Positions 1 to 64,000 of a DNA stretch of 64,000 nt are shown here, one piece after another. The notes beneath the pieces are model-generated. The model was given only the letters and a program-made list of their open reading frames with translations. It made no database searches and was not told the origin of the DNA. Numbering within the stretch: position 1 is the first letter of the stretch; each line of letters starts with the position of its first letter. The translations under genes and the position numbers were made by a program. The DNA is from Winogradskyella sp. KYW1333 (GTDB taxonomy: Bacteria; Bacteroidota; Bacteroidia; Flavobacteriales; Flavobacteriaceae): assembly GCF_003335675.1 (NCBI RefSeq), contig NZ_QPHL01000013.1:124001-188000 (forward strand), written 5' to 3'.

Positions 1-1054
<1,054 letters not shown>

Positions 1055-1330
1055 TTAAACAATTGCCAAGATGTCACTCTCGCGCATCATTAAATAGTCT
1101 TTGCCTTCTAATTTAAGTTCGGTTCCTCCATACTTTCCATATAATACAGTGTCACCAACCTTAACAGTTAAAGGTTCGTCTTTTTTGCCGTTTCCAACGG
1201 CAACTACAGTTCCCTTTTGCGGCTTTTCTTTTGCATTATCAGGAATAATAATACCAGAAGCTGTAGTTGTTTCAGCTTCCATTGGTTCTACAAGAACTCG
1301 GTCTGCTAAAGGTTTAATGTTTAAGCCCAT
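1055..1330 (-). CDS. groS: Co-chaperonin GroES, 10 kDa
   Basis: Heptameric lid of the GroEL chamber, acting in the cytoplasm. The 91-residue product has the normal length of the family. It begins with the conserved [12 protein letters not shown] strand and carries the mobile loop (residues about 20-32, [11 protein letters not shown]) that contacts GroEL, the GTVVAVG strand and the closing segment [28 protein letters not shown]. It is first in the groES-groEL operon; a Bacteroidota-type promoter lies 53-84 bp upstream of the ATG. No CIRCE-like inverted repeat was recognised in the leader. Confidence 0.97.
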
Positions 1331-1382
1331 TCTATTTAAGTTTTTATTAATTAATTATTGTTTTAATGCTAAATAACCGTTC

Positions 1383-1414
1383 GAAAATTATGCCAAGACA
1401 ATTAGACTGACAAA
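1383..1414 (-). promoter_or_regulatory. Predicted promoter of groES-groEL
   Basis: On the minus strand TTTG (1411-1414) is followed after 20 bp by TAATTTTC (1383-1390), close to the Bacteroidota consensus TTTG/TAnnTTTG. It sits between the secG terminator and the groES start. Prediction from sequence only. Confidence 0.5.
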
Positions 1415-1420
1415 CTTACA

Positions 1421-1454
1421 GTAATAAAAAAGCCAGCTCATTGAGCTGGCTTTT
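1421..1454 (-). terminator. Rho-independent terminator of the miaB-lptE-secG operon
   Basis: A perfect 13-bp inverted repeat (arms 1428-1440 and 1442-1454, GC-rich centre GCCAGCTCA/TGAGCTGGC) is followed on the minus strand by a T-rich tract. It lies just after the secG stop codon and before the groES promoter. Confidence 0.85.
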
Positions 1455-1471
1455 GTTTTCTTATAGTTGCA

Positions 1472-1822
1472 TTACTCGTTGGTAGTGTCACTACCACCAG
1501 AAGTATCATCAGTTGTTGGTGTTGTATTCAATGGAGGAAGTGTAGTATCTTCCGTTGTGTCTAACGCTTTAGACTCCACAGTTGTATTAGACTCCATAGT
1601 TAAGTTTGAAGCTAAAATTAGTACAATTAATGCTGTCGCCAAAAACCAAGTACTTTTATCTAGAAAGTCTCCTGTTTTCTTAACACCACCTAATTGTTGT
1701 GTGCCACCACCTCCAAAAGAAGAGGATAGGCCGCCTCCTTTAGGATTCTGTACCATAATTACTACAACGAGTAGAAACGCTACGATTACGATTAGTACTA
1801 GAAATATTGTAAATGCACTCAT
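1472..1822 (-). CDS. secG: Preprotein translocase subunit SecG
   Basis: Auxiliary inner-membrane subunit of SecYEG that speeds SecA-driven export. The 116 residues contain the two expected membrane helices (about 3-24 and 58-77) joined by the loop with VQNPKGGGLSSSFGGGG and the FLDKSTWFLA entry to helix 2, all typical of SecG. The acidic Thr/Asp/Ser-rich tail after residue 80 is longer than in E. coli but common in this phylum. It is the last gene of the leftward operon, 1 bp after the upstream gene, with a strong terminator behind it. Confidence 0.93.
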   Translation of the reverse strand: MSAFTIFLVLIVIVAFLLVVVIMVQNPKGGGLSSSFGGGGTQQLGGVKKTGDFLDKSTWFLATALIVLILASNLTMESNTTVESKALDTTEDTTLPPLNTTPTTDDTSGGSDTTNE

Positions 1823-1823
1823 T

Positions 1824-2747
1824 TTATATATTATTATCCTTTAATTCTACTATTAATTTTATTTGGTCTGCAAAGAAACTACTTTTTTCTGGATATTTCA
1901 AACTTAAAATCTTGTAAGATTGAATGGCTTTATTATAGTTTTTCTGCTCCAAATATATCCTTGCTAAAGTTTCTGTCATTAAACTATCAGAGATATCTTT
2001 ATCATTATTAATCAATTTTGGTTTTGGTTGATAATGTGCAACTGGTTTTATCTTTGGATTGTCGCTTATAAATTTATCTATTATATCTAACTTGTTTTGA
2101 ATGGGAGATTTGTCCTTTATTTCAATTTGAGGTTGTTGCTCCTCATAGGATCTTACAATTGGCTTGAAACTTGTAATTTTTAACCATTCAGCAAATGAAT
2201 GACTTTCGGTTTTGTCAAACTCTAAAGGTTTTCCAATATTCAGTTTGTCATCAGGTTTAATATTCTTAACATCAACTGATATAATTGAATCTTCAATTTT
2301 CGGAACTTCTTCTTCAATAATTCTTTCAGGTTTCTCCCTTGCTTTAAATAATTGAGGGTCTAAAACACCTTCCGTTGCTTTTATATGCTCCTTTAAAGCA
2401 TCGTCTATTGTAACACTTTTATTTACTGAAATATCATCTACTTCCTTTACGCTTATCGACTTAATATACTCGGTAGTTTGCTTTATCTGTTGGGAAATTT
2501 CATTTTGATTAAAAGTCTCGGAAGTGATATAATCAAATAGCACACTTCTATCTGTTGTATGTGCAGCTGTGACTTTAAGTGTATTGTTGTATTTGTAGCT
2601 ATCTTTTTGCTTGAGTCCTCTTAAATAAAGTGCATGTAAAGGTTGAAAGTATGGATATTGTTTAATCTTTTTTGCAAGCGCTTCTGTTTGAGAGCTGGTA
2701 ATTGCTTCAGGATGTTGTAATAAATATGTAAGGTCTTGAAGTTGCAT
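1824..2747 (-). CDS. Conserved hypothetical protein with C-terminal TPR-like helices
   Basis: A 307-residue protein without signal peptide or membrane segment. The N-terminus (LTYLLQHPEAITSSQTEALAKKIKQYPYFQPLHALYLRGLK) and the C-terminus (ETLARIYLEQKNYNKAIQSYKILSLKYPEKSSFFADQIKLI) look helical, the latter matching a single tetratricopeptide unit; the middle, about 85-235, is charged and low in complexity. Genes of this kind are often seen between lptE and secG in flavobacteria, but I know of no assigned function. Spacing is 3 bp to lptE and 1 bp to secG, so it is co-transcribed. A role as scaffold near the envelope machinery is only inference. Confidence 0.8.
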   Translation of the reverse strand: MQLQDLTYLLQHPEAITSSQTEALAKKIKQYPYFQPLHALYLRGLKQKDSYKYNNTLKVTAAHTTDRSVLFDYITSETFNQNEISQQIKQTTEYIKSISVKEVDDISVNKSVTIDDALKEHIKATEGVLDPQLFKAREKPERIIEEEVPKIEDSIISVDVKNIKPDDKLNIGKPLEFDKTESHSFAEWLKITSFKPIVRSYEEQQPQIEIKDKSPIQNKLDIIDKFISDNPKIKPVAHYQPKPKLINNDKDISDSLMTETLARIYLEQKNYNKAIQSYKILSLKYPEKSSFFADQIKLIVELKDNNI

Positions 2748-2750
2748 ATA

Positions 2751-3251
2751 TTACCAATTGGCTAATGATGTATTAAATATATCTTGTGTTATTCTTTCAA
2801 AAAGTACTTCATGGGCCTCACTCTTTACACTTGATAACTGAACCTCAGCAGGATAATCAAAAAAGAATGTGAAGCGTTGCTCAAAATCTTTTTCTTCATC
2901 TAAACTATTAAAGTATCTCACATTAACTGCCATGGTAAGTCTGTTCTGTGCTGCAGTATTTTGAGCAGTGGCCGTCATGGGAGCGATTCTATACTCAGTA
3001 ATCTCACCTTCAAAAATCAAATCACCATTATCTGTCACTAAATTTAAATTGGTCTGATTTTGAACAAGGTCTTGTAATGCATTTGTAAAATCAATATCTA
3101 ACCCAGGCTCAATTAGTTGTGCGTTATTTTGAAAGAAATTTACTTGAAAGGTTTTTGCATTTCCGGTATCGGCTCCAGTAAATGAATAAATACCACAACT
3201 TGTCACTGAAATAATGAGTCCTAAAACAATAATTAACTTTAAATCTTTCAT
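2751..3251 (-). CDS. lptE: LPS assembly lipoprotein LptE
   Basis: Outer-membrane lipoprotein expected to plug the LptD barrel that places LPS in the outer leaflet. The 166-residue product opens with a short leader ending in the lipobox VTSCGIYSF (Cys 19), and the CGIYSFTG start with the following NFFQNNA and LIFEGEITEYRI strands matches the Bacteroidota LptE-like family. It lies within the leftward operon and abuts a possibly broken small gene upstream by 0 bp. The assignment rests on the lipobox, length and context, since LptE is poorly conserved. Confidence 0.85.
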   Translation of the reverse strand: MKDLKLIIVLGLIISVTSCGIYSFTGADTGNAKTFQVNFFQNNAQLIEPGLDIDFTNALQDLVQNQTNLNLVTDNGDLIFEGEITEYRIAPMTATAQNTAAQNRLTMAVNVRYFNSLDEEKDFEQRFTFFFDYPAEVQLSSVKSEAHEVLFERITQDIFNTSLANW

Positions 3252-3450
3252 TTAATATGCGTTTGGTCGTTTCATTGTATTAAAGGCATAAATGTAACCT
3301 GCATTGTCCGCAAAATCAAAATCAACATTGATTAATCGATACCCTTGATAATGTTTTTTCATTAATTAAGTCTTCAGCTTCCTTTCTTATCGCTTCAGAA
3401 CTGTTTGGTCTAAACGACTTTCTAATCATAAATATTTCTACTTCCTTCAT
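3252..3450 (-). pseudogene. Possible small gene split by a frameshift at an A6 run
   Basis: Two short frames fill the gap between the sigma-54 regulator and lptE. The first starts with ATG at 3450 and reads 42 codons (begins MKEVEIFMIRKSFRPNS) before TGA at 3322-3324. The second starts with ATG at 3362 in another frame, reads 36 codons (begins MKKHYQGYRL) and stops exactly before the lptE ATG. They overlap at a run of six A; one-base slippage or correction there would join them into a protein of about 67 residues. Either a decayed gene, two tiny overlapping genes, or a sequencing error. I recognise no family. Confidence 0.4.
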
Positions 3451-3459
3451 AATTTTTTC

Positions 3460-4731
3460 TTAAAGATCGTATTGCTTTATTTTTCTGTAAAGGGTTCGTT
3501 CACTAATGCCTAGCTCCGCAGCTGCTAGCTTACGCTTCCCGTTATGACGTTCTAAAGATTTTTTAATCAATTCTAATTCTTTATCATGCAATGAAAGTGT
3601 TTCTTCCTCTTCAATTTCTTCAGCAAAATGATATTTATCCTCTACTTCCAAGGTTTTATTCTCAATGGTCTCAGTATGTTCTGGTATTGATAGCACTTCG
3701 AGATCATCAACTACAGTGTTCGTTTTTATAGGGTCTTGATCATCCTCACCATATATTTTTTGGATAAGATGTTCATGCTCTTTTTGAACATCAGAAACAC
3801 TACCTTTCTTCATCAGTTCCATTGTGAGCTTTTTAAGGTCATTAAGGTCACTTTTCATATCAAATAAAACCTTGTATAAAATCTCGCGTTCACTACTAAA
3901 ATCACTTTCAGGTTTTGTAGTGCTTATAACTGCTGGTAAATTATTTCCGGCATTAGGTAAATATTGTTTTAAAGTTGTACTATTTATGGTTCTGTTTTGC
4001 TCTAAAACAGAGATTTGTTCAGCCACATTCCTCAATTGGCGGATATTTCCATTCCAACGGTATTTTAATAAAAGTCCTACGGCGTCATCCACGAGTTTAA
4101 CTGTGGGCATTTTATATTTTAAGGCAAAGTCGCTGGCAAACTTTCTGAACAACAAATGAATATCGTCTTTCCTTTCTCTCAGTGCAGGTAGATTAATCTC
4201 TACTGTACTTAATCTATAGTAAAGGTCTTCTCTAAATCTTTCTTTTTTAATGGCCTCAAACATATTAATATTAGTAGCGGCCACAATCCTAACATTTGTT
4301 TTCTGAACTTTACTCGATCCTACTTTAATAAATTCACCATTTTCTAAAACACGTAATAGGCGAACCTGAGTGGTAAGAGGTAATTCACCAACTTCATCTA
4401 AAAAAATTGTACCACCATCTGCAACCTCAAAATAACCTGAACGGGTTTGAGTAGCACCAGTAAAAGCGCCTTTTTCATGTCCAAATAATTCACTATCAAT
4501 TGTACCTTCTGGTATAGCACCACAGTTTACAGCAATATATTTCCCATGTTTTCGGTGTGATAATTGATGAATAATTTTTGGAACACTTTCTTTACCTACA
4601 CCACTTTCACCAGTAACCAAAACTGAAATATCGGTTGGTGCAACCTGAATGGCCTTCTCTAAGGCACGATTAAGTTTGGGATCATTGCCTATTATCCCAA
4701 AGCGTTGTTTTATGGCTTGAACAGATTCCAT
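3460..4731 (-). CDS. Sigma-54-dependent transcriptional activator (AAA+ and Fis HTH), no sensor domain
   Basis: Remodels sigma-54 RNA polymerase holoenzyme using ATP. The 423-residue protein starts directly with the AAA+ domain: Walker A GESGVGKE (41-48), the sigma-54 contact loop GAFTGA (88-93), Walker B GGTIFLDEVGE (about 105-115), and the arginine-finger region YYRLSTVEINLPALRER. A charged linker (about 270-380) leads to a Fis-type helix-turn-helix at the end (ERHNGKRKLAAAELGISERTLYRKIKQYDL, shown in part). There is no receiver, GAF or PAS domain in front, so activity must be set in another way. It is 2 bp downstream of miaB and is a member of the miaB-lptE-secG operon; its own targets cannot be read from the window. 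Confidence 0.92.
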   Translation of the reverse strand: MESVQAIKQRFGIIGNDPKLNRALEKAIQVAPTDISVLVTGESGVGKESVPKIIHQLSHRKHGKYIAVNCGAIPEGTIDSELFGHEKGAFTGATQTRSGYFEVADGGTIFLDEVGELPLTTQVRLLRVLENGEFIKVGSSKVQKTNVRIVAATNINMFEAIKKERFREDLYYRLSTVEINLPALRERKDDIHLLFRKFASDFALKYKMPTVKLVDDAVGLLLKYRWNGNIRQLRNVAEQISVLEQNRTINSTTLKQYLPNAGNNLPAVISTTKPESDFSSEREILYKVLFDMKSDLNDLKKLTMELMKKGSVSDVQKEHEHLIQKIYGEDDQDPIKTNTVVDDLEVLSIPEHTETIENKTLEVEDKYHFAEEIEEEETLSLHDKELELIKKSLERHNGKRKLAAAELGISERTLYRKIKQYDL

Positions 4732-4733
4732 TG

Positions 4734-6179
4734 TTAGTTGTTTTGTGAATAATTCACAGCTTGACCAATCAGTGTTGCGCTTGTGCAGTCATTAATTTTT
4801 ACATTTACAAACTCACCAACTTTATAGTGCTCTTTAGGAAAAACAACAACTGTGTTTTGACTATTTCTTCCGGACCAATGTTGGTCAGATCGTTTTGATT
4901 CTTTTTCTATTAAGATTTCTTCAATTTTTCCTACATGCTTCTGTGTTCTCATAAGACTATGCTTTTGTTGAAGCTGAATAATTTCATTTAAGCGTCTTTT
5001 CTTTACATCCTCAGGTATGTCATCCTCTAATTTTCTTGCTGCAAGAGTTCCTGGACGTTCAGAATAGGCAAACATAAACCCAAAATCATACTTAACATAT
5101 TCCATTAGGCTTAACGTGTCCTGATGATCTTTTTCAGTTTCAGTTGGGAATCCAGAAATCATATCTTGGGATATAGCACAATCAGGAATGAGTCTTTTAA
5201 TATTATCAATCAACTCAAAATATTCTTGACGCGTATGCAGGCGGTTCATGGCTTTTAATATCCTATCACTTCCACTTTGTACAGGTAGGTGAATATAATT
5301 GCAGATATTCTCGAATTTAGCCATCGTTTCAATAACATCTAGAGTCATATCTTGAGGGTTAGATGTAGAAAATCTAAATCGCATTTTTGCTTGTGCTTTA
5401 GCGCATAGTTCTAACAGATTAGAAAAATTTACAGCTGTTGCTCTTTGGAAATCTGAAGCTTTTTCAAAATCCTTTTTCAAACCACCACCATACCATAGGT
5501 AGCTGTCCACATTTTGTCCTAATAAAGTAACTTCTCTATATCCTTTAGACCATAAATCGTTTATTTCTTCTATAATGCTCTGAGGGTCTCTACTACGTTC
5601 TCTACCTCTCGTAAAAGGAACTACACAAAATGTACACATGTTATCACATCCTCGAGTAATTGATACAAAAGCAGTTACACCATTAGAGTTTAGTCTTACG
5701 GGAGAAATGTCGCCATATGTTTCTTCTTTAGATAGAATAACATTAATAGCATCTCGTCCTTCATCCACTTCCGCAAGTAAATTGGGTAAATCTTTATAGG
5801 CATCTGGTCCAACAACAAGATCAACAATTTTCTCCTCTTCTAGGAATTTACTTTTTAGTCGTTCTGCCATACAACCTAAAACACCAACCTTCATGTTAGG
5901 GTTAATACGTTTTACAGCATTGTATTTTTCCAAACGCTTTCTGACCGTTTGTTCTGCTTTATCACGAATAGAGCAAGTATTTACAAGAACCAAATCTGCC
6001 TCTTCTAATTGTTGTGTGGTATTAAAACCTTGGTCACTTAATATTGAAGCAACGATTTCGCTGTCACTAAAATTCATTTGACAACCATAACTTTCAATAA
6101 AAAGCTTCTTTGAGTTGCCCTCTTTAGTATCTAGAATCAAGGCTTCTCCCTGTTTGTTCTCGTCTATAGTCTTTTCCAT
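4734..6179 (-). CDS. miaB: tRNA-2-methylthio-N6-dimethylallyladenosine synthase MiaB
   Basis: Radical-SAM methylthiotransferase that converts i6A37 to ms2i6A37 in tRNAs reading UNN codons. The 481 residues show the UPF0004 domain with its three cluster cysteines ([33 protein letters not shown]), then the radical-SAM motif CDNMCTFC (CxxxCxxC) with [11 protein letters not shown], and a C-terminal TRAM domain ending near the terminus. Length and order fit MiaB rather than RimO or MtaB. It is the first gene of the leftward operon, with a promoter 37-68 bp upstream. Confidence 0.96.
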
Positions 6180-6215
6180 CTTTAATAATGAATTCTATTG
6201 CATTCAATAAGTATG

Positions 6216-6247
6216 CAAAGATAGGATTAATTTACAGAATATGACAA
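6216..6247 (-). promoter_or_regulatory. Predicted promoter of the miaB operon
   Basis: On the minus strand TTG (6245-6247) is followed after 21 bp by TATCTTTG (6216-6223), an exact TAnnTTTG box, 36 bp before the miaB start. The same octamer TATCTTTG recurs before two other leftward genes in this window. Confidence 0.6.
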
Positions 6248-6373
6248 TCTGGCAGTTTAATAAAAATTTAATTTAACATTTAAATGCGCAACCAATTAAT
6301 GTATTTTTAATCTTATAATTAAAGATTAAAAAAGAGGTATACCATACTTTTAAAGTGTATTGTTTTTTGCATT

Positions 6374-6772
6374 TTGTTTTTAAATACAACATGTGACGAC
6401 GATGTTGTTGAAGTTCCAAAAACAGAGTGTGATCAATTCGCTATAGCAGATAATAGTTTATATCAAGGTGCCCAATCTGATTTTTATCAAATAGTTAGTG
6501 CCGAGGTAGTGGAAGACTGTCTAAACTTTGAAGTTTCGGCTAGTGGTTGTAGTGGAGATACATGGGATTTTTTGTTATTAGCATCTGAAGACGTTATGGA
6601 GTCGTTTCCTGTTCAAAGGAATATAACATTGATATTAGTTAACCAGGAAGCGTGTCTCGCGATATTTACAAAAGAAGTATCTTTTGATTTATCTGATCTT
6701 CAGGTTGAAGGTGAAGATGAAATTACATTTAATCTTGAAGATTATGAGGATTCTATTTCTTATACCTATTAA
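6374..6772 (+). CDS. Small predicted lipoprotein, unknown function, unclear start codon
   Basis: The frame encodes an acidic protein of about 130 residues after a Cys in FLNTTCDDDVVEVPKTEC. The first standard start in frame is a TTG at 6374, but this would cut off most of the leader. The open frame reaches back to 6323 and encodes KKRYTILLKCIVFCILFLNTTC, an excellent lipoprotein signal peptide, yet holds no ATG or GTG. The real start is therefore a rare codon (TTA 6326, ATA 6344 or ATT 6359), or the start was lost by mutation. The mature part has Cys pairs (CLNFEVSASGCSG) and an acidic end. A terminator follows. No family recognised. Confidence 0.6.
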   Translation: MFLNTTCDDDVVEVPKTECDQFAIADNSLYQGAQSDFYQIVSAEVVEDCLNFEVSASGCSGDTWDFLLLASEDVMESFPVQRNITLILVNQEACLAIFTKEVSFDLSDLQVEGEDEITFNLEDYEDSISYTY

Positions 6773-6796
6773 TTATAATTAAATTAACATACTTAA

Positions 6797-6830
6797 ATTA
6801 AGCCTTACTAAAAGTAAGGCTTAATTGTTT
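6797..6830 (+). terminator. Rho-independent terminator after the small lipoprotein gene
   Basis: Arms of 12 bp (6797-6808, 6814-6825; ATTAAGCCTTAC/GTAAGGCTTAAT) with a 5-nt loop and a short T-rich tail. It separates the lipoprotein gene from topA. Confidence 0.75.
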
Positions 6831-6884
6831 GTAATTCGTTCAAAATATGCTCTTTTGAGGGGTTCAAAAAATCACAAATTAGGA

Positions 6885-6911
6885 TTGTAAATTTATTTTC
6901 ATATACATTTG
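6885..6911 (+). promoter_or_regulatory. Predicted promoter of topA
   Basis: TTG (6885-6887) and TACATTTG (6904-6911) with 16 bp between them; the ATG of topA is 20 bp further on. The -7 box is an exact match to TAnnTTTG. Confidence 0.5.
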
Positions 6912-6931
6912 TAACCTCAAAAAAACGAAGA

Positions 6932-9430
6932 ATGCCAAAGAATTTAGTAATAGTTGAGTCGCCAGCAAAGGCTAAAACCATAGAAAAATTTCTCGGAAAG
7001 GATTATAAGGTCGAGTCTAGTTTCGGACATATTGCAGATCTTCCTTCTAAGGAACTTGGTGTTGATGTAGAAGGTGATTTTAAACCTAAATATCAAGTCT
7101 CAAAGGATAAAAAAGATGTTGTTAAAAAATTAAAAGATTTAGCAAAAAAAGCTGAACTAGTGTGGTTGGCTAGTGATGAAGATAGAGAAGGAGAGGCGAT
7201 TGCATGGCATTTAGCAGAAACATTAGCACTAGATAATGAGAAAACTAGGCGTATTGTATTTTCAGAGATTACAAAAAAGGCAATAAATAAAGCAATTGAA
7301 AATCCACGTAGTATTGATTACAATCTTGTTGATGCGCAGCAAGCGCGACGTGTATTGGATAGAATTGTAGGATATGAATTATCACCTGTTTTATGGCGTA
7401 AGGTTAAAGGGGGATTATCCGCAGGAAGAGTGCAATCTGTTGCAGTTAGATTAATTGTTGAGCGTGAGCGTGATATTCAGCAATTTAATCCTCAGGCATC
7501 GTATCGTGTAGATGCTGAATTTATAACAGCAGATGGTTCTAGTTTTAGAGCAAAATTACCTAAAAACTTTACTTCTAAAACTGAAGCAGAAGACTTTTTG
7601 AATAAGAATTTGGGGGCATCTTACAGGGTTTCTGATCTTGAAAAGAAACCAGTTAAAAAATCACCTGCTCCTCCATTCACAACTTCAACGCTACAACAAG
7701 AAGCTGCTAGAAAACTTGGTTTTTCGGTGAGCAGGACTATGAGTAATGCGCAACGGTTATATGAAGCTGGTTTAATTACCTATATGAGAACAGATAGTGT
7801 TAATTTATCAAATGAGGCTAAACAAGGGGCTGAAGAAGCCATTGTAACTTCTTTTGGGACACAATATAGTAAGCCAAGAAATTACAAAGGGAAATCTAAA
7901 GGTGCGCAAGAGGCTCATGAAGCCATTAGACCAACAAATTTTGCTAATCATAATGTAAATGCAGAACGTGATCAATCGCGTCTTTATGATTTAATTTGGA
8001 AACGTGCTATTGCATCGCAAATGAGTGAGGCAAGATTAGAGCGTACCAATGTTAAAATAAAAGTAGATTCATCACAAACTGTGAATGAACAGTTTGTTGC
8101 TAATGGAGAGATGATAACATTTGATGGTTTCCTCAAAGTTTACTTGGAAGGTAGTGATGATGAGAATGTGGAACAATCTGGTTTACTGCCAGAATTGAAA
8201 GTTGCTGATAGCTTAGCCAATAAGTTTATTACAGCCACTCAAAGATTTACAAGACCTCCTGCAAGATATACGGAGGCATCATTAGTAAAAAAATTAGAAG
8301 AATTAGGTATTGGGCGTCCCTCGACTTATGCACCAACAATTTCTACAATTCAGAATAGAAATTATGTAGAAAAGGGCAGTGTAGATGGCGCTGAACGCTC
8401 TTACACTCAACTCATTTTAGAGACAAATAGTATTAAAGAAAAGAACTTGTCAGAACGCGTAGGTTCTGATAAAGGTAAGTTAGTGCCAACTGATATTGGT
8501 ACAATAGTAACTGATTTTCTTGTAAATCATTTTGAGTCTATTCTTGACTATAATTTTACTGCTAAGGTAGAAGAGAGTTTTGATGATATAGCAGAAGGTA
8601 AAGAGAACTGGAGAGAAATGATGAAGGATTTCTACAAAGGGTTTCACCCACAAGTAGAAGATGTTAGTGAGAATGCAGAGCGCGAATCAGGAGAAAGAAT
8701 TTTGGGTGAAGATCCAAAAACTGGTCGTCAAGTAAGTGTAAGGCTAGGGAGGTTTGGGCCGATGGTTCAAATAGGAACGTCAGAAGATGAGGAAAAGCCT
8801 CAATTTGCGAGTTTAGGGCCAGACCAACAATTAAGTTCAATCACCTTTGAAGAGGCAATGAGCCTTTTTCAACTTCCAAAAGCTCTGGGACATTATAAGG
8901 ATGAAGAAGTAGAAGTGAACAATGGACGATTTGGGCCTTATGTGCGTTTTGGTAAAAAGTTTGTGTCTTTGCCAAAAGGAGTAGATCCATTAAGTGTAGA
9001 ATTAGACGAAGCAATTACTTATATAAAAGAAAAGGAAAAAGCTGACGCACCTATACATATGTATCAAGGATTGGATGTTACAAAAGGTAAGGGGAGATTT
9101 GGGCCATTTATTAAATGGAATAACATGTTTATAAATGTTAATAAAAAATATGATTGGGATAATCTATCTGAAGAAGACATCGTAACTTTGATCGAGGATA
9201 AAATCCAAAAGGAAAAAGACAAGCTTATTCATGTATGGGAGACTGAAGGTATCCGAGTTGAAAAAGCTAGATGGGGAAGGCATAACGTAATAAAAGGTAA
9301 GCAAAAAGTTGAGCTAGCAAAAACGGTTGATGTGAGTAAAATGACTCTCGAGGAAGCCAAAGCACTACTTGAAAAGAATGCTCCTAAAAAGAAAAGAACC
9401 ACGAAAAAAACAACAGCTAAAAAGAAATAG
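6932..9430 (+). CDS. topA: DNA topoisomerase I (type IA)
   Basis: Relaxes negative supercoils through a 5'-phosphotyrosine intermediate. The 832-residue protein has the TOPRIM domain first (NLVIVESPAKAKTIEKFLG, then the acidic DEDREGEAIAWHL near 83-95), the central strand-passing domains with the active-site tyrosine in GLITYMRTDSVNLS (about residue 290) and the GIGRPSTYAPTISTI segment. Instead of C4 zinc ribbons, the C-terminal part holds repeats of the type GRFGPYVRFGKKFVSLP, GRFGPFIKWNNMFI and ARWGRHNVIKGK, as is usual in Bacteroidota, and ends in a lysine-rich tail. It has its own promoter; the next gene starts 5 bp downstream, so the two are probably co-transcribed. Confidence 0.96.
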   Translation: MPKNLVIVESPAKAKTIEKFLGKDYKVESSFGHIADLPSKELGVDVEGDFKPKYQVSKDKKDVVKKLKDLAKKAELVWLASDEDREGEAIAWHLAETLALDNEKTRRIVFSEITKKAINKAIENPRSIDYNLVDAQQARRVLDRIVGYELSPVLWRKVKGGLSAGRVQSVAVRLIVERERDIQQFNPQASYRVDAEFITADGSSFRAKLPKNFTSKTEAEDFLNKNLGASYRVSDLEKKPVKKSPAPPFTTSTLQQEAARKLGFSVSRTMSNAQRLYEAGLITYMRTDSVNLSNEAKQGAEEAIVTSFGTQYSKPRNYKGKSKGAQEAHEAIRPTNFANHNVNAERDQSRLYDLIWKRAIASQMSEARLERTNVKIKVDSSQTVNEQFVANGEMITFDGFLKVYLEGSDDENVEQSGLLPELKVADSLANKFITATQRFTRPPARYTEASLVKKLEELGIGRPSTYAPTISTIQNRNYVEKGSVDGAERSYTQLILETNSIKEKNLSERVGSDKGKLVPTDIGTIVTDFLVNHFESILDYNFTAKVEESFDDIAEGKENWREMMKDFYKGFHPQVEDVSENAERESGERILGEDPKTGRQVSVRLGRFGPMVQIGTSEDEEKPQFASLGPDQQLSSITFEEAMSLFQLPKALGHYKDEEVEVNNGRFGPYVRFGKKFVSLPKGVDPLSVELDEAITYIKEKEKADAPIHMYQGLDVTKGKGRFGPFIKWNNMFINVNKKYDWDNLSEEDIVTLIEDKIQKEKDKLIHVWETEGIRVEKARWGRHNVIKGKQKVELAKTVDVSKMTLEEAKALLEKNAPKKKRTTKKTTAKKK

Positions 9431-9435
9431 TTTAA

Positions 9436-10602
9436 ATGAATTTTAATTTTCTAACGCCTGTTTCAGATGCGGTACTAGCTCAAAAAGAACTATTAGCGCA
9501 ACAAGCGCTAGGAAAAAAAATCAAAGTCCACTCAAGACAAAATGGTATCCCAGATTTAGATGATGTGCAATTAGCCATCATTGGTGTAAAGGAAACAAGA
9601 AATGATGTCAATTACATTGGTACTAAACTCCATTTTGATTCCATACGTGTATCTTTATACTCACTATTTCCCGGAAATTGGTTTAATACAATTGCAGATT
9701 TAGGAGATATTGATCCAGGTGAATCCGTTGATGATACATACTTCGCTATCAGAACCGCTATTGCAGTATTGTTAGAAAAAAATATTATACCTATAATATT
9801 AGGTGGTAGTCAAGATTTAACCTTTTCAAATTACCGAGCTTATGATAATGTTATGCCAATGGTAAATATTGTCAATATAGACACTAATTTTGATTTAGGT
9901 GATGCCAACCTTCCAATTAAAAATAATAGTTATGTAGGTAAGGTTATAGTTGAAGAACCTTATAATCTCTTCAATTACTCTACAATTGGTTATCAAACCT
10001 ATTTTAATTCTCAAGAAGAGATTGATCTTATGGAAAAGCTTTATTTCGAATCTTATAGACTAGGAGAAGTTTCAGCAGATATAAATATGGTAGAACCACT
10101 TCTGCGTGATGCTCATATTGTATCTATTGATTTAAAGTCGGTACGAGCATCAGAAGTAAGTGATAACCAAAAGTACTCACCAAATGGTTTTTCTGGAAAG
10201 GAGATGTGTGCCATTAGCAGATATGCTGGTATTAGTAATAAGGTTTCGTCATTTGGTATTTATGAATACCATAACTCAAGAAACGATAATGCCAGTTCTA
10301 TGTTAATTGCGCAGATGATATGGTATTTTATTGAAGGGGTTAATTGTAGAATTAAGGATGATAATTTTACAAATGAAAAGCACTATCAAAAGTTTAATGT
10401 GTTAGTTGATGATGACGAATTGATCTTTTATAAAAGTCTAAAAACTAATCGTTGGTGGATTGAAATTCCATTTTTACCAGATGTTAATAATAAATTAAAA
10501 AAGCATACGTTATTACCATGCATGCATGCCGATTATCTGCACGCTTTGAAGGGTGAAATACCAGAAAGGTGGTATAAAGCCTACAGGAAGAATAGCTTCT
10601 AA
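9436..10602 (+). CDS. Arginase/agmatinase/formiminoglutamase-fold protein with degraded metal site
   Basis: The 388-residue protein follows the ureohydrolase fold order, but the three metal motifs are altered. The expected GGDHS reads GGSQD (about 123-127), DAHxD reads DTNFD (about 149-153), and SxDxDxxDP reads SIDLKSVRA (about 230-238). So the first His is Gln, the His of the second motif is Asn, and the second Asp of the third is Lys; about half of the six Mn ligands remain. It is likely not a classical ureohydrolase. Flavobacteria keep this gene between topA and gldK, which suggests a structural or regulatory job linked to gliding, though that is inference. It begins 5 bp after topA. Confidence 0.82.
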   Translation: MNFNFLTPVSDAVLAQKELLAQQALGKKIKVHSRQNGIPDLDDVQLAIIGVKETRNDVNYIGTKLHFDSIRVSLYSLFPGNWFNTIADLGDIDPGESVDDTYFAIRTAIAVLLEKNIIPIILGGSQDLTFSNYRAYDNVMPMVNIVNIDTNFDLGDANLPIKNNSYVGKVIVEEPYNLFNYSTIGYQTYFNSQEEIDLMEKLYFESYRLGEVSADINMVEPLLRDAHIVSIDLKSVRASEVSDNQKYSPNGFSGKEMCAISRYAGISNKVSSFGIYEYHNSRNDNASSMLIAQMIWYFIEGVNCRIKDDNFTNEKHYQKFNVLVDDDELIFYKSLKTNRWWIEIPFLPDVNNKLKKHTLLPCMHADYLHALKGEIPERWYKAYRKNSF

Positions 10603-10689
10603 AATGTGCAATTCATCGGAGTTTTAATTGAATTTCATCGATGAAATACACTTTTTTAAGGTTGAAATGCAAAAAAAAATGGAAAAAAG

Positions 10690-10720
10690 TTGTTTTTTCG
10701 AAAATATATAAATATGTTTA
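10690..10720 (+). promoter_or_regulatory. Predicted promoter of gldKLMN
   Basis: TTG (10690-10692), 20 bp, then TATGTTTA (10713-10720), 42 bp before the gldK start. Seven of eight positions match TAnnTTTG. It lies in the only sizeable gap (160 bp) before the gld block. Confidence 0.45.
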
Positions 10721-10762
10721 CGACCTTAAAATTAATGACCACTAATTTAACCTAGAGTTACT

Positions 10763-12121
10763 ATGAATATTAAAAAGTTTATTTTACTTACCACTGTATT
10801 AGTTTTGGTAGCCAATTGTAATTCTGGCGATCGCGGACAATTAGTAAGTGTTAAAGGTAAAAAATACCATTCGGAAGAACCTTACGGAATGACTTTAGTT
10901 CCGGGAGGTGCCTTCATTATGGGTAAATCTGATGATGATATAGCCGGTGTGCAAGATGCTCCTACCAAAACTGCAACTGTACGCGCATTTTATATGGATG
11001 AGACTGAAATTACAAATAGCGAGTACCGCTCTTTTGTATATTGGGTGAGAGATTCTATCTTAAGATTAAATCTTGCTGAGATGGCTGATTTAGAAGGGAG
11101 AACTCCTGGTGATGGAGATATTGGAGACTTTGCCTACTTAGATTCTAATCCAGATGATCTTAATGCTTATGAAAGTTACATGCTAAATACATATGGAGAC
11201 GGAGATTTTCAACGCAAAATCAATAGGGATATTGATTTAATTTTTGATACTGATGAATATCCTGATGAGCTTTATGCTGAGGTAATGGACAATATGTATT
11301 TACCTCTAGAAGAATCTTATAATGGTCAACGTACTTGGGATGTAAAGCAATTTAAGTTTCAATATACTTACATGGATATAGAAAGAGCTGCTAAAGACAG
11401 AAATCTTAAACGCTCTGATGTTATAATAAAAGAAGAAATTGAAGTTTATCCAGACACGACTGCTTGGATTAGAGATTTTGCATATAGTTATAATGAACCT
11501 ATGCACAATGATTATTTCTGGCACTCAGCTTACGATGATTACCCAGTAGTTGGTGTATCTTGGAAACAAGCACAAGCGTTTTGTCAATGGAGAACTTTAA
11601 AACATAATGGTTACCAAAAAAGTAAAGGAAAACAACCAGTTAATGCATATAGATTACCTAGTGAAGCAGAATGGGAGTATGCAGCTAGAGGTGGACTACA
11701 AGGAGGAACTTATCCTTGGGGTGGACCTTATGCCAAGAATGATAGAGGGTGCTTTATGGCTAATTTTAAGCCTTTGAGAGGTGATTATGCTGCAGACCAA
11801 GCACTTTATACTGTTGAAGCGGATGCTTATGATCCAAACGACTTCAACTTGTATAATATGGCTGGTAACGTATCTGAATGGGTGAATGGATCTTACGATC
11901 CTGCTTCTTATGAATATTCGTCAACTATTAATCCAAACGTCAATGACCCAAACAATGAAAGGAAAGTTGTGCGAGGTGGATCTTGGAAGGATGTTGCTTA
12001 TTTCTTACAGGTAAGCTCCAGAGATTACGAATATGCAGATTCTGCCAGAAGCTATATAGGTTTCAGAACTGTACAGGATTACATGGGTACTGAGGTAACT
12101 AAGAATGCGGCCACAAATTAA
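10763..12121 (+). CDS. gldK: Gliding motility / T9SS lipoprotein GldK
   Basis: Outer-membrane lipoprotein that with GldN forms the periplasmic ring of the type IX secretion system. The leader ends in a lipobox (VLVANCNSG, Cys 19). The rest is a sulfatase-modifying-factor (FGE-sulfatase) fold: GMTLVPGGAFIMGKSDDD near 43-60, FYMDETEITNSEYRSF near 76-91, then a large insert, and the terminal half with VVGVSWKQAQAFCQWR, YRLPSEAEWEYAARGG, NMAGNVSEWV and VVRGGSWKD. The catalytic cysteine pair of true FGE enzymes is not evident, as expected for a structural member. First gene of gldKLMN, 452 residues, the usual length. Confidence 0.95.
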   Translation: MNIKKFILLTTVLVLVANCNSGDRGQLVSVKGKKYHSEEPYGMTLVPGGAFIMGKSDDDIAGVQDAPTKTATVRAFYMDETEITNSEYRSFVYWVRDSILRLNLAEMADLEGRTPGDGDIGDFAYLDSNPDDLNAYESYMLNTYGDGDFQRKINRDIDLIFDTDEYPDELYAEVMDNMYLPLEESYNGQRTWDVKQFKFQYTYMDIERAAKDRNLKRSDVIIKEEIEVYPDTTAWIRDFAYSYNEPMHNDYFWHSAYDDYPVVGVSWKQAQAFCQWRTLKHNGYQKSKGKQPVNAYRLPSEAEWEYAARGGLQGGTYPWGGPYAKNDRGCFMANFKPLRGDYAADQALYTVEADAYDPNDFNLYNMAGNVSEWVNGSYDPASYEYSSTINPNVNDPNNERKVVRGGSWKDVAYFLQVSSRDYEYADSARSYIGFRTVQDYMGTEVTKNAATN

Positions 12122-12201
12122 TACTTAAACTTAACATTGAATAAAAAATTAAATTAACCTACTTAAGTTACATCCATTAACTTAACAAAAACAAAAAAAT
12201 T

Positions 12202-12834
12202 ATGGCACAAAAAGGTAAATTAACACTGACTAACATGATCTACGGATTAGGTGCGGCAATCGTAATCCTAGGAGCACTTTTTAAGATTCAACACTGGCCT
12301 TTTGGTTCTGAAATCTTAACATTAGGTATGATAGTAGAGGCATTGGTATTTGCATACTCTGCTTTCGAAAGACAACAAGCTGATCTTGATTGGTCATTAG
12401 TATATCCTGAGTTAGCAGGAGGAGCTACTACAGGTAAAAAGAAAAAAGAAGAGCCAAAAGATGCTGAAGGATTATTATCTAAGAAATTAGACAACCTATT
12501 AAAAGAAGCTAGAATTGATAGTGATTTAATGTCTAGTCTTGGAGAAAGCATTAAGAATTTTGAAGGTGCAGCAAAAAATATTTCGCCAACTGTAGATTCT
12601 TTAACTGCCCAAAAGAAATATAGCGAAGAGCTTTCTTTGGCAGCTGCACAAATGGAATCTTTAAATAGTCTTTATAAAGTTCAAATGGAGAGTGCCAACC
12701 GCCAGGCAGCAATTAATGAGGAAGCAGTGGAAAATGCTACTAAATTAAAAGAGCAAATGCAATCATTAGCATCAAACCTTTCATCATTAAATGGTGTATA
12801 TGGTGGTATGTTATCTGCTATGAACAAAAACTAA
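12202..12834 (+). CDS. gldL: Gliding motility / T9SS motor protein GldL
   Basis: Inner-membrane subunit that with GldM forms the proton-driven rotary motor powering type IX secretion and gliding. The 210-residue protein has two membrane helices at the N-terminus (about 9-26 and 33-52; NMIYGLGAAIVILGALFK and LGMIVEALVFAYSAFE) separated by the conserved KIQHWPFGSEIL turn, followed by a long cytoplasmic region with coiled-coil character (about 85-205). The glutamate in the second helix (MIVEALVF) is the residue expected to take part in proton flow in the family. It lies 80 bp after gldK and 46 bp before gldM. Confidence 0.95.
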   Translation: MAQKGKLTLTNMIYGLGAAIVILGALFKIQHWPFGSEILTLGMIVEALVFAYSAFERQQADLDWSLVYPELAGGATTGKKKKEEPKDAEGLLSKKLDNLLKEARIDSDLMSSLGESIKNFEGAAKNISPTVDSLTAQKKYSEELSLAAAQMESLNSLYKVQMESANRQAAINEEAVENATKLKEQMQSLASNLSSLNGVYGGMLSAMNKN

Positions 12835-12880
12835 TTAGTTTTTATAACGATTAATAATTAACCATTAAAAACTAATTACA

Positions 12881-14452
12881 ATGGCAGGAGGAAAACTATC
12901 TGCAAGGCAGAAAATGATTAACTTGATGTACTTGGTATTCATCGCTATGATGGCAATGAATATGTCAAAAGAGGTACTTTCAGCATTTGGCGCGATGGAC
13001 GCTAAATTTGAATCGACAAACGAATTCACTACAGCTTCAAATGAAAACTTATTAAAAGGGTTGGCATTAAAAGCTGAGGAGAAACCAGCTGAATTTAGAG
13101 TTGTTGCTAATAAGGCAGCTCAGATTAAATCTATTTCTGATAAATTCAACTCTTTCCTTGAATCTCTTAAAAAGGATTTAATTGAAGGTGGAGGATATGA
13201 AATAGAAAATGGAAATCTGCCAGCTGAAAAAATGGATAATGGTGATTACCTTGATGAAAAATGGTTTACGGGTGACAGATTAACCAAAGTTGGCCAAGAA
13301 GTAATGAGAACCTTTGAAAAATACAAATCGGATATTAAAGAAGTTTTAGGCGATGATGTAAATTATACAATTGCGGTTGAAAACTTAGATAATCGTTTTG
13401 ACTATAGTGATATTAAACCAGAAGAAGGAGCTAAATTAAGTTATTTAGATTATAACTTTAAAGGGTTCCCTGCGATTGCTTCGCATGCTAAATTAACGTC
13501 AATTCAAAATGATGTTAAGACAACAGAAGCAAACTTATACAATGTGTTTTTAGGAAACTCCTTAGAGGAAGCGGTAACATTAAAGAATTACCAGGCTATC
13601 GTAATTCCAGATAAGAATGCATTTTTTGCTGGTGAGAAATTTCAAGGTAAAGTTGTTCTAGGTAAATATGCGAGTGTTACACCTGTTAAATTGAAGGTTA
13701 ATGGTAACGAAATGACTTTAACAGAAGAAGGAGCAATTGATTCACTTGGTAATGCTAGACTTAATTTTACTACAGGTAGTGTTGGTGAAAATCAAGTTAA
13801 AGGAACATTCACCTTTATGGAAAAAGGTGAAGAATTACCAATTGAATTTACAGGTAACTATGTCGTAGTACCAAGACCAAACTCTGCTACTATATCGGCG
13901 GATAAAATGAATGTAGTGTATAGAGGAGTTGTAAATCCAATGACAATTTCTTTTGCTGGTGTATCAGATAATAAAGTAAATGCAAATGCAGTTGGTTTAA
14001 AAAAATTATCTAACGGTAAATATGAAATGAGACCTCAATCAGGCAGAGAAGTAACTATTAATGTTACAGCTACTTTAGATGACGGTTCAAAAGTTGGAGA
14101 TAAGAAAACATTTAGAATTAAAGATTTACCAAAACCATTAGGTAAGTTTAATGGACAAGTTGGTAATGCAAAATTACCTAGAAATAATGTTGAGATAGGT
14201 AAGTTATCAGCTGACTTTGGCGATGATTTTGATTTCACGCTACCGATCAACATCGTTTCTTTTACAATGAAGGTTCCTGGAAAACCTTCTGTAAATGTCA
14301 ACGGTAATCGTTTAAATACAGCTGCTAAAAACGCATTACGATCTGCTAGACGGGGAGATATTGTTCAATTTATCAATATCAAAGCTAAAGCACCTAATAA
14401 CCCAATTAGAATTAAAACAGTTACTCCGGTAGTTGTAGAATTATCTAATTAA
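12881..14452 (+). CDS. gldM: Gliding motility / T9SS motor protein GldM
   Basis: Single-pass inner-membrane protein whose N-terminal helix sits in the GldL pentamer and whose periplasmic domains reach to the GldKN ring. The 523 residues begin with the very conserved MAGGKLSARQKMINLMYLVF followed by IAMMAMNMSKEVLSAF, which forms the membrane helix (about 14-33). The periplasmic part consists of a helical domain (to about 220) and beta-rich domains, including VVPRPNSATISADKMNVVYRG and the terminal FTMKVPGKPSVNVNG segment. Standard length and order; it is flanked directly by gldL and gldN. Confidence 0.96.
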   Translation: MAGGKLSARQKMINLMYLVFIAMMAMNMSKEVLSAFGAMDAKFESTNEFTTASNENLLKGLALKAEEKPAEFRVVANKAAQIKSISDKFNSFLESLKKDLIEGGGYEIENGNLPAEKMDNGDYLDEKWFTGDRLTKVGQEVMRTFEKYKSDIKEVLGDDVNYTIAVENLDNRFDYSDIKPEEGAKLSYLDYNFKGFPAIASHAKLTSIQNDVKTTEANLYNVFLGNSLEEAVTLKNYQAIVIPDKNAFFAGEKFQGKVVLGKYASVTPVKLKVNGNEMTLTEEGAIDSLGNARLNFTTGSVGENQVKGTFTFMEKGEELPIEFTGNYVVVPRPNSATISADKMNVVYRGVVNPMTISFAGVSDNKVNANAVGLKKLSNGKYEMRPQSGREVTINVTATLDDGSKVGDKKTFRIKDLPKPLGKFNGQVGNAKLPRNNVEIGKLSADFGDDFDFTLPINIVSFTMKVPGKPSVNVNGNRLNTAAKNALRSARRGDIVQFINIKAKAPNNPIRIKTVTPVVVELSN

Positions 14453-14512
14453 TAGGAAATAATAAATTTGATAGAGCGATATAGACATGTTCTAAGGCCT
14501 CAAATTAATAAA

Positions 14513-15421
14513 ATGAAGACAATGAAAATAAAGCAATTATTAATAACGTTTGTTGGGCTTTTAGCCATCAACACTATGTTTGCTCAAGCGAATATTCTAA
14601 ACGCTAAGATACCTGAAGAAATAGGCATGAAAACAGAAGCTGAGTTTCTTTTGGATAATGATAAACCTTTAGAATACGGTTATGTTGGTGATAGAGATAT
14701 TTTATTTTCTAAGATCATTTGGGAGAACGTAGTCCTAGATGAACGTGCAAACTTTCCATTATACTTTCCGATAGATACTAACAATATTGGTAAGGATAGA
14801 AGGTCTCTTTACCATGTGTTAATGGACAACATTAATAGTGGTATGATTTCTAAAGTGTATAGTGATTCGTATTTTACTAATGAACTTACTCAGAAAGATT
14901 TAATGGCATCTATGACCAAAACGGATACTTTAGACGTAGGATATGATCAGTTCAATGCTGATGGATATATTGATCCTGAATATATTACAACACGTAATAT
15001 TGAAGCGTTTGATATTAAGTCTTATCTAATTAAAGGAATGTGGTATTTTGATAAGCGTCAAGGTGAGATGAAGTATCGTATCTTGGCACTTGCACCAGCG
15101 GCACCAGATGTTAACTTTATTGATTCTGAGGATGAAGCAAACAAAGAACCAATAGGACTATTCTGGGTGTTTGTTCCTGAAATTAGAGATATATTGCACG
15201 AATCAAAAGCATTCAATAATAAGAATAGTGCGGTACCAATTTCTTTTGATCATCTCCTAAATAGTCATCGATTCCATGGATTAATTTACAAGGAAGAGAA
15301 TGTCTATGGCGATAGAGAAGTTAAGGAGTACATCGCTGAGAATGCTCTTATGCAACTCTTAGAATCTGAACGAATAAAAGATAAAATCAGAAACTTTGAA
15401 CAAGATATGTGGAGTTATTAA
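14513..15421 (+). CDS. gldN: Gliding motility / T9SS protein GldN
   Basis: Periplasmic partner of GldK in the type IX ring. The 302-residue product starts at the ATG at 14513, giving the leader MKTMKIKQLLITFVGLLAIN and cleavage after FAQ; an in-frame TTG 45 bp upstream would add residues not typical of a signal peptide. Family features include the VWENVVLDERANFPLYFP-like segment (here IIWENVVLDERANFPLYFP), RSLYHVLMDNI and the closing NALMQLLESERIKDKIRNFEQDMWSY. Last gene of gldKLMN, with a strong terminator 19 bp downstream. Confidence 0.95.
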   Translation: MKTMKIKQLLITFVGLLAINTMFAQANILNAKIPEEIGMKTEAEFLLDNDKPLEYGYVGDRDILFSKIIWENVVLDERANFPLYFPIDTNNIGKDRRSLYHVLMDNINSGMISKVYSDSYFTNELTQKDLMASMTKTDTLDVGYDQFNADGYIDPEYITTRNIEAFDIKSYLIKGMWYFDKRQGEMKYRILALAPAAPDVNFIDSEDEANKEPIGLFWVFVPEIRDILHESKAFNNKNSAVPISFDHLLNSHRFHGLIYKEENVYGDREVKEYIAENALMQLLESERIKDKIRNFEQDMWSY

Positions 15422-15439
15422 ACGCATCACAAAAAAATC

Positions 15440-15467
15440 AAAGCTCACCATTGGTGAGCTTTTTTTA
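15440..15467 (+). terminator. Rho-independent terminator of gldKLMN
   Basis: Ten-bp arms AAAGCTCACC/GGTGAGCTTT (15440-15449, 15453-15462) with a 3-nt loop and a run of T. It closes the gld operon. Confidence 0.85.
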
Positions 15468-15523
15468 TGCAATAATTAAGCGTTTATCGTTAGCTTGTCT
15501 CTAGATATATTAATTTTACATTG

Positions 15524-16570
15524 ATGAAAGAAGTTGATTATATTGTGGTAGGTTGTGGTCTTGCGAGTATTTCGTTTTGTGAAAAGTTGTATAAAAACGG
15601 CCATTCTTTCGTCGTGTTTGATGATTGCTCACAACAATCGTCATTAGTGGCAGCTGGATTATATAACCCTGTTGTTTTGAAACGATTTACAGAAGTATGG
15701 AAAGCCAAAAAGCAACTCAGTATTGCTTTGCCAGTTTACGAGGGTATTGAAAAGAGGCTAGGTATAAAAATAGATTATCAACTACAAATATTAAGACTAT
15801 TTGCCTCAACTGAAGAACAAAATCTTTGGTTTTCTGCTACAGATAAGCCATCCTTAGAATCGTACTTATCTACAACAATAATCAAGAATTCAAATATAAA
15901 TGTTGATGCGCCATTAGGATTTGGAGAGGTCCTCCAAGCAGGAAGACTAGATACAGAGACCTTGATAACTTACTATAAAAAGTTTTTAAAAGAAATGGAT
16001 AGCCTAAGGAATGAGGTATTCGTCTATGAAAATCTAAGCATTAATGATCTAGAGGTTTCTTACAACAATGTAAAAGCAAAGAAAGTTGTTTTTGCTGAAG
16101 GATTTGGCATAAAGAATAATCCCTTTTTTAAAGATATTCCGTTAAATGGAACCAAAGGTGAGGTTTTAACAATTAAGGCCCCAGATTTAAAAATTGATTT
16201 TGCAATTAAGTCTTCGGTCTTTATAATACCTCTTGGTCAAGATAATTACGTAGTCGGCTCTTCCTATAATTGGACTGACAAATCAAATAACCCAACTGAA
16301 GAAGCAAAGGAAGAATTAACATCAAAATTAAAAGCATTCATTAAATGCGATTTTGAAGTCGTAGATCATGTAGCAGGTATTAGACCAACAGTTAAGGATA
16401 GAAGACCTTTGATTGGTGCACATAAAGACCATCAAAACATATATGTCCTGAATGGTTTAGGTACACGAGGTGTCATGATTGCACCTTATGTAGCAAATGA
16501 ACTGTACGATTTTATAGAGAATAATGCCGAGTTAGATAAAGAAATAGATTTTAGACGTTTTACTTCTTAA
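15524..16570 (+). CDS. FAD-dependent oxidoreductase of the DadA/glycine oxidase family
   Basis: Predicted flavoenzyme acting on an amine or amino-acid-like substrate. The dinucleotide-binding motif opens the protein (VDYIVVGCGLASISFCEKL, a GxGxxS variant), followed by FDDCSQQSSLVAAGLYNPVVLKRF, as in DAO-superfamily members. The C-terminal part carries VAGIRPTVKDRRPLIGAH and LGTRGVMIAPYVANELYDF, where the flavin ring is usually contacted. An ATG at 15524 is preferred to the TTG one codon earlier; 348 residues. Its end overlaps the convergent DUF983 gene by 11 bp. This gene is often found downstream of gldKLMN in flavobacteria; the substrate is unknown. Confidence 0.85.
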   Translation: MKEVDYIVVGCGLASISFCEKLYKNGHSFVVFDDCSQQSSLVAAGLYNPVVLKRFTEVWKAKKQLSIALPVYEGIEKRLGIKIDYQLQILRLFASTEEQNLWFSATDKPSLESYLSTTIIKNSNINVDAPLGFGEVLQAGRLDTETLITYYKKFLKEMDSLRNEVFVYENLSINDLEVSYNNVKAKKVVFAEGFGIKNNPFFKDIPLNGTKGEVLTIKAPDLKIDFAIKSSVFIIPLGQDNYVVGSSYNWTDKSNNPTEEAKEELTSKLKAFIKCDFEVVDHVAGIRPTVKDRRPLIGAHKDHQNIYVLNGLGTRGVMIAPYVANELYDFIENNAELDKEIDFRRFTS

Positions 16571-16943
16571 CTAAATTCTTATCATACTTCATAAAAAGGT
16601 TAATCCAAATATTACGTGAAAGCCTCATAATTACTGGTATCAGAGCAATGAGAGTAATAATTATTGCCATGAAAGCAGTGTCTAGGGAAGAATCAAAAAT
16701 ATTATAGCTTACTACAAATGCCGTTACCGCAAATGCAATTCCAATTGCGTAGCTTACATACATAGAGCCATAAAAAAATGAGGGTTCCATTCTGTATCTT
16801 GTATGGCAGTGTGAACATTCGTCGTTTATTTTTAAGGTTTCTGATAGTGCATATGGATTAGGGTTCACATACATGGATTCTTCATGGCATTTTGGACATG
16901 CACCGAAAAGAATACTATAAAGTCTCATTCCTTTTCTAATCAT
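16560..16943 (-). CDS. DUF983 family membrane protein
   Basis: A 127-residue protein with an N-terminal zinc-ribbon-like part, CPKC at about 16-19 and CSHC at about 43-46 separated by 23 residues, then two membrane helices (about 60-80 and 90-107). This is the DUF983 layout, whose role is unknown; the Cys pairs suggest zinc binding. It converges with the FAD oxidoreductase gene and shares its last 11 bp. A TATCTTTG box upstream is the probable -7 element. Confidence 0.88.
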   Translation of the reverse strand: MIRKGMRLYSILFGACPKCHEESMYVNPNPYALSETLKINDECSHCHTRYRMEPSFFYGSMYVSYAIGIAFAVTAFVVSYNIFDSSLDTAFMAIIITLIALIPVIMRLSRNIWINLFMKYDKNLVKK

Positions 16944-16981
16944 AACTAAAAACCTTTAATTTTGCGTTCTTTAAGATAGAG

Positions 16982-16989
16982 CAAAGATA
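16982..16989 (-). promoter_or_regulatory. Predicted -7 element of the DUF983 gene
   Basis: TATCTTTG on the minus strand, 38 bp before the start codon, identical to the miaB and M23 peptidase boxes. No convincing -33 TTG at normal distance was found. Confidence 0.35.
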
Positions 16990-17055
16990 AATTTTTATTG
17001 CTCTATTGTTGTAACAATTGTGACATTTAAGCTAATTGTAATTTATAGAAAATTT

Positions 17056-18966
17056 ATGCTAAATATCCATAATTTATCCATTTCATTTCAAGGAGAATAC
17101 CTCTTTAAAGACATAACCTTTAAACTTGGTATTGGAGATAGAATTGGACTAATTGGTAAGAATGGGGCAGGTAAATCTACAATGCTTAAAATCTTATCAA
17201 AGGAACAAGATTACGATTCTGGACAAATTGCTGCAGACAAAGACTTAAAAATTGGTTTCCTCAAACAGGATATTGATTTTGAATTCGGTAAAACAGTATT
17301 GGAGGAATCTTACGAAGCTTTCAAGAATATTAAAAATTGCGAATTTGAGCTAGAGAAAATTAATACTGAATTAGCCGAGAGAACCGACTTTGAGAGCGAG
17401 TTCTACCATCAGTTGATGATAAGCCTTAATGAGATTCAGCACAAATACGAAATATTAGGTGGGTACAATTATCAAGGTGAAACTGAAAAGATTCTTCAAG
17501 GATTAGGATTTAAAAGAGAAGACTTTAATAAATTAACAGATACGTTCTCGGGAGGCTGGCGTATGAGAATAGAGTTAGCCAAATTACTTCTTCAAAATAA
17601 TGATTTATTATTACTAGATGAGCCAACCAACCACTTAGACATTGAATCGATTATTTGGTTGGAGTCATTTTTAAAAAACTACAGTGGTGCAGTTGTTATC
17701 GTTTCTCATGATAAAATGTTTCTGGATAATGTTACTAACAGAACCATTGAAATAACCTTAGGACGTATATACGATTATAAAAAACCGTATACTAAATTTT
17801 TAGCGCTAAGAAATGAAATGAAGGTGCAACAACTTGCTGCCCAAAAGAATCAGGAAAAACAAATTCAACAAACTGAAAAACTCATAGAAAAATTCAGGGC
17901 CAAGGCTTCTAAGGCTTCGATGGCTCAATCACTGATAAAAAAATTAGACCGAATTGACAGAATTGAAGTAGATGAAGATGATAACAGTGTAATGACATTA
18001 AAGTTTCCTATATCTATAATTCCAGGTAAAGTTGTAATTGAGCTAGAGAATGTTTCAAAGAATTACGGAGATTTGCAGGTGCTCAACAATGTAAATTTAA
18101 CTATTGCCCGTGATACAAAAACTGCATTTGTGGGTCAAAATGGGCAAGGCAAATCTACATTAGCCAAAATCATTGTTGGAGAAATTAAACATAAAGGCAA
18201 TTTAACCTTGGGACACAATGTTCAAATAGGTTACTTTGCTCAGAATCAAGCTGAGTATTTAGATGGAAATAAAAGTGTTTTGGATACTATGATAGATGTT
18301 GCCAATGAATCTAATAGAAGTAAAGTTCGTGATATACTAGGTTCATTTTTATTTAGAGGTGAAGAAGTTGAAAAATATGTAAAAGTACTTTCTGGAGGAG
18401 AAAGGAATAGATTGGCCCTCGCAAAGTTATTATTACAGCCACTTAATGTTTTAATAATGGATGAGCCTACTAACCATTTAGATATTCAATCTAAAAATGT
18501 ATTAAAGGAGGCATTGAAAAAATTTGAAGGGACATTGATATTGGTTTCACACGATAGGGATTTTCTTCAAGGTTTAACCGAAGTTGTGTATGAGTTTAAA
18601 GACCAAAAAATCAAAGAGTATCTTGGAGATATTGATTTTTATTTAGAACAAAGAAATATAGAGAACCTCAGAGAGGCTGAAAAAAGAACAGTAATTGCAT
18701 CTAAACCCAAGGAGAGTAATAAGCAAAGCTATGAAGACCAAAAACGGTTAAAATCACTTAACAATAAGTTGAGTAAAGTAGAATCAAAAATTAATCAGCT
18801 AGAAAAAGATATTAAAAACGATGATGTTGCTCTAGAAACTAATTATGAGGTAACTGCTTCCGACCCAAACTTTTTTGATTTGTACCAGGCTAAGAAGGCT
18901 GAATTAGAAGATTTGATGATACAATGGGAGACGGTTCAAGAAGAAATTGAGAATTTTAACAATTAA
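17056..18966 (+). CDS. ABC-F family ATP-binding protein
   Basis: Soluble twin-ATPase protein of the ABC-F class, which act on the ribosome rather than as transporters. Two complete nucleotide-binding domains are seen: Walker A GLIGKNGAGKST and FVGQNGQGKST, signatures TFSGGWRMRIELA and LSGGERNRLALA, Walker B LLLLDEPTNHLD and VLIMDEPTNHLD, each with a switch His in VSHD. Between them lies the linker with basic helices (about 245-310), and the C-terminus after 530 is a coiled coil. The ATG at 17056 gives the family's normal start LNIHNLSISF; a GTG 36 bp earlier is less likely. 636 residues. No membrane domain gene adjoins it. Housekeeping (Uup/EttA-like) function is likelier than antibiotic resistance. 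Confidence 0.92.
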   Translation: MLNIHNLSISFQGEYLFKDITFKLGIGDRIGLIGKNGAGKSTMLKILSKEQDYDSGQIAADKDLKIGFLKQDIDFEFGKTVLEESYEAFKNIKNCEFELEKINTELAERTDFESEFYHQLMISLNEIQHKYEILGGYNYQGETEKILQGLGFKREDFNKLTDTFSGGWRMRIELAKLLLQNNDLLLLDEPTNHLDIESIIWLESFLKNYSGAVVIVSHDKMFLDNVTNRTIEITLGRIYDYKKPYTKFLALRNEMKVQQLAAQKNQEKQIQQTEKLIEKFRAKASKASMAQSLIKKLDRIDRIEVDEDDNSVMTLKFPISIIPGKVVIELENVSKNYGDLQVLNNVNLTIARDTKTAFVGQNGQGKSTLAKIIVGEIKHKGNLTLGHNVQIGYFAQNQAEYLDGNKSVLDTMIDVANESNRSKVRDILGSFLFRGEEVEKYVKVLSGGERNRLALAKLLLQPLNVLIMDEPTNHLDIQSKNVLKEALKKFEGTLILVSHDRDFLQGLTEVVYEFKDQKIKEYLGDIDFYLEQRNIENLREAEKRTVIASKPKESNKQSYEDQKRLKSLNNKLSKVESKINQLEKDIKNDDVALETNYEVTASDPNFFDLYQAKKAELEDLMIQWETVQEEIENFNN

Positions 18967-18999
18967 GATTATTTTAACTGCTTAGCACTTTGTTATAGG

Positions 19000-19007
19000 T
19001 AAATTTG
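19000..19007 (+). promoter_or_regulatory. Predicted -7 element of the RND efflux operon
   Basis: TAAATTTG, an exact TAnnTTTG box, 21 bp before the adaptor gene's ATG. The -33 element is not clear. Confidence 0.35.
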
Positions 19008-19028
19008 TAGACTGTAACAAACCATCAC

Positions 19029-20177
19029 ATGCGCAAAATTATACTATCCCTATTAGGGGTTTTACTTATTGTAGGAGCTTATTTCTTAGGTCAAATAATA
19101 ATTGAAAAAAATAATCGAAAAAGACCAACTCCAGAAAAGGTTATTAAAACCGTCTTTATCGATACGGTTCAAAATTCAAATGTAAATATTGTTATTCCTG
19201 CAAATGGAAGTTTAGTTGCCAAACGCAGAGTTGAACTTTTTTCGGAAGTTCAAGGTGTTTTTAAAACAGGAAACAAACTCTTTAGGCCTGGTCAAGAATT
19301 CAGAAATGGAGAAACACTTATACGCATAGATGCTTCAGAGTATTATGCAAGTGTACAGTCAGCAAAAAGTAATCTGTATAATTCTATTGCGGCAATAATG
19401 CCAGATTTAAGATTAGATTTTCCTGAAGTTTATAGCAAGTGGCAGTCATATCTAAACGGTTTTGATCTCAATAAATCAATACCAAAACTCCCTGCAATGA
19501 ATTCGGAGAAGGAGAATTTTTTTATTACTGGCAGAGGAATAGTTTCAAATTATTATAGTGTTAAAAATCTGGAGCAACGACTGGCAAAGTATAATATTAA
19601 AGCACCATTCTCGGGAATATTAACTGAGGCGCTAGTTACAGAAGGCTCTTTAATTAGAAATGGACAAAAATTGGGAGAATTTATATTTCCCGGTGTTTAT
19701 GAGATGGAAGTAGCGTTAAGTAAAGCCTATGCAAGTCTTTTAAATGTAGGAGAAAAAGTAGAATTGAATAATATTGATAAAACGGAAACATATTCTGGTA
19801 TGGTTACACGTGTTAATGGTAGTATCGATGCAACAACACAAACCATAACAGCTTTTGTTGAGGTTAAGAACGAATCATTAAAAGAAGGTATGTATCTCGA
19901 AGCTAACCTAAATGCCAAGCAAGAGCCAAATGCCTATGAAATCAATAGAAATTTAATGTTGGATGGTGAGCAAATATTTATTGTTAGGGATAGTATTTTA
20001 GATATTATAGATGTACAACCTGTTTACTTTTCTGATACAAAGGTGGTTTTGAAAAATATACCAAATGGTACGACCATTCTTGCAAAACCTACACCAGGTG
20101 CATATGCCGGGATGTTGGTTAAACCATTTACGTTTAACGTAAATGAAGAAACAAACCAAGAAAAACTTAATAAGTAA
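19029..20177 (+). CDS. RND efflux periplasmic adaptor (membrane fusion protein)
   Basis: Links the inner-membrane RND pump to the outer-membrane channel. The 382-residue protein has an N-terminal signal anchor (ILSLLGVLLIVGAYFLGQII, about 4-23), the barrel-sandwich half-motif near 55-100 (SLVAKRRVELFSEVQGVF, GQEFRNGETLIRID), a helical hairpin, the second half-motif IKAPFSGILTEALVTEGSLI (about 195-215) and a beta-barrel part with VNGSIDATTQTITAFVEV. The helical hairpin is short. Its stop shares one base with the pump's start codon, so translation is coupled. Confidence 0.9.
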   Translation: MRKIILSLLGVLLIVGAYFLGQIIIEKNNRKRPTPEKVIKTVFIDTVQNSNVNIVIPANGSLVAKRRVELFSEVQGVFKTGNKLFRPGQEFRNGETLIRIDASEYYASVQSAKSNLYNSIAAIMPDLRLDFPEVYSKWQSYLNGFDLNKSIPKLPAMNSEKENFFITGRGIVSNYYSVKNLEQRLAKYNIKAPFSGILTEALVTEGSLIRNGQKLGEFIFPGVYEMEVALSKAYASLLNVGEKVELNNIDKTETYSGMVTRVNGSIDATTQTITAFVEVKNESLKEGMYLEANLNAKQEPNAYEINRNLMLDGEQIFIVRDSILDIIDVQPVYFSDTKVVLKNIPNGTTILAKPTPGAYAGMLVKPFTFNVNEETNQEKLNK

Positions 20178-23100
20178 TGAGAAAACTGATTGCTTATTTT
20201 ATTAGGCATAGCGTTGCTGTTAATGTAGTAATGTGGTCCTTTCTAATTTTTGGATTTTTTGGTGCATTAAAGCTAAAATCATCTTTCTTTCCATTAGTAG
20301 ATTCAAAAACTATTAGTATTAATGTTACTTATCCAGGTGCATCGCCTCAAGAGGTTGAAGAGGGTGTAATATTAAAGATTGAAGATAATCTAAAGGGACT
20401 AAATGGAGTTGACCGTGTAATATCAACTTCTAGAGAAAATAGTGGTAATATCAATGTCGAAATCCAAAAAGGGAAGGATATTGATTTTATGTTGTTAGAA
20501 GTTAAAAATGCCGTTGATAGAGTACCATCCTTTCCATTAGGAATGGAACCACTAATTGTATCGAAGCGAGAGGCATTAAGACCTACTATAACATTTGCAA
20601 TAAGTGGTAAAAAGATACCATTATCTACATTAAAACAAATTGGAAGGCAGGTTGAGAATGATCTTAGAGGTATTGAAGGGATTTCACAAATTCAAATTTC
20701 AGGTTATCCAGATGAGGAAATAGAAATTGCTGTTAATGAAACCAATTTGTTAGCTTACGATTTAACATTTGCTGAGGTTGCGCAAGCTGTAAATCAAGCG
20801 AGTTTAATTACCACAGGTGGAACTATTAAAACAAACGATGAAGAGTATCTAATAAGAGCCAATAATAGATCCTATTATGCTGATGAATTATCTAATCTCG
20901 TAGTAAAATCAGATGCTTTAGGTAGAAAAATTAAGCTTAAGGATGTCGCCACTGTTAAGGATCAATTTTCCGAAACACCAAATGCCAATTATTTTAACGA
21001 CAACTTATCTATCAATATAACGATTACTAGTACCAATACTGAAGATTTAATTACATCAGCCGAAAAGACTAAGGCTTATATCAAGGACTTTAATCAGAAA
21101 TATGATAATGTACAATTAGATGTAGTTAGGGACTTATCTACTACGCTGGTACAACGCACAGAGCTGCTTACCGAGAATGCAATAATAGGGATGATTCTGG
21201 TATTAACTTTTTTATCCTTATTTCTAAATACAAGATTGGCATTCTGGGTTGCAGTTGGTCTACCAGTTGCATTTGCTGGGATGTTTATGTTGGTAGGGTA
21301 TTTTAATGTAACCATTAATGTACTTTCATTATTCGGAATGATCATTGTAATTGGTATTCTGGTAGATGATGGTATTGTTATAGCAGAGAATATTTATCAG
21401 CATTATGAAAGAGGAAAATCTCCAGAGCAAGCCGCTATTGACGGTGTAATGGAGGTATTACCAGCTATTGTATCTGCCATTTTAACCACAATCCTTGCAT
21501 TTGGAATCTTTTTATTTTTAGATGGACAAATTGGTGAATTTTTTGGTGAGGTTTCAGTAGTTGTAATTTTAACCTTAGTGGTTTCGTTAGTTGAGGCACT
21601 TATAATACTGCCTGCACACCTTGCACATTCCAAAGCACTGAGAACTCAAACCAAAAAGCAGAAAACAGGTTTGGCTGGGATATTTCAAAATGTTTTTTCA
21701 AAATTGAGAGACATCAATACCCTTGGTGATAAAATAATGAAATGGTTGAGAGATAAGATGTACAGTCCATTCTTAAAATTTGCATTAAATAATAGATTTT
21801 TAACCTTTTCCTTTTTTATAGTTATTTATATTTTGACTAACGCAAGTTTTCAAGCTGGTATTATAAGAAGTGCATTTTTTCCTAGGATTGCTAGTGATAG
21901 AGTCGAGATATCCCTAAACATGCCAAATGGTACTAATGAAAAAGTTACAGATAGCATTATTTCTTTTATAGAGTCTAATGCCAAGATAGTAACTAAGGAA
22001 ATCAATGATGAGTATATTGGGGAAAATACCGATAAATACTTGGTTGAAAACATGATTAAGAATATAGGGCCAGGTTCTTCAACAGCGTCTCTTGTTATTA
22101 ATCTGTTACCTGGTGAGGAACGACCAAATAATATTACCTCAGACCTGGTATCTAATCGCATTAAAGAACGAGTTGGGCCAATATTTGGTGCAGAAAGCAT
22201 AGTATACGGTAGTGGTAGTAATTTTGGAGGATTACCAGTATCAGTATCACTTTTAGGATACAATATAGCTGAGCTTAAAGCTGTAAAGACAGAGCTTAAG
22301 CAAAATTTAGAAAATAACATTCTCCTTAAAGATGTAACTGATAATGATCCTGATGGTATAAAAGAAATACGTCTAAGACTCAATGAAAATGCTTTTGCAT
22401 TAGGATTAGATTTACGTTCCGTAATGTCTGAGGTACGTTCTGCATTTTTTGGTAATCAAGTACAGAGATTTCAAAGGGGACAAGATGAAATCCGAGTTTG
22501 GGTTAGGTACGAAAGAGAAAATCGCTCATCTATCAATAATTTAGATAATATGAGGATCACCACACCTAGTGGTCAAAAAGTCCCTCTTAAGGAAATTGCA
22601 ACCTATGTTATTGAACGTGGAGATGTGGCAGTAAACCACTTAGAGGGTAGAAGAGAAATCCAGATTTCTGCAGATATAAAAGATACTAAAAAAACAAGTT
22701 CGACCGATATTATGGCAGAGATAAGGGATGAGATAATGCCAGAAATATTATCTAAATATCCTACGGTAACACCATCATATGAGGGACAGAATAGAGAACG
22801 TTTGAAATTAATGAATTCTTTAGGGCCAGTTGGCTGGACGGTTTTGGCACTAATTTACATCGTTATTGCATTTACTTTTAGAAGTTATAGTCAGCCTTTA
22901 ATATTACTTACATTAATACCATTTAGTTTGCCTGCAGTAGCTTGGGGGCATTGGATACATGATTTCCCATTGAATATTTTATCAATGTTGGGTATTATCG
23001 CCCTAATCGGTATTATGGTTAATGATGGATTGGTATTGATAAGTAAATTTAATAGCAATCTAAAAAGGGGGTTATCTTTTGATGATGCCTTATATGAAGC

Positions 23101-23467
23101 CGGAAGATCTCGTTTTAGAGCTATTTTTTTAACCTCATTAACTACCATCGCAGGATTAGCCCCACTGATTTTTGAACAGAGCAGACAAGCTCAATTCTTG
23201 ATTCCTATGGCGATTTCAATTGCTTATGGTATTGGATTTGCAACAGTTTTAACTCTTGTGTTGCTACCCATTTTCTTATCGTTCAATAATTTTGTTAAAA
23301 TGAATATGAAGTGGCTTTGGACAGGTGATGCTATTTCTAAAGAAGAAGTGGAACGTGCTATAAAAGAACAAAAGGAAGGATATAGGCTTCAAGAGGATGC
23401 GCTTTTAGGGACATCAAAAGGTACTAATAATATAGAGCAGGAACAATTGAATAATGCCGACAAATGA
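20177..23467 (+). CDS. RND-family efflux pump, inner-membrane permease
   Basis: Proton-driven exporter of the AcrB/MdtB superfamily, 1096 residues. Internal duplication typical of RND pumps is visible: each half has a membrane helix (VNVVMWSFLIFGFFGAL near 14-30), a large periplasmic portion and six more helices. The proton relay in TM4 shows as GILVDDGIVIAENIYQH (two Asp, near 395) and the second half has GIMVNDGLVLISKF in the same place. The periplasmic start NVTYPGASPQEVEEGVI is standard. The acidic, Gln-rich tail is variable in the family. Substrates cannot be told; it is the middle gene of an adaptor-pump-channel operon. Confidence 0.93.
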   Translation: MRKLIAYFIRHSVAVNVVMWSFLIFGFFGALKLKSSFFPLVDSKTISINVTYPGASPQEVEEGVILKIEDNLKGLNGVDRVISTSRENSGNINVEIQKGKDIDFMLLEVKNAVDRVPSFPLGMEPLIVSKREALRPTITFAISGKKIPLSTLKQIGRQVENDLRGIEGISQIQISGYPDEEIEIAVNETNLLAYDLTFAEVAQAVNQASLITTGGTIKTNDEEYLIRANNRSYYADELSNLVVKSDALGRKIKLKDVATVKDQFSETPNANYFNDNLSINITITSTNTEDLITSAEKTKAYIKDFNQKYDNVQLDVVRDLSTTLVQRTELLTENAIIGMILVLTFLSLFLNTRLAFWVAVGLPVAFAGMFMLVGYFNVTINVLSLFGMIIVIGILVDDGIVIAENIYQHYERGKSPEQAAIDGVMEVLPAIVSAILTTILAFGIFLFLDGQIGEFFGEVSVVVILTLVVSLVEALIILPAHLAHSKALRTQTKKQKTGLAGIFQNVFSKLRDINTLGDKIMKWLRDKMYSPFLKFALNNRFLTFSFFIVIYILTNASFQAGIIRSAFFPRIASDRVEISLNMPNGTNEKVTDSIISFIESNAKIVTKEINDEYIGENTDKYLVENMIKNIGPGSSTASLVINLLPGEERPNNITSDLVSNRIKERVGPIFGAESIVYGSGSNFGGLPVSVSLLGYNIAELKAVKTELKQNLENNILLKDVTDNDPDGIKEIRLRLNENAFALGLDLRSVMSEVRSAFFGNQVQRFQRGQDEIRVWVRYERENRSSINNLDNMRITTPSGQKVPLKEIATYVIERGDVAVNHLEGRREIQISADIKDTKKTSSTDIMAEIRDEIMPEILSKYPTVTPSYEGQNRERLKLMNSLGPVGWTVLALIYIVIAFTFRSYSQPLILLTLIPFSLPAVAWGHWIHDFPLNILSMLGIIALIGIMVNDGLVLISKFNSNLKRGLSFDDALYEAGRSRFRAIFLTSLTTIAGLAPLIFEQSRQAQFLIPMAISIAYGIGFATVLTLVLLPIFLSFNNFVKMNMKWLWTGDAISKEEVERAIKEQKEGYRLQEDALLGTSKGTNNIEQEQLNNADK

Positions 23468-24780
23468 AAAAGAGAATTTACATAGTATGTATTACAGTTT
23501 TAATAGGATGTAATCTTTATACACAAAATATTTTGTCTAAGGAAGAAGCGATTCAACTTACTCTAGAAAACAACTATGGCGTTAAGATTGCGTATAATAA
23601 TGTTGAGGTTGCTGAGAATAATAAAAGTGTTTTAAACTCTGGTTATTTGCCAACATTAACTGGTAATGCAGGTGCAACATTTAATAAGGACGATATTTCT
23701 GCAGAATTCAGTAATGGTGAATCTACTTCATTAAATGGAGCAGAAAGTTCAAGATATAATGCAGGTCTAAATCTTAATTATACATTATTTGATGGGTTAG
23801 GTCGTTACTACGATTTTAAGAGATTAAAGGAAGAATATAATTTAAGCGAATTACAAGCACGAGAAACAATTGAAAATACAATTTTACAGTTGTTAACCGT
23901 TTATTATGATGTAGCAAGGCGTGCTGAAAATTTAAAATCCCTTGAAGAAACTTTAGAGATATCTTACGACAGGCTAGTGCGATCAGAATACCAATTTCAA
24001 TATGGGCAAAACACAAAGTTAGATGTTTTAAATGCTCAGGTAGATATTAATAATGATAGCATTAATGTAATTACTTCTAAACAAAATGTTATTAACTCCA
24101 AACGCGATTTAAATGTTGTAACAGGGAATTCTGTTAAAAGAGAGTTTGCTGTTGATACCTCTGTTACGTTTCTTATGCAACTTAATAAGGAAGAACTTTT
24201 AGAAAAGGTTTTAAATAATAATGTAACTATAATTCAGAATGAGAAGAATTTTGCAATAAATGACTTTACAGTTAAAGCTAATAAATCTGGTTATTTACCA
24301 ATAGTTGGTTTAACAGGTTCTTATGGTTGGAATGAGAATAATAATAATGCGGCTTCTTTTGTAGCTGTTTCAACAAACACTGGGTTGTCAGCAGGAGTTA
24401 ATTTTAGTTGGAATTTGTTTGATGGTGGTTCAACCATTACAAGAGTAAAAAACGCAAAGATTAATCTTGAAAATCTAAAATTACAGAAAGCGCAATTAAG
24501 ACTAGACGTTGAAAGAAATTTCAATAATGCATGGGATGATTATCAAAACAGGCTAAAGATTTATCGTGTTCAAGAAGAAAATATTAGGACGGCAATAAAT
24601 AATTTTAATCGTACTCAAGAGAAATTTAAATTAGGCCAGGTGACGTCTATAGAGTTTAGACAAGCCCAATTAAATTTACTTAACACTGAACTTAGTCGCA
24701 ACCAGGCAAAATATGATGCGAAATTAGCTGAAATAGTGGTGCTGCAAATTAGCGGTGAATTATTAAATGTCAAATTTTAA
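23464..24780 (+). CDS. TolC-family outer-membrane efflux channel
   Basis: Outer-membrane exit duct of the tripartite RND pump. The 438 residues begin with a signal peptide (to about 21) and then SKEEAIQLTLENNYGVKIAYNNVEVAENN, the usual first helix of an outer-membrane efflux protein repeat; a second related repeat begins near 245 with EELLEKVLNNNVTIIQNEKNFAIND. Long alpha-helical segments and beta strands such as SAGVNFSWNLFDGGSTI alternate as in TolC. It overlaps the pump gene by 4 bp (ATGA), which implies coupled translation. Confidence 0.92.
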   Translation: MKKRIYIVCITVLIGCNLYTQNILSKEEAIQLTLENNYGVKIAYNNVEVAENNKSVLNSGYLPTLTGNAGATFNKDDISAEFSNGESTSLNGAESSRYNAGLNLNYTLFDGLGRYYDFKRLKEEYNLSELQARETIENTILQLLTVYYDVARRAENLKSLEETLEISYDRLVRSEYQFQYGQNTKLDVLNAQVDINNDSINVITSKQNVINSKRDLNVVTGNSVKREFAVDTSVTFLMQLNKEELLEKVLNNNVTIIQNEKNFAINDFTVKANKSGYLPIVGLTGSYGWNENNNNAASFVAVSTNTGLSAGVNFSWNLFDGGSTITRVKNAKINLENLKLQKAQLRLDVERNFNNAWDDYQNRLKIYRVQEENIRTAINNFNRTQEKFKLGQVTSIEFRQAQLNLLNTELSRNQAKYDAKLAEIVVLQISGELLNVKF

Positions 24781-24791
24781 TTGTATGTGTG

Positions 24792-24974
24792 ATGCATGAA
24801 CATTTTTTTCAATGTCCCTATTGCTGGGAACAAATCTCCATGTTAATTGATTTCTCCCAAAATTTCCAGAATTATATAGAAGATTGCGAGATATGTTGCA
24901 ATCCTATACAGATTAGTGTGTCTTGTGAAGGTCAGGAAATATTGAGTTTTCAAGCTGAAAATATAGAACAATAG
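24792..24974 (+). CDS. CPXCG motif-containing cysteine-rich protein
   Basis: A 60-residue protein with two Cys pairs, CPYC (about 8-11) and CEIC (about 34-37) followed by CNPI, and acidic residues between. This matches the small cysteine-rich family named for its CPxCG motif; here Gly is replaced by Trp (CPYCW). Probably binds one zinc ion; the function is unknown. The ATG at 24792 is used instead of the GTG one codon before. It lies 11 bp after the efflux channel gene and may be in the same transcript. Confidence 0.8.
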   Translation: MHEHFFQCPYCWEQISMLIDFSQNFQNYIEDCEICCNPIQISVSCEGQEILSFQAENIEQ

Positions 24975-25104
24975 TGATTTTATAAGGTGCTTATTATCAA
25001 TAGGTTATAAAATAATAATGCATTTCATCGAAAAAAATAGTTATTTCAACGATTTATTATTAATTTTGGTTAAGAAATGTGTCCCTCCACAGAAATCTGC
25101 TAGT

Positions 25105-25947
25105 ATGAAAACCTTAAAATTGACTTTGTTGTGTTGCTTGCTTTCTGCATTTACATTTGCACAGGTTCCACAAAATCAAAAAGAAGCCTTGTTGGCACTT
25201 TACAATTCTACCAATGGTAATGATTGGAAAACATCATGGGATTTAGAATCTCCAATTTCTGATTGGTATGGCGTAACTGTGCAAGATGACAAAGTTGTTG
25301 CTTTAAATTTAACGTTCAATAATGTAAAAGGAGAACTGCCAGAAGAAATGTCTTCTCTTACTTCTTTAAAAGTGTTAAATCTTTCTTTCAATAAAATAGA
25401 AGGTCAGTTACCTGAAAGTATTACAGAAATTAAATCATTAGAGAAGCTATTATTATTTTCTAACAATCTTAGTGGAGCATTACCTGCTAGCATAGGTAAT
25501 CTTGAAAATTTAAAAGCATTAGAACTTTACAATAATAATTTCTTTGGTGAGATACCAGCTTCAATTGGAAATCTTACAAAGTTAGAGACTTTAATACTTA
25601 GTAGTAACAATCTTATGGGTAAGATACCTTCAACAGTATCTAACTTAAGATCATTAAAAGTATTAAGTGTTTTTGATAATAATTTATTAGGTACCATTCC
25701 TTCATCAATTGGTGAGTTAACTCAGTTAGAAGAGTTGGTACTATCAAATAATGCATTTTATGGTAATTTACCAGGAGAACTTGCACAATTGTCAAACTTA
25801 AAAACGTTATTGTTGAGTAATAACGGTTTTAAAGGTAACTATGTAATGTTGAAAGAACAATTGCCGAATATTGTAGATTTTGATTTAGACGAAGCGAATC
25901 TTAAGGGCGCATTAGCGACTTTAGATTTTGAGGAAGACGATAATTAA
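25105..25947 (+). CDS. Secreted leucine-rich-repeat protein, plant-type LRR
   Basis: A 280-residue exported protein. The leader MKTLKLTLLCCLLSAFTFAQ fixes the start at 25105; an ATG further upstream gives a 29-residue extension without merit. After an N-terminal cap (residues about 21-70, with NQKEALLALYNSTNGNDWK) there are eight repeats of 24 residues following the scheme LxxLxLxxNxLxGxIPxxIGNL, the version common in plant receptors and found in many flavobacterial surface proteins. No T9SS C-terminal sorting domain is visible, so it is probably periplasmic or released. Ligand unknown. A TAATTTTG box lies about 37 bp upstream of the start. Confidence 0.85.
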   Translation: MKTLKLTLLCCLLSAFTFAQVPQNQKEALLALYNSTNGNDWKTSWDLESPISDWYGVTVQDDKVVALNLTFNNVKGELPEEMSSLTSLKVLNLSFNKIEGQLPESITEIKSLEKLLLFSNNLSGALPASIGNLENLKALELYNNNFFGEIPASIGNLTKLETLILSSNNLMGKIPSTVSNLRSLKVLSVFDNNLLGTIPSSIGELTQLEELVLSNNAFYGNLPGELAQLSNLKTLLLSNNGFKGNYVMLKEQLPNIVDFDLDEANLKGALATLDFEEDDN

Positions 25948-25976
25948 TATAATAAGTTTTATTTATAATTGGTTTA

Positions 25977-26006
25977 AAGCGCTCAGATTTTCTGGGTGTT
26001 TTTTTG
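25977..26006 (+). terminator. Weak Rho-independent terminator after the LRR gene
   Basis: Imperfect stem GCGCTCAG/CTGGGTGT with G-U pairs and a run of seven T. It ends the LRR transcript just before the tRNA promoter. Confidence 0.5.
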
Positions 26007-26016
26007 TTTAAAATGC

Positions 26017-26046
26017 TTGTTAAAATTAAAAAGCGTTGTATATTTG
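26017..26046 (+). promoter_or_regulatory. Predicted promoter of the initiator tRNA gene
   Basis: TTG (26017-26019), 19 bp, TATATTTG (26039-26046); the mature tRNA begins 12 bp later. A near-ideal Bacteroidota promoter. Confidence 0.6.
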
Positions 26047-26057
26047 CAGTCCAATAT

Positions 26058-26128
<71 letters not shown>

Positions 26129-26130
<2 letters not shown>

Positions 26131-26176
26131 CTAAAACAATAAAACGGTTATACTATTATAAAGTGTAACCGTTTTT
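26129..26176 (+). repeat. Repeat copy 1: tRNA-fMet 3' end plus terminator hairpin
   Basis: The element reads TACTAAAACAATAAAACGG, then TTATACT, a short loop, AGTGTAACCG and T5. The hairpin (26141-26176) has about 14 bp and serves as terminator of the tRNA. The same unit recurs at 31612, 32503, 33485 and 35381, always on the plus strand. Confidence 0.85.
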
Positions 26177-26290
26177 GTATTCGAATCATTCTTATTTCCT
26201 TTAAAGGAATGAATTAATCTAAATATAGGGTTGAGATTTAAGGTTCGATATGTCAAGGGTTTTATCTTTACTGAACAGGTTAACTTCATA

Positions 26291-26330
26291 AAAAAAGTTC
26301 GTTTAATGCTAACGAACTTTTTTCTTTATT
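26291..26330 (+). terminator. Orphan Rho-independent terminator
   Basis: Perfect 13-bp arms AAAAAAGTTCGTT/AACGAACTTTTTT (26291-26303, 26311-26323) with a 7-nt loop. No gene lies between it and the tRNA terminator; the 26177-26290 stretch shows no coding frame and may be the remains of something lost. The region from here to the regulator gene holds nothing else I can recognise. Confidence 0.7.
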
Positions 26331-26400
26331 TAAGAGGCAATAAATCAATACTTTATTTCGATTAATATTTAATTTAGATTAATGTTTAGTAATATTTTTT

Positions 26401-27474
26401 ATGATTGAATTATCTACAATAATTGACCTTGTAACTTTTGGATCTTCCATTATGTTTGGAATCCTATTTTTTTCTTCAAAGATTAAAAATAACAGCGGAA
26501 ATTTTTACTTGAGTTTATTTCTTTTTTGCATAGGTTATATAACCTTTAAAGGAATTGTATATGATATATATGAGCGAGAAATATTTCAATTCGATGTGTC
26601 ATTATTCTTTCTTATTTTTCTATTTTTTTATTTAAATAAAACAATAGGAAGAATCTTAAATTATTGGTGGTACTTGTTATTCGTTCCTGGAGTTTTAATA
26701 AATTTAACAATTTATTTTAAAAATCTAAATCAAATATTGATCCTTATTCATTTTCATGAAATTTTCTATCTATTTAATCTGTTTCTATTAGTATATTTTT
26801 TTAAAATTTTACATGTACATAATAGCCATGTTAAAGAGTTTTATTCTAATATTGAATCTAAAACGCTGTCATGGCTAAAATTAATTTTATTAATCGTTTT
26901 CTTTTTTCATTTTTTTGAGTTCATCGAAGCCCTTATCCCTACCAAAAGAGCTGATGATTTGGAAATACTGTTTTCTATTATTTATTCACTTATACCTTTT
27001 TCACTAGTTTATCTTATAGGTTTAAATGGGTTTTATCAATTCGAAATTTTTAGTGGTATTAGTTCAAATTATTTTATAGATAATTTTAATAAGAATATGT
27101 TTGTTCAATCAAAAAAACAATCAAAGAATGATTTTGAACAATTCAAACAAACAATCATCATAGAAAGATTATACGCTAAAAAAAACCTCACACTTTATGA
27201 TTTATCGATTGCATTGAAAATGAAAAAACGGGTTATTTCTATTTTAATTAATGATAATACAGATACTACCTTTTATCATTTCATCAACCAATTGCGAATA
27301 AAGGAATTTAAAAAACATTTAATAGAAGATGAGCATCAAAAATTCACTTTATTTGGTCTAGCTCAAGAAGTTGGTTTTTCGTCTAAATCTACATTTTATA
27401 CTTCCTTCAAATCTATTGAGGGAATGACTCCAAAACAATACCAATCAAAGTTAAAAAAGTCTGTTTCAACCTAA
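26401..27474 (+). CDS. Membrane-anchored AraC-family transcriptional regulator
   Basis: A 357-residue protein with about seven hydrophobic helices in the first 225 residues and an AraC/XylS DNA-binding domain at the C-terminus. The two helix-turn-helix units are seen as LTLYDLSIALKMKKRVISILIN (about 262-283) and FTLFGLAQEVGFSSKSTFYTSF (about 317-338), ending with the family's GMTPKQYQSKLK. Such 7TM-AraC proteins are common in Bacteroidota and probably sense a signal at the membrane. It lies upstream of, and in the same direction as, the cytochrome/YceI operon (76 bp gap), so it is a candidate regulator of it. Confidence 0.85.
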   Translation: MIELSTIIDLVTFGSSIMFGILFFSSKIKNNSGNFYLSLFLFCIGYITFKGIVYDIYEREIFQFDVSLFFLIFLFFYLNKTIGRILNYWWYLLFVPGVLINLTIYFKNLNQILILIHFHEIFYLFNLFLLVYFFKILHVHNSHVKEFYSNIESKTLSWLKLILLIVFFFHFFEFIEALIPTKRADDLEILFSIIYSLIPFSLVYLIGLNGFYQFEIFSGISSNYFIDNFNKNMFVQSKKQSKNDFEQFKQTIIIERLYAKKNLTLYDLSIALKMKKRVISILINDNTDTTFYHFINQLRIKEFKKHLIEDEHQKFTLFGLAQEVGFSSKSTFYTSFKSIEGMTPKQYQSKLKKSVST

Positions 27475-27550
27475 GCGCACTAGGTTTGTTTTTAAAATAA
27501 TTAATTTGATTTTAGTTTTGCTCATTCATTTAAAAACTTAATAAAAAATC

Positions 27551-27970
27551 ATGAAAAAATTAGCATTTACTTTCGTATTACTTTTTTCATTTGCATGTTC
27601 AAAAGACGACAACTCTAACTCTAATAATCAGGTTGATCCCATAATTGGTTCTTGGCAATCAAGTTTCACACTAACAGATGAGACAGAGGATGGAGAAGTA
27701 GTTAACATCTCTGCCAATGGGATAATCATATTTAATGCAGATGGCACTGGTTCTAGAAATCTATTAATTACAACTGATGGAGGTGTACCTCAAGAATCAA
27801 ATGAGACATTTGAATGGGAAAATCTATCTTCAGCACTTAATTCTTCCGAAACAACACAGAATTATTCCATAAATGGTGACGCTTTTACAGCGATATTCAC
27901 ATCCAATTTTAGTAGCTTTGTTTTATCTGAGGACAATGAAGATTTTCAAATTTCAATGACAAGAAATTAA
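27551..27970 (+). CDS. Lipocalin-like lipoprotein
   Basis: 139 residues; leader with lipobox LFSFACSKDDN (Cys 17) followed by an acidic +2 to +4 segment (SKDDN), typical of a surface-exposed or outer-membrane lipoprotein in this phylum. The body starts with IIGSWQSSFTLTDE and contains FNADGTG, features of the small lipocalin-like families of Bacteroidota. The ligand is unknown. First gene of the operon after the AraC regulator; 3 bp before the diheme lipoprotein. Confidence 0.7.
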   Translation: MKKLAFTFVLLFSFACSKDDNSNSNNQVDPIIGSWQSSFTLTDETEDGEVVNISANGIIIFNADGTGSRNLLITTDGGVPQESNETFEWENLSSALNSSETTQNYSINGDAFTAIFTSNFSSFVLSEDNEDFQISMTRN

Positions 27971-27973
27971 AAT

Positions 27974-28840
27974 ATGAACAGAGATTTTATTTTTATATTT
28001 TCATTAGTATTTACTGTTATAAGTTGCACCTCGCATGATATTACATCAAATTATGAACCTGTTACAGGTCGTAGTGCTGAGGATCATGCCTATGAATGTG
28101 AAGATGCTTTAGGACCACTTCCCAGATTTAGTTGTGCTGATGCAATTGAAGTCCCAACTACTAAAGATGGTGTTCCTGTAACATTTCCTGGTGGAGAAGA
28201 AGGTAGTGGGAGCACAGACCCTAGCGATTGTGACCTTCCTTGGGCTTTTGGTATGGCATGTCAAACAGGAAACAGGGTTGGCCGATATCAAGGCTTGAAT
28301 GTTGATGGAAGCGAAAATACAGATGTGGTTTTTATAACTTTTTGTAGAGATGGAGGACTCGGAGTTATAGGTTATAAGTTTTCTACTGGAGAAACTTGTT
28401 TCTTTTCTATTATTGATGGTGCCGATTCAAATAATACTCCCCTTCCTGGAGAAACAGGATATAATAATTCTTGGATGACTCCACAAGTAGTTGCTGATGA
28501 TAGATGTATGAATTGTCATATGGCAGACCCTTTTCTTCATACTCCTGCAATAGACCAGTTAAAAATTCCTAATACAGATGAATTATTAGTTCCAATAACA
28601 GCGAATGGCCCATACACTATTATTGGAGCAGAATTCCAACAACCAATAACTGCGAATTTTGATAATAATCAATGTGTGTCATGTCACCGTCCACAGTGTA
28701 CAACACATTTTCAAAATTATCCGTTAGATGAGTTAGTTATGCCCGCCCCGTTTCAGGACGCGACCAATTTTGACCATAGTAATATTGCCAATGCCGATAG
28801 ACAAGCCATCAGAGATTGGTGTGCAACTCTTGGGTTATGA
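27974..28840 (+). CDS. Diheme c-type cytochrome-like lipoprotein
   Basis: 288 residues, lipobox VISCTSH (Cys 18). Two heme c attachment motifs are present: CMNCH near residue 178 and CVSCH near 234, with a further histidine-rich stretch HRPQCTTHF. The region before (residues 25-170) is Cys-rich but has no CxxCH and no domain I recognise. Predicted to be anchored in the outer membrane or exposed in the periplasm and to transfer electrons. Downstream are a monoheme lipoprotein, a YceI-like protein and a beta-barrel protein, which suggests one redox assembly. No heme-lyase gene is present in the window. Confidence 0.75.
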   Translation: MNRDFIFIFSLVFTVISCTSHDITSNYEPVTGRSAEDHAYECEDALGPLPRFSCADAIEVPTTKDGVPVTFPGGEEGSGSTDPSDCDLPWAFGMACQTGNRVGRYQGLNVDGSENTDVVFITFCRDGGLGVIGYKFSTGETCFFSIIDGADSNNTPLPGETGYNNSWMTPQVVADDRCMNCHMADPFLHTPAIDQLKIPNTDELLVPITANGPYTIIGAEFQQPITANFDNNQCVSCHRPQCTTHFQNYPLDELVMPAPFQDATNFDHSNIANADRQAIRDWCATLGL

Positions 28841-28869
28841 AGTATTGGTGTTTAAATAATGATATTAAG

Positions 28870-29217
28870 ATGAAAAAAATAATACGTACTAGTATTTTAA
28901 TGATATTGATTTCAAGTTGTTCTGAGGGTTATATCCCCATTGAAGAAACGACACAAATTCCACCAGGTCCCGTTACTTACGAAACACATATTAGTCCAAT
29001 TATTTCTTCAAGATGTATTAGTTGTCATAGCGACAATAATCCTCAAGCGGGGGTTTTATTGGAAAACTATAATCAAGTTCGTAATTCTTCAGAAAATGGA
29101 TTACTTATTCAACGCATAAACGACCCTGCAGATCCTATGCCTGTCACAGGATTAATGCCACTTTCGACTAGAGTACTTTTTGATGAATGGAGCAATAATG
29201 GATATTTAGAAAACTAG
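28870..29217 (+). CDS. Monoheme c-type cytochrome-like lipoprotein
   Basis: The ATG at 28870 gives a leader with lipobox LISSCSEG and a 115-residue product; an ATG 54 bp upstream lies inside the preceding gene and adds a non-signal stretch. After VTYETHISPIISSRCISCHSD (heme motif CISCH near residue 49) comes NPQAGVLLENYNQV and, near the end, the segment MPVTGLMPLSTRVLFDEW, where the first or second Met could be the distal heme ligand. This layout is shared with small cytochrome domains that use the pattern I..RC..CH. It ends 2 bp before the YceI-like gene. Confidence 0.72.
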   Translation: MKKIIRTSILMILISSCSEGYIPIEETTQIPPGPVTYETHISPIISSRCISCHSDNNPQAGVLLENYNQVRNSSENGLLIQRINDPADPMPVTGLMPLSTRVLFDEWSNNGYLEN

Positions 29218-29219
29218 TG

Positions 29220-29768
29220 ATGAAAACAACTAAGATCTTAATTATTTTTTGTGTTTTATTATCACTGCAACTTCAAGCACAAAAATACTTTACTCGCTCA
29301 GGAATTACTCAATTTGAAGCCTCAGAAAAAGCTTTTGAGCCCATTGAAGCAATTAATAGTAGCACTACAGTACTATTAGATACTAACAATGGCAATATAG
29401 TCTCACAGGTTTTTATGGCAGGATTTCAATTTAAAAATGCCTTGATGCAAGAGCATTTTAACGAAAATTATATGGATAGCTATCAATACCCTAAAGCTAC
29501 ATTTAAAGGCAAGCTAGATAATTTTTCTATTGTCAGTTTAAATGCTAATAACAGTTATGATTTAAATGGAGTGCTTACCATAAAGGGTATCAAAAAAAAC
29601 ATTCAAACAATTGTATCTGTAAAAGTTGAAAACAATCGAATATTTATTTCAGGTAGTTTTTACGTAAACGCTAATGATTTCGACATCAAAATTCCTTCAA
29701 TTATTCGAGACAAAATTGCAAAGCAAATTGAAATCAGTATAAACTATGAACTCATTGAAAAAAAATAA
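29220..29768 (+). CDS. YceI-like secreted lipid-binding protein
   Basis: 182 residues with a signal peptide (LIIFCVLLSLQLQAQ) and a YceI-type lipocalin-like beta barrel: KYFTRSGITQFEASEKAF, MDSYQYPKATFKG and LNGVLTIKGIKKNIQTIVSV are the recognisable strands, and the end FDIKIPSIIRDKIAKQIEISI is typical. YceI proteins bind isoprenoid chains such as quinones, so a link with the neighbouring cytochromes is plausible. Start ATG at 29220 chosen over the GTG one codon before. Overlaps the next gene by 23 bp. Confidence 0.85.
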   Translation: MKTTKILIIFCVLLSLQLQAQKYFTRSGITQFEASEKAFEPIEAINSSTTVLLDTNNGNIVSQVFMAGFQFKNALMQEHFNENYMDSYQYPKATFKGKLDNFSIVSLNANNSYDLNGVLTIKGIKKNIQTIVSVKVENNRIFISGSFYVNANDFDIKIPSIIRDKIAKQIEISINYELIEKK

Positions 29769-30141
29769 ATCTTTCTTTATCATTTTTTCAATAATGATAA
29801 TTAGTATTAGCATAATTTCTATTTATCAATATATTTCTCTTGCCCCAAAAAAAGTTGTTGCAATAATACCTGAATATTCAGGAAATGCAAATGAATTCAA
29901 CTATTTAGTAACTGATAATCTTTCCTATTGGATAAGTAAAGTTGTTCAAATAACTGGAAAAGTTACACAGGTTAATGAGGATGGTATTTTACTTAATGGC
30001 ACCATATATTGTCAATTTGAAAACAAAAAGGATATCCAATCAATTATAGAAAATCAGAATATTGTGGTCAAAGGAAAATTGGTTGGGTTTGATGAATTAT
30101 TAATGGAAATAAAATTAAATCAATGTATTATTATTCAATAA
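29746..30141 (+). CDS. Membrane-anchored OB-fold protein (tRNA_anti-like)
   Basis: 131 residues: one N-terminal membrane helix (FFIIFSIMIISISIISIYQY, about 10-29) followed by a single OB-fold domain with VTDNLSYWISKVVQITGKVTQVNEDGILLNGTI and NIVVKGKLVGFDELLMEIKLNQC. Such OB proteins with an anchor are found in Bacteroidota beside YceI and beta-barrel genes; nucleic-acid binding is unlikely given the predicted extracytoplasmic location. Overlaps the YceI-like gene by 23 bp and the following gene by 19 bp, so the three are translated from one message. Confidence 0.72.
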   Translation: MNSLKKNKSFFIIFSIMIISISIISIYQYISLAPKKVVAIIPEYSGNANEFNYLVTDNLSYWISKVVQITGKVTQVNEDGILLNGTIYCQFENKKDIQSIIENQNIVVKGKLVGFDELLMEIKLNQCIIIQ

Positions 30142-31004
30142 AAAAATTGTTTTTAATAACAGTATTATCAGTTATTCCTTTCTTATGTGAAGCTCAGGAA
30201 GATGATTTGTTAAGAGAATTGGACAGTTTAAATCAAAATGAACCCAAATTTGAATTACCTGCTTTCAAAGCCCTTCAAATTGGTAATTTACAATCAACAA
30301 AAGTGGTTGATAAAGGCGATTTGTACTTAGTAGTAGCGCACCGCTTTGGAGTACTAAAAAATGGGATAGATGACTTTTTTGGATTAGACCAAGCCAATAC
30401 TAAAATTCAATTACTTTATGGTTTATTGCCAAATTTACAATTGGGATTTAGTAGAGATAGTTATGAAAAAACATACTCTGGAACTGCTAAATATAAGTTA
30501 TTCAGACAATCCGATAGAGTTCCTGTTAATGTTTCACTTTATGGTAGTGTGGATATGAATTCACAGCTCAAAAAAAGTTTATACCCTGGGCTAAAAACAT
30601 CTGATCGATTTTCATATACTGCACAAATTTTAGCATCAAGAAGTTTTTTAGAAAAACTTTCTTTAGAAGTAGCGCCTATTTTTGTACGTCATAATTTACA
30701 AGATTTGAATTTTACTAAAACTCAGACTCATAATCAACTACTTTTGGGGATGGGTGGACGCTATAAACTTTCTAAAAGATTGAGTTTGAATATGGACTAT
30801 GCCTATAATTTTAGTAAAAACAAGAATTCATTATATAAAAACCCTTTAACAATAGGGGTTGATATTGAAACAGGCGGTCATGTTTTTCAATTATTATTTA
30901 CCAACTCCAGAGCGAGTAATGATAGTAGTTTTTTAACAGAAACCACTGGAGATTGGTCTAAGGGTGAAATTTCATTTGGCTTCAACATTGTACGTGTATT
31001 TTAA
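30123..31004 (+). CDS. DUF5777-like outer-membrane beta-barrel protein
   Basis: 293 residues with a signal peptide ending at CEAQ. The segment KALQIGNLQSTKVVDKGDLYLVVAHRFG and the alternating amphipathic strands ending in ISFGFNIVRVF (terminal aromatic) fit an outer-membrane beta barrel, and the opening region matches what is known as DUF5777. It may form the outer-membrane scaffold for the cytochrome-like lipoproteins encoded upstream. Substrate and partners are not known. Confidence 0.75.
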   Translation: MYYYSIKKLFLITVLSVIPFLCEAQEDDLLRELDSLNQNEPKFELPAFKALQIGNLQSTKVVDKGDLYLVVAHRFGVLKNGIDDFFGLDQANTKIQLLYGLLPNLQLGFSRDSYEKTYSGTAKYKLFRQSDRVPVNVSLYGSVDMNSQLKKSLYPGLKTSDRFSYTAQILASRSFLEKLSLEVAPIFVRHNLQDLNFTKTQTHNQLLLGMGGRYKLSKRLSLNMDYAYNFSKNKNSLYKNPLTIGVDIETGGHVFQLLFTNSRASNDSSFLTETTGDWSKGEISFGFNIVRVF

Positions 31005-31057
31005 GTTAATTTTTATTAGTAGTTCAATTATACACTCAAATTAATATTCTTCTAAAT

Positions 31058-31390
31058 ATGTTTGAAAGGTTAAAAGCTAAATGGAATATTCATTCCAACG
31101 TTCAATTGATCATAATTTTTATTGTGTTTGCAATAACAGGAAGTTTAAGTTTAAAAATCACGAAACCTATTTTAATTTACATTGGGGTAGATTCAGGATA
31201 TTTTAAGACCTTTTTTTTAGGGTATTTTTTATATGTTCTTATTAGAATTTTAATACTATTTCCCGTATATCAAATATTACTTTTAGCCATCGGAACTTTA
31301 TTCGGTCAATTTGATTTTTTTTGGAATTTCACAAAAAATACATTAAGAAAGACCTTTCTTAAACTTATTAATAAAATTTTCTTTAAATGA
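31058..31390 (+). CDS. Small two- to three-helix membrane protein (DUF6787-like)
   Basis: 110 residues, basic, with hydrophobic helices at about 17-34, 45-65 and 66-84. The opening FERLKAKWNIHSNVQLIIIFIVFAITGSLS and the FPVYQILLLAIGTLFGQFDFFW segment are like a small membrane-protein family of Bacteroidota that I believe is DUF6787, though I am not certain of the number. No function known. It follows the beta-barrel gene by 53 bp and precedes a strong terminator. Confidence 0.7.
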   Translation: MFERLKAKWNIHSNVQLIIIFIVFAITGSLSLKITKPILIYIGVDSGYFKTFFLGYFLYVLIRILILFPVYQILLLAIGTLFGQFDFFWNFTKNTLRKTFLKLINKIFFK

Positions 31391-31439
31391 AAGATTTTAA
31401 AATACTTTGTTTTTCATGATGTTGTTTACTTGTTTTTTG

Positions 31440-31470
31440 AAAAGGGGTTGTTAGTTCAACCCCTTTTATT
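31440..31470 (+). terminator. Rho-independent terminator of the cytochrome/YceI operon
   Basis: Perfect 11-bp arms AAAAGGGGTTG/CAACCCCTTTT (31440-31450, 31457-31467) with a 6-nt loop and T-rich tail. Confidence 0.8.
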
Positions 31471-31542
31471 TCATATAGTTTGCTTTAATAAGTCTACTGT
31501 AGTGTAAAGTTGTGATGCAGGGTTATTCGTTCATGATAAGGG

Positions 31543-31665
31543 TCATTATATGATGGGTGTCGATTAAGTCTCTCGGAGTCAAACTTATGTTCGATATTTC
31601 CAATGAGTTATCTACTAAAACAATAAAACGGTTATACTTTTATAAAGTGTATCCGTTTTTTATTT
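31543..31665 (+). repeat. Long direct repeat A, including copy 2 of the tRNA-3'-end/hairpin unit
   Basis: About 123 bp nearly identical to 32434-32554. The first 70 bp (starting TCATTATATGATGGGTGTCG) differ by only about half a dozen substitutions; the stretch TCTACTAAAACAATAAAACG with the following GGTTATAC is identical in both. The last 49 bp (31612-31660) are the unit that follows tRNA-fMet, with hairpin and T6. The hairpin's right arm has GTGTATCC where copy 1 has GTGTAACC, which weakens one pair. The stretch 31471-31542 shows nothing else. Confidence 0.85.
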
Positions 31666-31672
31666 TTACAGC

Positions 31673-32374
31673 ATGTTAAAAAATATTATTTACATCTTTT
31701 CTGCGCTTCTGTTTGCCTCGTGTACCAAATCGACAAGCACTTCTTCTATCAAGGTTGTTGGTGAAATGAGAGACGTGATGTGGAAAGGAGATTTAAAAGG
31801 TAAGATTGCAACAGATTCATTAAATAACAAAGAAACCTATGGATTAGGACCTATTGAGTTTTTGAAAGGAGAGATAGTAGTATTTGAAGGACAAACATTT
31901 GTGTCGAAGGTTATTGACAGTGTTTCTCATCAGGTAACTAAAATTCCCTCAGTCAGGGCTCCCTTTTTTGTATACAGCACAAATAGTGATTTAAAAGTTG
32001 TTGAGCTTACTCTTGATAATTACTCGCTAAAAAAAATAGAAGAACACATTGATTCAGTCTATAAAAATTATGACCAACCTTTGTTAATACGTATTGATGG
32101 GGTTTTTAATAAAATGAAACTTCATAGTGTTAATTTACCTGATGGTGAGCAAGTATCATCGCCAGATGAAGCGCACCAAGGATTAACACAATATGATTTA
32201 AAAAATATTAGTGGATCTTTGATCGGCTTCTTTTCTCGAAATCATAAGGCAGTTTTTACGCATCATGACAGTTTTTTTCACGCACACTTTATTTCCAATG
32301 ATCGTGGAGTGTTAGGCCATATCGACGAAACCGATTTTAATTCTTCAAAAGTAATCTTGAAAGTTTCAAAGTAA
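31673..32374 (+). CDS. Acetolactate decarboxylase-family lipoprotein (exported)
   Basis: Family members turn 2-acetolactate into acetoin. The 233-residue protein has VVGEMRDVMWKGDLKGKIATD and YGLGPIEFLKGEIVVFEGQTF in its first part and, near 190-215, GSLIGFFSRNHKAVFTHHDS then FFHAHFISNDRGVLGHIDE; the His cluster (HAH and the later His before Ile-Asp) corresponds to the zinc ligands of AlsD/BudA. Unlike the classical cytoplasmic enzyme it starts with a lipoprotein leader (LLFASCTKS, Cys 17), so it should act outside the cytoplasm. It is the only gene between two long direct repeats; its ATG is 12 nt after the hairpin of repeat A. No acetolactate synthase gene is nearby. Confidence 0.82.
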   Translation: MLKNIIYIFSALLFASCTKSTSTSSIKVVGEMRDVMWKGDLKGKIATDSLNNKETYGLGPIEFLKGEIVVFEGQTFVSKVIDSVSHQVTKIPSVRAPFFVYSTNSDLKVVELTLDNYSLKKIEEHIDSVYKNYDQPLLIRIDGVFNKMKLHSVNLPDGEQVSSPDEAHQGLTQYDLKNISGSLIGFFSRNHKAVFTHHDSFFHAHFISNDRGVLGHIDETDFNSSKVILKVSK

Positions 32375-32433
32375 TTCTATGTCCATAAATTGGCATTCAA
32401 TTTTTCAACTATCTGAATATCTCAAAATTAGAC

Positions 32434-32554
32434 TCATTATGTGATGAGTGTCGATTAAGTCTCTCGGAGTTAAACTTATGTTCGCTATTTCGACTGATTT
32501 ATCTACTAAAACAATAAAACGGTTATACTATTATAGTGTAGCCGTTTTTTATTT
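32434..32554 (+). repeat. Long direct repeat B, including copy 3 of the tRNA-3'-end/hairpin unit
   Basis: Second copy of the ~120-bp repeat that also precedes the acetolactate decarboxylase gene. The hairpin (32503-32550) has a shorter loop than copies 1 and 2 (TATTATAGTG) and GTAGCC in the right arm. It serves as terminator for the decarboxylase gene. From here to 32693 there is no coding frame of note. Confidence 0.85.
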
Positions 32555-32693
32555 ACATCGATGGGACTAAGGCATCATTCGTTTAATTATTAGCATCATT
32601 TCATTTTACTTCCTTTGAAATATCCAAAATATGTTTAATTTTAAATAAATTATCCTAGTGGATTAACATTTAAAAATTGATAATAAAAATATT

Positions 32694-33077
32694 ATGAGTA
32701 TTAAAAGAGGAAACCTTGGTTTTCATGTATCATTTGTAGTGCCAAATGAGGCTACGGAAAGAATGGATCAGTTTATTACAACACATGAACAGTTTATGCG
32801 GGAAACCCATCACCTATCTGGTGATCAAGAACCCATTATTTTATCTTATTCTGTATTTAAGTCCCCAGAATTGAATAATCCTTTCGATCCTAATAGTGGT
32901 GAAACAGGAAACACACTTTATGGTTTAACAGAAATTTATAATGGCCCTGAAGGTGTTCAGGCTCATATGACTTTAGGTCAGCAACGTGAAGCTATGTTTG
33001 CTGAATTAGTAGACTTAACAAACACATATAGTGTTGCAGGAATTCTCGGAGCACCTGTAATCGCGGCAATGGAATAA
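32694..33077 (+). CDS. ABM-like dimeric alpha/beta-barrel protein
   Basis: 127 residues, no signal peptide. The pattern GFHVSFVVPNEATERMDQFI near the start and TLYGLTEIYNGPEGVQAHMTLGQ near 80-102 follow the antibiotic-biosynthesis-monooxygenase (ABM) fold, in which the motif xExYxxxxxxxxH precedes the second helix. A proline/asparagine-rich insertion (SPELNNPFDPNSGETGN) lies between strands. Function unknown; ABM proteins act as cofactor-free oxygenases, heme-degrading enzymes or signal-bearing folds. It lies in a module bounded by repeat copies 3 and 4. Confidence 0.6.
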   Translation: MSIKRGNLGFHVSFVVPNEATERMDQFITTHEQFMRETHHLSGDQEPIILSYSVFKSPELNNPFDPNSGETGNTLYGLTEIYNGPEGVQAHMTLGQQREAMFAELVDLTNTYSVAGILGAPVIAAME

Positions 33078-33137
33078 TTAAAACTTATTTTAATTTATCA
33101 AATTATTTAGCGGTGCTGCAACTTTAAATATTAGTAG

Positions 33138-33156
33138 TTGTAGATTGCATCTACAA
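33138..33156. promoter_or_regulatory. Inverted repeat upstream of the 87-residue ABM-like gene
   Basis: Perfect 8-bp arms TTGTAGAT/ATCTACAA with a 3-bp spacer, 26 bp before the start codon. It could be an operator or a leader hairpin; it lacks a T tract and so is not a terminator. Confidence 0.4.
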
Positions 33157-33182
33157 GCTATTTTAACTTTAAATAAATAAAA

Positions 33183-33446
33183 ATGAATTTAGTAATTAAA
33201 GGGAAATGCACGTCAAGTTATGACGCGGTATATAAAGACTTTATTGAATTGTCAGAAACAAGAGCACAATGTTGTGATGAATCTAAGACAACAATTAGTA
33301 AAATAGACAATAATAACTTTGTTGTTCTATTGTTTGATGTTGACATGAGTAAATTGAAAGAAATATTATCTACTCCTGAAAGAGCTGAAGTAATTAAAAA
33401 GAACGGTATTTCAAATGAAATGTTTCAATTTACGTCTTTGGGATAA
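33183..33446 (+). CDS. Small ABM-like (ferredoxin-fold) protein, unknown function
   Basis: 87 residues, cytoplasmic by prediction. Alternating strand-helix pattern NLVIKGKCTSSYDAVYKDFIELSETRAQCC, TTISKIDNNNFVVLLFDVD, MSKLKEILSTPERAEVIKKNGI fits a beta-alpha-beta ferredoxin-like fold, as in ABM or stress-responsive A/B-barrel proteins. A CC pair sits in the first helix. Ends 33 bp before repeat copy 4. Confidence 0.55.
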   Translation: MNLVIKGKCTSSYDAVYKDFIELSETRAQCCDESKTTISKIDNNNFVVLLFDVDMSKLKEILSTPERAEVIKKNGISNEMFQFTSLG

Positions 33447-33478
33447 AGGTGTAAAAATATGTTTTGATATTTGGAATA

Positions 33479-33531
33479 TTCCCGCTACTCAAAAAATAAA
33501 ACGGTTATACTATTATAGTGTAACCGTTTTT
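33479..33531 (+). repeat. Repeat copy 4: exact tRNA-fMet terminal 11-mer plus hairpin
   Basis: TTCCCGCTACT (33479-33489) is identical to the last bases of the tRNA-fMet gene and its first downstream bases (26122-26132). The AATAAAACGG/CCGTTTTT hairpin follows. Upstream, ATGTTTTGATATTTGGAATA resembles the matching part of repeats A and B. Lying between convergent genes, with A- and T-runs on opposite sides, the hairpin can stop transcription from both directions. Confidence 0.82.
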
Positions 33532-33556
33532 GATTTTATTCCTAGAAAATTTAGCG

Positions 33557-34096
33557 CTACATTAATTTACCTAAGAATACCTGTGCTCTGGAATTAAAAG
33601 GATTTCCGCTAGCTCTTCTATTTGATGCGATTTGTCCGGTATGCCAGATAGCATCTGATAAGGGACCGTTAATAGCATTCCAAAATGGAAAAGACATACT
33701 TTGACCACCGAAATTAATTTTTACTGAGACTTCAGAGATTTTAACTTCTTTTATTAGCATATCAGACATTTTTTTAAGATTTAACAATGTCTTAGTTCTA
33801 TATTCACTAAAGGACATTTCATATTTAGTTTCTGTAGGATACTCTTTATTATGAAATGCATAAATGACCATTTCTGTTAAGCCATAAATATGCTCTAAAA
33901 CATCTAATGAAGATCGACTATCGTCACTAGGCTTGTATGAGAGGTCAATATCTCTTAGGCCATCAGTGGCCCAGTAATATCTAAACCCTAAACCTTCAAT
34001 TAATCGGGTGATTACTGTTTCAGTGGTAAAATTATCAGCATAGGGGCCTATCTCAGAAAAAGGTAATGATTCATTGGTTTTTTCAGACTCTTTCAT
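33557..34096 (-). CDS. DinB/YfiT-like four-helix metal-binding protein
   Basis: 179 residues in the DinB superfamily: helical throughout, with an N-terminal segment ETVITRLIEGLGFRYYWATDGL, a first His in VLEHIYGLTEMVIYAFHN and the second His pair region in SDAIWHTGQIASNRRASGN, matching the three-histidine metal site. Members include bacillithiol-dependent transferases and thiol-dependent detoxification enzymes. Only leftward gene between the tRNA and 43.6 kb; its end faces repeat copy 4. Confidence 0.78.
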   Translation of the reverse strand: MKESEKTNESLPFSEIGPYADNFTTETVITRLIEGLGFRYYWATDGLRDIDLSYKPSDDSRSSLDVLEHIYGLTEMVIYAFHNKEYPTETKYEMSFSEYRTKTLLNLKKMSDMLIKEVKISEVSVKINFGGQSMSFPFWNAINGPLSDAIWHTGQIASNRRASGNPFNSRAQVFLGKLM

Positions 34097-34233
34097 AATA
34101 TATAATTTAATTGTTTAAAGTTTTAATTATCAAAATAGACAGTTTATTACATAATAAATATACTTGTTATATTATAACTTGCAAAATACAATTAATAATT
34201 TTATGTTTGATGTAAATCAATATATCAAAAATC

Positions 34234-35361
34234 ATGAAAAAATTATTTATTATTCTAGTTTTGAGTTCGAGTATTTCTAATGCTCAATGGATTCAAAAAT
34301 CATCTTGTAAGAAGAGTGCTGAAAAAATCACTAACGCAGCAATAGAATCAATAGCGAACCTTGAGTATTTATCTGCCATGGGAATTGCCAAGGCAGCACT
34401 GTTGTTAGATCCAAATTGTGGATGTGCCCAACTAGTTTTAGCTGCTGTTAGTAGTCCAAACCCAAATTGGGGAAGTCAAAAATCAAAGCTTGAAGCTATA
34501 GATGTTTCAAAACTTAGTGCTGAAGAAAAAACATGGCATAGTTTTCTTATGACCTCCCGAGAAGATAGACCTGATGTTGCAAAATCAGCAATGGCAGAAC
34601 ATCCGGAAAGTCCCTTAATTAACTGGTTGGCTACAACACCAGCTGATTTTAATACTTTTAAAACATTTGCTGAAAAATTTCCTGAGCAAGCGTCGGCATC
34701 TTATAATATGATGTCGTATGCTTATTTAAGAGGAGATTATGGTGAGCCAAATCAAGAGATGGCAATGGATTATGTAGAACGTTCTCAACAGATGCACTAT
34801 GGACCAAACTCTTATGATTCAATGGCAGAACACTATGCATCTATAGGGGAATATCAAAAAGCACTAGAACTTCAATTGAAAGCAGTTGATTTTGCCCAAT
34901 TTGGTTCCCCTTATTGGAATTTTGCAAGAATATATTATGCAAAAGTGAACCAAGAGGATATCTCTAAACAATTAATAAAAAATCAAAAAGAAGCTCAAGA
35001 TGCAATAACAGCAAATGACTATGAGACATATTCAAAGTTTATGCATCCAGATATTAATCATATGACAGGAGATTCTAATTTGTCACCATTTTATACGTTT
35101 AATAAAGCCTCATTTGAGAGGGAACGAGTAATTACTTGGAAAAGTTTTGAATTAGAAAATATGGATGTGAATTATTCTCCAGATATGAAAACAGCTGTTC
35201 TCACATTTTATGCATCAGGAAGTTATATTTTTAATGATACCGACAAAGAGGTTGCTTACAGTACAAGAGGTTCTTCCGTTTGGGTTAACACTGATCAAGG
35301 ATGGAAAATTATGCATAGCTCATGGGCTCCTAATAAAAATGGAGTTGGAATACCTGAATAA
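34234..35361 (+). CDS. Secreted TPR protein with C-terminal NTF2-like domain
   Basis: 375 residues with a signal peptide (LFIILVLSSSISNAQ). Residues about 25-245 are helical repeats of TPR type (YLSAMGIAKAALLLDPNCGCAQLVLAAV, DSMAEHYASIGEYQKALELQLKAVDFA). From about 260 to the end the protein has the NTF2-like/DUF4440 pattern: EAQDAITANDYETYSKFMHPDINHMTGD, ending TAVLTFYASGSYIF and SSVWVNTDQGWKIMHSSWAPN. Fusion of both domains in one exported protein is not rare in Bacteroidota. It opens the series of NTF2-like proteins that continues to 43.6 kb. Ends 19 bp before repeat copy 5, which is its terminator. Confidence 0.75.
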   Translation: MKKLFIILVLSSSISNAQWIQKSSCKKSAEKITNAAIESIANLEYLSAMGIAKAALLLDPNCGCAQLVLAAVSSPNPNWGSQKSKLEAIDVSKLSAEEKTWHSFLMTSREDRPDVAKSAMAEHPESPLINWLATTPADFNTFKTFAEKFPEQASASYNMMSYAYLRGDYGEPNQEMAMDYVERSQQMHYGPNSYDSMAEHYASIGEYQKALELQLKAVDFAQFGSPYWNFARIYYAKVNQEDISKQLIKNQKEAQDAITANDYETYSKFMHPDINHMTGDSNLSPFYTFNKASFERERVITWKSFELENMDVNYSPDMKTAVLTFYASGSYIFNDTDKEVAYSTRGSSVWVNTDQGWKIMHSSWAPNKNGVGIPE

Positions 35362-35380
35362 TTATTTAAATAGGTTTGTT

Positions 35381-35426
35381 TACTGAAACAATAAAACGGT
35401 TATACCATTAAGGTGTAACCGTTTTT
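35381..35426 (+). repeat. Repeat copy 5: hairpin unit with compensatory base change
   Basis: TACTGAAACAATAAAACGG followed by the hairpin. In this copy TACC pairs with GGTG where copies 1, 3 and 4 have TACT with AGTG, a compensatory change that keeps the stem. It ends 12 nt before the start codon of the next gene. Confidence 0.8.
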
Positions 35427-35438
35427 GTATTTTTATAT

Positions 35439-35708
35439 ATGTCAAAAAAAATGTTCTATCCTCTTTCTCTGTTGTTAATTCCATTAATTGGGATGTCTAT
35501 CACTAATGAGATCAACTGGAGTCCATTTGATTTCATTATTATGGGTTCTCTACTCTTTTTGCTAAGTATTGGAATTAATTTTATGAGTAACCGAACAAAT
35601 AATGTAAAAAACCGCCTTTTATACATTGGAATATTAGTTTTAATATTTATGTTAATATGGGCAGAGTTGGCAGTAGGTATTCTTGAAACTCCTTTTGCAG
35701 GCAGTTAA
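35439..35708 (+). CDS. Small membrane protein, three helices
   Basis: 89 residues, hydrophobic stretches at about 7-23 (YPLSLLLIPLIGMSITN), 30-47 (FIIMGSLLFLLSIGINF) and 61-80 (LLYIGILVLIFMLIWAELAVG). The conserved-looking WAELAVGI.ETPFAGS end matches small membrane proteins seen in flavobacteria. No function known. The ATG is only 12 nt after the T-run of repeat copy 5, so it needs read-through or a start within the repeat. Confidence 0.7.
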   Translation: MSKKMFYPLSLLLIPLIGMSITNEINWSPFDFIIMGSLLFLLSIGINFMSNRTNNVKNRLLYIGILVLIFMLIWAELAVGILETPFAGS

Positions 35709-36002
35709 GTTAGTAATCGATTACGTTGTACGTTACCTTTAAATAATGGACTTAGGATAATCAAAATTAATATGTTTCAATCTCTTATCAATAATATTGA
35801 TAATTCTATTAAAATAAAAGAGTACATTCTAAGTTGAAAAAGGATTTTTCAGTTTTGATAAGAAGATCTGACTAGCTAAATGGATTCTATTTCTGTCATA
35901 TTATCGAATAAAGAATGACATTATCGATTTAAGTTGCAAAAAGCAATTAATAATTCGAGTTTGTATTTCAATAAAAAATTTAAGAAATCAAATCAATTAA
36001 TT
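35709..36002. other. Non-coding gap before the AhpD-like gene
   Basis: 294 bp, AT-rich, without a plausible gene on either strand. An in-frame ATG at 35934 would extend the next gene by 23 residues, but its signal peptide begins at 36003, so this stretch is read as leader and promoter region. No convincing TAnnTTTG box was found. Confidence 0.5.
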
Positions 36003-36422
36003 ATGAAAAAAATCATTTGTTTATTAGCTCTAATGTTCATCTCAATTTATGGTATGGCCCAAGATGGAGCATTAACAGCTGAAGAAAAAAAATCTATTTT
36101 AGAAAATAGTCCATTTAATTCGGTTTATCCTAGTTCTATACTAAAAAGCTCTGATGCATATTTTAAAGCACAGATGGGGTTATACAAAGAAGGGGCAATT
36201 GCGGAGAAAGAAGCACATCTAGTTGCTATAGGAACTTCGGCCGCCGTAAAATGCCAGTATTGTATACCATATCATATATCGGAATTAAAACGATTAGGTG
36301 CAACAGAAGATGAAATTAAAACTGCTGTTTTAATTGCTGCTGATATAATGAAAATGAGCACACTCTTTTATGGAAACGAATTTGATTTAGAGGCATTCAA
36401 AAAAATGCTTTCTGGGAATTAA
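36003..36422 (+). CDS. Exported AhpD-like (carboxymuconolactone decarboxylase family) protein
   Basis: 139 residues with a signal peptide (MKKIICLLALMFISIYGMAQ). The AhpD-like core EKEAHLVAIGTSAAVKCQYCIPYHISELKRLGATEDEIKTAVLIAADIMK is clear, with the redox CxxC (CQYC, about 80-83) followed by PYH. AhpD-like proteins with this CxxC can transfer reducing equivalents or act as peroxidases. An exported form is unusual but seen in this phylum. It starts the long rightward series of exported small proteins; the next gene is 28 bp downstream. Confidence 0.82.
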   Translation: MKKIICLLALMFISIYGMAQDGALTAEEKKSILENSPFNSVYPSSILKSSDAYFKAQMGLYKEGAIAEKEAHLVAIGTSAAVKCQYCIPYHISELKRLGATEDEIKTAVLIAADIMKMSTLFYGNEFDLEAFKKMLSGN

Positions 36423-36450
36423 TCATATTTAAACTTTAATTACAAATCAA

Positions 36451-36876
36451 ATGAAAAAAGTAGTTTATGTATTGTTCTTGTTTGTAAGTGTTTCGTTTGC
36501 ACAAGATTTAAAATGGGATTCAAGTGCATTGATAAATGCAGAATTTATAATCGATGCTGTTCATACCAAAGATGGAGTAAATTATGAATTATCTGCCACA
36601 GGTGAGGCAGGACCTTATGGGAGAGTTTATTTATCTTATGTATTTACAAACCATAATGACAGTATGGAAAGCGGTGAATTTACCGGTTATATATGGACTC
36701 AAATGGAAGAAGAAATTATAAAAGGAACAACACAAGGTGTTTATAGAAAACAAGGTAAAGTATTTAAAATGTATGCACTTGATAACCTTACTAATGAAAA
36801 AACATATATAGTTAGTGGTATCGCTGACTTTGTAAACAAAACATTGAAATTTAAAGCATCTGAAGTAAAAGAGTAA
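36451..36876 (+). CDS. Secreted beta-rich protein, unknown function
   Basis: 141 residues with a signal peptide ending at SFAQ. The mature part alternates beta strands (NYELSATGEAGPYGRVYLSYVFT, SGEFTGYIWTQMEEEIIKGTTQGVYRKQGKVFKMYALDNLTNEK; shown in part) and resembles allene-oxide-cyclase-like or DUF3224-type small barrels in its GYGRV...GEFTG...G layout, but I cannot place it with certainty. It is 2 bp before the next lipoprotein gene and clearly co-transcribed. Confidence 0.65.
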   Translation: MKKVVYVLFLFVSVSFAQDLKWDSSALINAEFIIDAVHTKDGVNYELSATGEAGPYGRVYLSYVFTNHNDSMESGEFTGYIWTQMEEEIIKGTTQGVYRKQGKVFKMYALDNLTNEKTYIVSGIADFVNKTLKFKASEVKE

Positions 36877-36878
36877 TT

Positions 36879-37394
36879 ATGAAATATTTAAAAATTATAT
36901 TATTGGTATTAGTTGTCTCCTGTGAAACTGGGGAAACGGTTAAAGATATATCATCCGAAAATCAATTAAAATTTAAAGAAAATACAGAACGAATTAAATC
37001 TATGTTGGCAGCTATGTCGGCAGAAGAAAGCGATAAGTTTTCTCAGTATTTTGCAGATTCATTAAAATGGAGTGGTCCAGATAAAATCTTAATAGATGAT
37101 TATGAAACTAAGGAGGTTTTAATGGCAGCATTAGACGGTTATATAGCCATGTATGATAATCACGAGTTAAGGGATATAAAGTTTTTTGGTGGCAGCACCT
37201 ATAGTTCAGAAGAAACAAGTGATAATCCTAATGATATTAGAGTTTACGGTAATTGGCACCATACGCATGCTGAAACTGGTAAGGCAGTAAGTCATAAATG
37301 GATGGCCTTAATGCGTTTCAATAGTGATGGTCAGATTTATTTATTTAACGATTTTTTTGATGTTACTGGATTTTTGAGTCAGCATTTAAACTAA
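36879..37394 (+). CDS. NTF2/SnoaL-like lipoprotein
   Basis: 171 residues; short leader with lipobox LVVSCETGE (Cys 15). The body shows the NTF2-like arrangement: first helices (NTERIKSMLAAMSAEESDKFSQYFADSLKWSGPD), VLMAALDGYIAMYDNHELRDIKFFG and the long strands RVYGNWHHTHAETGKAVSHKWMALMRFNSDGQIYLFNDFFDVTGF. The HHTHAETGK turn, also found in the 39403 and 38504 gene products as TGK(Q/Y)...S, suggests a common subfamily. Substrate unknown. Confidence 0.7.
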   Translation: MKYLKIILLVLVVSCETGETVKDISSENQLKFKENTERIKSMLAAMSAEESDKFSQYFADSLKWSGPDKILIDDYETKEVLMAALDGYIAMYDNHELRDIKFFGGSTYSSEETSDNPNDIRVYGNWHHTHAETGKAVSHKWMALMRFNSDGQIYLFNDFFDVTGFLSQHLN

Positions 37395-37407
37395 AAAACT
37401 ATACCTT

Positions 37408-37932
37408 ATGAATACTATAAAACCCCCATTATACTGCTTGATATGCTTCATTTTAATGTTAGGATGTCAACAAAGTAGTATAGAATCAGTAGATACATCT
37501 GCTGGTTTTATTTTAGATGGTCCCAATAAGAATTCAAATTATGCCTTAGGTAGTAATCAGGCAGCAGAATTAGCGGTTTCCTTTTCTAATGCATTTGTGA
37601 ACAAGGATTATAATTTTATGTCTAAAGAGAATTTTAGGGATTCAATGTTTTTTTATCCTGAGAAAGGATTGGAAAAATTAGTTTTTGATTTAGATACTGG
37701 AATCTCTCTAATTAAATCAATGCATGCACCTTATGATTCAATAACACGCACTATAGAAGAGGTAATTCCATTAATACCTTCTTATGATAATACCTTGAAT
37801 AAAATTATGTTATCGTTTACAGAGAATAGATATACAAAAGATGGATCAATAGAAACTTACAGATTTTTTGAGCAACATTATATTCAAGACAATAAAATTA
37901 TAGGAGTTAGGAAATGGGTGCAATCCGAATAA
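37408..37932 (+). CDS. NTF2-like lipoprotein, divergent
   Basis: 174 residues, lipobox LMLGCQQS (Cys 20). The segment LGSNQAAELAVSFSNAFVNKDYNFMSKENFRDSMFFYP followed by strands LNKIMLSFTENRYTKDGSIETYRFFEQHYIQDNKIIGVRKWVQ fits the NTF2-like fold and parallels the first half of the gene product at 41054 (which has AYSIGNDAMADKLLMLSEAYSEKNTEE). Lies 13 bp after the preceding lipoprotein gene. Confidence 0.65.
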   Translation: MNTIKPPLYCLICFILMLGCQQSSIESVDTSAGFILDGPNKNSNYALGSNQAAELAVSFSNAFVNKDYNFMSKENFRDSMFFYPEKGLEKLVFDLDTGISLIKSMHAPYDSITRTIEEVIPLIPSYDNTLNKIMLSFTENRYTKDGSIETYRFFEQHYIQDNKIIGVRKWVQSE

Positions 37933-37989
37933 AAATCAAATTAAAAACAAAGACAGTTTTTAAACTACTATCAAATAAAATTTAAAACA

Positions 37990-38496
37990 GTGAAAAACTT
38001 ATTATTTATTTTGATTTTAATTACATTTTCGTGTAATCAAGATCAAAAAACTAAAACAAAAGAGCATACAGAAAAAATAGAGTATATATATGAAGCATCA
38101 TACCTAGACAATGTTAATATTGGGAATAATGAATTGGTTTTAAAAATCCAGCAAATGCATCAATATCTTATAGATAAAGATTTTCAGATGGCCTCAACTT
38201 TTTTTTCAGATGATATTATTTTTATCCTTGAGGATGGTTATATTTTAGAGGGTAAAGCAACTGTTATGAAGCATATGACTGACAACTTTTCATTAATTAA
38301 AATTCAAGATTATGAAGTGGATATAAACTTTTCAGTAACAGGTGATAACGGAGACGAGTGGGTGCTTCTTTGGGATAATGCTAAAATTGTACTTCCTGAT
38401 GGTAATTCAGCTAAATATGATTGGATGGAAGCTTTCCAGTTTGTTAACGGGAAAATAACTAAAATAAATCAGTTCTCAAGACCAATAATCAAATAA
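37990..38496 (+). CDS. NTF2/SnoaL-like lipoprotein (GTG start)
   Basis: 168 residues starting with GTG; leader LLFILILITFSCNQDQK, Cys 15. NTF2-like features: LKIQQMHQYLIDKDFQMASTFFSDDIIFILEDGYILEGKATVMKHM, then WVLLWDNAKIVLPDGNSAKYDWMEAFQFVNGKITKINQFSRPI. The second segment has the typical last three strands of SnoaL-like domains. Positioned 57 bp after the previous lipoprotein gene and 7 bp before the next. Confidence 0.72.
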   Translation: MKNLLFILILITFSCNQDQKTKTKEHTEKIEYIYEASYLDNVNIGNNELVLKIQQMHQYLIDKDFQMASTFFSDDIIFILEDGYILEGKATVMKHMTDNFSLIKIQDYEVDINFSVTGDNGDEWVLLWDNAKIVLPDGNSAKYDWMEAFQFVNGKITKINQFSRPIIK

Positions 38497-38503
38497 CTTA
38501 AAA

Positions 38504-39370
38504 ATGAAAAAAATAATTATTCTTATACTAGGTTTGTCATTGTATACATGTAACGAGCCTTACGCTAATCTTACAACTAACGATGAAAAATCTCAAATAA
38601 TAAAAACTTTATTTCAAAAAGTTGGTGAGGAAAATATTGATTATTTAAAAGAAATATTTTCTGATAGTATGCAATTTATTGATCCACACGGTAATAAGCT
38701 TGATAAGTTAGGGTTTATTGCAGGGGTAGAAAATCTATACGATCTGTTTGATGAAATAACGGTGGAAAACATGGATGGAGATGCATTAGGATCAGAGGTT
38801 GAAACCGCTACCTACAATAACGGTATTGTTTGGACTAATATTTGGAATACTTTCTCTGCCACAGGCAAATATACTGGTCAAAGTGTAGCTTTTCCATTTC
38901 ATATATCATATCAATGGGAGGGAGATAAAATTATAAAAGAGGTTCAATTTTTTGATACATCAGTAATTGAAAAAGAAATGAATGCAAAAGATGCAGCAAA
39001 TAATACATCACAAAAAGTGGTTGCCAATATAGATATGACGGTTAATCCAGGTTACTCTACAGAAGATGTAAAAGCATTTTTAGAAAAATTAAACAATTTT
39101 ATCCGTACGAAGGAACCCAACACTTATGACTATAGTTATTTTATTTCTGAAGATGGCAAACGCATTACTTTAATTGAAAAATTTAGAACGTCAGAAGATT
39201 TTATTTACCATGTTGATAATTTTGAGAATGGACCCAACATTGCAACTTTCATGAAAATGTTTACATTTAAATCTTTTGTAATTGCTGGTAATACTTCTGA
39301 AGGCTTGAGAGAGCGCATCAAAGCTTATCCTGTAGATTACCGTGGTAATATCGGTGGTTGGATATATTAA
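38504..39370 (+). CDS. Two-domain lipoprotein: NTF2-like plus ABM-like
   Basis: 288 residues, lipobox LSLYTCNEP (Cys 16). Residues about 25-155 are NTF2-like (KTLFQKVGEENIDYLKEIFSDSMQFIDPHG, NGIVWTNIWNTFSATGKYTGQSVAFPFHISYQWEGDKIIKEVQFFDTSV). From about 165 on there is an ABM-like domain: VVANIDMTVNPGYSTEDVKAFLEKLNNFIRT, YDYSYFISEDGKRITLIEKFRTSEDFIYHVDNF, where EKF..SEDFIYHV is the ABM E-x-H pattern. Fusion of both small folds in one exported lipoprotein is shared with the next gene. Ends 32 bp before it. Confidence 0.72.
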   Translation: MKKIIILILGLSLYTCNEPYANLTTNDEKSQIIKTLFQKVGEENIDYLKEIFSDSMQFIDPHGNKLDKLGFIAGVENLYDLFDEITVENMDGDALGSEVETATYNNGIVWTNIWNTFSATGKYTGQSVAFPFHISYQWEGDKIIKEVQFFDTSVIEKEMNAKDAANNTSQKVVANIDMTVNPGYSTEDVKAFLEKLNNFIRTKEPNTYDYSYFISEDGKRITLIEKFRTSEDFIYHVDNFENGPNIATFMKMFTFKSFVIAGNTSEGLRERIKAYPVDYRGNIGGWIY

Positions 39371-39402
39371 TTTTAAATACTTTAACTAATAAATTATATA
39401 AT

Positions 39403-40206
39403 ATGAAAACTTTAAAAAAAATAATTTTAGCGATTACAGTAATACTTTTCGTTTCATGTAGTGGTAATCCTAATTATGAAAAAAACTTAGCAACAGCACA
39501 AAAATTATTTGAACTTCATGGAGAAGAGAAGCTTGACGAACAGCTTGCTCTAGTAAGTGAGGATATTAAAATATATACACCAATGTATGGGTCTTCAGAG
39601 CCAATGGGTTATGATGTATATGCATCTATGTTAAAAGGATATCATGATAATTTTGAGGATGTTAAATACAATGCTCAAGCTTGGCTCCCTGGTGTTGATA
39701 CATTGTCTCTAAAACCAGATGGAAGTGTTAGGACGTATGGTACCTGGACAGGAAAAAATTCCACTACAGGAAAACAGATAAACCTAAGTGGCTATTGGTA
39801 TTTTAACTTCGATGCAGATGGTAAGGTTATCGCTCAAGGAGACTTTTTTGATTATGGAGGAATGATGCAAGCTGTTGGTCCTAAAAATCCGGTTTTAGTT
39901 ACCCTTAAGGTTTTGCCAGGCAAAAAACAGGCTATGATAGATCTTCTTAATACTCCTGATGGTTTACAAACAACAAGAGACTATGACGGTAGTTTATCTC
40001 TTGAGGCATTTTTTAACGATGAGACCTACACATATTATATTTACGGAGATTGGGCATCATATGAGCATTATCAAAAATATCTTGACTGGAGATTTAATGA
40101 TGATGAAAGCAAAATGGCACAAAAAGTTATGGCTCTTTGTGAGGGTGGGCAACAAGGATTAATCCCATTATTTCCAAATACTGATTATTCTTCATTTAGT
40201 AATTGA
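39403..40206 (+). CDS. Two-domain lipoprotein: SnoaL/NTF2-like plus ABM-like
   Basis: The ATG at 39403 gives a leader with lipobox LFVSCSGNP (Cys 19) and 267 residues; an upstream ATG lies within the preceding gene. The first domain (residues about 25-160) has ATAQKLFELHGEEKLDEQLALVSEDIKIYTPMYGSSEPMG and SVRTYGTWTGKNSTTGKQINLSGYWYFNFDADGKVIAQGDFFDYGGMM. The second, from about 168, is ABM-like: VLVTLKVLPGKKQAMIDLLNTPDGLQTTRDYDGSLSLEAFFNDE, YYIYGDWASYEHYQKYLDWR. Same domain order as the upstream neighbour, so probably a duplicate. A terminator follows about 140 bp on. Confidence 0.75.
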   Translation: MKTLKKIILAITVILFVSCSGNPNYEKNLATAQKLFELHGEEKLDEQLALVSEDIKIYTPMYGSSEPMGYDVYASMLKGYHDNFEDVKYNAQAWLPGVDTLSLKPDGSVRTYGTWTGKNSTTGKQINLSGYWYFNFDADGKVIAQGDFFDYGGMMQAVGPKNPVLVTLKVLPGKKQAMIDLLNTPDGLQTTRDYDGSLSLEAFFNDETYTYYIYGDWASYEHYQKYLDWRFNDDESKMAQKVMALCEGGQQGLIPLFPNTDYSSFSN

Positions 40207-40349
40207 AAAATAGAAAAATACAATAAGGCCAATAGGAACTAATCCCTTACTATTTTTTCACTTTATTACATTAAAAGTAGTGGATTTAGTCTCTGGATTG
40301 GCGTTCTTTTAAGATGGCTGTGTTATATTATGCTATCTGCAATAATTAA

Positions 40350-40380
40350 AAGGGGATCTAATTTTTAGATTCTCTTTTTT
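40350..40380 (+). terminator. Probable terminator after the first lipoprotein run
   Basis: Eleven-bp stem with two G-U pairs (AGGGGATCTAA/TTAGATTCTCT) and six T. It splits the lipoprotein series into two transcripts. The rest of the 40207-40483 gap shows no gene. Confidence 0.6.
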
Positions 40381-40483
40381 CTTTGATTAAATTTTATAAA
40401 TCGCTAACAAATCTATCCTAATTACTTGTGTTTTAAAATTAATAGTTTTATTTTTCATTTTAAATAAATTAATAAATCATAAA

Positions 40484-40900
40484 ATGAAAATAAGACATAT
40501 TATTGTAGTTGTATTCCTAATCTTTTCCTTCTCTTGTCAAACATCAAAAGAGACTTCAAATAGTTTATCAGCTACAGCTGAGGCTATTAAAACCTATAAA
40601 ATAAATTTTAAGTGGCAAGAGGGGTTTGAGGCATGGTCAAAAGTTCCCACGACATCAGATTATCATATGGTTGCTCCAGGTCTTGGCCTCGAGGCTAGAG
40701 GTGCTGATGAAATCAATAGTATAATTTTTGGTTTTGTGACAGAAACGGAACTTGTTCAAGAATTAGTAGATATAACCGAACACGGACCTTATGTAACTTG
40801 CTATCTTAAACTTACGACCAAAACGGGTGAAAAATTTGATGCGGTTGAAGTATTTAAATTGGATGAACAAGGACGTGTCACTAATATTTGGGCACTTTGA
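40484..40900 (+). CDS. NTF2-like lipoprotein
   Basis: 138 residues, lipobox FSFSCQTSK (Cys 18). The body AEAIKTYKINFKWQEGFEAWSKVPTTSDYHMVAPGLGLEARGADEINSIIFGFV is followed by strands VQELVDITEHGPYVTCYLKLTTKTGEKFDAVEVFKLDEQGRVTNIWAL (quoted in part), which end as SnoaL-like domains normally do (V..F.....GRI..IW). Slightly short for the family but complete. Own promoter region upstream; 153 bp to the next gene. Confidence 0.7.
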   Translation: MKIRHIIVVVFLIFSFSCQTSKETSNSLSATAEAIKTYKINFKWQEGFEAWSKVPTTSDYHMVAPGLGLEARGADEINSIIFGFVTETELVQELVDITEHGPYVTCYLKLTTKTGEKFDAVEVFKLDEQGRVTNIWAL

Positions 40901-41053
40901 TAATTAATTCGCTTTAATTTGGTAGGCTATGGACTTGTATTGTGTTTTTAATCAATTAAATATAGTTACTCATCTATAAACCAAACATATATGCTCAATA
41001 TATTTTAACTTATAACATAAATCTAAATCAATAATAATAAAATCAAAACTATC

Positions 41054-41962
41054 ATGAAGACACTTTTAAAACGAATAGCATTTTTTTGTACTCTTTGCTT
41101 GATAATAAGCTGTAATACTACTGGAGGTCAGTATTTAGGTGAGGGTGATAATAACGGCAATGCCTATAGTATTGGTAATGATGCAATGGCAGATAAACTA
41201 TTAATGCTATCTGAAGCCTACAGTGAAAAAAATACTGAAGAGCTTGTAAAACATTATGACTCAACGTTTTTAGGAGAGAATGGTGTGGAAAGTACTAGAG
41301 CATGGTTGGAGTCTATGGATTCAATTAGTATGAAGCCGTATGTGGTTATTCCTGTAAAACTTGAGGGTGATAACGATACTAAGGTGTTAGCTTGGTCAAA
41401 AGAAGAACGCCACTACAAGAATGGATCTTATGAAAAGTTAGATTTAATGGAGTTTTTTAATTTTAATAAAGACGGTAAAGTAGACGCTTTTAAACAATGG
41501 AAATCCATTGATTCTTCAAACTTTGGAAAATCTTATGGTGGTAAATTTATTGGAAAGGGAGAGAATGAATATAGTGGCAGACCTCTTGTGTTTTCTGACA
41601 GAAATGAGGTAGCGATTATAGAAAAACTCATAAGAGATTATAACGATATGAATATTGAGGAATTTGTAAAACCTTTTGCTGAAAATACTATTTTAAATGT
41701 ATATACAGGTGAACGTTTAGAGCTTAAAAAGTCAGATTTACCCAATCTATTTGATGAATATACATCTGTAGAATGGGTTCCATATGCTATAGTTCCTCTA
41801 AAAATCTATAATACTGACGCAGCTTCTGGTGTACAAGTGATGTCAAAAGAGAAAAGAGTTTTTAAAAATGGAAAAGTGTGGGAAAAAGAGCTGTTTGAAA
41901 TATTCTATTTTGATTTAGATGGTAAAATTACCTCTATGACTCAATTTGCAAGAGATTTTTAG
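41054..41962 (+). CDS. Lipoprotein with two tandem NTF2-like domains (internal duplication)
   Basis: 302 residues, lipobox LIISCNTTG (Cys 20). Two copies of one unit follow each other. Unit 1 (about 24-150) runs from GGQYLGEGDNN to FFNFNKDGKVDAFKQW; unit 2 (about 160-300) runs from GGKFIGKGENE to IFYFDLDGKITSMTQF. Shared landmarks are G-x-G start, a first helix pair, V(I/V)P(V/L)K followed by a strand with (S)KE(E/K)R, KNG, and the closing FDxDGK strand. The duplication must have preceded or accompanied the local expansion. Function unknown. Confidence 0.75.
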   Translation: MKTLLKRIAFFCTLCLIISCNTTGGQYLGEGDNNGNAYSIGNDAMADKLLMLSEAYSEKNTEELVKHYDSTFLGENGVESTRAWLESMDSISMKPYVVIPVKLEGDNDTKVLAWSKEERHYKNGSYEKLDLMEFFNFNKDGKVDAFKQWKSIDSSNFGKSYGGKFIGKGENEYSGRPLVFSDRNEVAIIEKLIRDYNDMNIEEFVKPFAENTILNVYTGERLELKKSDLPNLFDEYTSVEWVPYAIVPLKIYNTDAASGVQVMSKEKRVFKNGKVWEKELFEIFYFDLDGKITSMTQFARDF

Positions 41963-42048
41963 ATTTTACCGAGATTACAAAAAGCTATTACAATAAAATC
42001 AACATTTTATTTATTTATTACTTATTAATACAAACTAAATTTTATCTT

Positions 42049-42735
42049 ATGAAAAAATATATTTTTATTATCTGTACTATATGTACGATGGCCGTTAATG
42101 CTCAATATTGTGCATTCTTTGATTTCAAGGCAACTGAGCCCGAAATGGTAGTTAGTACTCTTAAAGGTATGATGGACACAGGCTGGGGAAAGAACATTCA
42201 AGGAACAAAATCATTGTTTTCTTATCAGTTTAATGGTCCAAACCAAGCAACACATTCTATTCAATTTTGTTTTCAGGACGAAGTGGCATTTGCCAATTTC
42301 TTCACTTCTTGGAGTTTGTCGACAGAAGCCCAACTTTTCGGTGAAAAGTTAGGAAAATTTACAGAAGGAATTAATCAAGCACTAAATACACCTTTGTGGT
42401 ATAAAAATGACTGGTCAAATGATCAAGCATTTATGATTTATCAGCTTGATATTTCTGATACTCAAGCTTATCTAAATATATTTAAAGAATTTACTCAGAC
42501 TATGGCGAAAAAATTAGGTTTTGAAAATAATTCTTACGGAATTGGTTATCCAATCATTGGTAAGGTAAAAGATTTCACACACTTTGTATGGATAGGCGCT
42601 AATGATGTGGAGTCGTCTCTAAGGCAAACAAAACAAATGCTATCTGACGATTTATTTGCATCTTTTTCAAAAGATGCAGCTGGTATAAGAAAAGTAGTAA
42701 CGACGACTATGATGGTACGAGTAATGGATTTTTAA
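42049..42735 (+). CDS. Secreted two-domain ABM/ferredoxin-fold protein
   Basis: 228 residues with a signal peptide ending at VNAQ. Two similar halves: first FFDFKATEPEMVVSTLKGMMDTGWG with HSIQFCFQDEVAFANFFTSW, second MIYQLDISDTQAYLNIFKEFTQTMAKKLG with THFVWIGANDVESSLRQTKQML. Each has the strand-helix-strand order of an ABM-like domain. The product at 44198 on the other strand has the same length and domain plan, so the two are probably distant paralogues. 20 bp before the DUF2892 gene. Confidence 0.65.
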   Translation: MKKYIFIICTICTMAVNAQYCAFFDFKATEPEMVVSTLKGMMDTGWGKNIQGTKSLFSYQFNGPNQATHSIQFCFQDEVAFANFFTSWSLSTEAQLFGEKLGKFTEGINQALNTPLWYKNDWSNDQAFMIYQLDISDTQAYLNIFKEFTQTMAKKLGFENNSYGIGYPIIGKVKDFTHFVWIGANDVESSLRQTKQMLSDDLFASFSKDAAGIRKVVTTTMMVRVMDF

Positions 42736-42755
42736 ATTAAAAAAAAATTAAAATT

Positions 42756-42983
42756 ATGCAAAGCAAAAATGACATTTTAAAAGTAAGAGCTCACGATACA
42801 ATTGTGGGGTTTATATATTTGATTTCAGCAATTTTAGCAATTCAATTGAATATAAATTTTATTTGGATTGCCGTGGCAACTGCTGCACTACAAATAGTAA
42901 GCCCATTAACAAAATTTTGCCCTGTCTATGCAATTTTAAACAAAATGATGCCAGATACTACTCCCATTCAAAATGGTAAATAG
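42756..42983 (+). CDS. DUF2892 (YgaP-like transmembrane) protein
   Basis: 75 residues. The first helix region DTIVGFIYLISAILAIQLN and second helix IWIAVATAALQIVSPLTKFCPVYAILNK are the DUF2892 hallmark, with the conserved end S..T.FCP.Y..L. In other bacteria this module is attached to rhodanese domains; here it stands alone. Function unknown. Its end overlaps the region upstream of the next lipoprotein gene. Confidence 0.85.
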   Translation: MQSKNDILKVRAHDTIVGFIYLISAILAIQLNINFIWIAVATAALQIVSPLTKFCPVYAILNKMMPDTTPIQNGK

Positions 42984-43044
42984 AATTAAGGTTTTTAAAA
43001 CAAAAATTATAAGTTCAATATTCAAAAATTTAAAAAATAATCTA

Positions 43045-43560
43045 ATGAGAAAGTATAGTTTACTATTGGTACTAATTATAATTTTTAGTTGTAATTCTGA
43101 AATGAAAGAGACTAAAGATACCCAAATAGGTGTAGAAATATCAGATAAAGGAGAGCGTTTGGATTTAAATGCAGGTGAAATGTCTACAGTATCAATTTGG
43201 GAAAAATATATAGATGCGCACAACAATAGAGACATAGAGGCAATAAAATCTATGAATGCTGAGGGGTTCAAGGCTTACGGTCCACGAGGAGAATTTATTG
43301 ATGGGTCGCAGGCACATGCAGAATTCCTTATGGCGTGGTTTAAAGATAATGAACCTAAATGGAGCCCTAAATATTATATCGCCAATGAAGTAGAGGACAA
43401 TGAGGGAAACTTAATGCAGTGGGTAACATCAGGTCATGATTTGACTTTAGTTGTGGATGGCACAGATGTGAAAGTAGTTCAGGTGCATGACGCTTTAATT
43501 AAAAATGGTGAAATTCATAAATTTTATGTTTATGAGAGGGTTAAACAAGACAATGAATAG
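43045..43560 (+). CDS. NTF2/SnoaL-like lipoprotein
   Basis: 171 residues from the ATG at 43045, which begins a lipoprotein leader (LLLVLIIIFSCNSE, Cys 16); an earlier ATG at 42973 would place 24 basic residues in front. The mature part has VSIWEKYIDAHNNRDIEAIKSMNAEGFKAYGPRGEFIDGSQAHAEFLMAWFKDNEPKW, a classic NTF2-like first half, then WVTSGHDLTLVVDGTDVKVVQVHDALIKNGEIHKFYVYER. Last of the rightward series; the gene converges with the HxlR-type regulator. Confidence 0.75.
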   Translation: MRKYSLLLVLIIIFSCNSEMKETKDTQIGVEISDKGERLDLNAGEMSTVSIWEKYIDAHNNRDIEAIKSMNAEGFKAYGPRGEFIDGSQAHAEFLMAWFKDNEPKWSPKYYIANEVEDNEGNLMQWVTSGHDLTLVVDGTDVKVVQVHDALIKNGEIHKFYVYERVKQDNE

Positions 43561-43626
43561 TGGTAAACTTAAAATTTTAAGAGAGGAAAAGCACTTACAA
43601 CTTTAACGAATAAGATAATTTTAAGC

Positions 43627-44079
43627 TTACGCTAATTGCATTTCACTTACATCGCTTAATAAACCTTTTTTAAAAGCTAGGTAGTCAATCCTTTTAGTAC
43701 TTTCAAATAATTCTCTGTTAGACAAGATTTGTTGTTTGATGTGAAGCTGTTGTTCATTTAAATCTGATTCAGCTATATCGCTAATAGAAAACATGTAAAG
43801 TTCCATTATGATAGGTAATGTGAGCATACCCTTATCTGTTACTATATAGCGCCTGCTTTTTTTAGTACTATTTACATCTAATAGGGTAATTAAATCGGCA
43901 TCAATAAGATTTTTAATTCTATTCGTTAAAATATTGGTTGCGATTTTCTCTTTTGATTCTATAAACTCTTTAAAACGTGACTTCTTGTGTAACAACATGT
44001 CCCTTAATATCAATAAAGACCATTTGTCACCGAGTAAATGGGTAGATCGCGCTATTGCGCATGTAAGATTTAAATTCAT
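43627..44079 (-). CDS. HxlR-family winged-helix transcriptional regulator
   Basis: 150 residues. The start CAIARSTHLLGDKWSLLILRDMLLHKKSRFKEFIES is the HxlR signature (Cys near the N-terminus, then GDKWSLLILRD), followed by IATNILTNRIKNLIDADLI and the wing with KSRRYIVTDKG. HxlR proteins are dimeric repressors or activators that often use the N-terminal Cys to sense electrophiles or oxidants. Its position at the end of the NTF2/ABM series, between it and a secreted ABM-like gene, makes it the obvious candidate regulator of that region. Confidence 0.88.
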   Translation of the reverse strand: MNLNLTCAIARSTHLLGDKWSLLILRDMLLHKKSRFKEFIESKEKIATNILTNRIKNLIDADLITLLDVNSTKKSRRYIVTDKGMLTLPIIMELYMFSISDIAESDLNEQQLHIKQQILSNRELFESTKRIDYLAFKKGLLSDVSEMQLA

Positions 44080-44131
44080 CAGATTTATAAAACAAAGGTA
44101 ACAAATTGTTGTTAATCTATCATTATTAAGT

Positions 44132-44170
44132 AAAAAAATCCTGATTTTTATTAAAAAATCAGGATTTTTT
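44132..44170 (-). terminator. Bidirectional-looking terminator between HxlR and the ABM-like gene
   Basis: Near-perfect inverted repeat (AAAAAATCCTGATTTTT, ATT, AAAAAATCAGGATTTTTT) with runs at both ends. It lies after the stop codon of the leftward gene at 44198 and thus insulates the regulator from it. Confidence 0.75.
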
Positions 44171-44197
44171 ATAATTTATTTAACAATATGATAATTC

Positions 44198-44887
44198 TTA
44201 TTGTTTGCGTCTCAAAATTTGTAGTTCATAATCTTTTACATCTTCCACCTCGCCTCGTGATAATATTAGCTCCATAAATTTTGGGCTTTTCTGAAGTTTA
44301 TCATAAAGCATTAAATGATCTTCTCTATCTTTTCCTGTTAGGGCTACCCAATGTGTAGCTCCATTAGGCCGTCCAATGTCATATGTACCAAAACCAACTA
44401 CTCTTCCAGCAAAATCCTCGGCAAATTCACTTACGATCTTATCATGTCCTTCTTTAAATTGATTTTGATCAGCCGCTTTTATGTCCCAGATATGAACATC
44501 AGGATTTGCTTCTGTATCTCCTTCTTGCCAGCTTAATATTCGTCCAGAATAGGAAGTACCCCATTCCTCTACGTAGTTCTGCATTTTTGACCAGAAGGCA
44601 TCATTTTTATTTGGATCGATGGCATCTTCATCGACCATATCTACACCTAAGGTGTACATAAAAACAATTCTGTGAGTCATTCCATGAGTTCTACCATTCC
44701 AGAAGCGCTCTAAAACAACCCCTCCTTGATTCATTTCAACATCTTCAAATACCTTATCAAAAGCCTCAGCGATGTTATCTTGAGTGAAAGGTTTTACTTT
44801 TATTTCAATACATGTAAAAGCCATGGTTTGAGCAAAAAGTGATACTGTAGCAAAAGCTACAAAACAGGTTAAAATTAATTTTTTCAT
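44198..44887 (-). CDS. Secreted two-domain ABM/ferredoxin-fold protein
   Basis: 229 residues with signal peptide ending at LFAQ. Halves: MAFTCIEIKVKPFTQDNIAEAFDKVFEDVEMNQGGVVLERFWN, then a second starting VHIWDIKAADQNQFKEGHDKIVSEFAEDFAGRVVGFGTYDIGRPNGATHWVALTGKDREDHLMLYDKLQ. The pattern strand-helix-strand with a His/Trp-containing third strand (THWVALTGKD versus THFVWIGAND in the 42049 product) links the two proteins. Function unknown; probably periplasmic. Confidence 0.65.
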   Translation of the reverse strand: MKKLILTCFVAFATVSLFAQTMAFTCIEIKVKPFTQDNIAEAFDKVFEDVEMNQGGVVLERFWNGRTHGMTHRIVFMYTLGVDMVDEDAIDPNKNDAFWSKMQNYVEEWGTSYSGRILSWQEGDTEANPDVHIWDIKAADQNQFKEGHDKIVSEFAEDFAGRVVGFGTYDIGRPNGATHWVALTGKDREDHLMLYDKLQKSPKFMELILSRGEVEDVKDYELQILRRKQ

Positions 44888-45337
44888 AATTATATAGATT
44901 TATTTATTCAATATGAAGATGTGAGATTATTACTTGCAAAACAAAATTAATCGATAAAATGATATTTTATATCAACGAAAAGTAATCGAGGGTAAATGAC
45001 TCAACTAAAATTTTTTAAATAGGGTTGTGATTAGAACAGTAGTGTAGCGTCTAGTTAGTTTATGTTAATCAGTATAAATCACAATTTTTTAGTCTGTAAA
45101 GTGAAAATCCATTAAATAAAGATACAACTAGCATTAATGTTTTATATTAACTTTTTACAACTCTTTTTTTCTGATTAGAGCTATCTTTTGATGTATAATC
45201 TAAATAAAAAGTTACCATAAAAATTTAAGTACTAATAGAACTCCTTACGTTAATAAAGGTTTTTCCCTTATTAAGAATATAGAAATAAATAATGTACCAT
45301 TTAAGTCTACAATTAATTTTCTTTCCCAATTTTATGG
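44888..45337. other. 450-bp gap without recognisable feature
   Basis: AT-rich stretch between two leftward genes. Neither strand holds a convincing coding frame, tRNA or hairpin terminator. It probably contains the promoter of the 44198 gene and the end of the DUF6150 transcript, and marks the right limit of the accessory region. Confidence 0.5.
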
Positions 45338-45670
45338 TTAAAACATAAAATGTTGTTTGGATTTATTACGCCAGCCTGCTTGGTTTTCGTATTCAACAAA
45401 GTAAATTTTAAAATCAGCCTGATTTTCATAATCAACAAAAAACAAAGTCTTACTTGCTTGATTACGATAGGTTGTAAAAAACCATTTACCAATATTATTT
45501 ATTGCCTGATTTGAATATTTAACCTTATATACTTTTAGGTCAGCCTGATTTTCATAGTTCACTACGTATACCTTTGCATCTGCCTGATTTTCATATTCTA
45601 CAGAATAAACTTTTTGTGCAAAACACGAGACTCCAAAAAATAGTGTAAAAAGGAAAAGTAAAAGTTTCAT
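45338..45670 (-). CDS. DUF6150-type exported repeat protein
   Basis: 110 residues with a signal peptide (LLLFLFTLFFGVSCFAQ). The mature part is made of six short units of about 12-13 residues, each with the core Y(E/S/R)NQA preceded by a strand such as VYVVN, KVYKVK or IYFVE; the fourth unit has an insert with WFFTTYRNQA. This is the DUF6150 pattern I know from flavobacteria, possibly a small beta solenoid or sheet. Whether the protein stays in the periplasm or is lipid-modified (SCFAQ) is open. Function unknown. Confidence 0.82.
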   Translation of the reverse strand: MKLLLFLFTLFFGVSCFAQKVYSVEYENQADAKVYVVNYENQADLKVYKVKYSNQAINNIGKWFFTTYRNQASKTLFFVDYENQADFKIYFVEYENQAGWRNKSKQHFMF

Positions 45671-45835
45671 TTAATATTTTTATTATACTTGGATTACAAA
45701 ACATATTAATAGTATCATAAATCATACCAATAGACTTAAGATTAAAATTATATGTAAATATTTCTATTTTTAATCCATTAAAAAGTCAATTTTTCTTCGT
45801 TTAAGATTTAATCTCTCCAATGGAATTAAAGGTTG

Positions 45836-45843
45836 TAACTTTG
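45836..45843 (+). promoter_or_regulatory. Predicted -7 element of era
   Basis: TAACTTTG, exact TAnnTTTG, 16 bp before the era ATG. No clear -33 TTG. Confidence 0.4.
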
Positions 45844-45859
45844 AAAAAAAATAAATTAG

Positions 45860-46738
45860 ATGCACAAAGCTGGTTTTGTAAATATTATTGGTAACCCAAA
45901 TGTTGGTAAATCTACCCTGATGAATGCATTTATGGGTGAGAAATTATCCATTATTACATCTAAGGCACAGACAACTAGACACCGTATATTAGGAATTGTA
46001 AATGGAGAGAATTTTCAAGTTGTACTGAGTGATACGCCAGGAATTATAAAACCTGCATACGAATTGCAAGAATCTATGATGGGATTTGTTAAGTCTGCAT
46101 TTGAAGATGCAGACTTATTAATCTATATGGTAGAAATAGGTGAGAAGGAATTAAAGGATGAAGTATTTTTTAATAAAATCACAAACTCTAAAATACCTGT
46201 ATTGCTACTGCTAAATAAAATCGATAGCTCAAATCAAGAACAACTAGAAGAACAATCCGAGTTGTGGCAACAAAAGGTTCCAAATGCAGAATTTTATCCT
46301 ATATCGGCCTTGAATGGATTTAATGTAAAAAATGTTTTTGATAGAATTATAGAGTTACTACCAGAGTCACCTCCATTTTATCCAAAGGACCAGATTACGG
46401 ATAAACCTGAGCGATTTTTCGTTAATGAAGCCATCAGGGAAAAAATATTAGTGCACTACAAAAAGGAAATTCCTTATGCTGTAGAAGTAGATACAGAAGA
46501 GTTTTTTGAGGAGGAAAAGATCATAAGAATGCGCTCTGTAATTATGGTTGAGCGTGAAACGCAAAAGGGAATTATAATAGGTCATAAGGGTTCCGCTTTA
46601 AAGCGTGTTGGGGTTGAAGCTAGAAAGGATCTAGAAAAGTTTTTTGGAAAGCAGGTTCATTTAGAATTGTATGTAAAAGTGAACAAAAATTGGCGTAGTA
46701 ATCAAAACCAATTAAGGCGTTTTGGTTATAATCAATAA
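45860..46738 (+). CDS. era: GTPase Era, 16S rRNA maturation factor
   Basis: Binds the 3' end of 16S rRNA and helps assemble the 30S subunit. 292 residues: G1 GNPNVGKSTLMN (about 11-22), switch I TSKAQTTRHR, G3 DTPGI, G4 NKID (about 120), G5 SALNG, and a C-terminal KH domain with EKIIRMRSVIMVERETQKGIIIGHKGSALKRVG. Standard length. The following gene on the other strand is disrupted. Confidence 0.96.
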   Translation: MHKAGFVNIIGNPNVGKSTLMNAFMGEKLSIITSKAQTTRHRILGIVNGENFQVVLSDTPGIIKPAYELQESMMGFVKSAFEDADLLIYMVEIGEKELKDEVFFNKITNSKIPVLLLLNKIDSSNQEQLEEQSELWQQKVPNAEFYPISALNGFNVKNVFDRIIELLPESPPFYPKDQITDKPERFFVNEAIREKILVHYKKEIPYAVEVDTEEFFEEEKIIRMRSVIMVERETQKGIIIGHKGSALKRVGVEARKDLEKFFGKQVHLELYVKVNKNWRSNQNQLRRFGYNQ

Positions 46739-46741
46739 CTA

Positions 46742-47167
46742 TTAGGTAATGGAATGAATATCTTGCCTTCTCAAGGTATCTCGCATAAAATGGTGAAGTT
46801 GTGCATTTGATTCATGCCAGTCCTCTTTCCTAGACGACCTCCAAAGTAAAGTGCAGACCAAATCATTACCATTAATAGCGTAACGAATAATTGAATTGCA
46901 TAACGGCTTTCTAAGGACCAAATAGTCCGTAAATCATACTGGTTTTTTCTCATCGTAATCTTCATTAATTTCCAAATGGAGTTGAGGTGATCAAAAGTGT
47001 TGCTTTTGCTTAGGTATTTTATTAAAGACATGAACATCAACACGTGTAACTATGAAATCTGATTGCGTTTTACCTTTATCTTCAAATAAAGACAAAAGCA
47101 CATTGTTAATTTCATTGACTTTAAACTTAAATCGTGGTCTTAATATTATTTCATTAGAGAGCTCCAT
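46742..47167 (-). pseudogene. Broken gene between era and der (several disabling changes)
   Basis: On the minus strand the first frame starts at 47167 (MELSNEIILRPRFKFKVNE) and reads to QKQHF, where TGA (46991-46993) interrupts; the same frame goes on with SPQLHLEINEDYDEKK. The next intact piece, MIYGLFGP, lies in a second frame. The third piece, SLESRYAIQLFVTLLMVMIWSALYFGGRLGKRTGMNQ, uses another frame and has a membrane helix, and the end HHFMRDTLRR is in yet another. I recall an intact homologue family beside era in flavobacteria, with two membrane helices; if so, the first helix is deleted here. One nonsense change, two or more frameshifts and a deletion make this a decayed gene. Confidence 0.75.
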
Positions 47168-47234
47168 AATCAGGTAATGCAGTAACATATTCAATTTACA
47201 TAATTTCTTTTAAATTAAATATAAGATTTAATAC

Positions 47235-47242
47235 TACCTTTG
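47235..47242 (+). promoter_or_regulatory. Predicted -7 element of der
   Basis: TACCTTTG, an exact TAnnTTTG box, 16 bp before the der ATG, the same spacing as for era. Confidence 0.4.
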
Positions 47243-47258
47243 CGGCAAGATTTAGAGT

Positions 47259-48563
47259 ATGGGAAATATAGTTGCAATAGTAGGTAGACCAAATGTTGGT
47301 AAGTCAACTTTTTTTAATCGTCTTATACAAAGACGAGAAGCTATTGTTGATGCAGTTAGTGGTGTAACTAGAGATCGTCATTACGGTAAAACAGATTGGA
47401 ATGGTAGAGAATTCTCATTGATAGACACAGGTGGGTATGTTGTAGGTAGTGATGATGTATTTGAGACCGAGATTGATAAACAGGTAGAGTTAGCTATAGA
47501 TGAGGCTGATGCCATTATTTTTATGGTCGATGTAGAAAGTGGTGTTACTGGTATGGACGAAGATGTTGCCAAATTATTGCGTAAAGTAGATAAGCCTGTT
47601 TTTTTAGTAGTGAACAAAGTAGACAACAACAAGCGCGCTGAAGATGCTGTAGAGTTTTATTCACTTGGATTAGGCGATTATTATACAATAGCTAGTATTA
47701 ACGGAAGTGGAACAGGTGATTTACTTGATGCAGTGGTTGAGGCATTACCTGAAAAAGAAGAAACAGAAGAAGAAACTTTACCAAGATTTGCAGTTGTTGG
47801 TCGTCCTAATGCAGGTAAATCTTCATTTATAAATGCATTAATAGGGGAGGATAGATATATTGTTACTGATATAGCTGGTACAACACGAGATTCTATCGAT
47901 ACTAAATACAATCGATTTGGTTTTGAATTTAATCTTGTTGATACAGCTGGAATAAGACGTAAATCCAAAGTAAAAGAAGATTTGGAGTTTTATTCTGTAA
48001 TGCGAAGTGTAAGAGCCATTGAACACTCTGATGTTTGCCTTTTGGTATTGGATGCTACACGCGGTTTTGATGGCCAGGTACAAAATATTTTTTGGCTAGC
48101 AGAGCGCAATAGAAAAGGAATTGTAATATTGGTAAATAAGTGGGATTTAGTTGAAAAAGATAATAAAACAGCTAAAGAATTTGAAAAGCATATAAGAAAG
48201 CAAATTGAACCATTTACGGATGTACCAATTGTTTTTATTTCTGTGCTGAATAAGCAACGGATTTTTAAAGCAATTGAAACTGCAGTAGAAGTCTATAAAA
48301 ACAGAACTAAACGCATTAAAACGAGTGTTCTTAATGATACCTTGTTACCGATTATTGAACATTTTCCGCCCCCTGCTTATAAGGGTAAATTTGTAAAAAT
48401 TAAATACATCATGCAACTGCCAACACCACAACCACAGTTTGCATTCTTTTGTAATCTACCGCAATATGTTAAGGAACCTTACAAGCGATTTTTAGAGAAT
48501 AAACTTAGAGAACATTTCGATTTTACAGGTGTTCCAGTGAGCGTTTACATGCGAAAAAAATAG
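47259..48563 (+). CDS. der: Ribosome assembly GTPase Der (EngA)
   Basis: Essential double GTPase for 50S assembly. 434 residues with two G domains: [21 protein letters not shown] in the first and [23 protein letters not shown] in the second, followed by a KH-like domain ending [23 protein letters not shown]. Motifs and length are standard. Single-gene transcript; der and era are kept close, as is often seen in this phylum. Confidence 0.97.
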
Positions 48564-48656
48564 TAATAAAATAATATTTGTTTTAATTTGATGTTTATCA
48601 ATCTTGCGATATAATAATAGGGTTGACTAATTAGCTGTATGTTGATTTAACTGTTT

Positions 48657-49463
48657 TTACCAACCTCCTGAGGCACCACCACCTCCAAAACTGCCTCCTC
48701 CGAAGCCACCACCAAATCCACCAGAGCTTCCACCTCCAAATCCGCCAGATGACGATCCACGAGAATAGCTACCACGGCCCATATTGCTTAAAATAATAGC
48801 TTCGAGTAGACTTCGCCTATCCGAACGGGTTCCACGATTTCCACCGCCTCCTCCTGGTCTACTTTTCGAAATAGCAATGATTAATATTATGAAGACGATT
48901 AACATTATTATAAATAATTCAATAGGGAAGTCTGTTGTATTGCTCTGCCGTGTGCCTTGATATTCATCATTTAATACTTCAAAAATAGCTTCAGTTCCTC
49001 GGTCAAGTCCTCCAAAATAATCGCTTCTTTTAAAATAAGGGATTATTTCCCTATCAATTATTCGTTTGCTCATGGCATCAGTTAAAAGATGTTCTACGCC
49101 TTTTCCTGTATTAATACCAATTTTCCGGTCATTTTTAGCCAGTAGAATTAATACACCATTATCCTCTTTTTCTTGACCAATGCCCCATTTTTCACCCCAT
49201 TGTGCACCCAGATAATTGATGTATTCGCCTTCAGTAGAATTTATAATAGCGACTACAATTTGTGTTGAGGTGGTGTCAGAGTACCTCACTAAATTCTGTT
49301 CTAAAGTACTTTTCTCTGAAGTATTTAATAGATTAATATAATCATAAACACTAGTTTGAAATTCTGGTTTGGGCGGAATTTCAAATTGGGCATAAGAGCA
49401 ATGCACCGAGAAAATAACTATGACGATTGAAATTTTTGAAACGATGGGTTTTAAATACTGCAT
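48657..49463 (-). CDS. TPM-domain membrane protein with Gly/Ser-rich tail
   Basis: 268 residues. Signal peptide (to about 25, SYAQ), TPM domain from about 38 to 165 (QTSVYDYINLLNTSEKSTLEQNLVRYSDTTSTQIVVAIINS, NDRKIGINTGKGVEHLLTDAMSKRIIDREIIPYFK), one membrane helix FPIELFIIMLIVFIILIIAI (about 185-204) and a glycine-rich end (GGFGGGSSGGFGGG and similar). This is the YgcG-like layout; TPM domains have been linked to acid phosphatase activity and photosystem repair in plants, but the bacterial role is unclear. Stop of the upstream TPM gene overlaps its start by 1 bp. Confidence 0.85.
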   Translation of the reverse strand: MQYLKPIVSKISIVIVIFSVHCSYAQFEIPPKPEFQTSVYDYINLLNTSEKSTLEQNLVRYSDTTSTQIVVAIINSTEGEYINYLGAQWGEKWGIGQEKEDNGVLILLAKNDRKIGINTGKGVEHLLTDAMSKRIIDREIIPYFKRSDYFGGLDRGTEAIFEVLNDEYQGTRQSNTTDFPIELFIIMLIVFIILIIAISKSRPGGGGGNRGTRSDRRSLLEAIILSNMGRGSYSRGSSSGGFGGGSSGGFGGGFGGGSFGGGGASGGW

Positions 49464-49900
49464 TAGCCTTTAGAAATTGTGTCATCTAATTCATTTCTAT
49501 CACCATGCTCCCAAGGAAAGTATTCAGATAATTCTTGGCCAGCTTTAGAAACACCATCAATTAGTCCTTGTTTAAAATTCCCGTTTTTGAAATGTTGTTG
49601 AATTTTGTCTCTGGTTGAATTCCAAAAATTCTCACCAACTTTTTCATTGATACCTTTATCTCCGTAAACCACAAAAGATTTATTGTTAACTGCTACATAG
49701 ATAAGTACACCATTTCTTTGAAGTGTATTATCCATTTTTAAAAAGTGGAAAACTTCAAGTGCATGATTAAATATGTCACCATTATAATTCTGCTCAATGT
49801 GTACACGTATCTCACCAGAAGTATTACGTTCTGCAATACGGATAGCTTCAATGATTTCCGTTTCCTCTTCTGATGTTAGGAAATCTTCAATATGTGGCAT
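49463..49900 (-). CDS. Short TPM-domain protein
   Basis: 145 residues, no signal peptide. The TPM domain fills the protein: FLTSEEETEIIEAIRIAERNTSGEIRVHIEQNYNG, GVLIYVAVNNKSFVVYGDKGINEKVGENFWNSTRDKIQQHFKNGNFKQGLIDGVSKAGQELSEYFP (in part). The series LemA, short TPM, long TPM is a widespread gene trio in Bacteroidota. 8 bp after lemA and overlapping the next gene by 1 bp. Confidence 0.85.
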   Translation of the reverse strand: MPHIEDFLTSEEETEIIEAIRIAERNTSGEIRVHIEQNYNGDIFNHALEVFHFLKMDNTLQRNGVLIYVAVNNKSFVVYGDKGINEKVGENFWNSTRDKIQQHFKNGNFKQGLIDGVSKAGQELSEYFPWEHGDRNELDDTISKG

Positions 49901-49908
49901 ATGGTGAA

Positions 49909-50508
49909 TTAATTAAATTCAAAGTTTACATCAGGAACTTTTTCGCTCCCAGGTTCTGCCTGATATCTTGGCATTTCTTCAAAACCGAATAATCCTGCTA
50001 ATAACTTTCCAGGGAATTTCGTAGTATGTTTATCGTAGATGTTCACTGCTTCGTTGTAACGGTCTCTAGCAACATTAATTCTATTTTCTGTTCCTTCTTG
50101 TTGCGCTTGAAAATCTCTAAACTGTTGTGTTACTTTTAAATCTGGATAACGCTCAAAAGTTGCGATTAATCTACTAAATGAACCTTTTAATTGACTCTGA
50201 GCTTGTTGAAATTTCTCCAGGTTTTCAGGTGTTAAATCATCAATATTCACATTCACTGATGTTGCTTTGGAGCGTGCTTCAATTACTTCGTTTAAGGTTG
50301 TTCTCTCAAAATCTGCTGCGCCTTGCACCGTCTTAATTACCGTGCTGTATAAATCGCTTCTGCGTTGGTATGTACTTTCTACATTAGACCATGCGGTTTT
50401 TGCATCAGCTTCATATTCAACTGCAGTATTATTAAAACCTACTGCCCATTGATATATTCCAAAGGCAATAACTGCGATTACTATTACAGGGATTAACCAT
50501 TTTTTCAT
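49909..50508 (-). CDS. lemA: LemA family protein
   Basis: 199 residues. One N-terminal membrane helix (WLIPVIVIAVIAFGIYQWA, about 3-21) then the LemA helical bundle: YEADAKTAWSNVESTYQRRSDLYSTVIKTVQGAADFERTTLNEVIEARSKATS and RYPDLKVTQQFRDFQAQQEGTENRINVARDRYNEAVNIYD, which are the most conserved family segments. Function is unresolved in bacteria. First of the lemA-TPM-TPM trio, 10 bp downstream of a MerR-type gene. Confidence 0.92.
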   Translation of the reverse strand: MKKWLIPVIVIAVIAFGIYQWAVGFNNTAVEYEADAKTAWSNVESTYQRRSDLYSTVIKTVQGAADFERTTLNEVIEARSKATSVNVNIDDLTPENLEKFQQAQSQLKGSFSRLIATFERYPDLKVTQQFRDFQAQQEGTENRINVARDRYNEAVNIYDKHTTKFPGKLLAGLFGFEEMPRYQAEPGSEKVPDVNFEFN

Positions 50509-50518
50509 ATTGATAAGT

Positions 50519-50848
50519 TTAAAGTTGTGATTTAATTTTATTTAGTTGTGCCTTTATATTTTCAAGTTTTTCAATGATTTCGTACTTCTCTAGTGCTTGT
50601 TTTTTTTCTTCCTTTAAATGAATTTTAGCACCTTCTAAAGTAAATCCGCGCTCTTTTACCAAATGATAAATGAACTTTAAATTTTTAATATCATCTGGCG
50701 TAAATTTCCTATTCCCTTTTGCATTCTTCTTTGGTTTGATTACATCAAACTCCTTTTCCCAAAAGCGTATCAAAGAAGCGTTAACCTTAAATGCCTTGGC
50801 AACTTCCCCAATCCCATAATATCTTTTTTCTGGTAAATCTATGTGCAT
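50519..50848 (-). CDS. MerR-family transcriptional regulator
   Basis: 109 residues with one MerR winged helix at the N-terminus: RYYGIGEVAKAFKVNASLIRFWEKEFDVIKPKKNAKGNRKFTPDDIKNLKFIYHLVKERGFTLEGAKIHL (in part). It is short and lacks a C-terminal ligand domain, leaving only a basic coiled coil for dimer formation. This small form is common in Bacteroidota next to an M23 peptidase gene. It is 1 bp downstream of that gene and so in one operon with lemA and the TPM genes. Confidence 0.88.
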   Translation of the reverse strand: MHIDLPEKRYYGIGEVAKAFKVNASLIRFWEKEFDVIKPKKNAKGNRKFTPDDIKNLKFIYHLVKERGFTLEGAKIHLKEEKKQALEKYEIIEKLENIKAQLNKIKSQL

Positions 50849-50849
50849 T

Positions 50850-51821
50850 CTAATCTAAGGATTGGTTTTCTAATGATGCTTTTTCCAGTAGTTTATCAAA
50901 CTCTTCAGCTGATAGGTTTCCGTAATAGAAATTAATTGGGTTTATACGGATTCCGTCTTTAAAGACCTCATAGTGCAAATGTGGTGCTTCTGATCGACCT
51001 GTACTACCTACAAAGCCGATTAAATCACCGCGCTTTACGCGTTGATTTACACGTACATTATATTTAAATAGGTGCGCATATAAAGATACGTAACCAAATC
51101 CATGGTCAATACGGATATGCTTACCATATCCAGTTGCACTATTGTCTGCACGTTTTACAATTCCATCACCAGTTGCGTAGACAGGTGTGCCGCGTGGTGC
51201 TGTAAAATCCATTCCAAAATGAAACTTCCTCACTTTGGTAAATGGGTCAGTTCTAAAACCGTAACCAGAAGCAACTCGTGTAAGACTTACATTATTTACT
51301 GGTTGAATGGCAGGTATGGCTTCTAAAAATTTTTCTTTGTCTTCTGCAAGTTTGGCTATTTCATCCAATGATTTGGATTGTACTACTATAGCCTTTTCGA
51401 GAATATCTAATCGCTTATTTGTTTCAGCTATTAACTGTGAGTTATCAAAGCCTTCATACTTTTTATAACGATTAATACCTCCAAATCCAGCACGTCTTTG
51501 TTCATCTGGTATTGGATTGGCTTCAAAATATAGTCTATATATGGCGTTGTCACGTTCTTCAACATTTTCTAATGCCGCAATTGCATCATCCATTCTCTTG
51601 TTGAGTAGCTGGTACTGCAATTCCATATTTTGCAATTCACGAGCAAGTTCACGTTCTTTTGGTGATTCAACATATTGGCTCACAATGAAGAATGAAAGAA
51701 ACCCAAACAATCCCGCAGCAGCAAGAAACAACATGATATATTTAAATGTTGTTCTTTTCCTACGTCTTATTTTGCGGTAAGAAAGTGTTTCGGAATCATA
51801 ATAATATTTTACCTTACCCAT
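50850..51821 (-). CDS. M23-family metallopeptidase, membrane-anchored
   Basis: 323 residues: basic start, one membrane helix (TFKYIMLFLAAAGLFGFLSFFIV, about 25-47), a coiled coil (about 57-100) and the LytM/M23 domain from about 185. Zinc ligands are visible in FHFGMDFTAPRGTPVYATGDG (His and Asp) and APHLHYEVF (HxH), with the catalytic-type His in YAHL. Likely a peptidoglycan endopeptidase or an activator of amidases in the periplasm. First gene of the leftward operon M23-MerR-lemA-TPM-TPM; diverges from alaS. Confidence 0.92.
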   Translation of the reverse strand: MGKVKYYYDSETLSYRKIRRRKRTTFKYIMLFLAAAGLFGFLSFFIVSQYVESPKERELARELQNMELQYQLLNKRMDDAIAALENVEERDNAIYRLYFEANPIPDEQRRAGFGGINRYKKYEGFDNSQLIAETNKRLDILEKAIVVQSKSLDEIAKLAEDKEKFLEAIPAIQPVNNVSLTRVASGYGFRTDPFTKVRKFHFGMDFTAPRGTPVYATGDGIVKRADNSATGYGKHIRIDHGFGYVSLYAHLFKYNVRVNQRVKRGDLIGFVGSTGRSEAPHLHYEVFKDGIRINPINFYYGNLSAEEFDKLLEKASLENQSLD

Positions 51822-51889
51822 ATTGCAAATTATACTATTTTTACAGCTAATAAAAACATTTTGTAGCCCAATTTTATTAGCGTAACGAC

Positions 51890-51897
51890 CAAAGATA
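51890..51897 (-). promoter_or_regulatory. Predicted -7 element of the M23 peptidase operon
   Basis: TATCTTTG on the minus strand in the intergenic region before the peptidase gene; the same octamer precedes miaB and the DUF983 gene. The leader would be about 70 nt. Confidence 0.35.
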
Positions 51898-51954
51898 AAA
51901 ATTGTTTTGCAATTGTGGGAATTTAATATAGAATCAAGCTCTAATTAATTGTAT

Positions 51955-54570
51955 ATGAAATCTAAAGATATTCGTGCTAAATTTTTAAACTTTTTTAAAG
52001 GGAAGGAACATCTTATTGTCCCTTCTGCGCCGATGGTTGTAAAAAATGACCCAACACTGATGTTTGTTAATTCTGGGATGGCACCATTCAAAGAGTATTT
52101 TTTAGGTAATGCAGTGCCTAAGCAAAACAGAATTGCAGACACACAAAAATGTTTAAGAGTTTCTGGAAAGCACAATGATTTAGAAGAGGTTGGTTACGAT
52201 ACTTACCACCATACACTTTTTGAAATGCTTGGCAACTGGAGTTTTGGTGATTATTTTAAAAAGGAAGCGATTGCTTGGGCTTGGGAATTAATGACCAAAG
52301 AGTATGGTATTGATAAAGATATGCTTTATGTCACTGTTTTTGGGGGAAGTGATGATGATGATAAACTGGAAATGGATAATGAGGCTTTTGATATATGGAA
52401 ACAATACATTGATGTAGATCGAATTTTAAAAGGTAATAAGAAGGATAATTTCTGGGAAATGGGTGAACAAGGTCCTTGTGGGCCGTGTAGCGAAATACAT
52501 GTAGATATTCGTTCTGCTGAAGAAAAGTCAAAAGTAAACGGTAAAGATTTGGTAAATATGGACCATCCTCAGGTGGTTGAAATATGGAATTTAGTTTTCA
52601 TGCAGTACAACCGAAAAGCTAATGGATCCTTGGAAGTATTACCTAACAAACATATTGATACAGGAATGGGCTTTGAACGTCTTTGTATGGTACTACAAGG
52701 TGTACAATCTAATTATGATACTGATGTTTTTACGCCGATTATTCGTGAGATTGAAACTATTACGAGTTCAAAATATGGTGAAGACGAAAAAATTGATGTT
52801 GCAATTAGAGTAATATCAGATCATGTAAGAGCGGTTGCATTTTCAATTGCAGATGGGCAATTACCTAGTAACACAGGTGCTGGTTATGTAATTCGTAGAA
52901 TTTTGAGAAGAGCGATTCGATATGGTTTTACATTCTTAAACCAGAAAGAACCATTCATTTACAAGTTAGCAGATACTTTAGGGAATCAAATGGGTGAGGC
53001 ATTTCCAGAAATTAAGTCTCAAGAACGACTTATTGAGAATGTGATAAAGGAAGAGGAGCACTCTTTTTTAAGAACATTGGATCAAGGCTTATTATTATTG
53101 GATAAGGTAATTGAAAATACTTCATCAAAGACTGTAGATGGCAGTAGAGCTTTTGAATTATATGATACTTATGGCTTTCCTTTGGACCTAACCCAATTAA
53201 TTGCCAGAGAGAAAGGGTATGAAGTTGATGAAGCCGGTTTTGATTCTGAAATGCAAAAGCAAAAAAATCGCTCTAGAAGTGCTTCTGCAACCGAGACTTC
53301 GGATTGGGTGATATTGAGAGAAGACGATACGGAAGAATTTATAGGTTATGATACATTAACTGCAGATGTGAAGTTAACGAGATATAGAAAAGTAGTTTCT
53401 AAGAAGGATGGCGATCAATATCAACTTGTTTTTAATTTAACACCGTTTTACCCAGAAGGTGGTGGGCAAGTTGGCGACAAGGGATTCATTGAAGTTCCAA
53501 ATGGTGATATTGTTTATATAAGAGATACAAAAAAAGAGAATAATCTTATTATTCATATAACCAAGCAATTACCAAGTCATTTAGAAGATACGTTTAAGGC
53601 TGTTGTTAATGACGAGCATAGAAGACTTTCAGCGAGCAATCATACGGCAACTCATTTGTTGCATCAGGCATTAAGAACAATTTTAGGAACTCACGTAGAA
53701 CAGAAGGGATCTTTAGTAAAACCCAAAAATTTGAGATTTGATTTTTCCCATTTCTCTAAAGTAGATGCAGATCAGTTGCAACAAATTGAAGATTTTGTTA
53801 ATGCAAGAATCCGTGAAAACTTACCTTTAGAAGAACAACGAAATATCTCAATGCAAAAAGCCTTGGATGAAGGTGCTATTGCTTTGTTTGGTGAAAAGTA
53901 TGGTGATAGTGTAAGAGCAATACGGTTTGGTCAATCCATGGAACTTTGTGGTGGAACACATGTTAAACAAACAGGCGATGTTTGGCATTTTAAAATTAAA
54001 TCTGAAAGTGCAATTGCCTCTGGAATAAGAAGGATAGAAGCCATAACCAATGTAGCTGTTGGTGAATATTTTGAAAATGTAGATAAACAATATGAAGCGA
54101 TAAAACAGGTTTTGAAAAATCCTGCTGAACCTGCAAAAGCAATTCATAACCTTCAAGAAGAAAACGCAAGTTTAAAAAAGCAAATCGAAGCTTTGTTAAA
54201 AGATAAGGCGAAGAATTTAAAAGGTGATTTAAAAAATGAAATCACTGATGTTAATGGTATTCAGTATTTGGCCAAAAAAGTAGATTTAGATGCCAAAGGA
54301 ATTAAAGATCTTTGCTTTGAGCTAGGCAATCAATCTAACAATCTTTTCTTGTTTTTTGGTGCAGATAATAATGGCAAAGCCCTACTTTCTTGCTACATAT
54401 CCAAAGAACTTGTGGCGAGTAATGGCCTTAATGCAGGCACCATTGTAAGGGAACTTGGCAAGTACATCCAAGGTGGAGGTGGAGGTCAACCATTTTTCGC
54501 AACTGCAGGTGGTAAAAACCCCGCAGGAATAGAAGAGGCTTTAAAAGCTTCTGAGAACTATCTCAAATAG
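51955..54570 (+). CDS. alaS: Alanine-tRNA ligase
   Basis: Charges tRNA-Ala and clears mischarged Ser/Gly. 871 residues from the ATG at 51955 (an in-frame TTG two codons earlier is less likely). Order: class II catalytic core ([48 protein letters not shown]), tRNA-recognition part, editing domain with zinc motifs [13 protein letters not shown] (about 562-574) and [11 protein letters not shown] (about 665-675), and the C-Ala domain ending [25 protein letters not shown]. All expected elements are present. Confidence 0.97.
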
Positions 54571-54600
54571 GTAAAAACATTTGATTTTGGAGTTTATACG

Positions 54601-55566
54601 ATGGATTTACAAACTAAAATACCATTAAAAAGGCAAATACATAATCAGATTGATTATGATTCTAAGGCTCTCTTTCTTGGGTCGTGTTTTTCTGAGAGTA
54701 TTGGTCAAAAATTTGAGTATTATAAACTACAAACTGTAATAAATCCATTTGGTATTTTATTTCAACCCTTAGCCATAGAAAACCTTATTACTAGGGCTGT
54801 TAATCAATCATATTATGAGAAAAATGAACTTCTAAAGGTTCAAGATCGTTGGATTTGCCTTGATGTACACTCTAGATTAGACAGAAGCTCAGAGGATGAA
54901 ATATTGGATTTATTAAATCATCAAATAGATAAGACTGAACAACAACTTAGAACATCTTCACATATAGTGATTACCCTTGGTACTTCTTGGGTATATAGAT
55001 TTATTGAAACCGATAGGGTTGTTGCTAATTGCCATAAGATTCCTCAAAAAAAGTTTTTGAAAGCGCTTTTGAAAGTTGAAGAAATTGAAGAAAGCCTACA
55101 CTCTATAGTAAGTTTAATAAAATCAGTAAACAAAGAAGTTTCTATTTTATTTACTATTTCTCCGATACGTCATATTAAGGACGGAATAATAGAAAACAAC
55201 CAGAGTAAATCTCACTTGATATCGGCTATTCATAATATCGTAGATCCACATCATAAATTGTATTATTTCCCAGCTTATGAAATTATGATGGATGAGTTAA
55301 GAGATTATCGTTTCTACAAAGAAGATATGATTCATCCAAGTCAATTAGCAATTGACTATATATGGGAAAAATTTAAGACTGTTTGGTTTACGGATGAAGG
55401 TTTGTCAATGATTGAAAGCATTGGAAAGATTCAGGCCAAACGCTCTCATAAACCATTTAACTCGGATTCTGTTGAGCACAAGAAATTTTTGGCTCAATTA
55501 AAATTAGATATTAACAATATTCATAAGAAATATCCTTTTATATCTTTTTTAGAATTAGATGAGTAA
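54601..55566 (+). CDS. GSCFA domain protein
   Basis: 321 residues, no signal peptide. The name-giving motif appears as LFLGSCFSESIGQKF (about 27-41), followed by NPFGILFQPLAIENLI, HIVITLGTSWVYRF, FTISPIRHIKDG and the closing HPSQLAIDYIWEKF. The fold is related to SGNH/GDSL hydrolases, with Ser in GSCF and the D/H pair in the last motif (YKEDMIHPS), so it may be an esterase or acyl transferase; the substrate is not known. 30 bp downstream of alaS, probably co-transcribed. Confidence 0.9.
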   Translation: MDLQTKIPLKRQIHNQIDYDSKALFLGSCFSESIGQKFEYYKLQTVINPFGILFQPLAIENLITRAVNQSYYEKNELLKVQDRWICLDVHSRLDRSSEDEILDLLNHQIDKTEQQLRTSSHIVITLGTSWVYRFIETDRVVANCHKIPQKKFLKALLKVEEIEESLHSIVSLIKSVNKEVSILFTISPIRHIKDGIIENNQSKSHLISAIHNIVDPHHKLYYFPAYEIMMDELRDYRFYKEDMIHPSQLAIDYIWEKFKTVWFTDEGLSMIESIGKIQAKRSHKPFNSDSVEHKKFLAQLKLDINNIHKKYPFISFLELDE

Positions 55567-55909
55567 CAATAAAAATCCACTTTAACATTTAAAATGTGTT
55601 TTTTATCGAAAAAACGGCAATTACATTTTAAATAATGTTATCTTAAGTTGCTATTAATCAAGTTTTTGAAAGCATCATTTATTTTTTGTATAAAACAAAA
55701 AATATTTGATGTTTTTTTTTGCCCTTGTTTATCTAATAGCTCGATTCAGTCTTTTTTTTACCAGATTAAAACTCTTTTAACTAGTACGTTCCCATCTATA
55801 GGCATTGGATTTCTTTATGGTTTTGGTGATTTATTTTGTTTGTCATTAAAAAATTTCACCCAGTGAAAATACTTTTAGTTAATTAATTTGGAAGTCTCCT
55901 AAATGGTTT
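55567..55909. other. 343-bp gap between convergent genes
   Basis: Very T-rich region between the GSCFA gene and coaD. A 72-codon frame exists on the plus strand (55648-55866), but its composition (many Phe, Leu, Cys from T-runs) and the lack of any family likeness speak against a gene. No strong terminator was found. Confidence 0.5.
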
Positions 55910-56374
55910 TTAGTCTTGATCTGGAAATACTACACTATCTGGCACCAAAACGGAATAATTACCATTATTTCTAATGACGTCCCTAACGATTGATGATGAG
56001 ATATAAGATGTTTTGGCCGCAGTTAATAAAAATACAGTTTCGATTTTTGAAAGCCTTCTATTGGTGTGAGCAATAGCTTTCTCAAACTCAAAATCTGCAG
56101 GATTTCTCAATCCTCTTAAAATAAATTTTGCATTTACCTCTTTGCAATAGTCTACTGTAAGACCGCTATAAGTCGTAACCTTTACTTTTGGTTGGTGTTT
56201 GAATGCTTCTTCAATAAACTTTTGACGCTCTTTAATTGAGAACATGTATTTTTTATCTGCATTTATACCAATAGCAACAATAATCTCATCAAATAGTTTT
56301 ACACCGCGTTTAATAATATCGTAGTGCCCTAGGGTAATTGGATCAAAAGATCCTGGGAAGATGGCTCGTTTCAT
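55910..56374 (-). CDS. coaD: Pantetheine-phosphate adenylyltransferase
   Basis: Fourth step of coenzyme A synthesis: 4'-phosphopantetheine plus ATP to dephospho-CoA. 154 residues with the nucleotidyl-transferase signature FPGSFDPITLGHYDII (TxGH at about 15-18), KKYMFSIKERQKFIEEAF, GLRNPADFEFEKAIAHTNRRL and TSYISSSIVRDVI (ISSSxxR loop). The length is typical. Followed in the minus direction by nothing; ddl lies 53 bp upstream and may share the transcript. Confidence 0.95.
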   Translation of the reverse strand: MKRAIFPGSFDPITLGHYDIIKRGVKLFDEIIVAIGINADKKYMFSIKERQKFIEEAFKHQPKVKVTTYSGLTVDYCKEVNAKFILRGLRNPADFEFEKAIAHTNRRLSKIETVFLLTAAKTSYISSSIVRDVIRNNGNYSVLVPDSVVFPDQD

Positions 56375-56427
56375 GCTATAATTTTTTATAAGCTATTGGT
56401 GTCGAAGTATTGATTAAGCAAATATAA

Positions 56428-57405
56428 TTAATTCTGTAATGCCTCTTCAATGGCATTATTAAACAGAGCTTTTAAACTAATTCCTGCTTCATTAGCTTGT
56501 TGAGGTAATATACTTTCTTTTGTGAAACCAGGTACGGTATTCATTTCCAAGAAATAGGGATGGTCGTTTTTAAAAATAAACTCACTTCTGGAAAACCCTT
56601 TCATTTTTAGAATTTCATAAATACGTTTTGCCTCAGTATTTACTTTGTTTTTGTATTCCTCAGAGATTCTTGCTGGAGTAATTTCTTGAGACTTACCTTC
56701 ATATTTAGCTTGGTAATCGAAAAAATCATTTTCTGAAACGATTTCCGTGATAGGTAATACCAATGTTTCTCCTTGGTAAGATATAACACCAACAGACACC
56801 TCTATACCATCTAAGAATTCTTCAATTATAATTTCATTATCCTCTTTAAAGGAAGCGTCAATGGCAGGTTTAAGTTCTTCTTTATTGTATACTTTAGAAA
56901 CACCAAAACTACTACCTGCTTTATTGGCTTTAACAAAGCATGGTAAACCAACTTTGTTTATTATTTCATCTTCATTAATGCTATCACCGTAATTAAGGTA
57001 ATAGTTTTCAGCAGTTTTTATGCCATAGGGTTTTAAAGTAGATATGAGATCCCTTTTGTTAAAGGTAAGAGTGGCTTGGTACATACTGCAGCTTGTATGT
57101 GGTATATCAAGCAGCTCAAAATAAGCTTGCATATAACCATCTTCACCAGGTGAGCCATGTATGGCATTAAACACACAATCAAATGTTACTTTATGGCCTT
57201 CAATTTTTACTGAAAAGTCATTCCTGTCTATTGTAAATTTGTCTTCATTATCATCAACATAACACCATTCATCTTTAAAAACATGAATTCTGTAGGCATC
57301 ATATTTCTCCTTATCCAATGTTTCATATACCACATTACCGCTTTTAAGTGATATTTCATATTCACTTGAATATCCACCCATTATTATGGCAACATTTTTC
57401 TTCAT
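56428..57405 (-). CDS. ddl: D-alanine-D-alanine ligase
   Basis: Makes D-Ala-D-Ala for peptidoglycan. 325 residues from the ATG at 57405 (MKKNVAIIMGGYSSEYEISL), preferred over an ATG 36 bp upstream because it gives the family's N-terminus. The ATP-grasp domain shows CFVKANKAGSSFGVSKV, EIIIEEFLDGIEVSVGV, ITPARISEEYK and, near the end, FSRSEFIFKNDHPYFLEMNTVPGFTKESILPQQA with the Mg-binding ExN. Complete. Confidence 0.95.
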   Translation of the reverse strand: MKKNVAIIMGGYSSEYEISLKSGNVVYETLDKEKYDAYRIHVFKDEWCYVDDNEDKFTIDRNDFSVKIEGHKVTFDCVFNAIHGSPGEDGYMQAYFELLDIPHTSCSMYQATLTFNKRDLISTLKPYGIKTAENYYLNYGDSINEDEIINKVGLPCFVKANKAGSSFGVSKVYNKEELKPAIDASFKEDNEIIIEEFLDGIEVSVGVISYQGETLVLPITEIVSENDFFDYQAKYEGKSQEITPARISEEYKNKVNTEAKRIYEILKMKGFSRSEFIFKNDHPYFLEMNTVPGFTKESILPQQANEAGISLKALFNNAIEEALQN

Positions 57406-57533
57406 TGTATCTTCTGAAAATCGATAATGTAAATGTATCATTTATTTTGAATAAACTAAATCATTCCTCGATACGTATATAAAATTTTATGACGTGATAT
57501 ATTTTATTAGTTTTGTCAATAATCAATTAATTC

Positions 57534-58082
57534 ATGGGTTTAGTCAAATTTCTAACCAGCAAAGTATTTTTTAAACAATTAGCTTTGGCTATTGTAGCCA
57601 TAGTGGTTTTAAGTTTTTTGGTCTTAAAATGGTTAGATATAACTACTAAAAATGGTGAATTCGTGGTTGTACCTAATTTAAAAGGTAAATCAGTAGAAAC
57701 AGTTGAAATAGAACTCAGGGATAATGATCTGGTAATGCAAATTCAAGATTCGGCCAACTTTAATCCAAATTATCCAAAGTATTCTGTTTTAGAGCAGAAT
57801 CCTGTGGCTGGCTCAAAAGTAAAAGAAGATCGTAAGATCTATCTTATTTTGAATGCTTCGGGTTATAGAAAGGTCGAAGTACCTAATATATTAAAACGAA
57901 CATTAAGGCAGGCGAAACCTACTCTTGAAGCCTTAGAGTTTAAAATTGGTAAGATTACCTACAGAGATGCAATTGGTGAAGGTGTTATGTCAATGTCTCA
58001 TAATGGCAAACCATTGAAACCAGGAGCTCTTTTGCCACTTACTTCTCAAATAGACTTAGTCGTTGGTAACGGCGAGTTATAA
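57534..58082 (+). CDS. PASTA-domain membrane protein
   Basis: 182 residues: membrane helix (FFKQLALAIVAIVVLSFLVLKWL, about 12-34) then two PASTA domains (about 40-105, VVVPNLKGKSVETVEIELRDNDLVMQI, and about 110-180, VEVPNILKRTLRQAKPTLEALEFKIGKI). PASTA domains bind peptidoglycan fragments; here there is no kinase domain, so the protein may sense or tether the wall. It lies next to ddl (divergent) and 9 bp before the pseudouridine synthase, an arrangement seen across flavobacteria. Confidence 0.88.
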   Translation: MGLVKFLTSKVFFKQLALAIVAIVVLSFLVLKWLDITTKNGEFVVVPNLKGKSVETVEIELRDNDLVMQIQDSANFNPNYPKYSVLEQNPVAGSKVKEDRKIYLILNASGYRKVEVPNILKRTLRQAKPTLEALEFKIGKITYRDAIGEGVMSMSHNGKPLKPGALLPLTSQIDLVVGNGEL

Positions 58083-58091
58083 GCTATTGAA

Positions 58092-59126
58092 ATGCCAAAT
58101 ATATCTGATTTAGATACTCAAGATGACCAACTTTACGAGCATTATGCTTTTAGGGTAGTGAAGGGTCAGCAATCTGTTAGAGTAGACAAGTATTTAATGA
58201 ATTTTATGGAAAATGTAACACGCAGTAAAATTCAAAATGCAGTCAAAGACGGGTTTGTCTTTGTAAATGGCAAATCAGTTAAAGCAAGCTACAAGGTAAA
58301 ACCTAATGATTACGTTACGGTTAAATTTGAACATCCAACTCACGAACAATTACTAGTTGCGGAAGATATTCCGATTGATATAGTCTATGAAGATGACGAT
58401 GTTCTTGTAGTAAATAAACCTGCCGGTATGGTGGTTCATCCAGGCCACGGAAATTATTCAGGTACCCTCATTAATGGGTTAATATATCACTTTGAGAATT
58501 TACCGAATAATTCTAGTAATCGACCTGGTTTAGTACACAGAATTGATAAGGACACAACTGGTTTATTGGTTGTTGCGAAGACGGAATTGGCGATGACACA
58601 TTTATCTAATCAGTTTGCAAAAAAGACAAGTGAACGGGAGTATATTGCTCTTGTATGGGGAAATGTTGAGGAGGATGAAGGTACAATTGAAGGAAATATT
58701 GGTAGACACCCTAAAAATAGACTTCAAAATACAGTTTACGAAGGAGAGGACGCTTATAAAGGCAAGCCAGCTGTAACACATTTTAAGGTCATTGAACGTT
58801 TTGGTTATGTTACTTTAGTGAGTTGTAGACTCGAAACTGGCCGAACACACCAAATCCGTGTGCACATGAAACATATTGGACATACGCTTTTTAATGATGA
58901 ACGCTATGGTGGAGAAAAGATTCTGAAAGGTACCACCTTCACCAAGTACAAACAGTTTATTTCAAATTGTTTTAAAATTTTACCTAGACAAGCTTTGCAT
59001 GCTAAAAGTTTAGGTTTTGAACATCCAAATACAGGAAAATTTTTGCGCTTTACAACTGAAATACCAGAAGATATCCAGTCTTGCATAGAAAAGTGGAGAT
59101 CTTACGCAAAGCATCAAGATAATTAA
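58092..59126 (+). CDS. rluD: RluD-family 23S rRNA pseudouridine synthase
   Basis: 344 residues. S4 domain at about 25-75 (VRVDKYLMNFMENVTRSKIQNAVKDGFVFVNG), then the RsuA/RluD catalytic domain with PGLVHRIDKDTTGLLVVAKTE (catalytic Asp in HRIDKDT, about residue 150), NKPAGMVVHPGHG and the end LETGRTHQIRVHMKHIGHTLFNDERYGG. In RluD the targets are U1911, U1915 and U1917 of 23S rRNA; family assignment is certain, exact target sites are not. Follows the PASTA gene by 9 bp. Confidence 0.9.
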   Translation: MPNISDLDTQDDQLYEHYAFRVVKGQQSVRVDKYLMNFMENVTRSKIQNAVKDGFVFVNGKSVKASYKVKPNDYVTVKFEHPTHEQLLVAEDIPIDIVYEDDDVLVVNKPAGMVVHPGHGNYSGTLINGLIYHFENLPNNSSNRPGLVHRIDKDTTGLLVVAKTELAMTHLSNQFAKKTSEREYIALVWGNVEEDEGTIEGNIGRHPKNRLQNTVYEGEDAYKGKPAVTHFKVIERFGYVTLVSCRLETGRTHQIRVHMKHIGHTLFNDERYGGEKILKGTTFTKYKQFISNCFKILPRQALHAKSLGFEHPNTGKFLRFTTEIPEDIQSCIEKWRSYAKHQDN

Positions 59127-59208
59127 TAGTACCATTGTTAATATTTGTTGAATGTCATTTCAACTTTTTGAAGGACTTCGTAAATTTGCAATCAGAAAAA
59201 GCAACTAT

Positions 59209-59967
59209 ATGAAACTTGTAATATCACCTGCCAAATCTTTAGATTTTGAAAGTAATGTACCAACGACAAAATCGAGTGAATTTTGTTTTTCTGCAGAAGC
59301 AGAACGCCTCAATAAAATCCTAAAGAAAAAATCGCCTAGAAGTTTATCTCAACTGATGAATATTTCAGCAAATTTAGGTGAGTTAAATTATGATCGTAAT
59401 CAAGAGTGGAGTTTGCCCTTTAATAAAGACAACGCAAGACCTGCAATGTATGCTTTTAATGGTGATGTTTACAGAGGATTAGATGCTTATACAATTGACA
59501 AGTCAAGTTTAGATAAGGCCCAAGATACAATAAGAATCATTTCTGGCTTGTATGGTATCTTAAAGCCACTAGACTTAATACAACCTTACAGATTAGAGAT
59601 GGGAACTAAACTTCCTGTAGGAAGAAATAAAAACCTTTATGATTTTTGGCGCAAAAAAGTTACTCAAGCACTTAATGAGGAACTTAAGGAAGGAGAATTG
59701 TTCTTAAACCTAGCAAGTAACGAGTATTTTAAGGCTATAGATAAAAAAGCGCTTAAAGTACCTGTTATAACTGTGAGTTTTAAGGAATTTAAAAATGGGC
59801 AATACAAAACCATTGGTTTTTTCGCTAAATATGCAAGAGGGTTAATGGCTAGATATATTATTGATACTGATGCAAAGACACTTGATGATATAAAAGGTTT
59901 TAATTATGATAATTATGCGTTAAGTAATGAGTTATCAAGTAAAAACGAACTTGTTTTCACAAGATAA
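59209..59967 (+). CDS. yaaA: Peroxide stress protein YaaA (DUF328)
   Basis: 252 residues from the ATG at 59209 (MKLVISPAKSLDFES), which matches the family start; an ATG 57 bp upstream is less likely. Typical segments are KKSPRSLSQLMNISANLGELNYDR, ARPAMYAFNGDVYRGLDAYTI, IISGLYGILKPLDLIQPYRLEMGTKL, LFLNLASNEYFKAI and FFAKYARGLMARYI. YaaA lowers free iron during H2O2 stress in E. coli and has a DNA-binding fold. It shares one base with the next gene, suggesting a DNA-damage pair. Confidence 0.93.
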   Translation: MKLVISPAKSLDFESNVPTTKSSEFCFSAEAERLNKILKKKSPRSLSQLMNISANLGELNYDRNQEWSLPFNKDNARPAMYAFNGDVYRGLDAYTIDKSSLDKAQDTIRIISGLYGILKPLDLIQPYRLEMGTKLPVGRNKNLYDFWRKKVTQALNEELKEGELFLNLASNEYFKAIDKKALKVPVITVSFKEFKNGQYKTIGFFAKYARGLMARYIIDTDAKTLDDIKGFNYDNYALSNELSSKNELVFTR

Positions 59968-60620
59968 TGTTTTTGCACAAGCATCCTTACCCACCATTTA
60001 TTAATCAAGACACTACAAAACTAATTGTAGGCACTTTACCACCACCAAGATTTTCAACAGGACAATTGTTAGAAAAAGATGTAGACTTTTGTTATGGGAG
60101 CTGCTATAACTCCTTGTGGTTATACCTTGATAAAATTCATAATCTTAATTTAAGATATGACAATTCAATTAGGGCTATTGAACAACGTAAAGCGTTTTTG
60201 AAAATGCACAAAATTGGTGTTTGTGATATAGTAGCCAGTGGTGAACGTCAAAAAATAGATGCCTCAGACTTAGGCTTGTCAAATGTAATACTTAGAGACC
60301 TTATCGGTTATTTAAGAGAATTTAAATATGTAGATACTATTCTATTCATTGGAGGTAATAGTAAAAATGGTCCTGAATATTTCTTTAGGAAACTTATTAA
60401 GACCAATAATTTAAGATTAGAATTGGTTTCTAGCGAGATTCCTAGAATTCATCAATTTTCTATAGATAATCGAATAATAAAAACAGTCTCTTTAACTTCT
60501 TCTTCTGGTTCTGCAAATAGAGCAATTGGTAGTATGCAGTTATACAAGCAACTTAAGGCCAAAAATCCAAATTTTTCAACTTTTGATTTTAGAGTATTGC
60601 AGTATCAGGAATATTTTTAA
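59967..60620 (+). CDS. Uracil-DNA glycosylase superfamily protein
   Basis: 217 residues. KLIVGTLPPPRFSTGQLLEKDVDFCYGSCYNSLW (about 17-50) takes the place of the motif-1 loop of UDG-like enzymes (G.LPPP), and the C-terminal part has VSLTSSSGSANRAIGS in the position of motif 2. Similar Bacteroidota proteins are annotated as UDG-family; whether it removes uracil or another base is open. It overlaps yaaA by one base. Confidence 0.72.
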   Translation: MFLHKHPYPPFINQDTTKLIVGTLPPPRFSTGQLLEKDVDFCYGSCYNSLWLYLDKIHNLNLRYDNSIRAIEQRKAFLKMHKIGVCDIVASGERQKIDASDLGLSNVILRDLIGYLREFKYVDTILFIGGNSKNGPEYFFRKLIKTNNLRLELVSSEIPRIHQFSIDNRIIKTVSLTSSSGSANRAIGSMQLYKQLKAKNPNFSTFDFRVLQYQEYF

Positions 60621-60742
60621 GGACTGAGTATAGAAAATTAGTTTGTGATGATTATTATTTCTGTTTCAGACAAAAATCTTTGTTCAAATTCTAAAAATTA
60701 CTAATGATTGATTAACTTGTATTACGAGTAACAACAATCATT

Positions 60743-61549
60743 GTGAAAAAAGCACTGCAAATCGGAAATGGGTTGGCATTGGGTTCAACTATTTTCATCA
60801 ACTACTTATCAAATACTGGTTTAATTAATGATACAACTATTGGAGAAATGTCCAATGGTTATAGGTCTGTATTTACACCTGCAGGATACACCTTTGCTAT
60901 TTGGGGTTTAATTTATCTATTGTTGATTTCATTTGCCATATATCAAGGGCGCAGCCTATTTGTACATGTCAAGGACGATAGTTTTGTTGAGAAAATCGGA
61001 ATATGGTTTATTCTATCTTGTGTGTTTAATTCCTTTTGGGTATTTGCTTGGATTTATGAATACACTGGCTTGTCTTGTGTTTTAATCTTTTTATTACTTA
61101 TTTCTTTGATCAAGATTGTAATTAATTTAGGCATGGAGCATAACGATGGACGTTTTCCACTTATGGCTTTTGTTTGGTGGCCTTTTGCCATATATTTTGG
61201 TTGGGTAACTGTTGCAAGTATAGCAAATGTGTCTAGCTACCTTATAAAGCTAAAATGGGATGGGTTTGGATTGCCAGATAATACCTGGACCATTATTATG
61301 ATTTGTATAGCAGTGATAATAAATCTTTATGTAATGTGGAAACGCAATATGAGGGCATTTACATTAGTTGGTGCATGGGCATTGATAGGTATTGGTGTAG
61401 CTAATAGCGCAGTAAATGAGATTATAACAACAACTACATTTATTGCTGCGGCTATATTGATAACAACTAACGGAATTCATGGTTTTAAAAACCTCTCTGC
61501 AAATCCATTTGCAAAGTATAGGGAGTGGCAGGCAGAAAAGAAATCATAA
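60743..61549 (+). CDS. TspO/MBR-like tryptophan-rich membrane protein
   Basis: 268 residues starting with GTG. About eight hydrophobic helices. The core FTPAGYTFAIWGLIYLLLISFAIYQGR (about 44-70) and the following NSFWVFAWIYEYTGLSCVLIFLLLISLI resemble TspO-type proteins, but the total length exceeds the usual 160 residues by three more helices (WTIIMICIAVIINLYVMW, TLVGAWALIGIGVAN, ITTTTFIAAAILITTN). Such long forms are often named tryptophan-rich sensory protein; a porphyrin or carotenoid link is only suggested by TspO. Single gene. Confidence 0.72.
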   Translation: MKKALQIGNGLALGSTIFINYLSNTGLINDTTIGEMSNGYRSVFTPAGYTFAIWGLIYLLLISFAIYQGRSLFVHVKDDSFVEKIGIWFILSCVFNSFWVFAWIYEYTGLSCVLIFLLLISLIKIVINLGMEHNDGRFPLMAFVWWPFAIYFGWVTVASIANVSSYLIKLKWDGFGLPDNTWTIIMICIAVIINLYVMWKRNMRAFTLVGAWALIGIGVANSAVNEIITTTTFIAAAILITTNGIHGFKNLSANPFAKYREWQAEKKS

Positions 61550-61639
61550 AAATTATTATTTACAGCGAGTAAGGATAAAAATAACTGTAACTTCGCTGGA
61601 CATAGCAAGGTGAGATTTTAATATGATATTCATCTTAAA

Positions 61640-61653
61640 TGCCAATTCTGGCA
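61640..61653. promoter_or_regulatory. Small inverted repeat upstream of the DEAD-box helicase gene
   Basis: TGCCA-ATTC-TGGCA, perfect 5-bp arms with a 4-bp spacer, 16 bp before the helicase ATG. It may be a protein site or a leader hairpin covering the ribosome entry region. Confidence 0.3.
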
Positions 61654-61669
61654 AACTTAAAAAAGATGT

Positions 61670-62959
61670 ATGTCATTTAAATCATTAGGCTTGTCGGAGC
61701 CTTTACTAAGAGCCATTAGAAAGAAAGGATACGAAACGCCTTCACCGATTCAGCAAAAAGCGATACCACCTGTTTTAGACGGAAAAGATGTTTTGGCTTC
61801 TGCACAAACAGGTACCGGTAAAACGGCAGGTTTTACATTACCCTTATTACAATATTTATCAGATAAGCCTCAGCAAAGAAATAGACCTATTCGTGCTTTG
61901 ATATTAACACCAACCCGCGAATTAGCAGCGCAGGTTTATACTAATGTTAAAGAGTATTCGGAGTTTCTTAATATCCGAAGTACAGTTATTTTTGGTGGTG
62001 TTAAACAAAAACCGCAAGTAGCTACCTTGCGACAAGGTATTGATGTATTAATAGCTACACCAGGTCGTCTAATTGATTTGGAGAATCAAGATATCATATC
62101 TCTAAAACGAATAGAAATATTTGTTTTAGATGAAGCTGACCGCATGTTAGACATGGGATTTCTTCGCGATATTGAGCGCATTATGAAGTTGATGCCTAAG
62201 CGACGTCAAAATTTAATGTTTTCTGCTACATTTTCTAAAGACATAAAAAAGTTAGCATATTCCATATTACATAATCCAATACAGGTTGAAGCTACACCAG
62301 AAAATACAGCAGTTGAGATTATAAATCAAAAAGTATTTCGTGTTGCAAAGACTAAAAAAACAGGATTAATTATCAAACTTATTTCTGATGGAAACTGGAA
62401 GCAAGTTTTAGTATTTACTAGAACTAAACATGGCGCTAATAGACTTTGTAAAAAAATGATAAGCGCAGGTATTTCAGCTTCCGCTATTCATGGTAATAAA
62501 AGTCAAGGCGCGAGGACAAAAGCCTTAGCAGGATTTAAAAAAGGATCAATTAGAGTATTGGTTGCGACAGATATTGCGGCTCGTGGTCTAGATATTCCTT
62601 TGCTACCTCATGTTATTAATTTCGAGCTCCCTAATATTTCTGAAGACTATGTGCATAGAATTGGAAGAACTGGTAGGGCAGGGGCAAGCGGTGAAGCCAT
62701 TTCTCTTGTAAGTGCAGATGAGACATCCTATTTACGAGGAATTGAGAAGTTGATTGATATGAAAATTGAAGTAGAGATTGTTGAAGGTTTTGAACCAGAT
62801 CCTAGTGCTTCTACAGAACCAATAAAGCCGGGTCAAAATAGGCAGAGAAATAAAAACCCAAGGCAACCTTCAAACTCTAGAAACTCTAATAATCCAAAGA
62901 ATTCTAACAGAAGCCGTAATAGAAATAGAAAACGCCGTCAAAAAGATAATAGAGGATAA
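61670..62959 (+). CDS. DEAD-box ATP-dependent RNA helicase (RhlE-like)
   Basis: 429 residues with all helicase motifs in order: Q motif [21 protein letters not shown] (about 46-53), Ia PTRELAAQ, Ib TPGR, II DEAD (about 154), [24 protein letters not shown] and [12 protein letters not shown] (about 332-341). The C-terminal 55 residues are a basic Arg/Asn-rich tail ([12 protein letters not shown] at the end) likely to bind RNA. RhlE-like enzymes act in ribosome maturation and cold adaptation. The VF530 gene starts 4 bp after. Confidence 0.93.
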
Positions 62960-62963
62960 TAGA

Positions 62964-63188
62964 ATGAGTATGCAACCAAATAACCTATTACATGGTGTTA
63001 AGTTAGAACAGATTATTCTTGAGCTTAAGGAACATTATGGATGGGAGTATATGGGTTTTCAAATTAATATTAGATGCTTTACTCATGATCCTTCGGTGAA
63101 ATCTAGTTTAAAATTTTTGAGACGTACACCTTGGGCAAGATCTAAGGTTGAAAAAATGTACCTATATATGCTTCAAAATAAAAATTAA
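62964..63188 (+). CDS. VF530 family (DUF2132) DNA-binding-like protein
   Basis: 74 residues. [62 protein letters not shown] (in part) is the complete VF530 domain, with the conserved [18 protein letters not shown]. The structure known for the family is a small helical fold of proposed DNA-binding type. Placed 4 bp behind the helicase gene, so one transcript. Confidence 0.9.
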
Positions 63189-63289
63189 ACCTTAATTACA
63201 ACAATACCAAAATTTTATGATAACATTTTAGAATATTAAAAACATAATAATTCTGTTGATCAACTTATGGTCTAAACTGGCGGAGCACA

Positions 63290-64000
63290 TTAATTCGGAA
63301 TTAATGTAGATTTTCTCATGGAGTCACTGATAAAAATCAATCCTTCTGGTAGAGAATCTATCCAGAAATTCCAAGTATGGCCACCATCTTTTACTCGGAA
63401 CTCATGTGGTATTCCTTTGTTTTTCAGTTTAATATGAAGCGATGTATTACCTATGGTTAAAAAATCATCATCACCACAATCAAAATAAATAGCTACAGAT
63501 TTTAAGTCTTCTAAATCTTGAGTGTCTACAAAATTTAGTAGGTCAAATTCTTTAATCGCATCAGTATATCTCACTTCTCCTTTTTTGCCGATTACAGAAG
63601 GAGATATTCTACCAAAATATCTGTCAAAATGATTAGAATTATCATTTATGATTTCATCATAGGTTCTTACACTTGGACTAAAAGCTGCACAGGTACCAAA
63701 AAGCTCATGGTATTTTAGGGCGAGTCTCATGCTCCCAGCACCTCCCATGGAAAGACCACTAATAGCTCTATATTGTTTATCTTTAATTACATTGTATTTT
63801 TCTTCAACAAATGGTATAAACTCTTTAATAAGCATCTCTTCATAAGGATAGGAGCCATCATCTCTATTCATATATAATCTATCATCGCCATCTGGCATTA
63901 CAATCACCATTGGGTTAATTTTTTCTGCCCTAATTAATTCGTTCACTATATCAGAAAGTAGGCCTTCCATGTACCAGTCGGTTTCATCTCCTGTGAATCC
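63290..64000 (-). CDS. Esterase of the PF00756 (esterase D) type, N-terminus outside window
   Basis: The frame stays open to the right edge: residues FTGDETDWYMEGL precede the first internal Met, so the gene begins beyond 64000. About 236 residues are visible. The alpha/beta-hydrolase triad can be placed: nucleophile in ISGLSMGGAGSMRLAL, Asp in YFDCGDDDFL and His in VKDGGHTWNFW. MVIVMPDGDDRLYMN and YPYEEMLIKEFIPFVEEKY are typical of the esterase D / enterochelin-esterase-like family, often acting on acetyl or feruloyl esters. Substrate and any signal peptide cannot be read here. Confidence 0.88.
   Translation of the reverse strand, partial: GFTGDETDWYMEGLLSDIVNELIRAEKINPMVIVMPDGDDRLYMNRDDGSYPYEEMLIKEFIPFVEEKYNVIKDKQYRAISGLSMGGAGSMRLALKYHELFGTCAAFSPSVRTYDEIINDNSNHFDRYFGRISPSVIGKKGEVRYTDAIKEFDLLNFVDTQDLEDLKSVAIYFDCGDDDFLTIGNTSLHIKLKNKGIPHEFRVKDGGHTWNFWIDSLPEGLIFISDSMRKSTLIPN

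Follow-up and report, generated by a model that had tools for sequence, protein, structure and literature searches.

The 3′ end of the initiator tRNA gene (tRNA-fMet) in the window, by which we mean the whole 64,000-nt stretch of DNA analysed, probably carries a tandem array of recombinase-less cassettes that a large serine recombinase (LSR) inserted in trans. An initial annotation had proposed that insertions accumulated one after another at this tRNA, with a trans-acting recombinase as one of several candidate mechanisms, and our sequence comparisons support both points; its description of the repeats as copies of the tRNA-fMet 3′ end is not borne out. Each repeat is a cassette junction at CTACTA, with a left half that is usually not tRNA. 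The right half, T, is a terminator hairpin that opens a cassette, and the left half is either tRNA-fMet (first copy) or a module B of ~88 bp that closes the preceding cassette. The array comprises the following parts.

26058..26131, plus strand: tRNA-fMet (CAT; ARAGORN, Rfam RF00005), putative integration target and attB half
26128..26176, plus strand: junction 1, in which the tRNA meets CTACTA and the T terminator hairpin; attL-like
26164..26253, minus strand: coding remnant of an LSR C terminus, antisense, beside and overlapping T
26128..31611, plus strand: module 1 (5.5 kb), interpreted as an LSR element in decay; genes for an AraC-type regulator, c-type-cytochrome-like proteins (weak Pfam matches), YceI, DUF5777 and DUF6787
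31524..31611, plus strand: B closing module 1, the putative LSR-tail half of attP
31612..32502, plus strand: cassette 2 (891 bp), T, alpha-acetolactate decarboxylase (31673-32374, PF03306) and B (32415-32502)
32503..33484, plus strand: cassette 3, T and two small ORFs (32694-33077, 33183-33446), with a degenerate B/tRNA hybrid as the left half at its end
33485..35379, plus strand: module 4, T, a 179-aa ORF (33557-34096, minus strand) and a 375-aa TPR/NTF2-like ORF (34234-35361)
35380..35973, plus strand: module 5, T and an 89-aa ORF (35439-35708)

These contents are roughly those first described, except that in Pfam the "DinB" gene stays below the cut-off and the two "ABM-like" genes have no match. 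The five plus-strand copies of the repeat (starts 26128, 31612, 32503, 33485 and 35380) had likewise been recorded correctly, save for a one-base shift in the first and last coordinates, and a hairpin with a T-run does stand behind every one of them. With up to three mismatches allowed, the window holds 5 matches against a mean of 0.01 over 100 shuffles. Scanning the whole genome with a 17-mer at up to two mismatches returned the five window copies and three scattered two-mismatch matches, with 2 matches for a reversed control pattern. The repeat is thus not a generic terminator, and the same hairpin spread through the genome away from tRNA-fMet, which had been named as a counter-case, is not what was found. 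Copy 4 does keep 11 bases of the tRNA end (TTCCCGCTACT), as claimed, but is the sole one of copies 2 to 5 to do so; copies 2 and 3 share CTACT(A) only, and copy 5 even less (TTACT). The decisive clue, overlooked earlier, is that ~80 bases upstream of the junction are also common to copies 2 and 3 (a 114-nt pair, 89% identical).

Fixed gene order in relatives, another outcome that had been named as refuting, is not seen: 20 of 20 genomes of the genus have an unchanged left flank, and within 4–18 kb to the right of the tRNA the window modules are absent from all of them, bar one acetolactate decarboxylase (L081, 37% identical, 13.8 kb away). A query of tRNA plus hairpin (123 positions) aligned over at least 120 positions in just two of 68 genus genomes, the own genome included. 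It is very improbable, and was already disfavoured, that the array consists of ordinary tyrosine-integrase islands that decayed and left repeated tRNA ends, the usual trace invoked in the initial annotation. The tRNA-fMet gene is a true island hot spot: 16 genomes of the genus have tRNA-half repeats, mostly of 43–51 nt, further along the contig at 9–109 kb downstream, and these mark other, classic islands. The own genome (G000), however, has no distal copy of the tRNA 3′ half (only the tRNA itself and four partial copies match), PF00589 genes are absent from the window contig, and what the window repeat conserves is T and B, not tRNA.

Module B is, on the evidence of its reading frame and its genomic partners, the reverse-strand tail of an LSR gene. 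It follows 50 distinct upstream contexts with conservation reaching to about −88, and its reverse-strand frame is open in 82 of 87 copies (shuffled mean 32, maximum 45). An LSR element with matching ends is found in Candidatus Arcticimaribacter forsetii, where one end of a 10.8-kb element carries an intact LSR gene (Resolvase, Recombinase and Zn ribbon domains) that reads antisense into tRNA-fMet, and the opposite end carries B; the LSR stop codon lies inside tRNA-Met, B lies 10,829 bp off in the same frame, and when the two are rejoined B continues the LSR frame. On G306 the LSR occupies 10749-12398 (minus strand) and the tRNA 10717-10790 (plus strand), and a 213-aa Resolvase-only protein is also encoded. 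A second locus (G174) pairs a 3′ fragment of the LSR gene at the tRNA with B at its far end, and a third (G820) has the tRNA, an LSR tail (86%, query 500-549), a directly joined B-type end and then T. LSR remnants adjoin the tRNA in the window and in L191, with a further remnant in L175. The link between LSR and B is made by three loci plus remnants. The window remnant matches by tblastn at 63% over 30 aa (E 4.6e-5), and its region is 80% identical over 196 nt, tRNA included, to the LSR 3′ region of NZ_OU342399.1. Several observations speak against the LSR reading: no B could be recognised within 20–40 kb of the tRNA-Met LSRs of G153, G160 and G072, the autonomous element has a hairpin (CTACTACACAAGACGG...) other than that of the cassettes (CTACTAAAACAATAAAACGG...), and a PF07508 recombinase is present in only 8 of 66 array-linked genomes and absent from the own genome. 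No second small serine recombinase was seen among the window ORFs searched.

Other sources of B were also considered and set aside. As an integrase C terminus, the B-peptide profile reached at most 2.1 bits among the best 11 of 17 recombinases listed, and the best open frame of at least 90 residues that was not itself a B copy had an E-value of 0.047. Nor did any complete chromosomal gene with the B peptide at its end turn up: 99 relatives yielded only B copies and weak matches, and phages nothing.

Beyond the genus, an exact 23-mer of the repeat is present in at least 119 stretches, almost all of which have a Bacteroidota label and most a marine name, and in 0 viral contigs; because a phylum-wide 20-mer search hit 1 of 395 genomes, the own genome, the array system is not general in Bacteroidota. 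After three duplicate loci had been dropped, 131 loci were kept (128 with a copy) and 230 copies collected, their types called by regular expression with 43 left as "other", some of them clearly degenerate B or tRNA cut by a contig end. T stands directly at tRNA-Met in 71 of the 230, a proportion that is not an unbiased frequency, the loci having been gathered mostly via the T motif or window DNA, and another terminator replaces T in 2 of 73 tRNA-Met copies. The T consensus fold has only four pairs, two of them invariant. Neighbouring copies lie in the same orientation in 99 cases and in opposite orientation in 0. The tandem B–T joints are not readily explained by a strictly unidirectional serine integrase.

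The cassettes can be read from these loci as discrete units that are shared and shuffled. B-ended cassettes have a median length of 852 bp, with 54 genes oriented with the array and 20 against it, and 61 of 90 cassettes (in a list that omits non-B, non-tRNA copies scoring <20) fall into 15 clusters common to several records, in differing orders, a result unchanged by merging records of one assembly. The cluster of cassette 2 spans 9 loci with the window counted, cassette 3 is 96% identical to L125 over 763 nt, and relatives of the module 5 ORF lie elsewhere in B-ended cassettes of 450–489 bp. MAGs labelled Cryomorphaceae and Flammeovirgaceae share cassettes with identities of up to 98%, most sequences in the set being MAGs with taxon labels as in the records, and Era is only 64–69% identical among three array-bearing genomes. 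The 61 cargo proteins match 25 Pfam families at E 1e-12, none of them a recombinase, and 73 at E 0.001 (25 among the matches listed); one matches PF14526 (integron-associated Cass2). PADLOC gave HTH, RmrA, capH and DrmC-type matches on one to three proteins, and no defence system was seen among the matches listed (25 of 35 families).

T identity is 0.889 between copies with the same right cassette versus 0.834 with neither shared (the T value was reached in 0 of 200 permutations), and B identity 0.883 with the same left cassette versus 0.744 with neither. By this measure T moves with the right-hand cassette and B with the left-hand one, each staying with its own cassette as if the breakpoints were at CTACTA. 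Of 140 cross-record cassette pairs, 56 have homology that begins no more than 5 nt from the junction, 47 have homology that continues into the left-hand module, and 37 have homology that begins inside the cassette. These last pairs, which start away from the junction, count against the LSR cassette model and suit the alternative that homologous recombination between the 140-bp repeats followed DNA uptake, with junctions as mere landmarks. The repeats are sufficiently long for this, and part of the right-hand region of the window differs from L201 by events at 8–9-bp direct repeats. We nevertheless regard it as quite unlikely, given the cassette-bound T and B, the uniform orientation and the tRNA as left half of the 71 T copies.

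It is also unlikely, if slightly less so, that a tyrosine integrase moves the cassettes in an integron-like layout. In G307, G308 and G309 an integrase of 347–366 aa (fragmented in G309) adjoins the tRNA-Met copy at the head of the array and reads away from it; a full copy is found in L172, and of the 7 of 199 genomes with this family G102, G205, G219 and, weakly, G269 also match the repeat, judged from listed positions. However, the integrase sits on islands of 5–6.5 kb whose distal tRNA copy is nearly complete, and its relatives adjoin other tRNAs (by eye; ARAGORN called only one), which places its attachment block in the tRNA 3′ half and not at CTACTA. The own genome has no match to it at E 1e-20, and the coding frame of B would go unexplained.

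Under the LSR reading, a cassette consists of T, one or a few genes and B, and in circular form it would carry attP as B–CTACTA–T; we infer such circles and the order of insertion, as we do the action in trans. The LSR of an autonomous element would integrate the circle at the CTACTA closing the tRNA gene, whereupon T would provide the tRNA terminator and insulate the cassette, and B would mark its far end. In autonomous elements the LSR gene lies antisense against the tRNA with attP within its 3′ end, and integration would exchange the recombinase tail, from one encoded by B to one encoded by the antisense tRNA. The window array has lost its recombinase except for the remnant. On its right-hand side the modules of copies 4 and 5 are in decay, the B end of module 5 being lost or unrecognisable.

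Such a system would offer a testable route by which marine Bacteroidota with small genomes acquire single genes one by one, and suggests that integron-like shuffling can rest on serine instead of tyrosine recombinases. A recombinase whose own tail is exchanged on integration would be a simple system for studying directionality control, and the B and T modules are a handle for mining uncharacterised cargo genes. The chances are about even that the arrays reflect an integron-independent cassette economy, in which ~1-kb serine-recombinase cassettes at initiator (and asparagine) tRNA genes are traded across marine Bacteroidota orders, with attP inside the recombinase gene and integration rewriting the enzyme tail and perhaps switching its direction or activity. 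Arrays of this kind in Bacteroidota are not described in the literature searched (titles and abstract openings).

Like integrons, the arrays are rows of small units in the same orientation, every unit ending in a recombination module, that are shuffled between lineages. Integron attC sites carry RYYYAAC...GTTRRRY boxes; such pairs occur in 6 of 74 B–T copies per strand versus 1 and 1 in one shuffled set, above chance yet missing from most B–T copies, and attC boxes were rejected as the joints. A terminator opens each cassette here, unlike in integrons, and genes lie in both orientations. An integron integrase was also rejected as the driver: none is present at the window array, and the G307 integrase scores 20 bits against a TIGR02249 cut-off of 265. 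SCC elements, which use Ccr serine recombinases, are likewise LSR elements; they can be stacked at the 3′ end of a gene, and some of them lack a recombinase. They target a different gene from the present cassettes and are unlike them in size and in the number of genes carried. With NCBIfam CcrB, for which the cut-off is 900, the LSR here reaches 46 bits, and so is related but falls well short of that family.

The Dehalococcoides ssrA islands (DsiB/DsiA, McMurdie 2011), in the parts of that account drawn on here, stand in tandem behind an RNA gene, and their left end holds the gene for a ~540-aa LSR, which at its 3′ end overlaps both attL and the RNA gene (PMC3146451). They also have a second small serine recombinase, and the integration module, with ParB, Mom and RecF-like genes, is missing in 15 of 31 (PMC3146451). 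As far as this account goes, the likeness extends to the tandem units, many of them without a recombinase here too, to the overlap of the LSR 3′ end with the tRNA in G306 (in the window as a remnant only) and to the small serine recombinase of G306 (213 aa). The islands described there target tmRNA, with a 20-bp direct repeat, in one bacterial group (PMC3146451), whereas here the tRNA and B share CTACT(A) only, with no ~20-bp repeat, tRNA-fMet is the target, and the B-ended cassettes have a conserved 88-bp end module in common and are found across several orders.

Five repeats had been claimed behind tRNA-fMet in the initial annotation, and five plus-strand copies of CTACTAAAACAATAAAACGG with a hairpin and T-run do occur, the tRNA itself being contained in the first copy only. 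With up to two mismatches allowed, the unit lies at 26128, 31612, 32503, 33485 and 35380 (0.01 expected), and a whole-genome search confined it to the tRNA-Met locus. Copies 2 and 3 are also alike over about 80 bases 5' of CTACTA, so the repeat is longer than first noted. We refer to the terminator hairpin that opens a cassette, the right half of the junction at CTACTA, as T, and to the ~88-bp module that closes the preceding cassette as B; in the first copy tRNA-fMet takes the place of B as left half. At copy 4 a B-like core is joined to a tRNA-like end, and at copy 5 B is not recognisable. The landmarks of the region are:

26058-26131, tRNA-Met, its end overlapped by copy 1 of the repeat
45860, Era gene
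47259, Der gene

To the left of tRNA-fMet, a small protein and an LRR protein are conserved in 20 of 20 same-genus genomes compared, as is the efflux gene end wherever the stretch includes it. Within 4-18 kb to the right, none of the window modules was found in 20 same-genus genomes, bar one decarboxylase (L081) that is 37% identical to the window's. The distance from tRNA-fMet to Era is 0.5 kb in a genome of another family (G025), 1.5 kb in G076, 19.7 kb in the window and, at the most, >70 kb in other genomes, a spread that identifies the tRNA-fMet to Era interval (~26.1-45.8 kb in the window) as the variable region in this genus; in G305 and G306, by contrast, Era lies 5' of the tRNA. Among 68 genomes searched, 16 same-genus genomes have, on the contig of the tRNA, another copy of its 3' half at 9-109 kb downstream, i.e., classic islands, and the tRNA plus hairpin query aligned over at least 120 of 123 positions only in the window's own genome and in its genus mate G075, whose locus L140 duplicates L246 (CAJQQC010000068.1, labelled Winogradskyella; dropped from the locus set as a duplicate).

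With 31380-35440 as query against 199 family genomes, window modules were found elsewhere at 90-96% nucleotide identity, in reversed order in L125, and more arrays of the repeat surfaced. The exact 23-mer is present in at least 119 stretches across the collected genomes. Most of these records carry the labels Flavobacteriaceae, Cryomorphaceae, Vicingaceae, Flammeovirgaceae, Cyclobacteriaceae or unnamed Bacteroidetes; a single record assigned to Rhodothermaeota and another assigned to Neomarinimicrobiota are possible binning mistakes. None of the viral contigs searched contained the 23-mer. The 20-mer occurs in one of 395 phylum-wide genomes, the window's own. An assembly artefact is an unlikely source of the arrays, since they are found in a complete chromosome (NZ_OU342399.1), a single-cell genome (SCGC AAA160-P02) and long-contig MAGs.

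The final set comprised 131 loci (neighbours merged, three duplicates dropped), 128 with a repeat copy. By left half, the 230 copies comprise 75 directly at a tRNA, 95 with B, 17 with a tRNA 3' fragment and 43 others, counts that do not equal frequencies in nature because loci were gathered mostly via T or window DNA. The tRNA is tRNA-Met in 73 of the 75, with the T hairpin in 71 of these. Adjacent copies share the same orientation in 99 cases and are opposite in 0. B-ended cassettes (n = 70) have a median length of 852.5 bp (range 444-5484), and 61 of 90 cassettes fall into 15 clusters common to different records. The alpha-acetolactate decarboxylase cassette (31612..32502) belongs to a cluster of nine loci including the window, two of them tRNA-Asn-type arrays, and has 87-95% matches over at least 763 nt in nine other loci. 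Related cassettes were compared in 140 cross-record pairs: homology sets in no more than 5 nt from the junction in 56 pairs, continues leftward in 47 and begins inside the cassette in 37. T identity is 0.889 for pairs with the same right cassette (145), 0.832 with the same left only (90) and 0.834 with neither (9643), the first value being matched by 0 of 200 label permutations; B identity is 0.883 with the same left cassette (68), 0.758 with the same right only (20) and 0.744 with neither (2430). T thus follows the right cassette and B the left, a pattern that places the crossover at CTACTA.

A sister system in L126, L141, L190 and L244 (G181, G072 and two named records) has the same T hairpin with a left half resembling the tRNA-Asn end; T stands directly at tRNA-Asn in L244, and cassette bodies in L126 are up to 99.9% identical to those of tRNA-fMet arrays, without B. 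An extra left-half type, ...GAATCCA(A/G)(C/T)TCCCGCTACTA, lies ~160 nt after tRNA-Met in L166, L168 and L213, which would fit a very short element lodged between the tRNA and the array.

B is conserved from the junction back to about -88 across 50 distinct upstream contexts, with a nearly invariant GTTCGATATTTC core. Of 87 non-redundant copies, 82 have an open reverse strand (mean 32 and maximum 45 after shuffling), and this strand has a protein-like codon-position pattern (information 0.93, 1.19, 0.61), so B descends from the final codons of a gene whose body is on the other side of the junction. This partner was sought among reading frames entering the tRNA end in B's frame, which yielded recombinase genes that read antisense into tRNA-fMet, or into a copy of it, and whose final residues are encoded by antisense tRNA; of two such genes tested, one was confirmed by PF07508.

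In Candidatus Arcticimaribacter forsetii (NZ_OU342399.1, L338 and L339), an intact 549-aa large serine recombinase (LSR; Resolvase 66.9 bits, Recombinase 30.1, zinc ribbon 25.9) ends inside tRNA-Met and is followed by a small serine recombinase and a type I restriction enzyme, with B at 10,829 bp and then a T cassette. When the element ends are rejoined on paper, the LSR frame runs directly into the B peptide. G174 has an LSR 3' fragment beside the tRNA and B at the opposite end, and G820 holds, in ~200 nt, the tRNA, an LSR tail that passes at GTTCGATAT into a B-type end, and then a T hairpin, as if the LSR body had been deleted between two GTTCGATAT copies. In the window a 30-residue LSR tail remnant adjoins T of copy 1; L191 has one placed likewise, and L175 another. 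The best reading of module 1 (26128..31611) is thus a decayed LSR element; that of the cassettes is derivatives in which just the two ends have been retained.

Such cassettes would be mobilised in trans by an LSR, and tandem B|T joints could be made by a serine integrase if attL were re-used as target, if circles carried several cassettes, or if the enzyme were permissive. LSR homologues occur in 44 of 397 family genomes, and a PF07508 gene in 8 of 66 array-linked genomes, at tRNA-fMet in two (G306 and G072). No B was found in the 20 kb covered at the G072 LSR, and longer stretches of the LSR loci of G153, G160, G255, G173 and G865 contained no clear B; it is present in G174 and G820. GTTCGATAT, with which the B core starts, is found again in the LSR tail remnant (window 26243-26251) and in A. 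forsetii in the 3' region of the LSR gene; it could be either a second binding site or a hot spot for deletions. Other LSR genes (L342, L347, L348, L351) have 3' ends running antisense into tRNA-Leu, tRNA-Met or tRNA-Asn; LSR-tRNA overlap may be a general habit.

Conserved C-terminal tyrosine-integrase fragments of 23-30 aa lie in several array-linked loci (L271, L142, L139, L265 and L289 of G309); where an array is visible, they point against it. The window's genome (L296:1388-19409) and Polaribacter MAG OX044355.1 (L297:1-18022) have in common, at 99.98% identity, 18,022 bp of DNA encoding two tyrosine recombinases, reflecting either a mobile element of very recent date or an error in binning. 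In G205 (L128, L291, L292, L127), a 48-kb block, phage-like as judged by gene layout only, separates tRNA-fMet from the cassette array; a short piece of a tRNA marks the end of the block.

On the right side of the window, the TPR/NTF2 gene and some of the NTF2 cluster are also present in L201, at 98% identity. L201 is without the 89-aa ORF cassette (35380..35973), the change falling between CAATAAAA repeats, and without the CMD gene, the change falling at ATGAAAAAA repeats, which indicates that short-repeat decay comes after site-specific insertion. The run of NTF2/SnoaL-like genes at 36451-40206 is common with L201 at 89-98%, and partly with L250, one of the genes being a separate cassette there; this suggests older cassettes with decayed joints.

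Integrons resemble these arrays in behaviour, but the present arrays fail integron tests. The closest described system is that of the Dehalococcoides ssrA islands, in which the LSR gene 3' end always overlaps attL and 15 of 31 tandem islands are without an LSR gene (PMC3146451). Although the target, 20-bp repeat and island size described there are not matched by the present arrays, the logic of LSR overlap and recombinase-less tandem islands is common to both.
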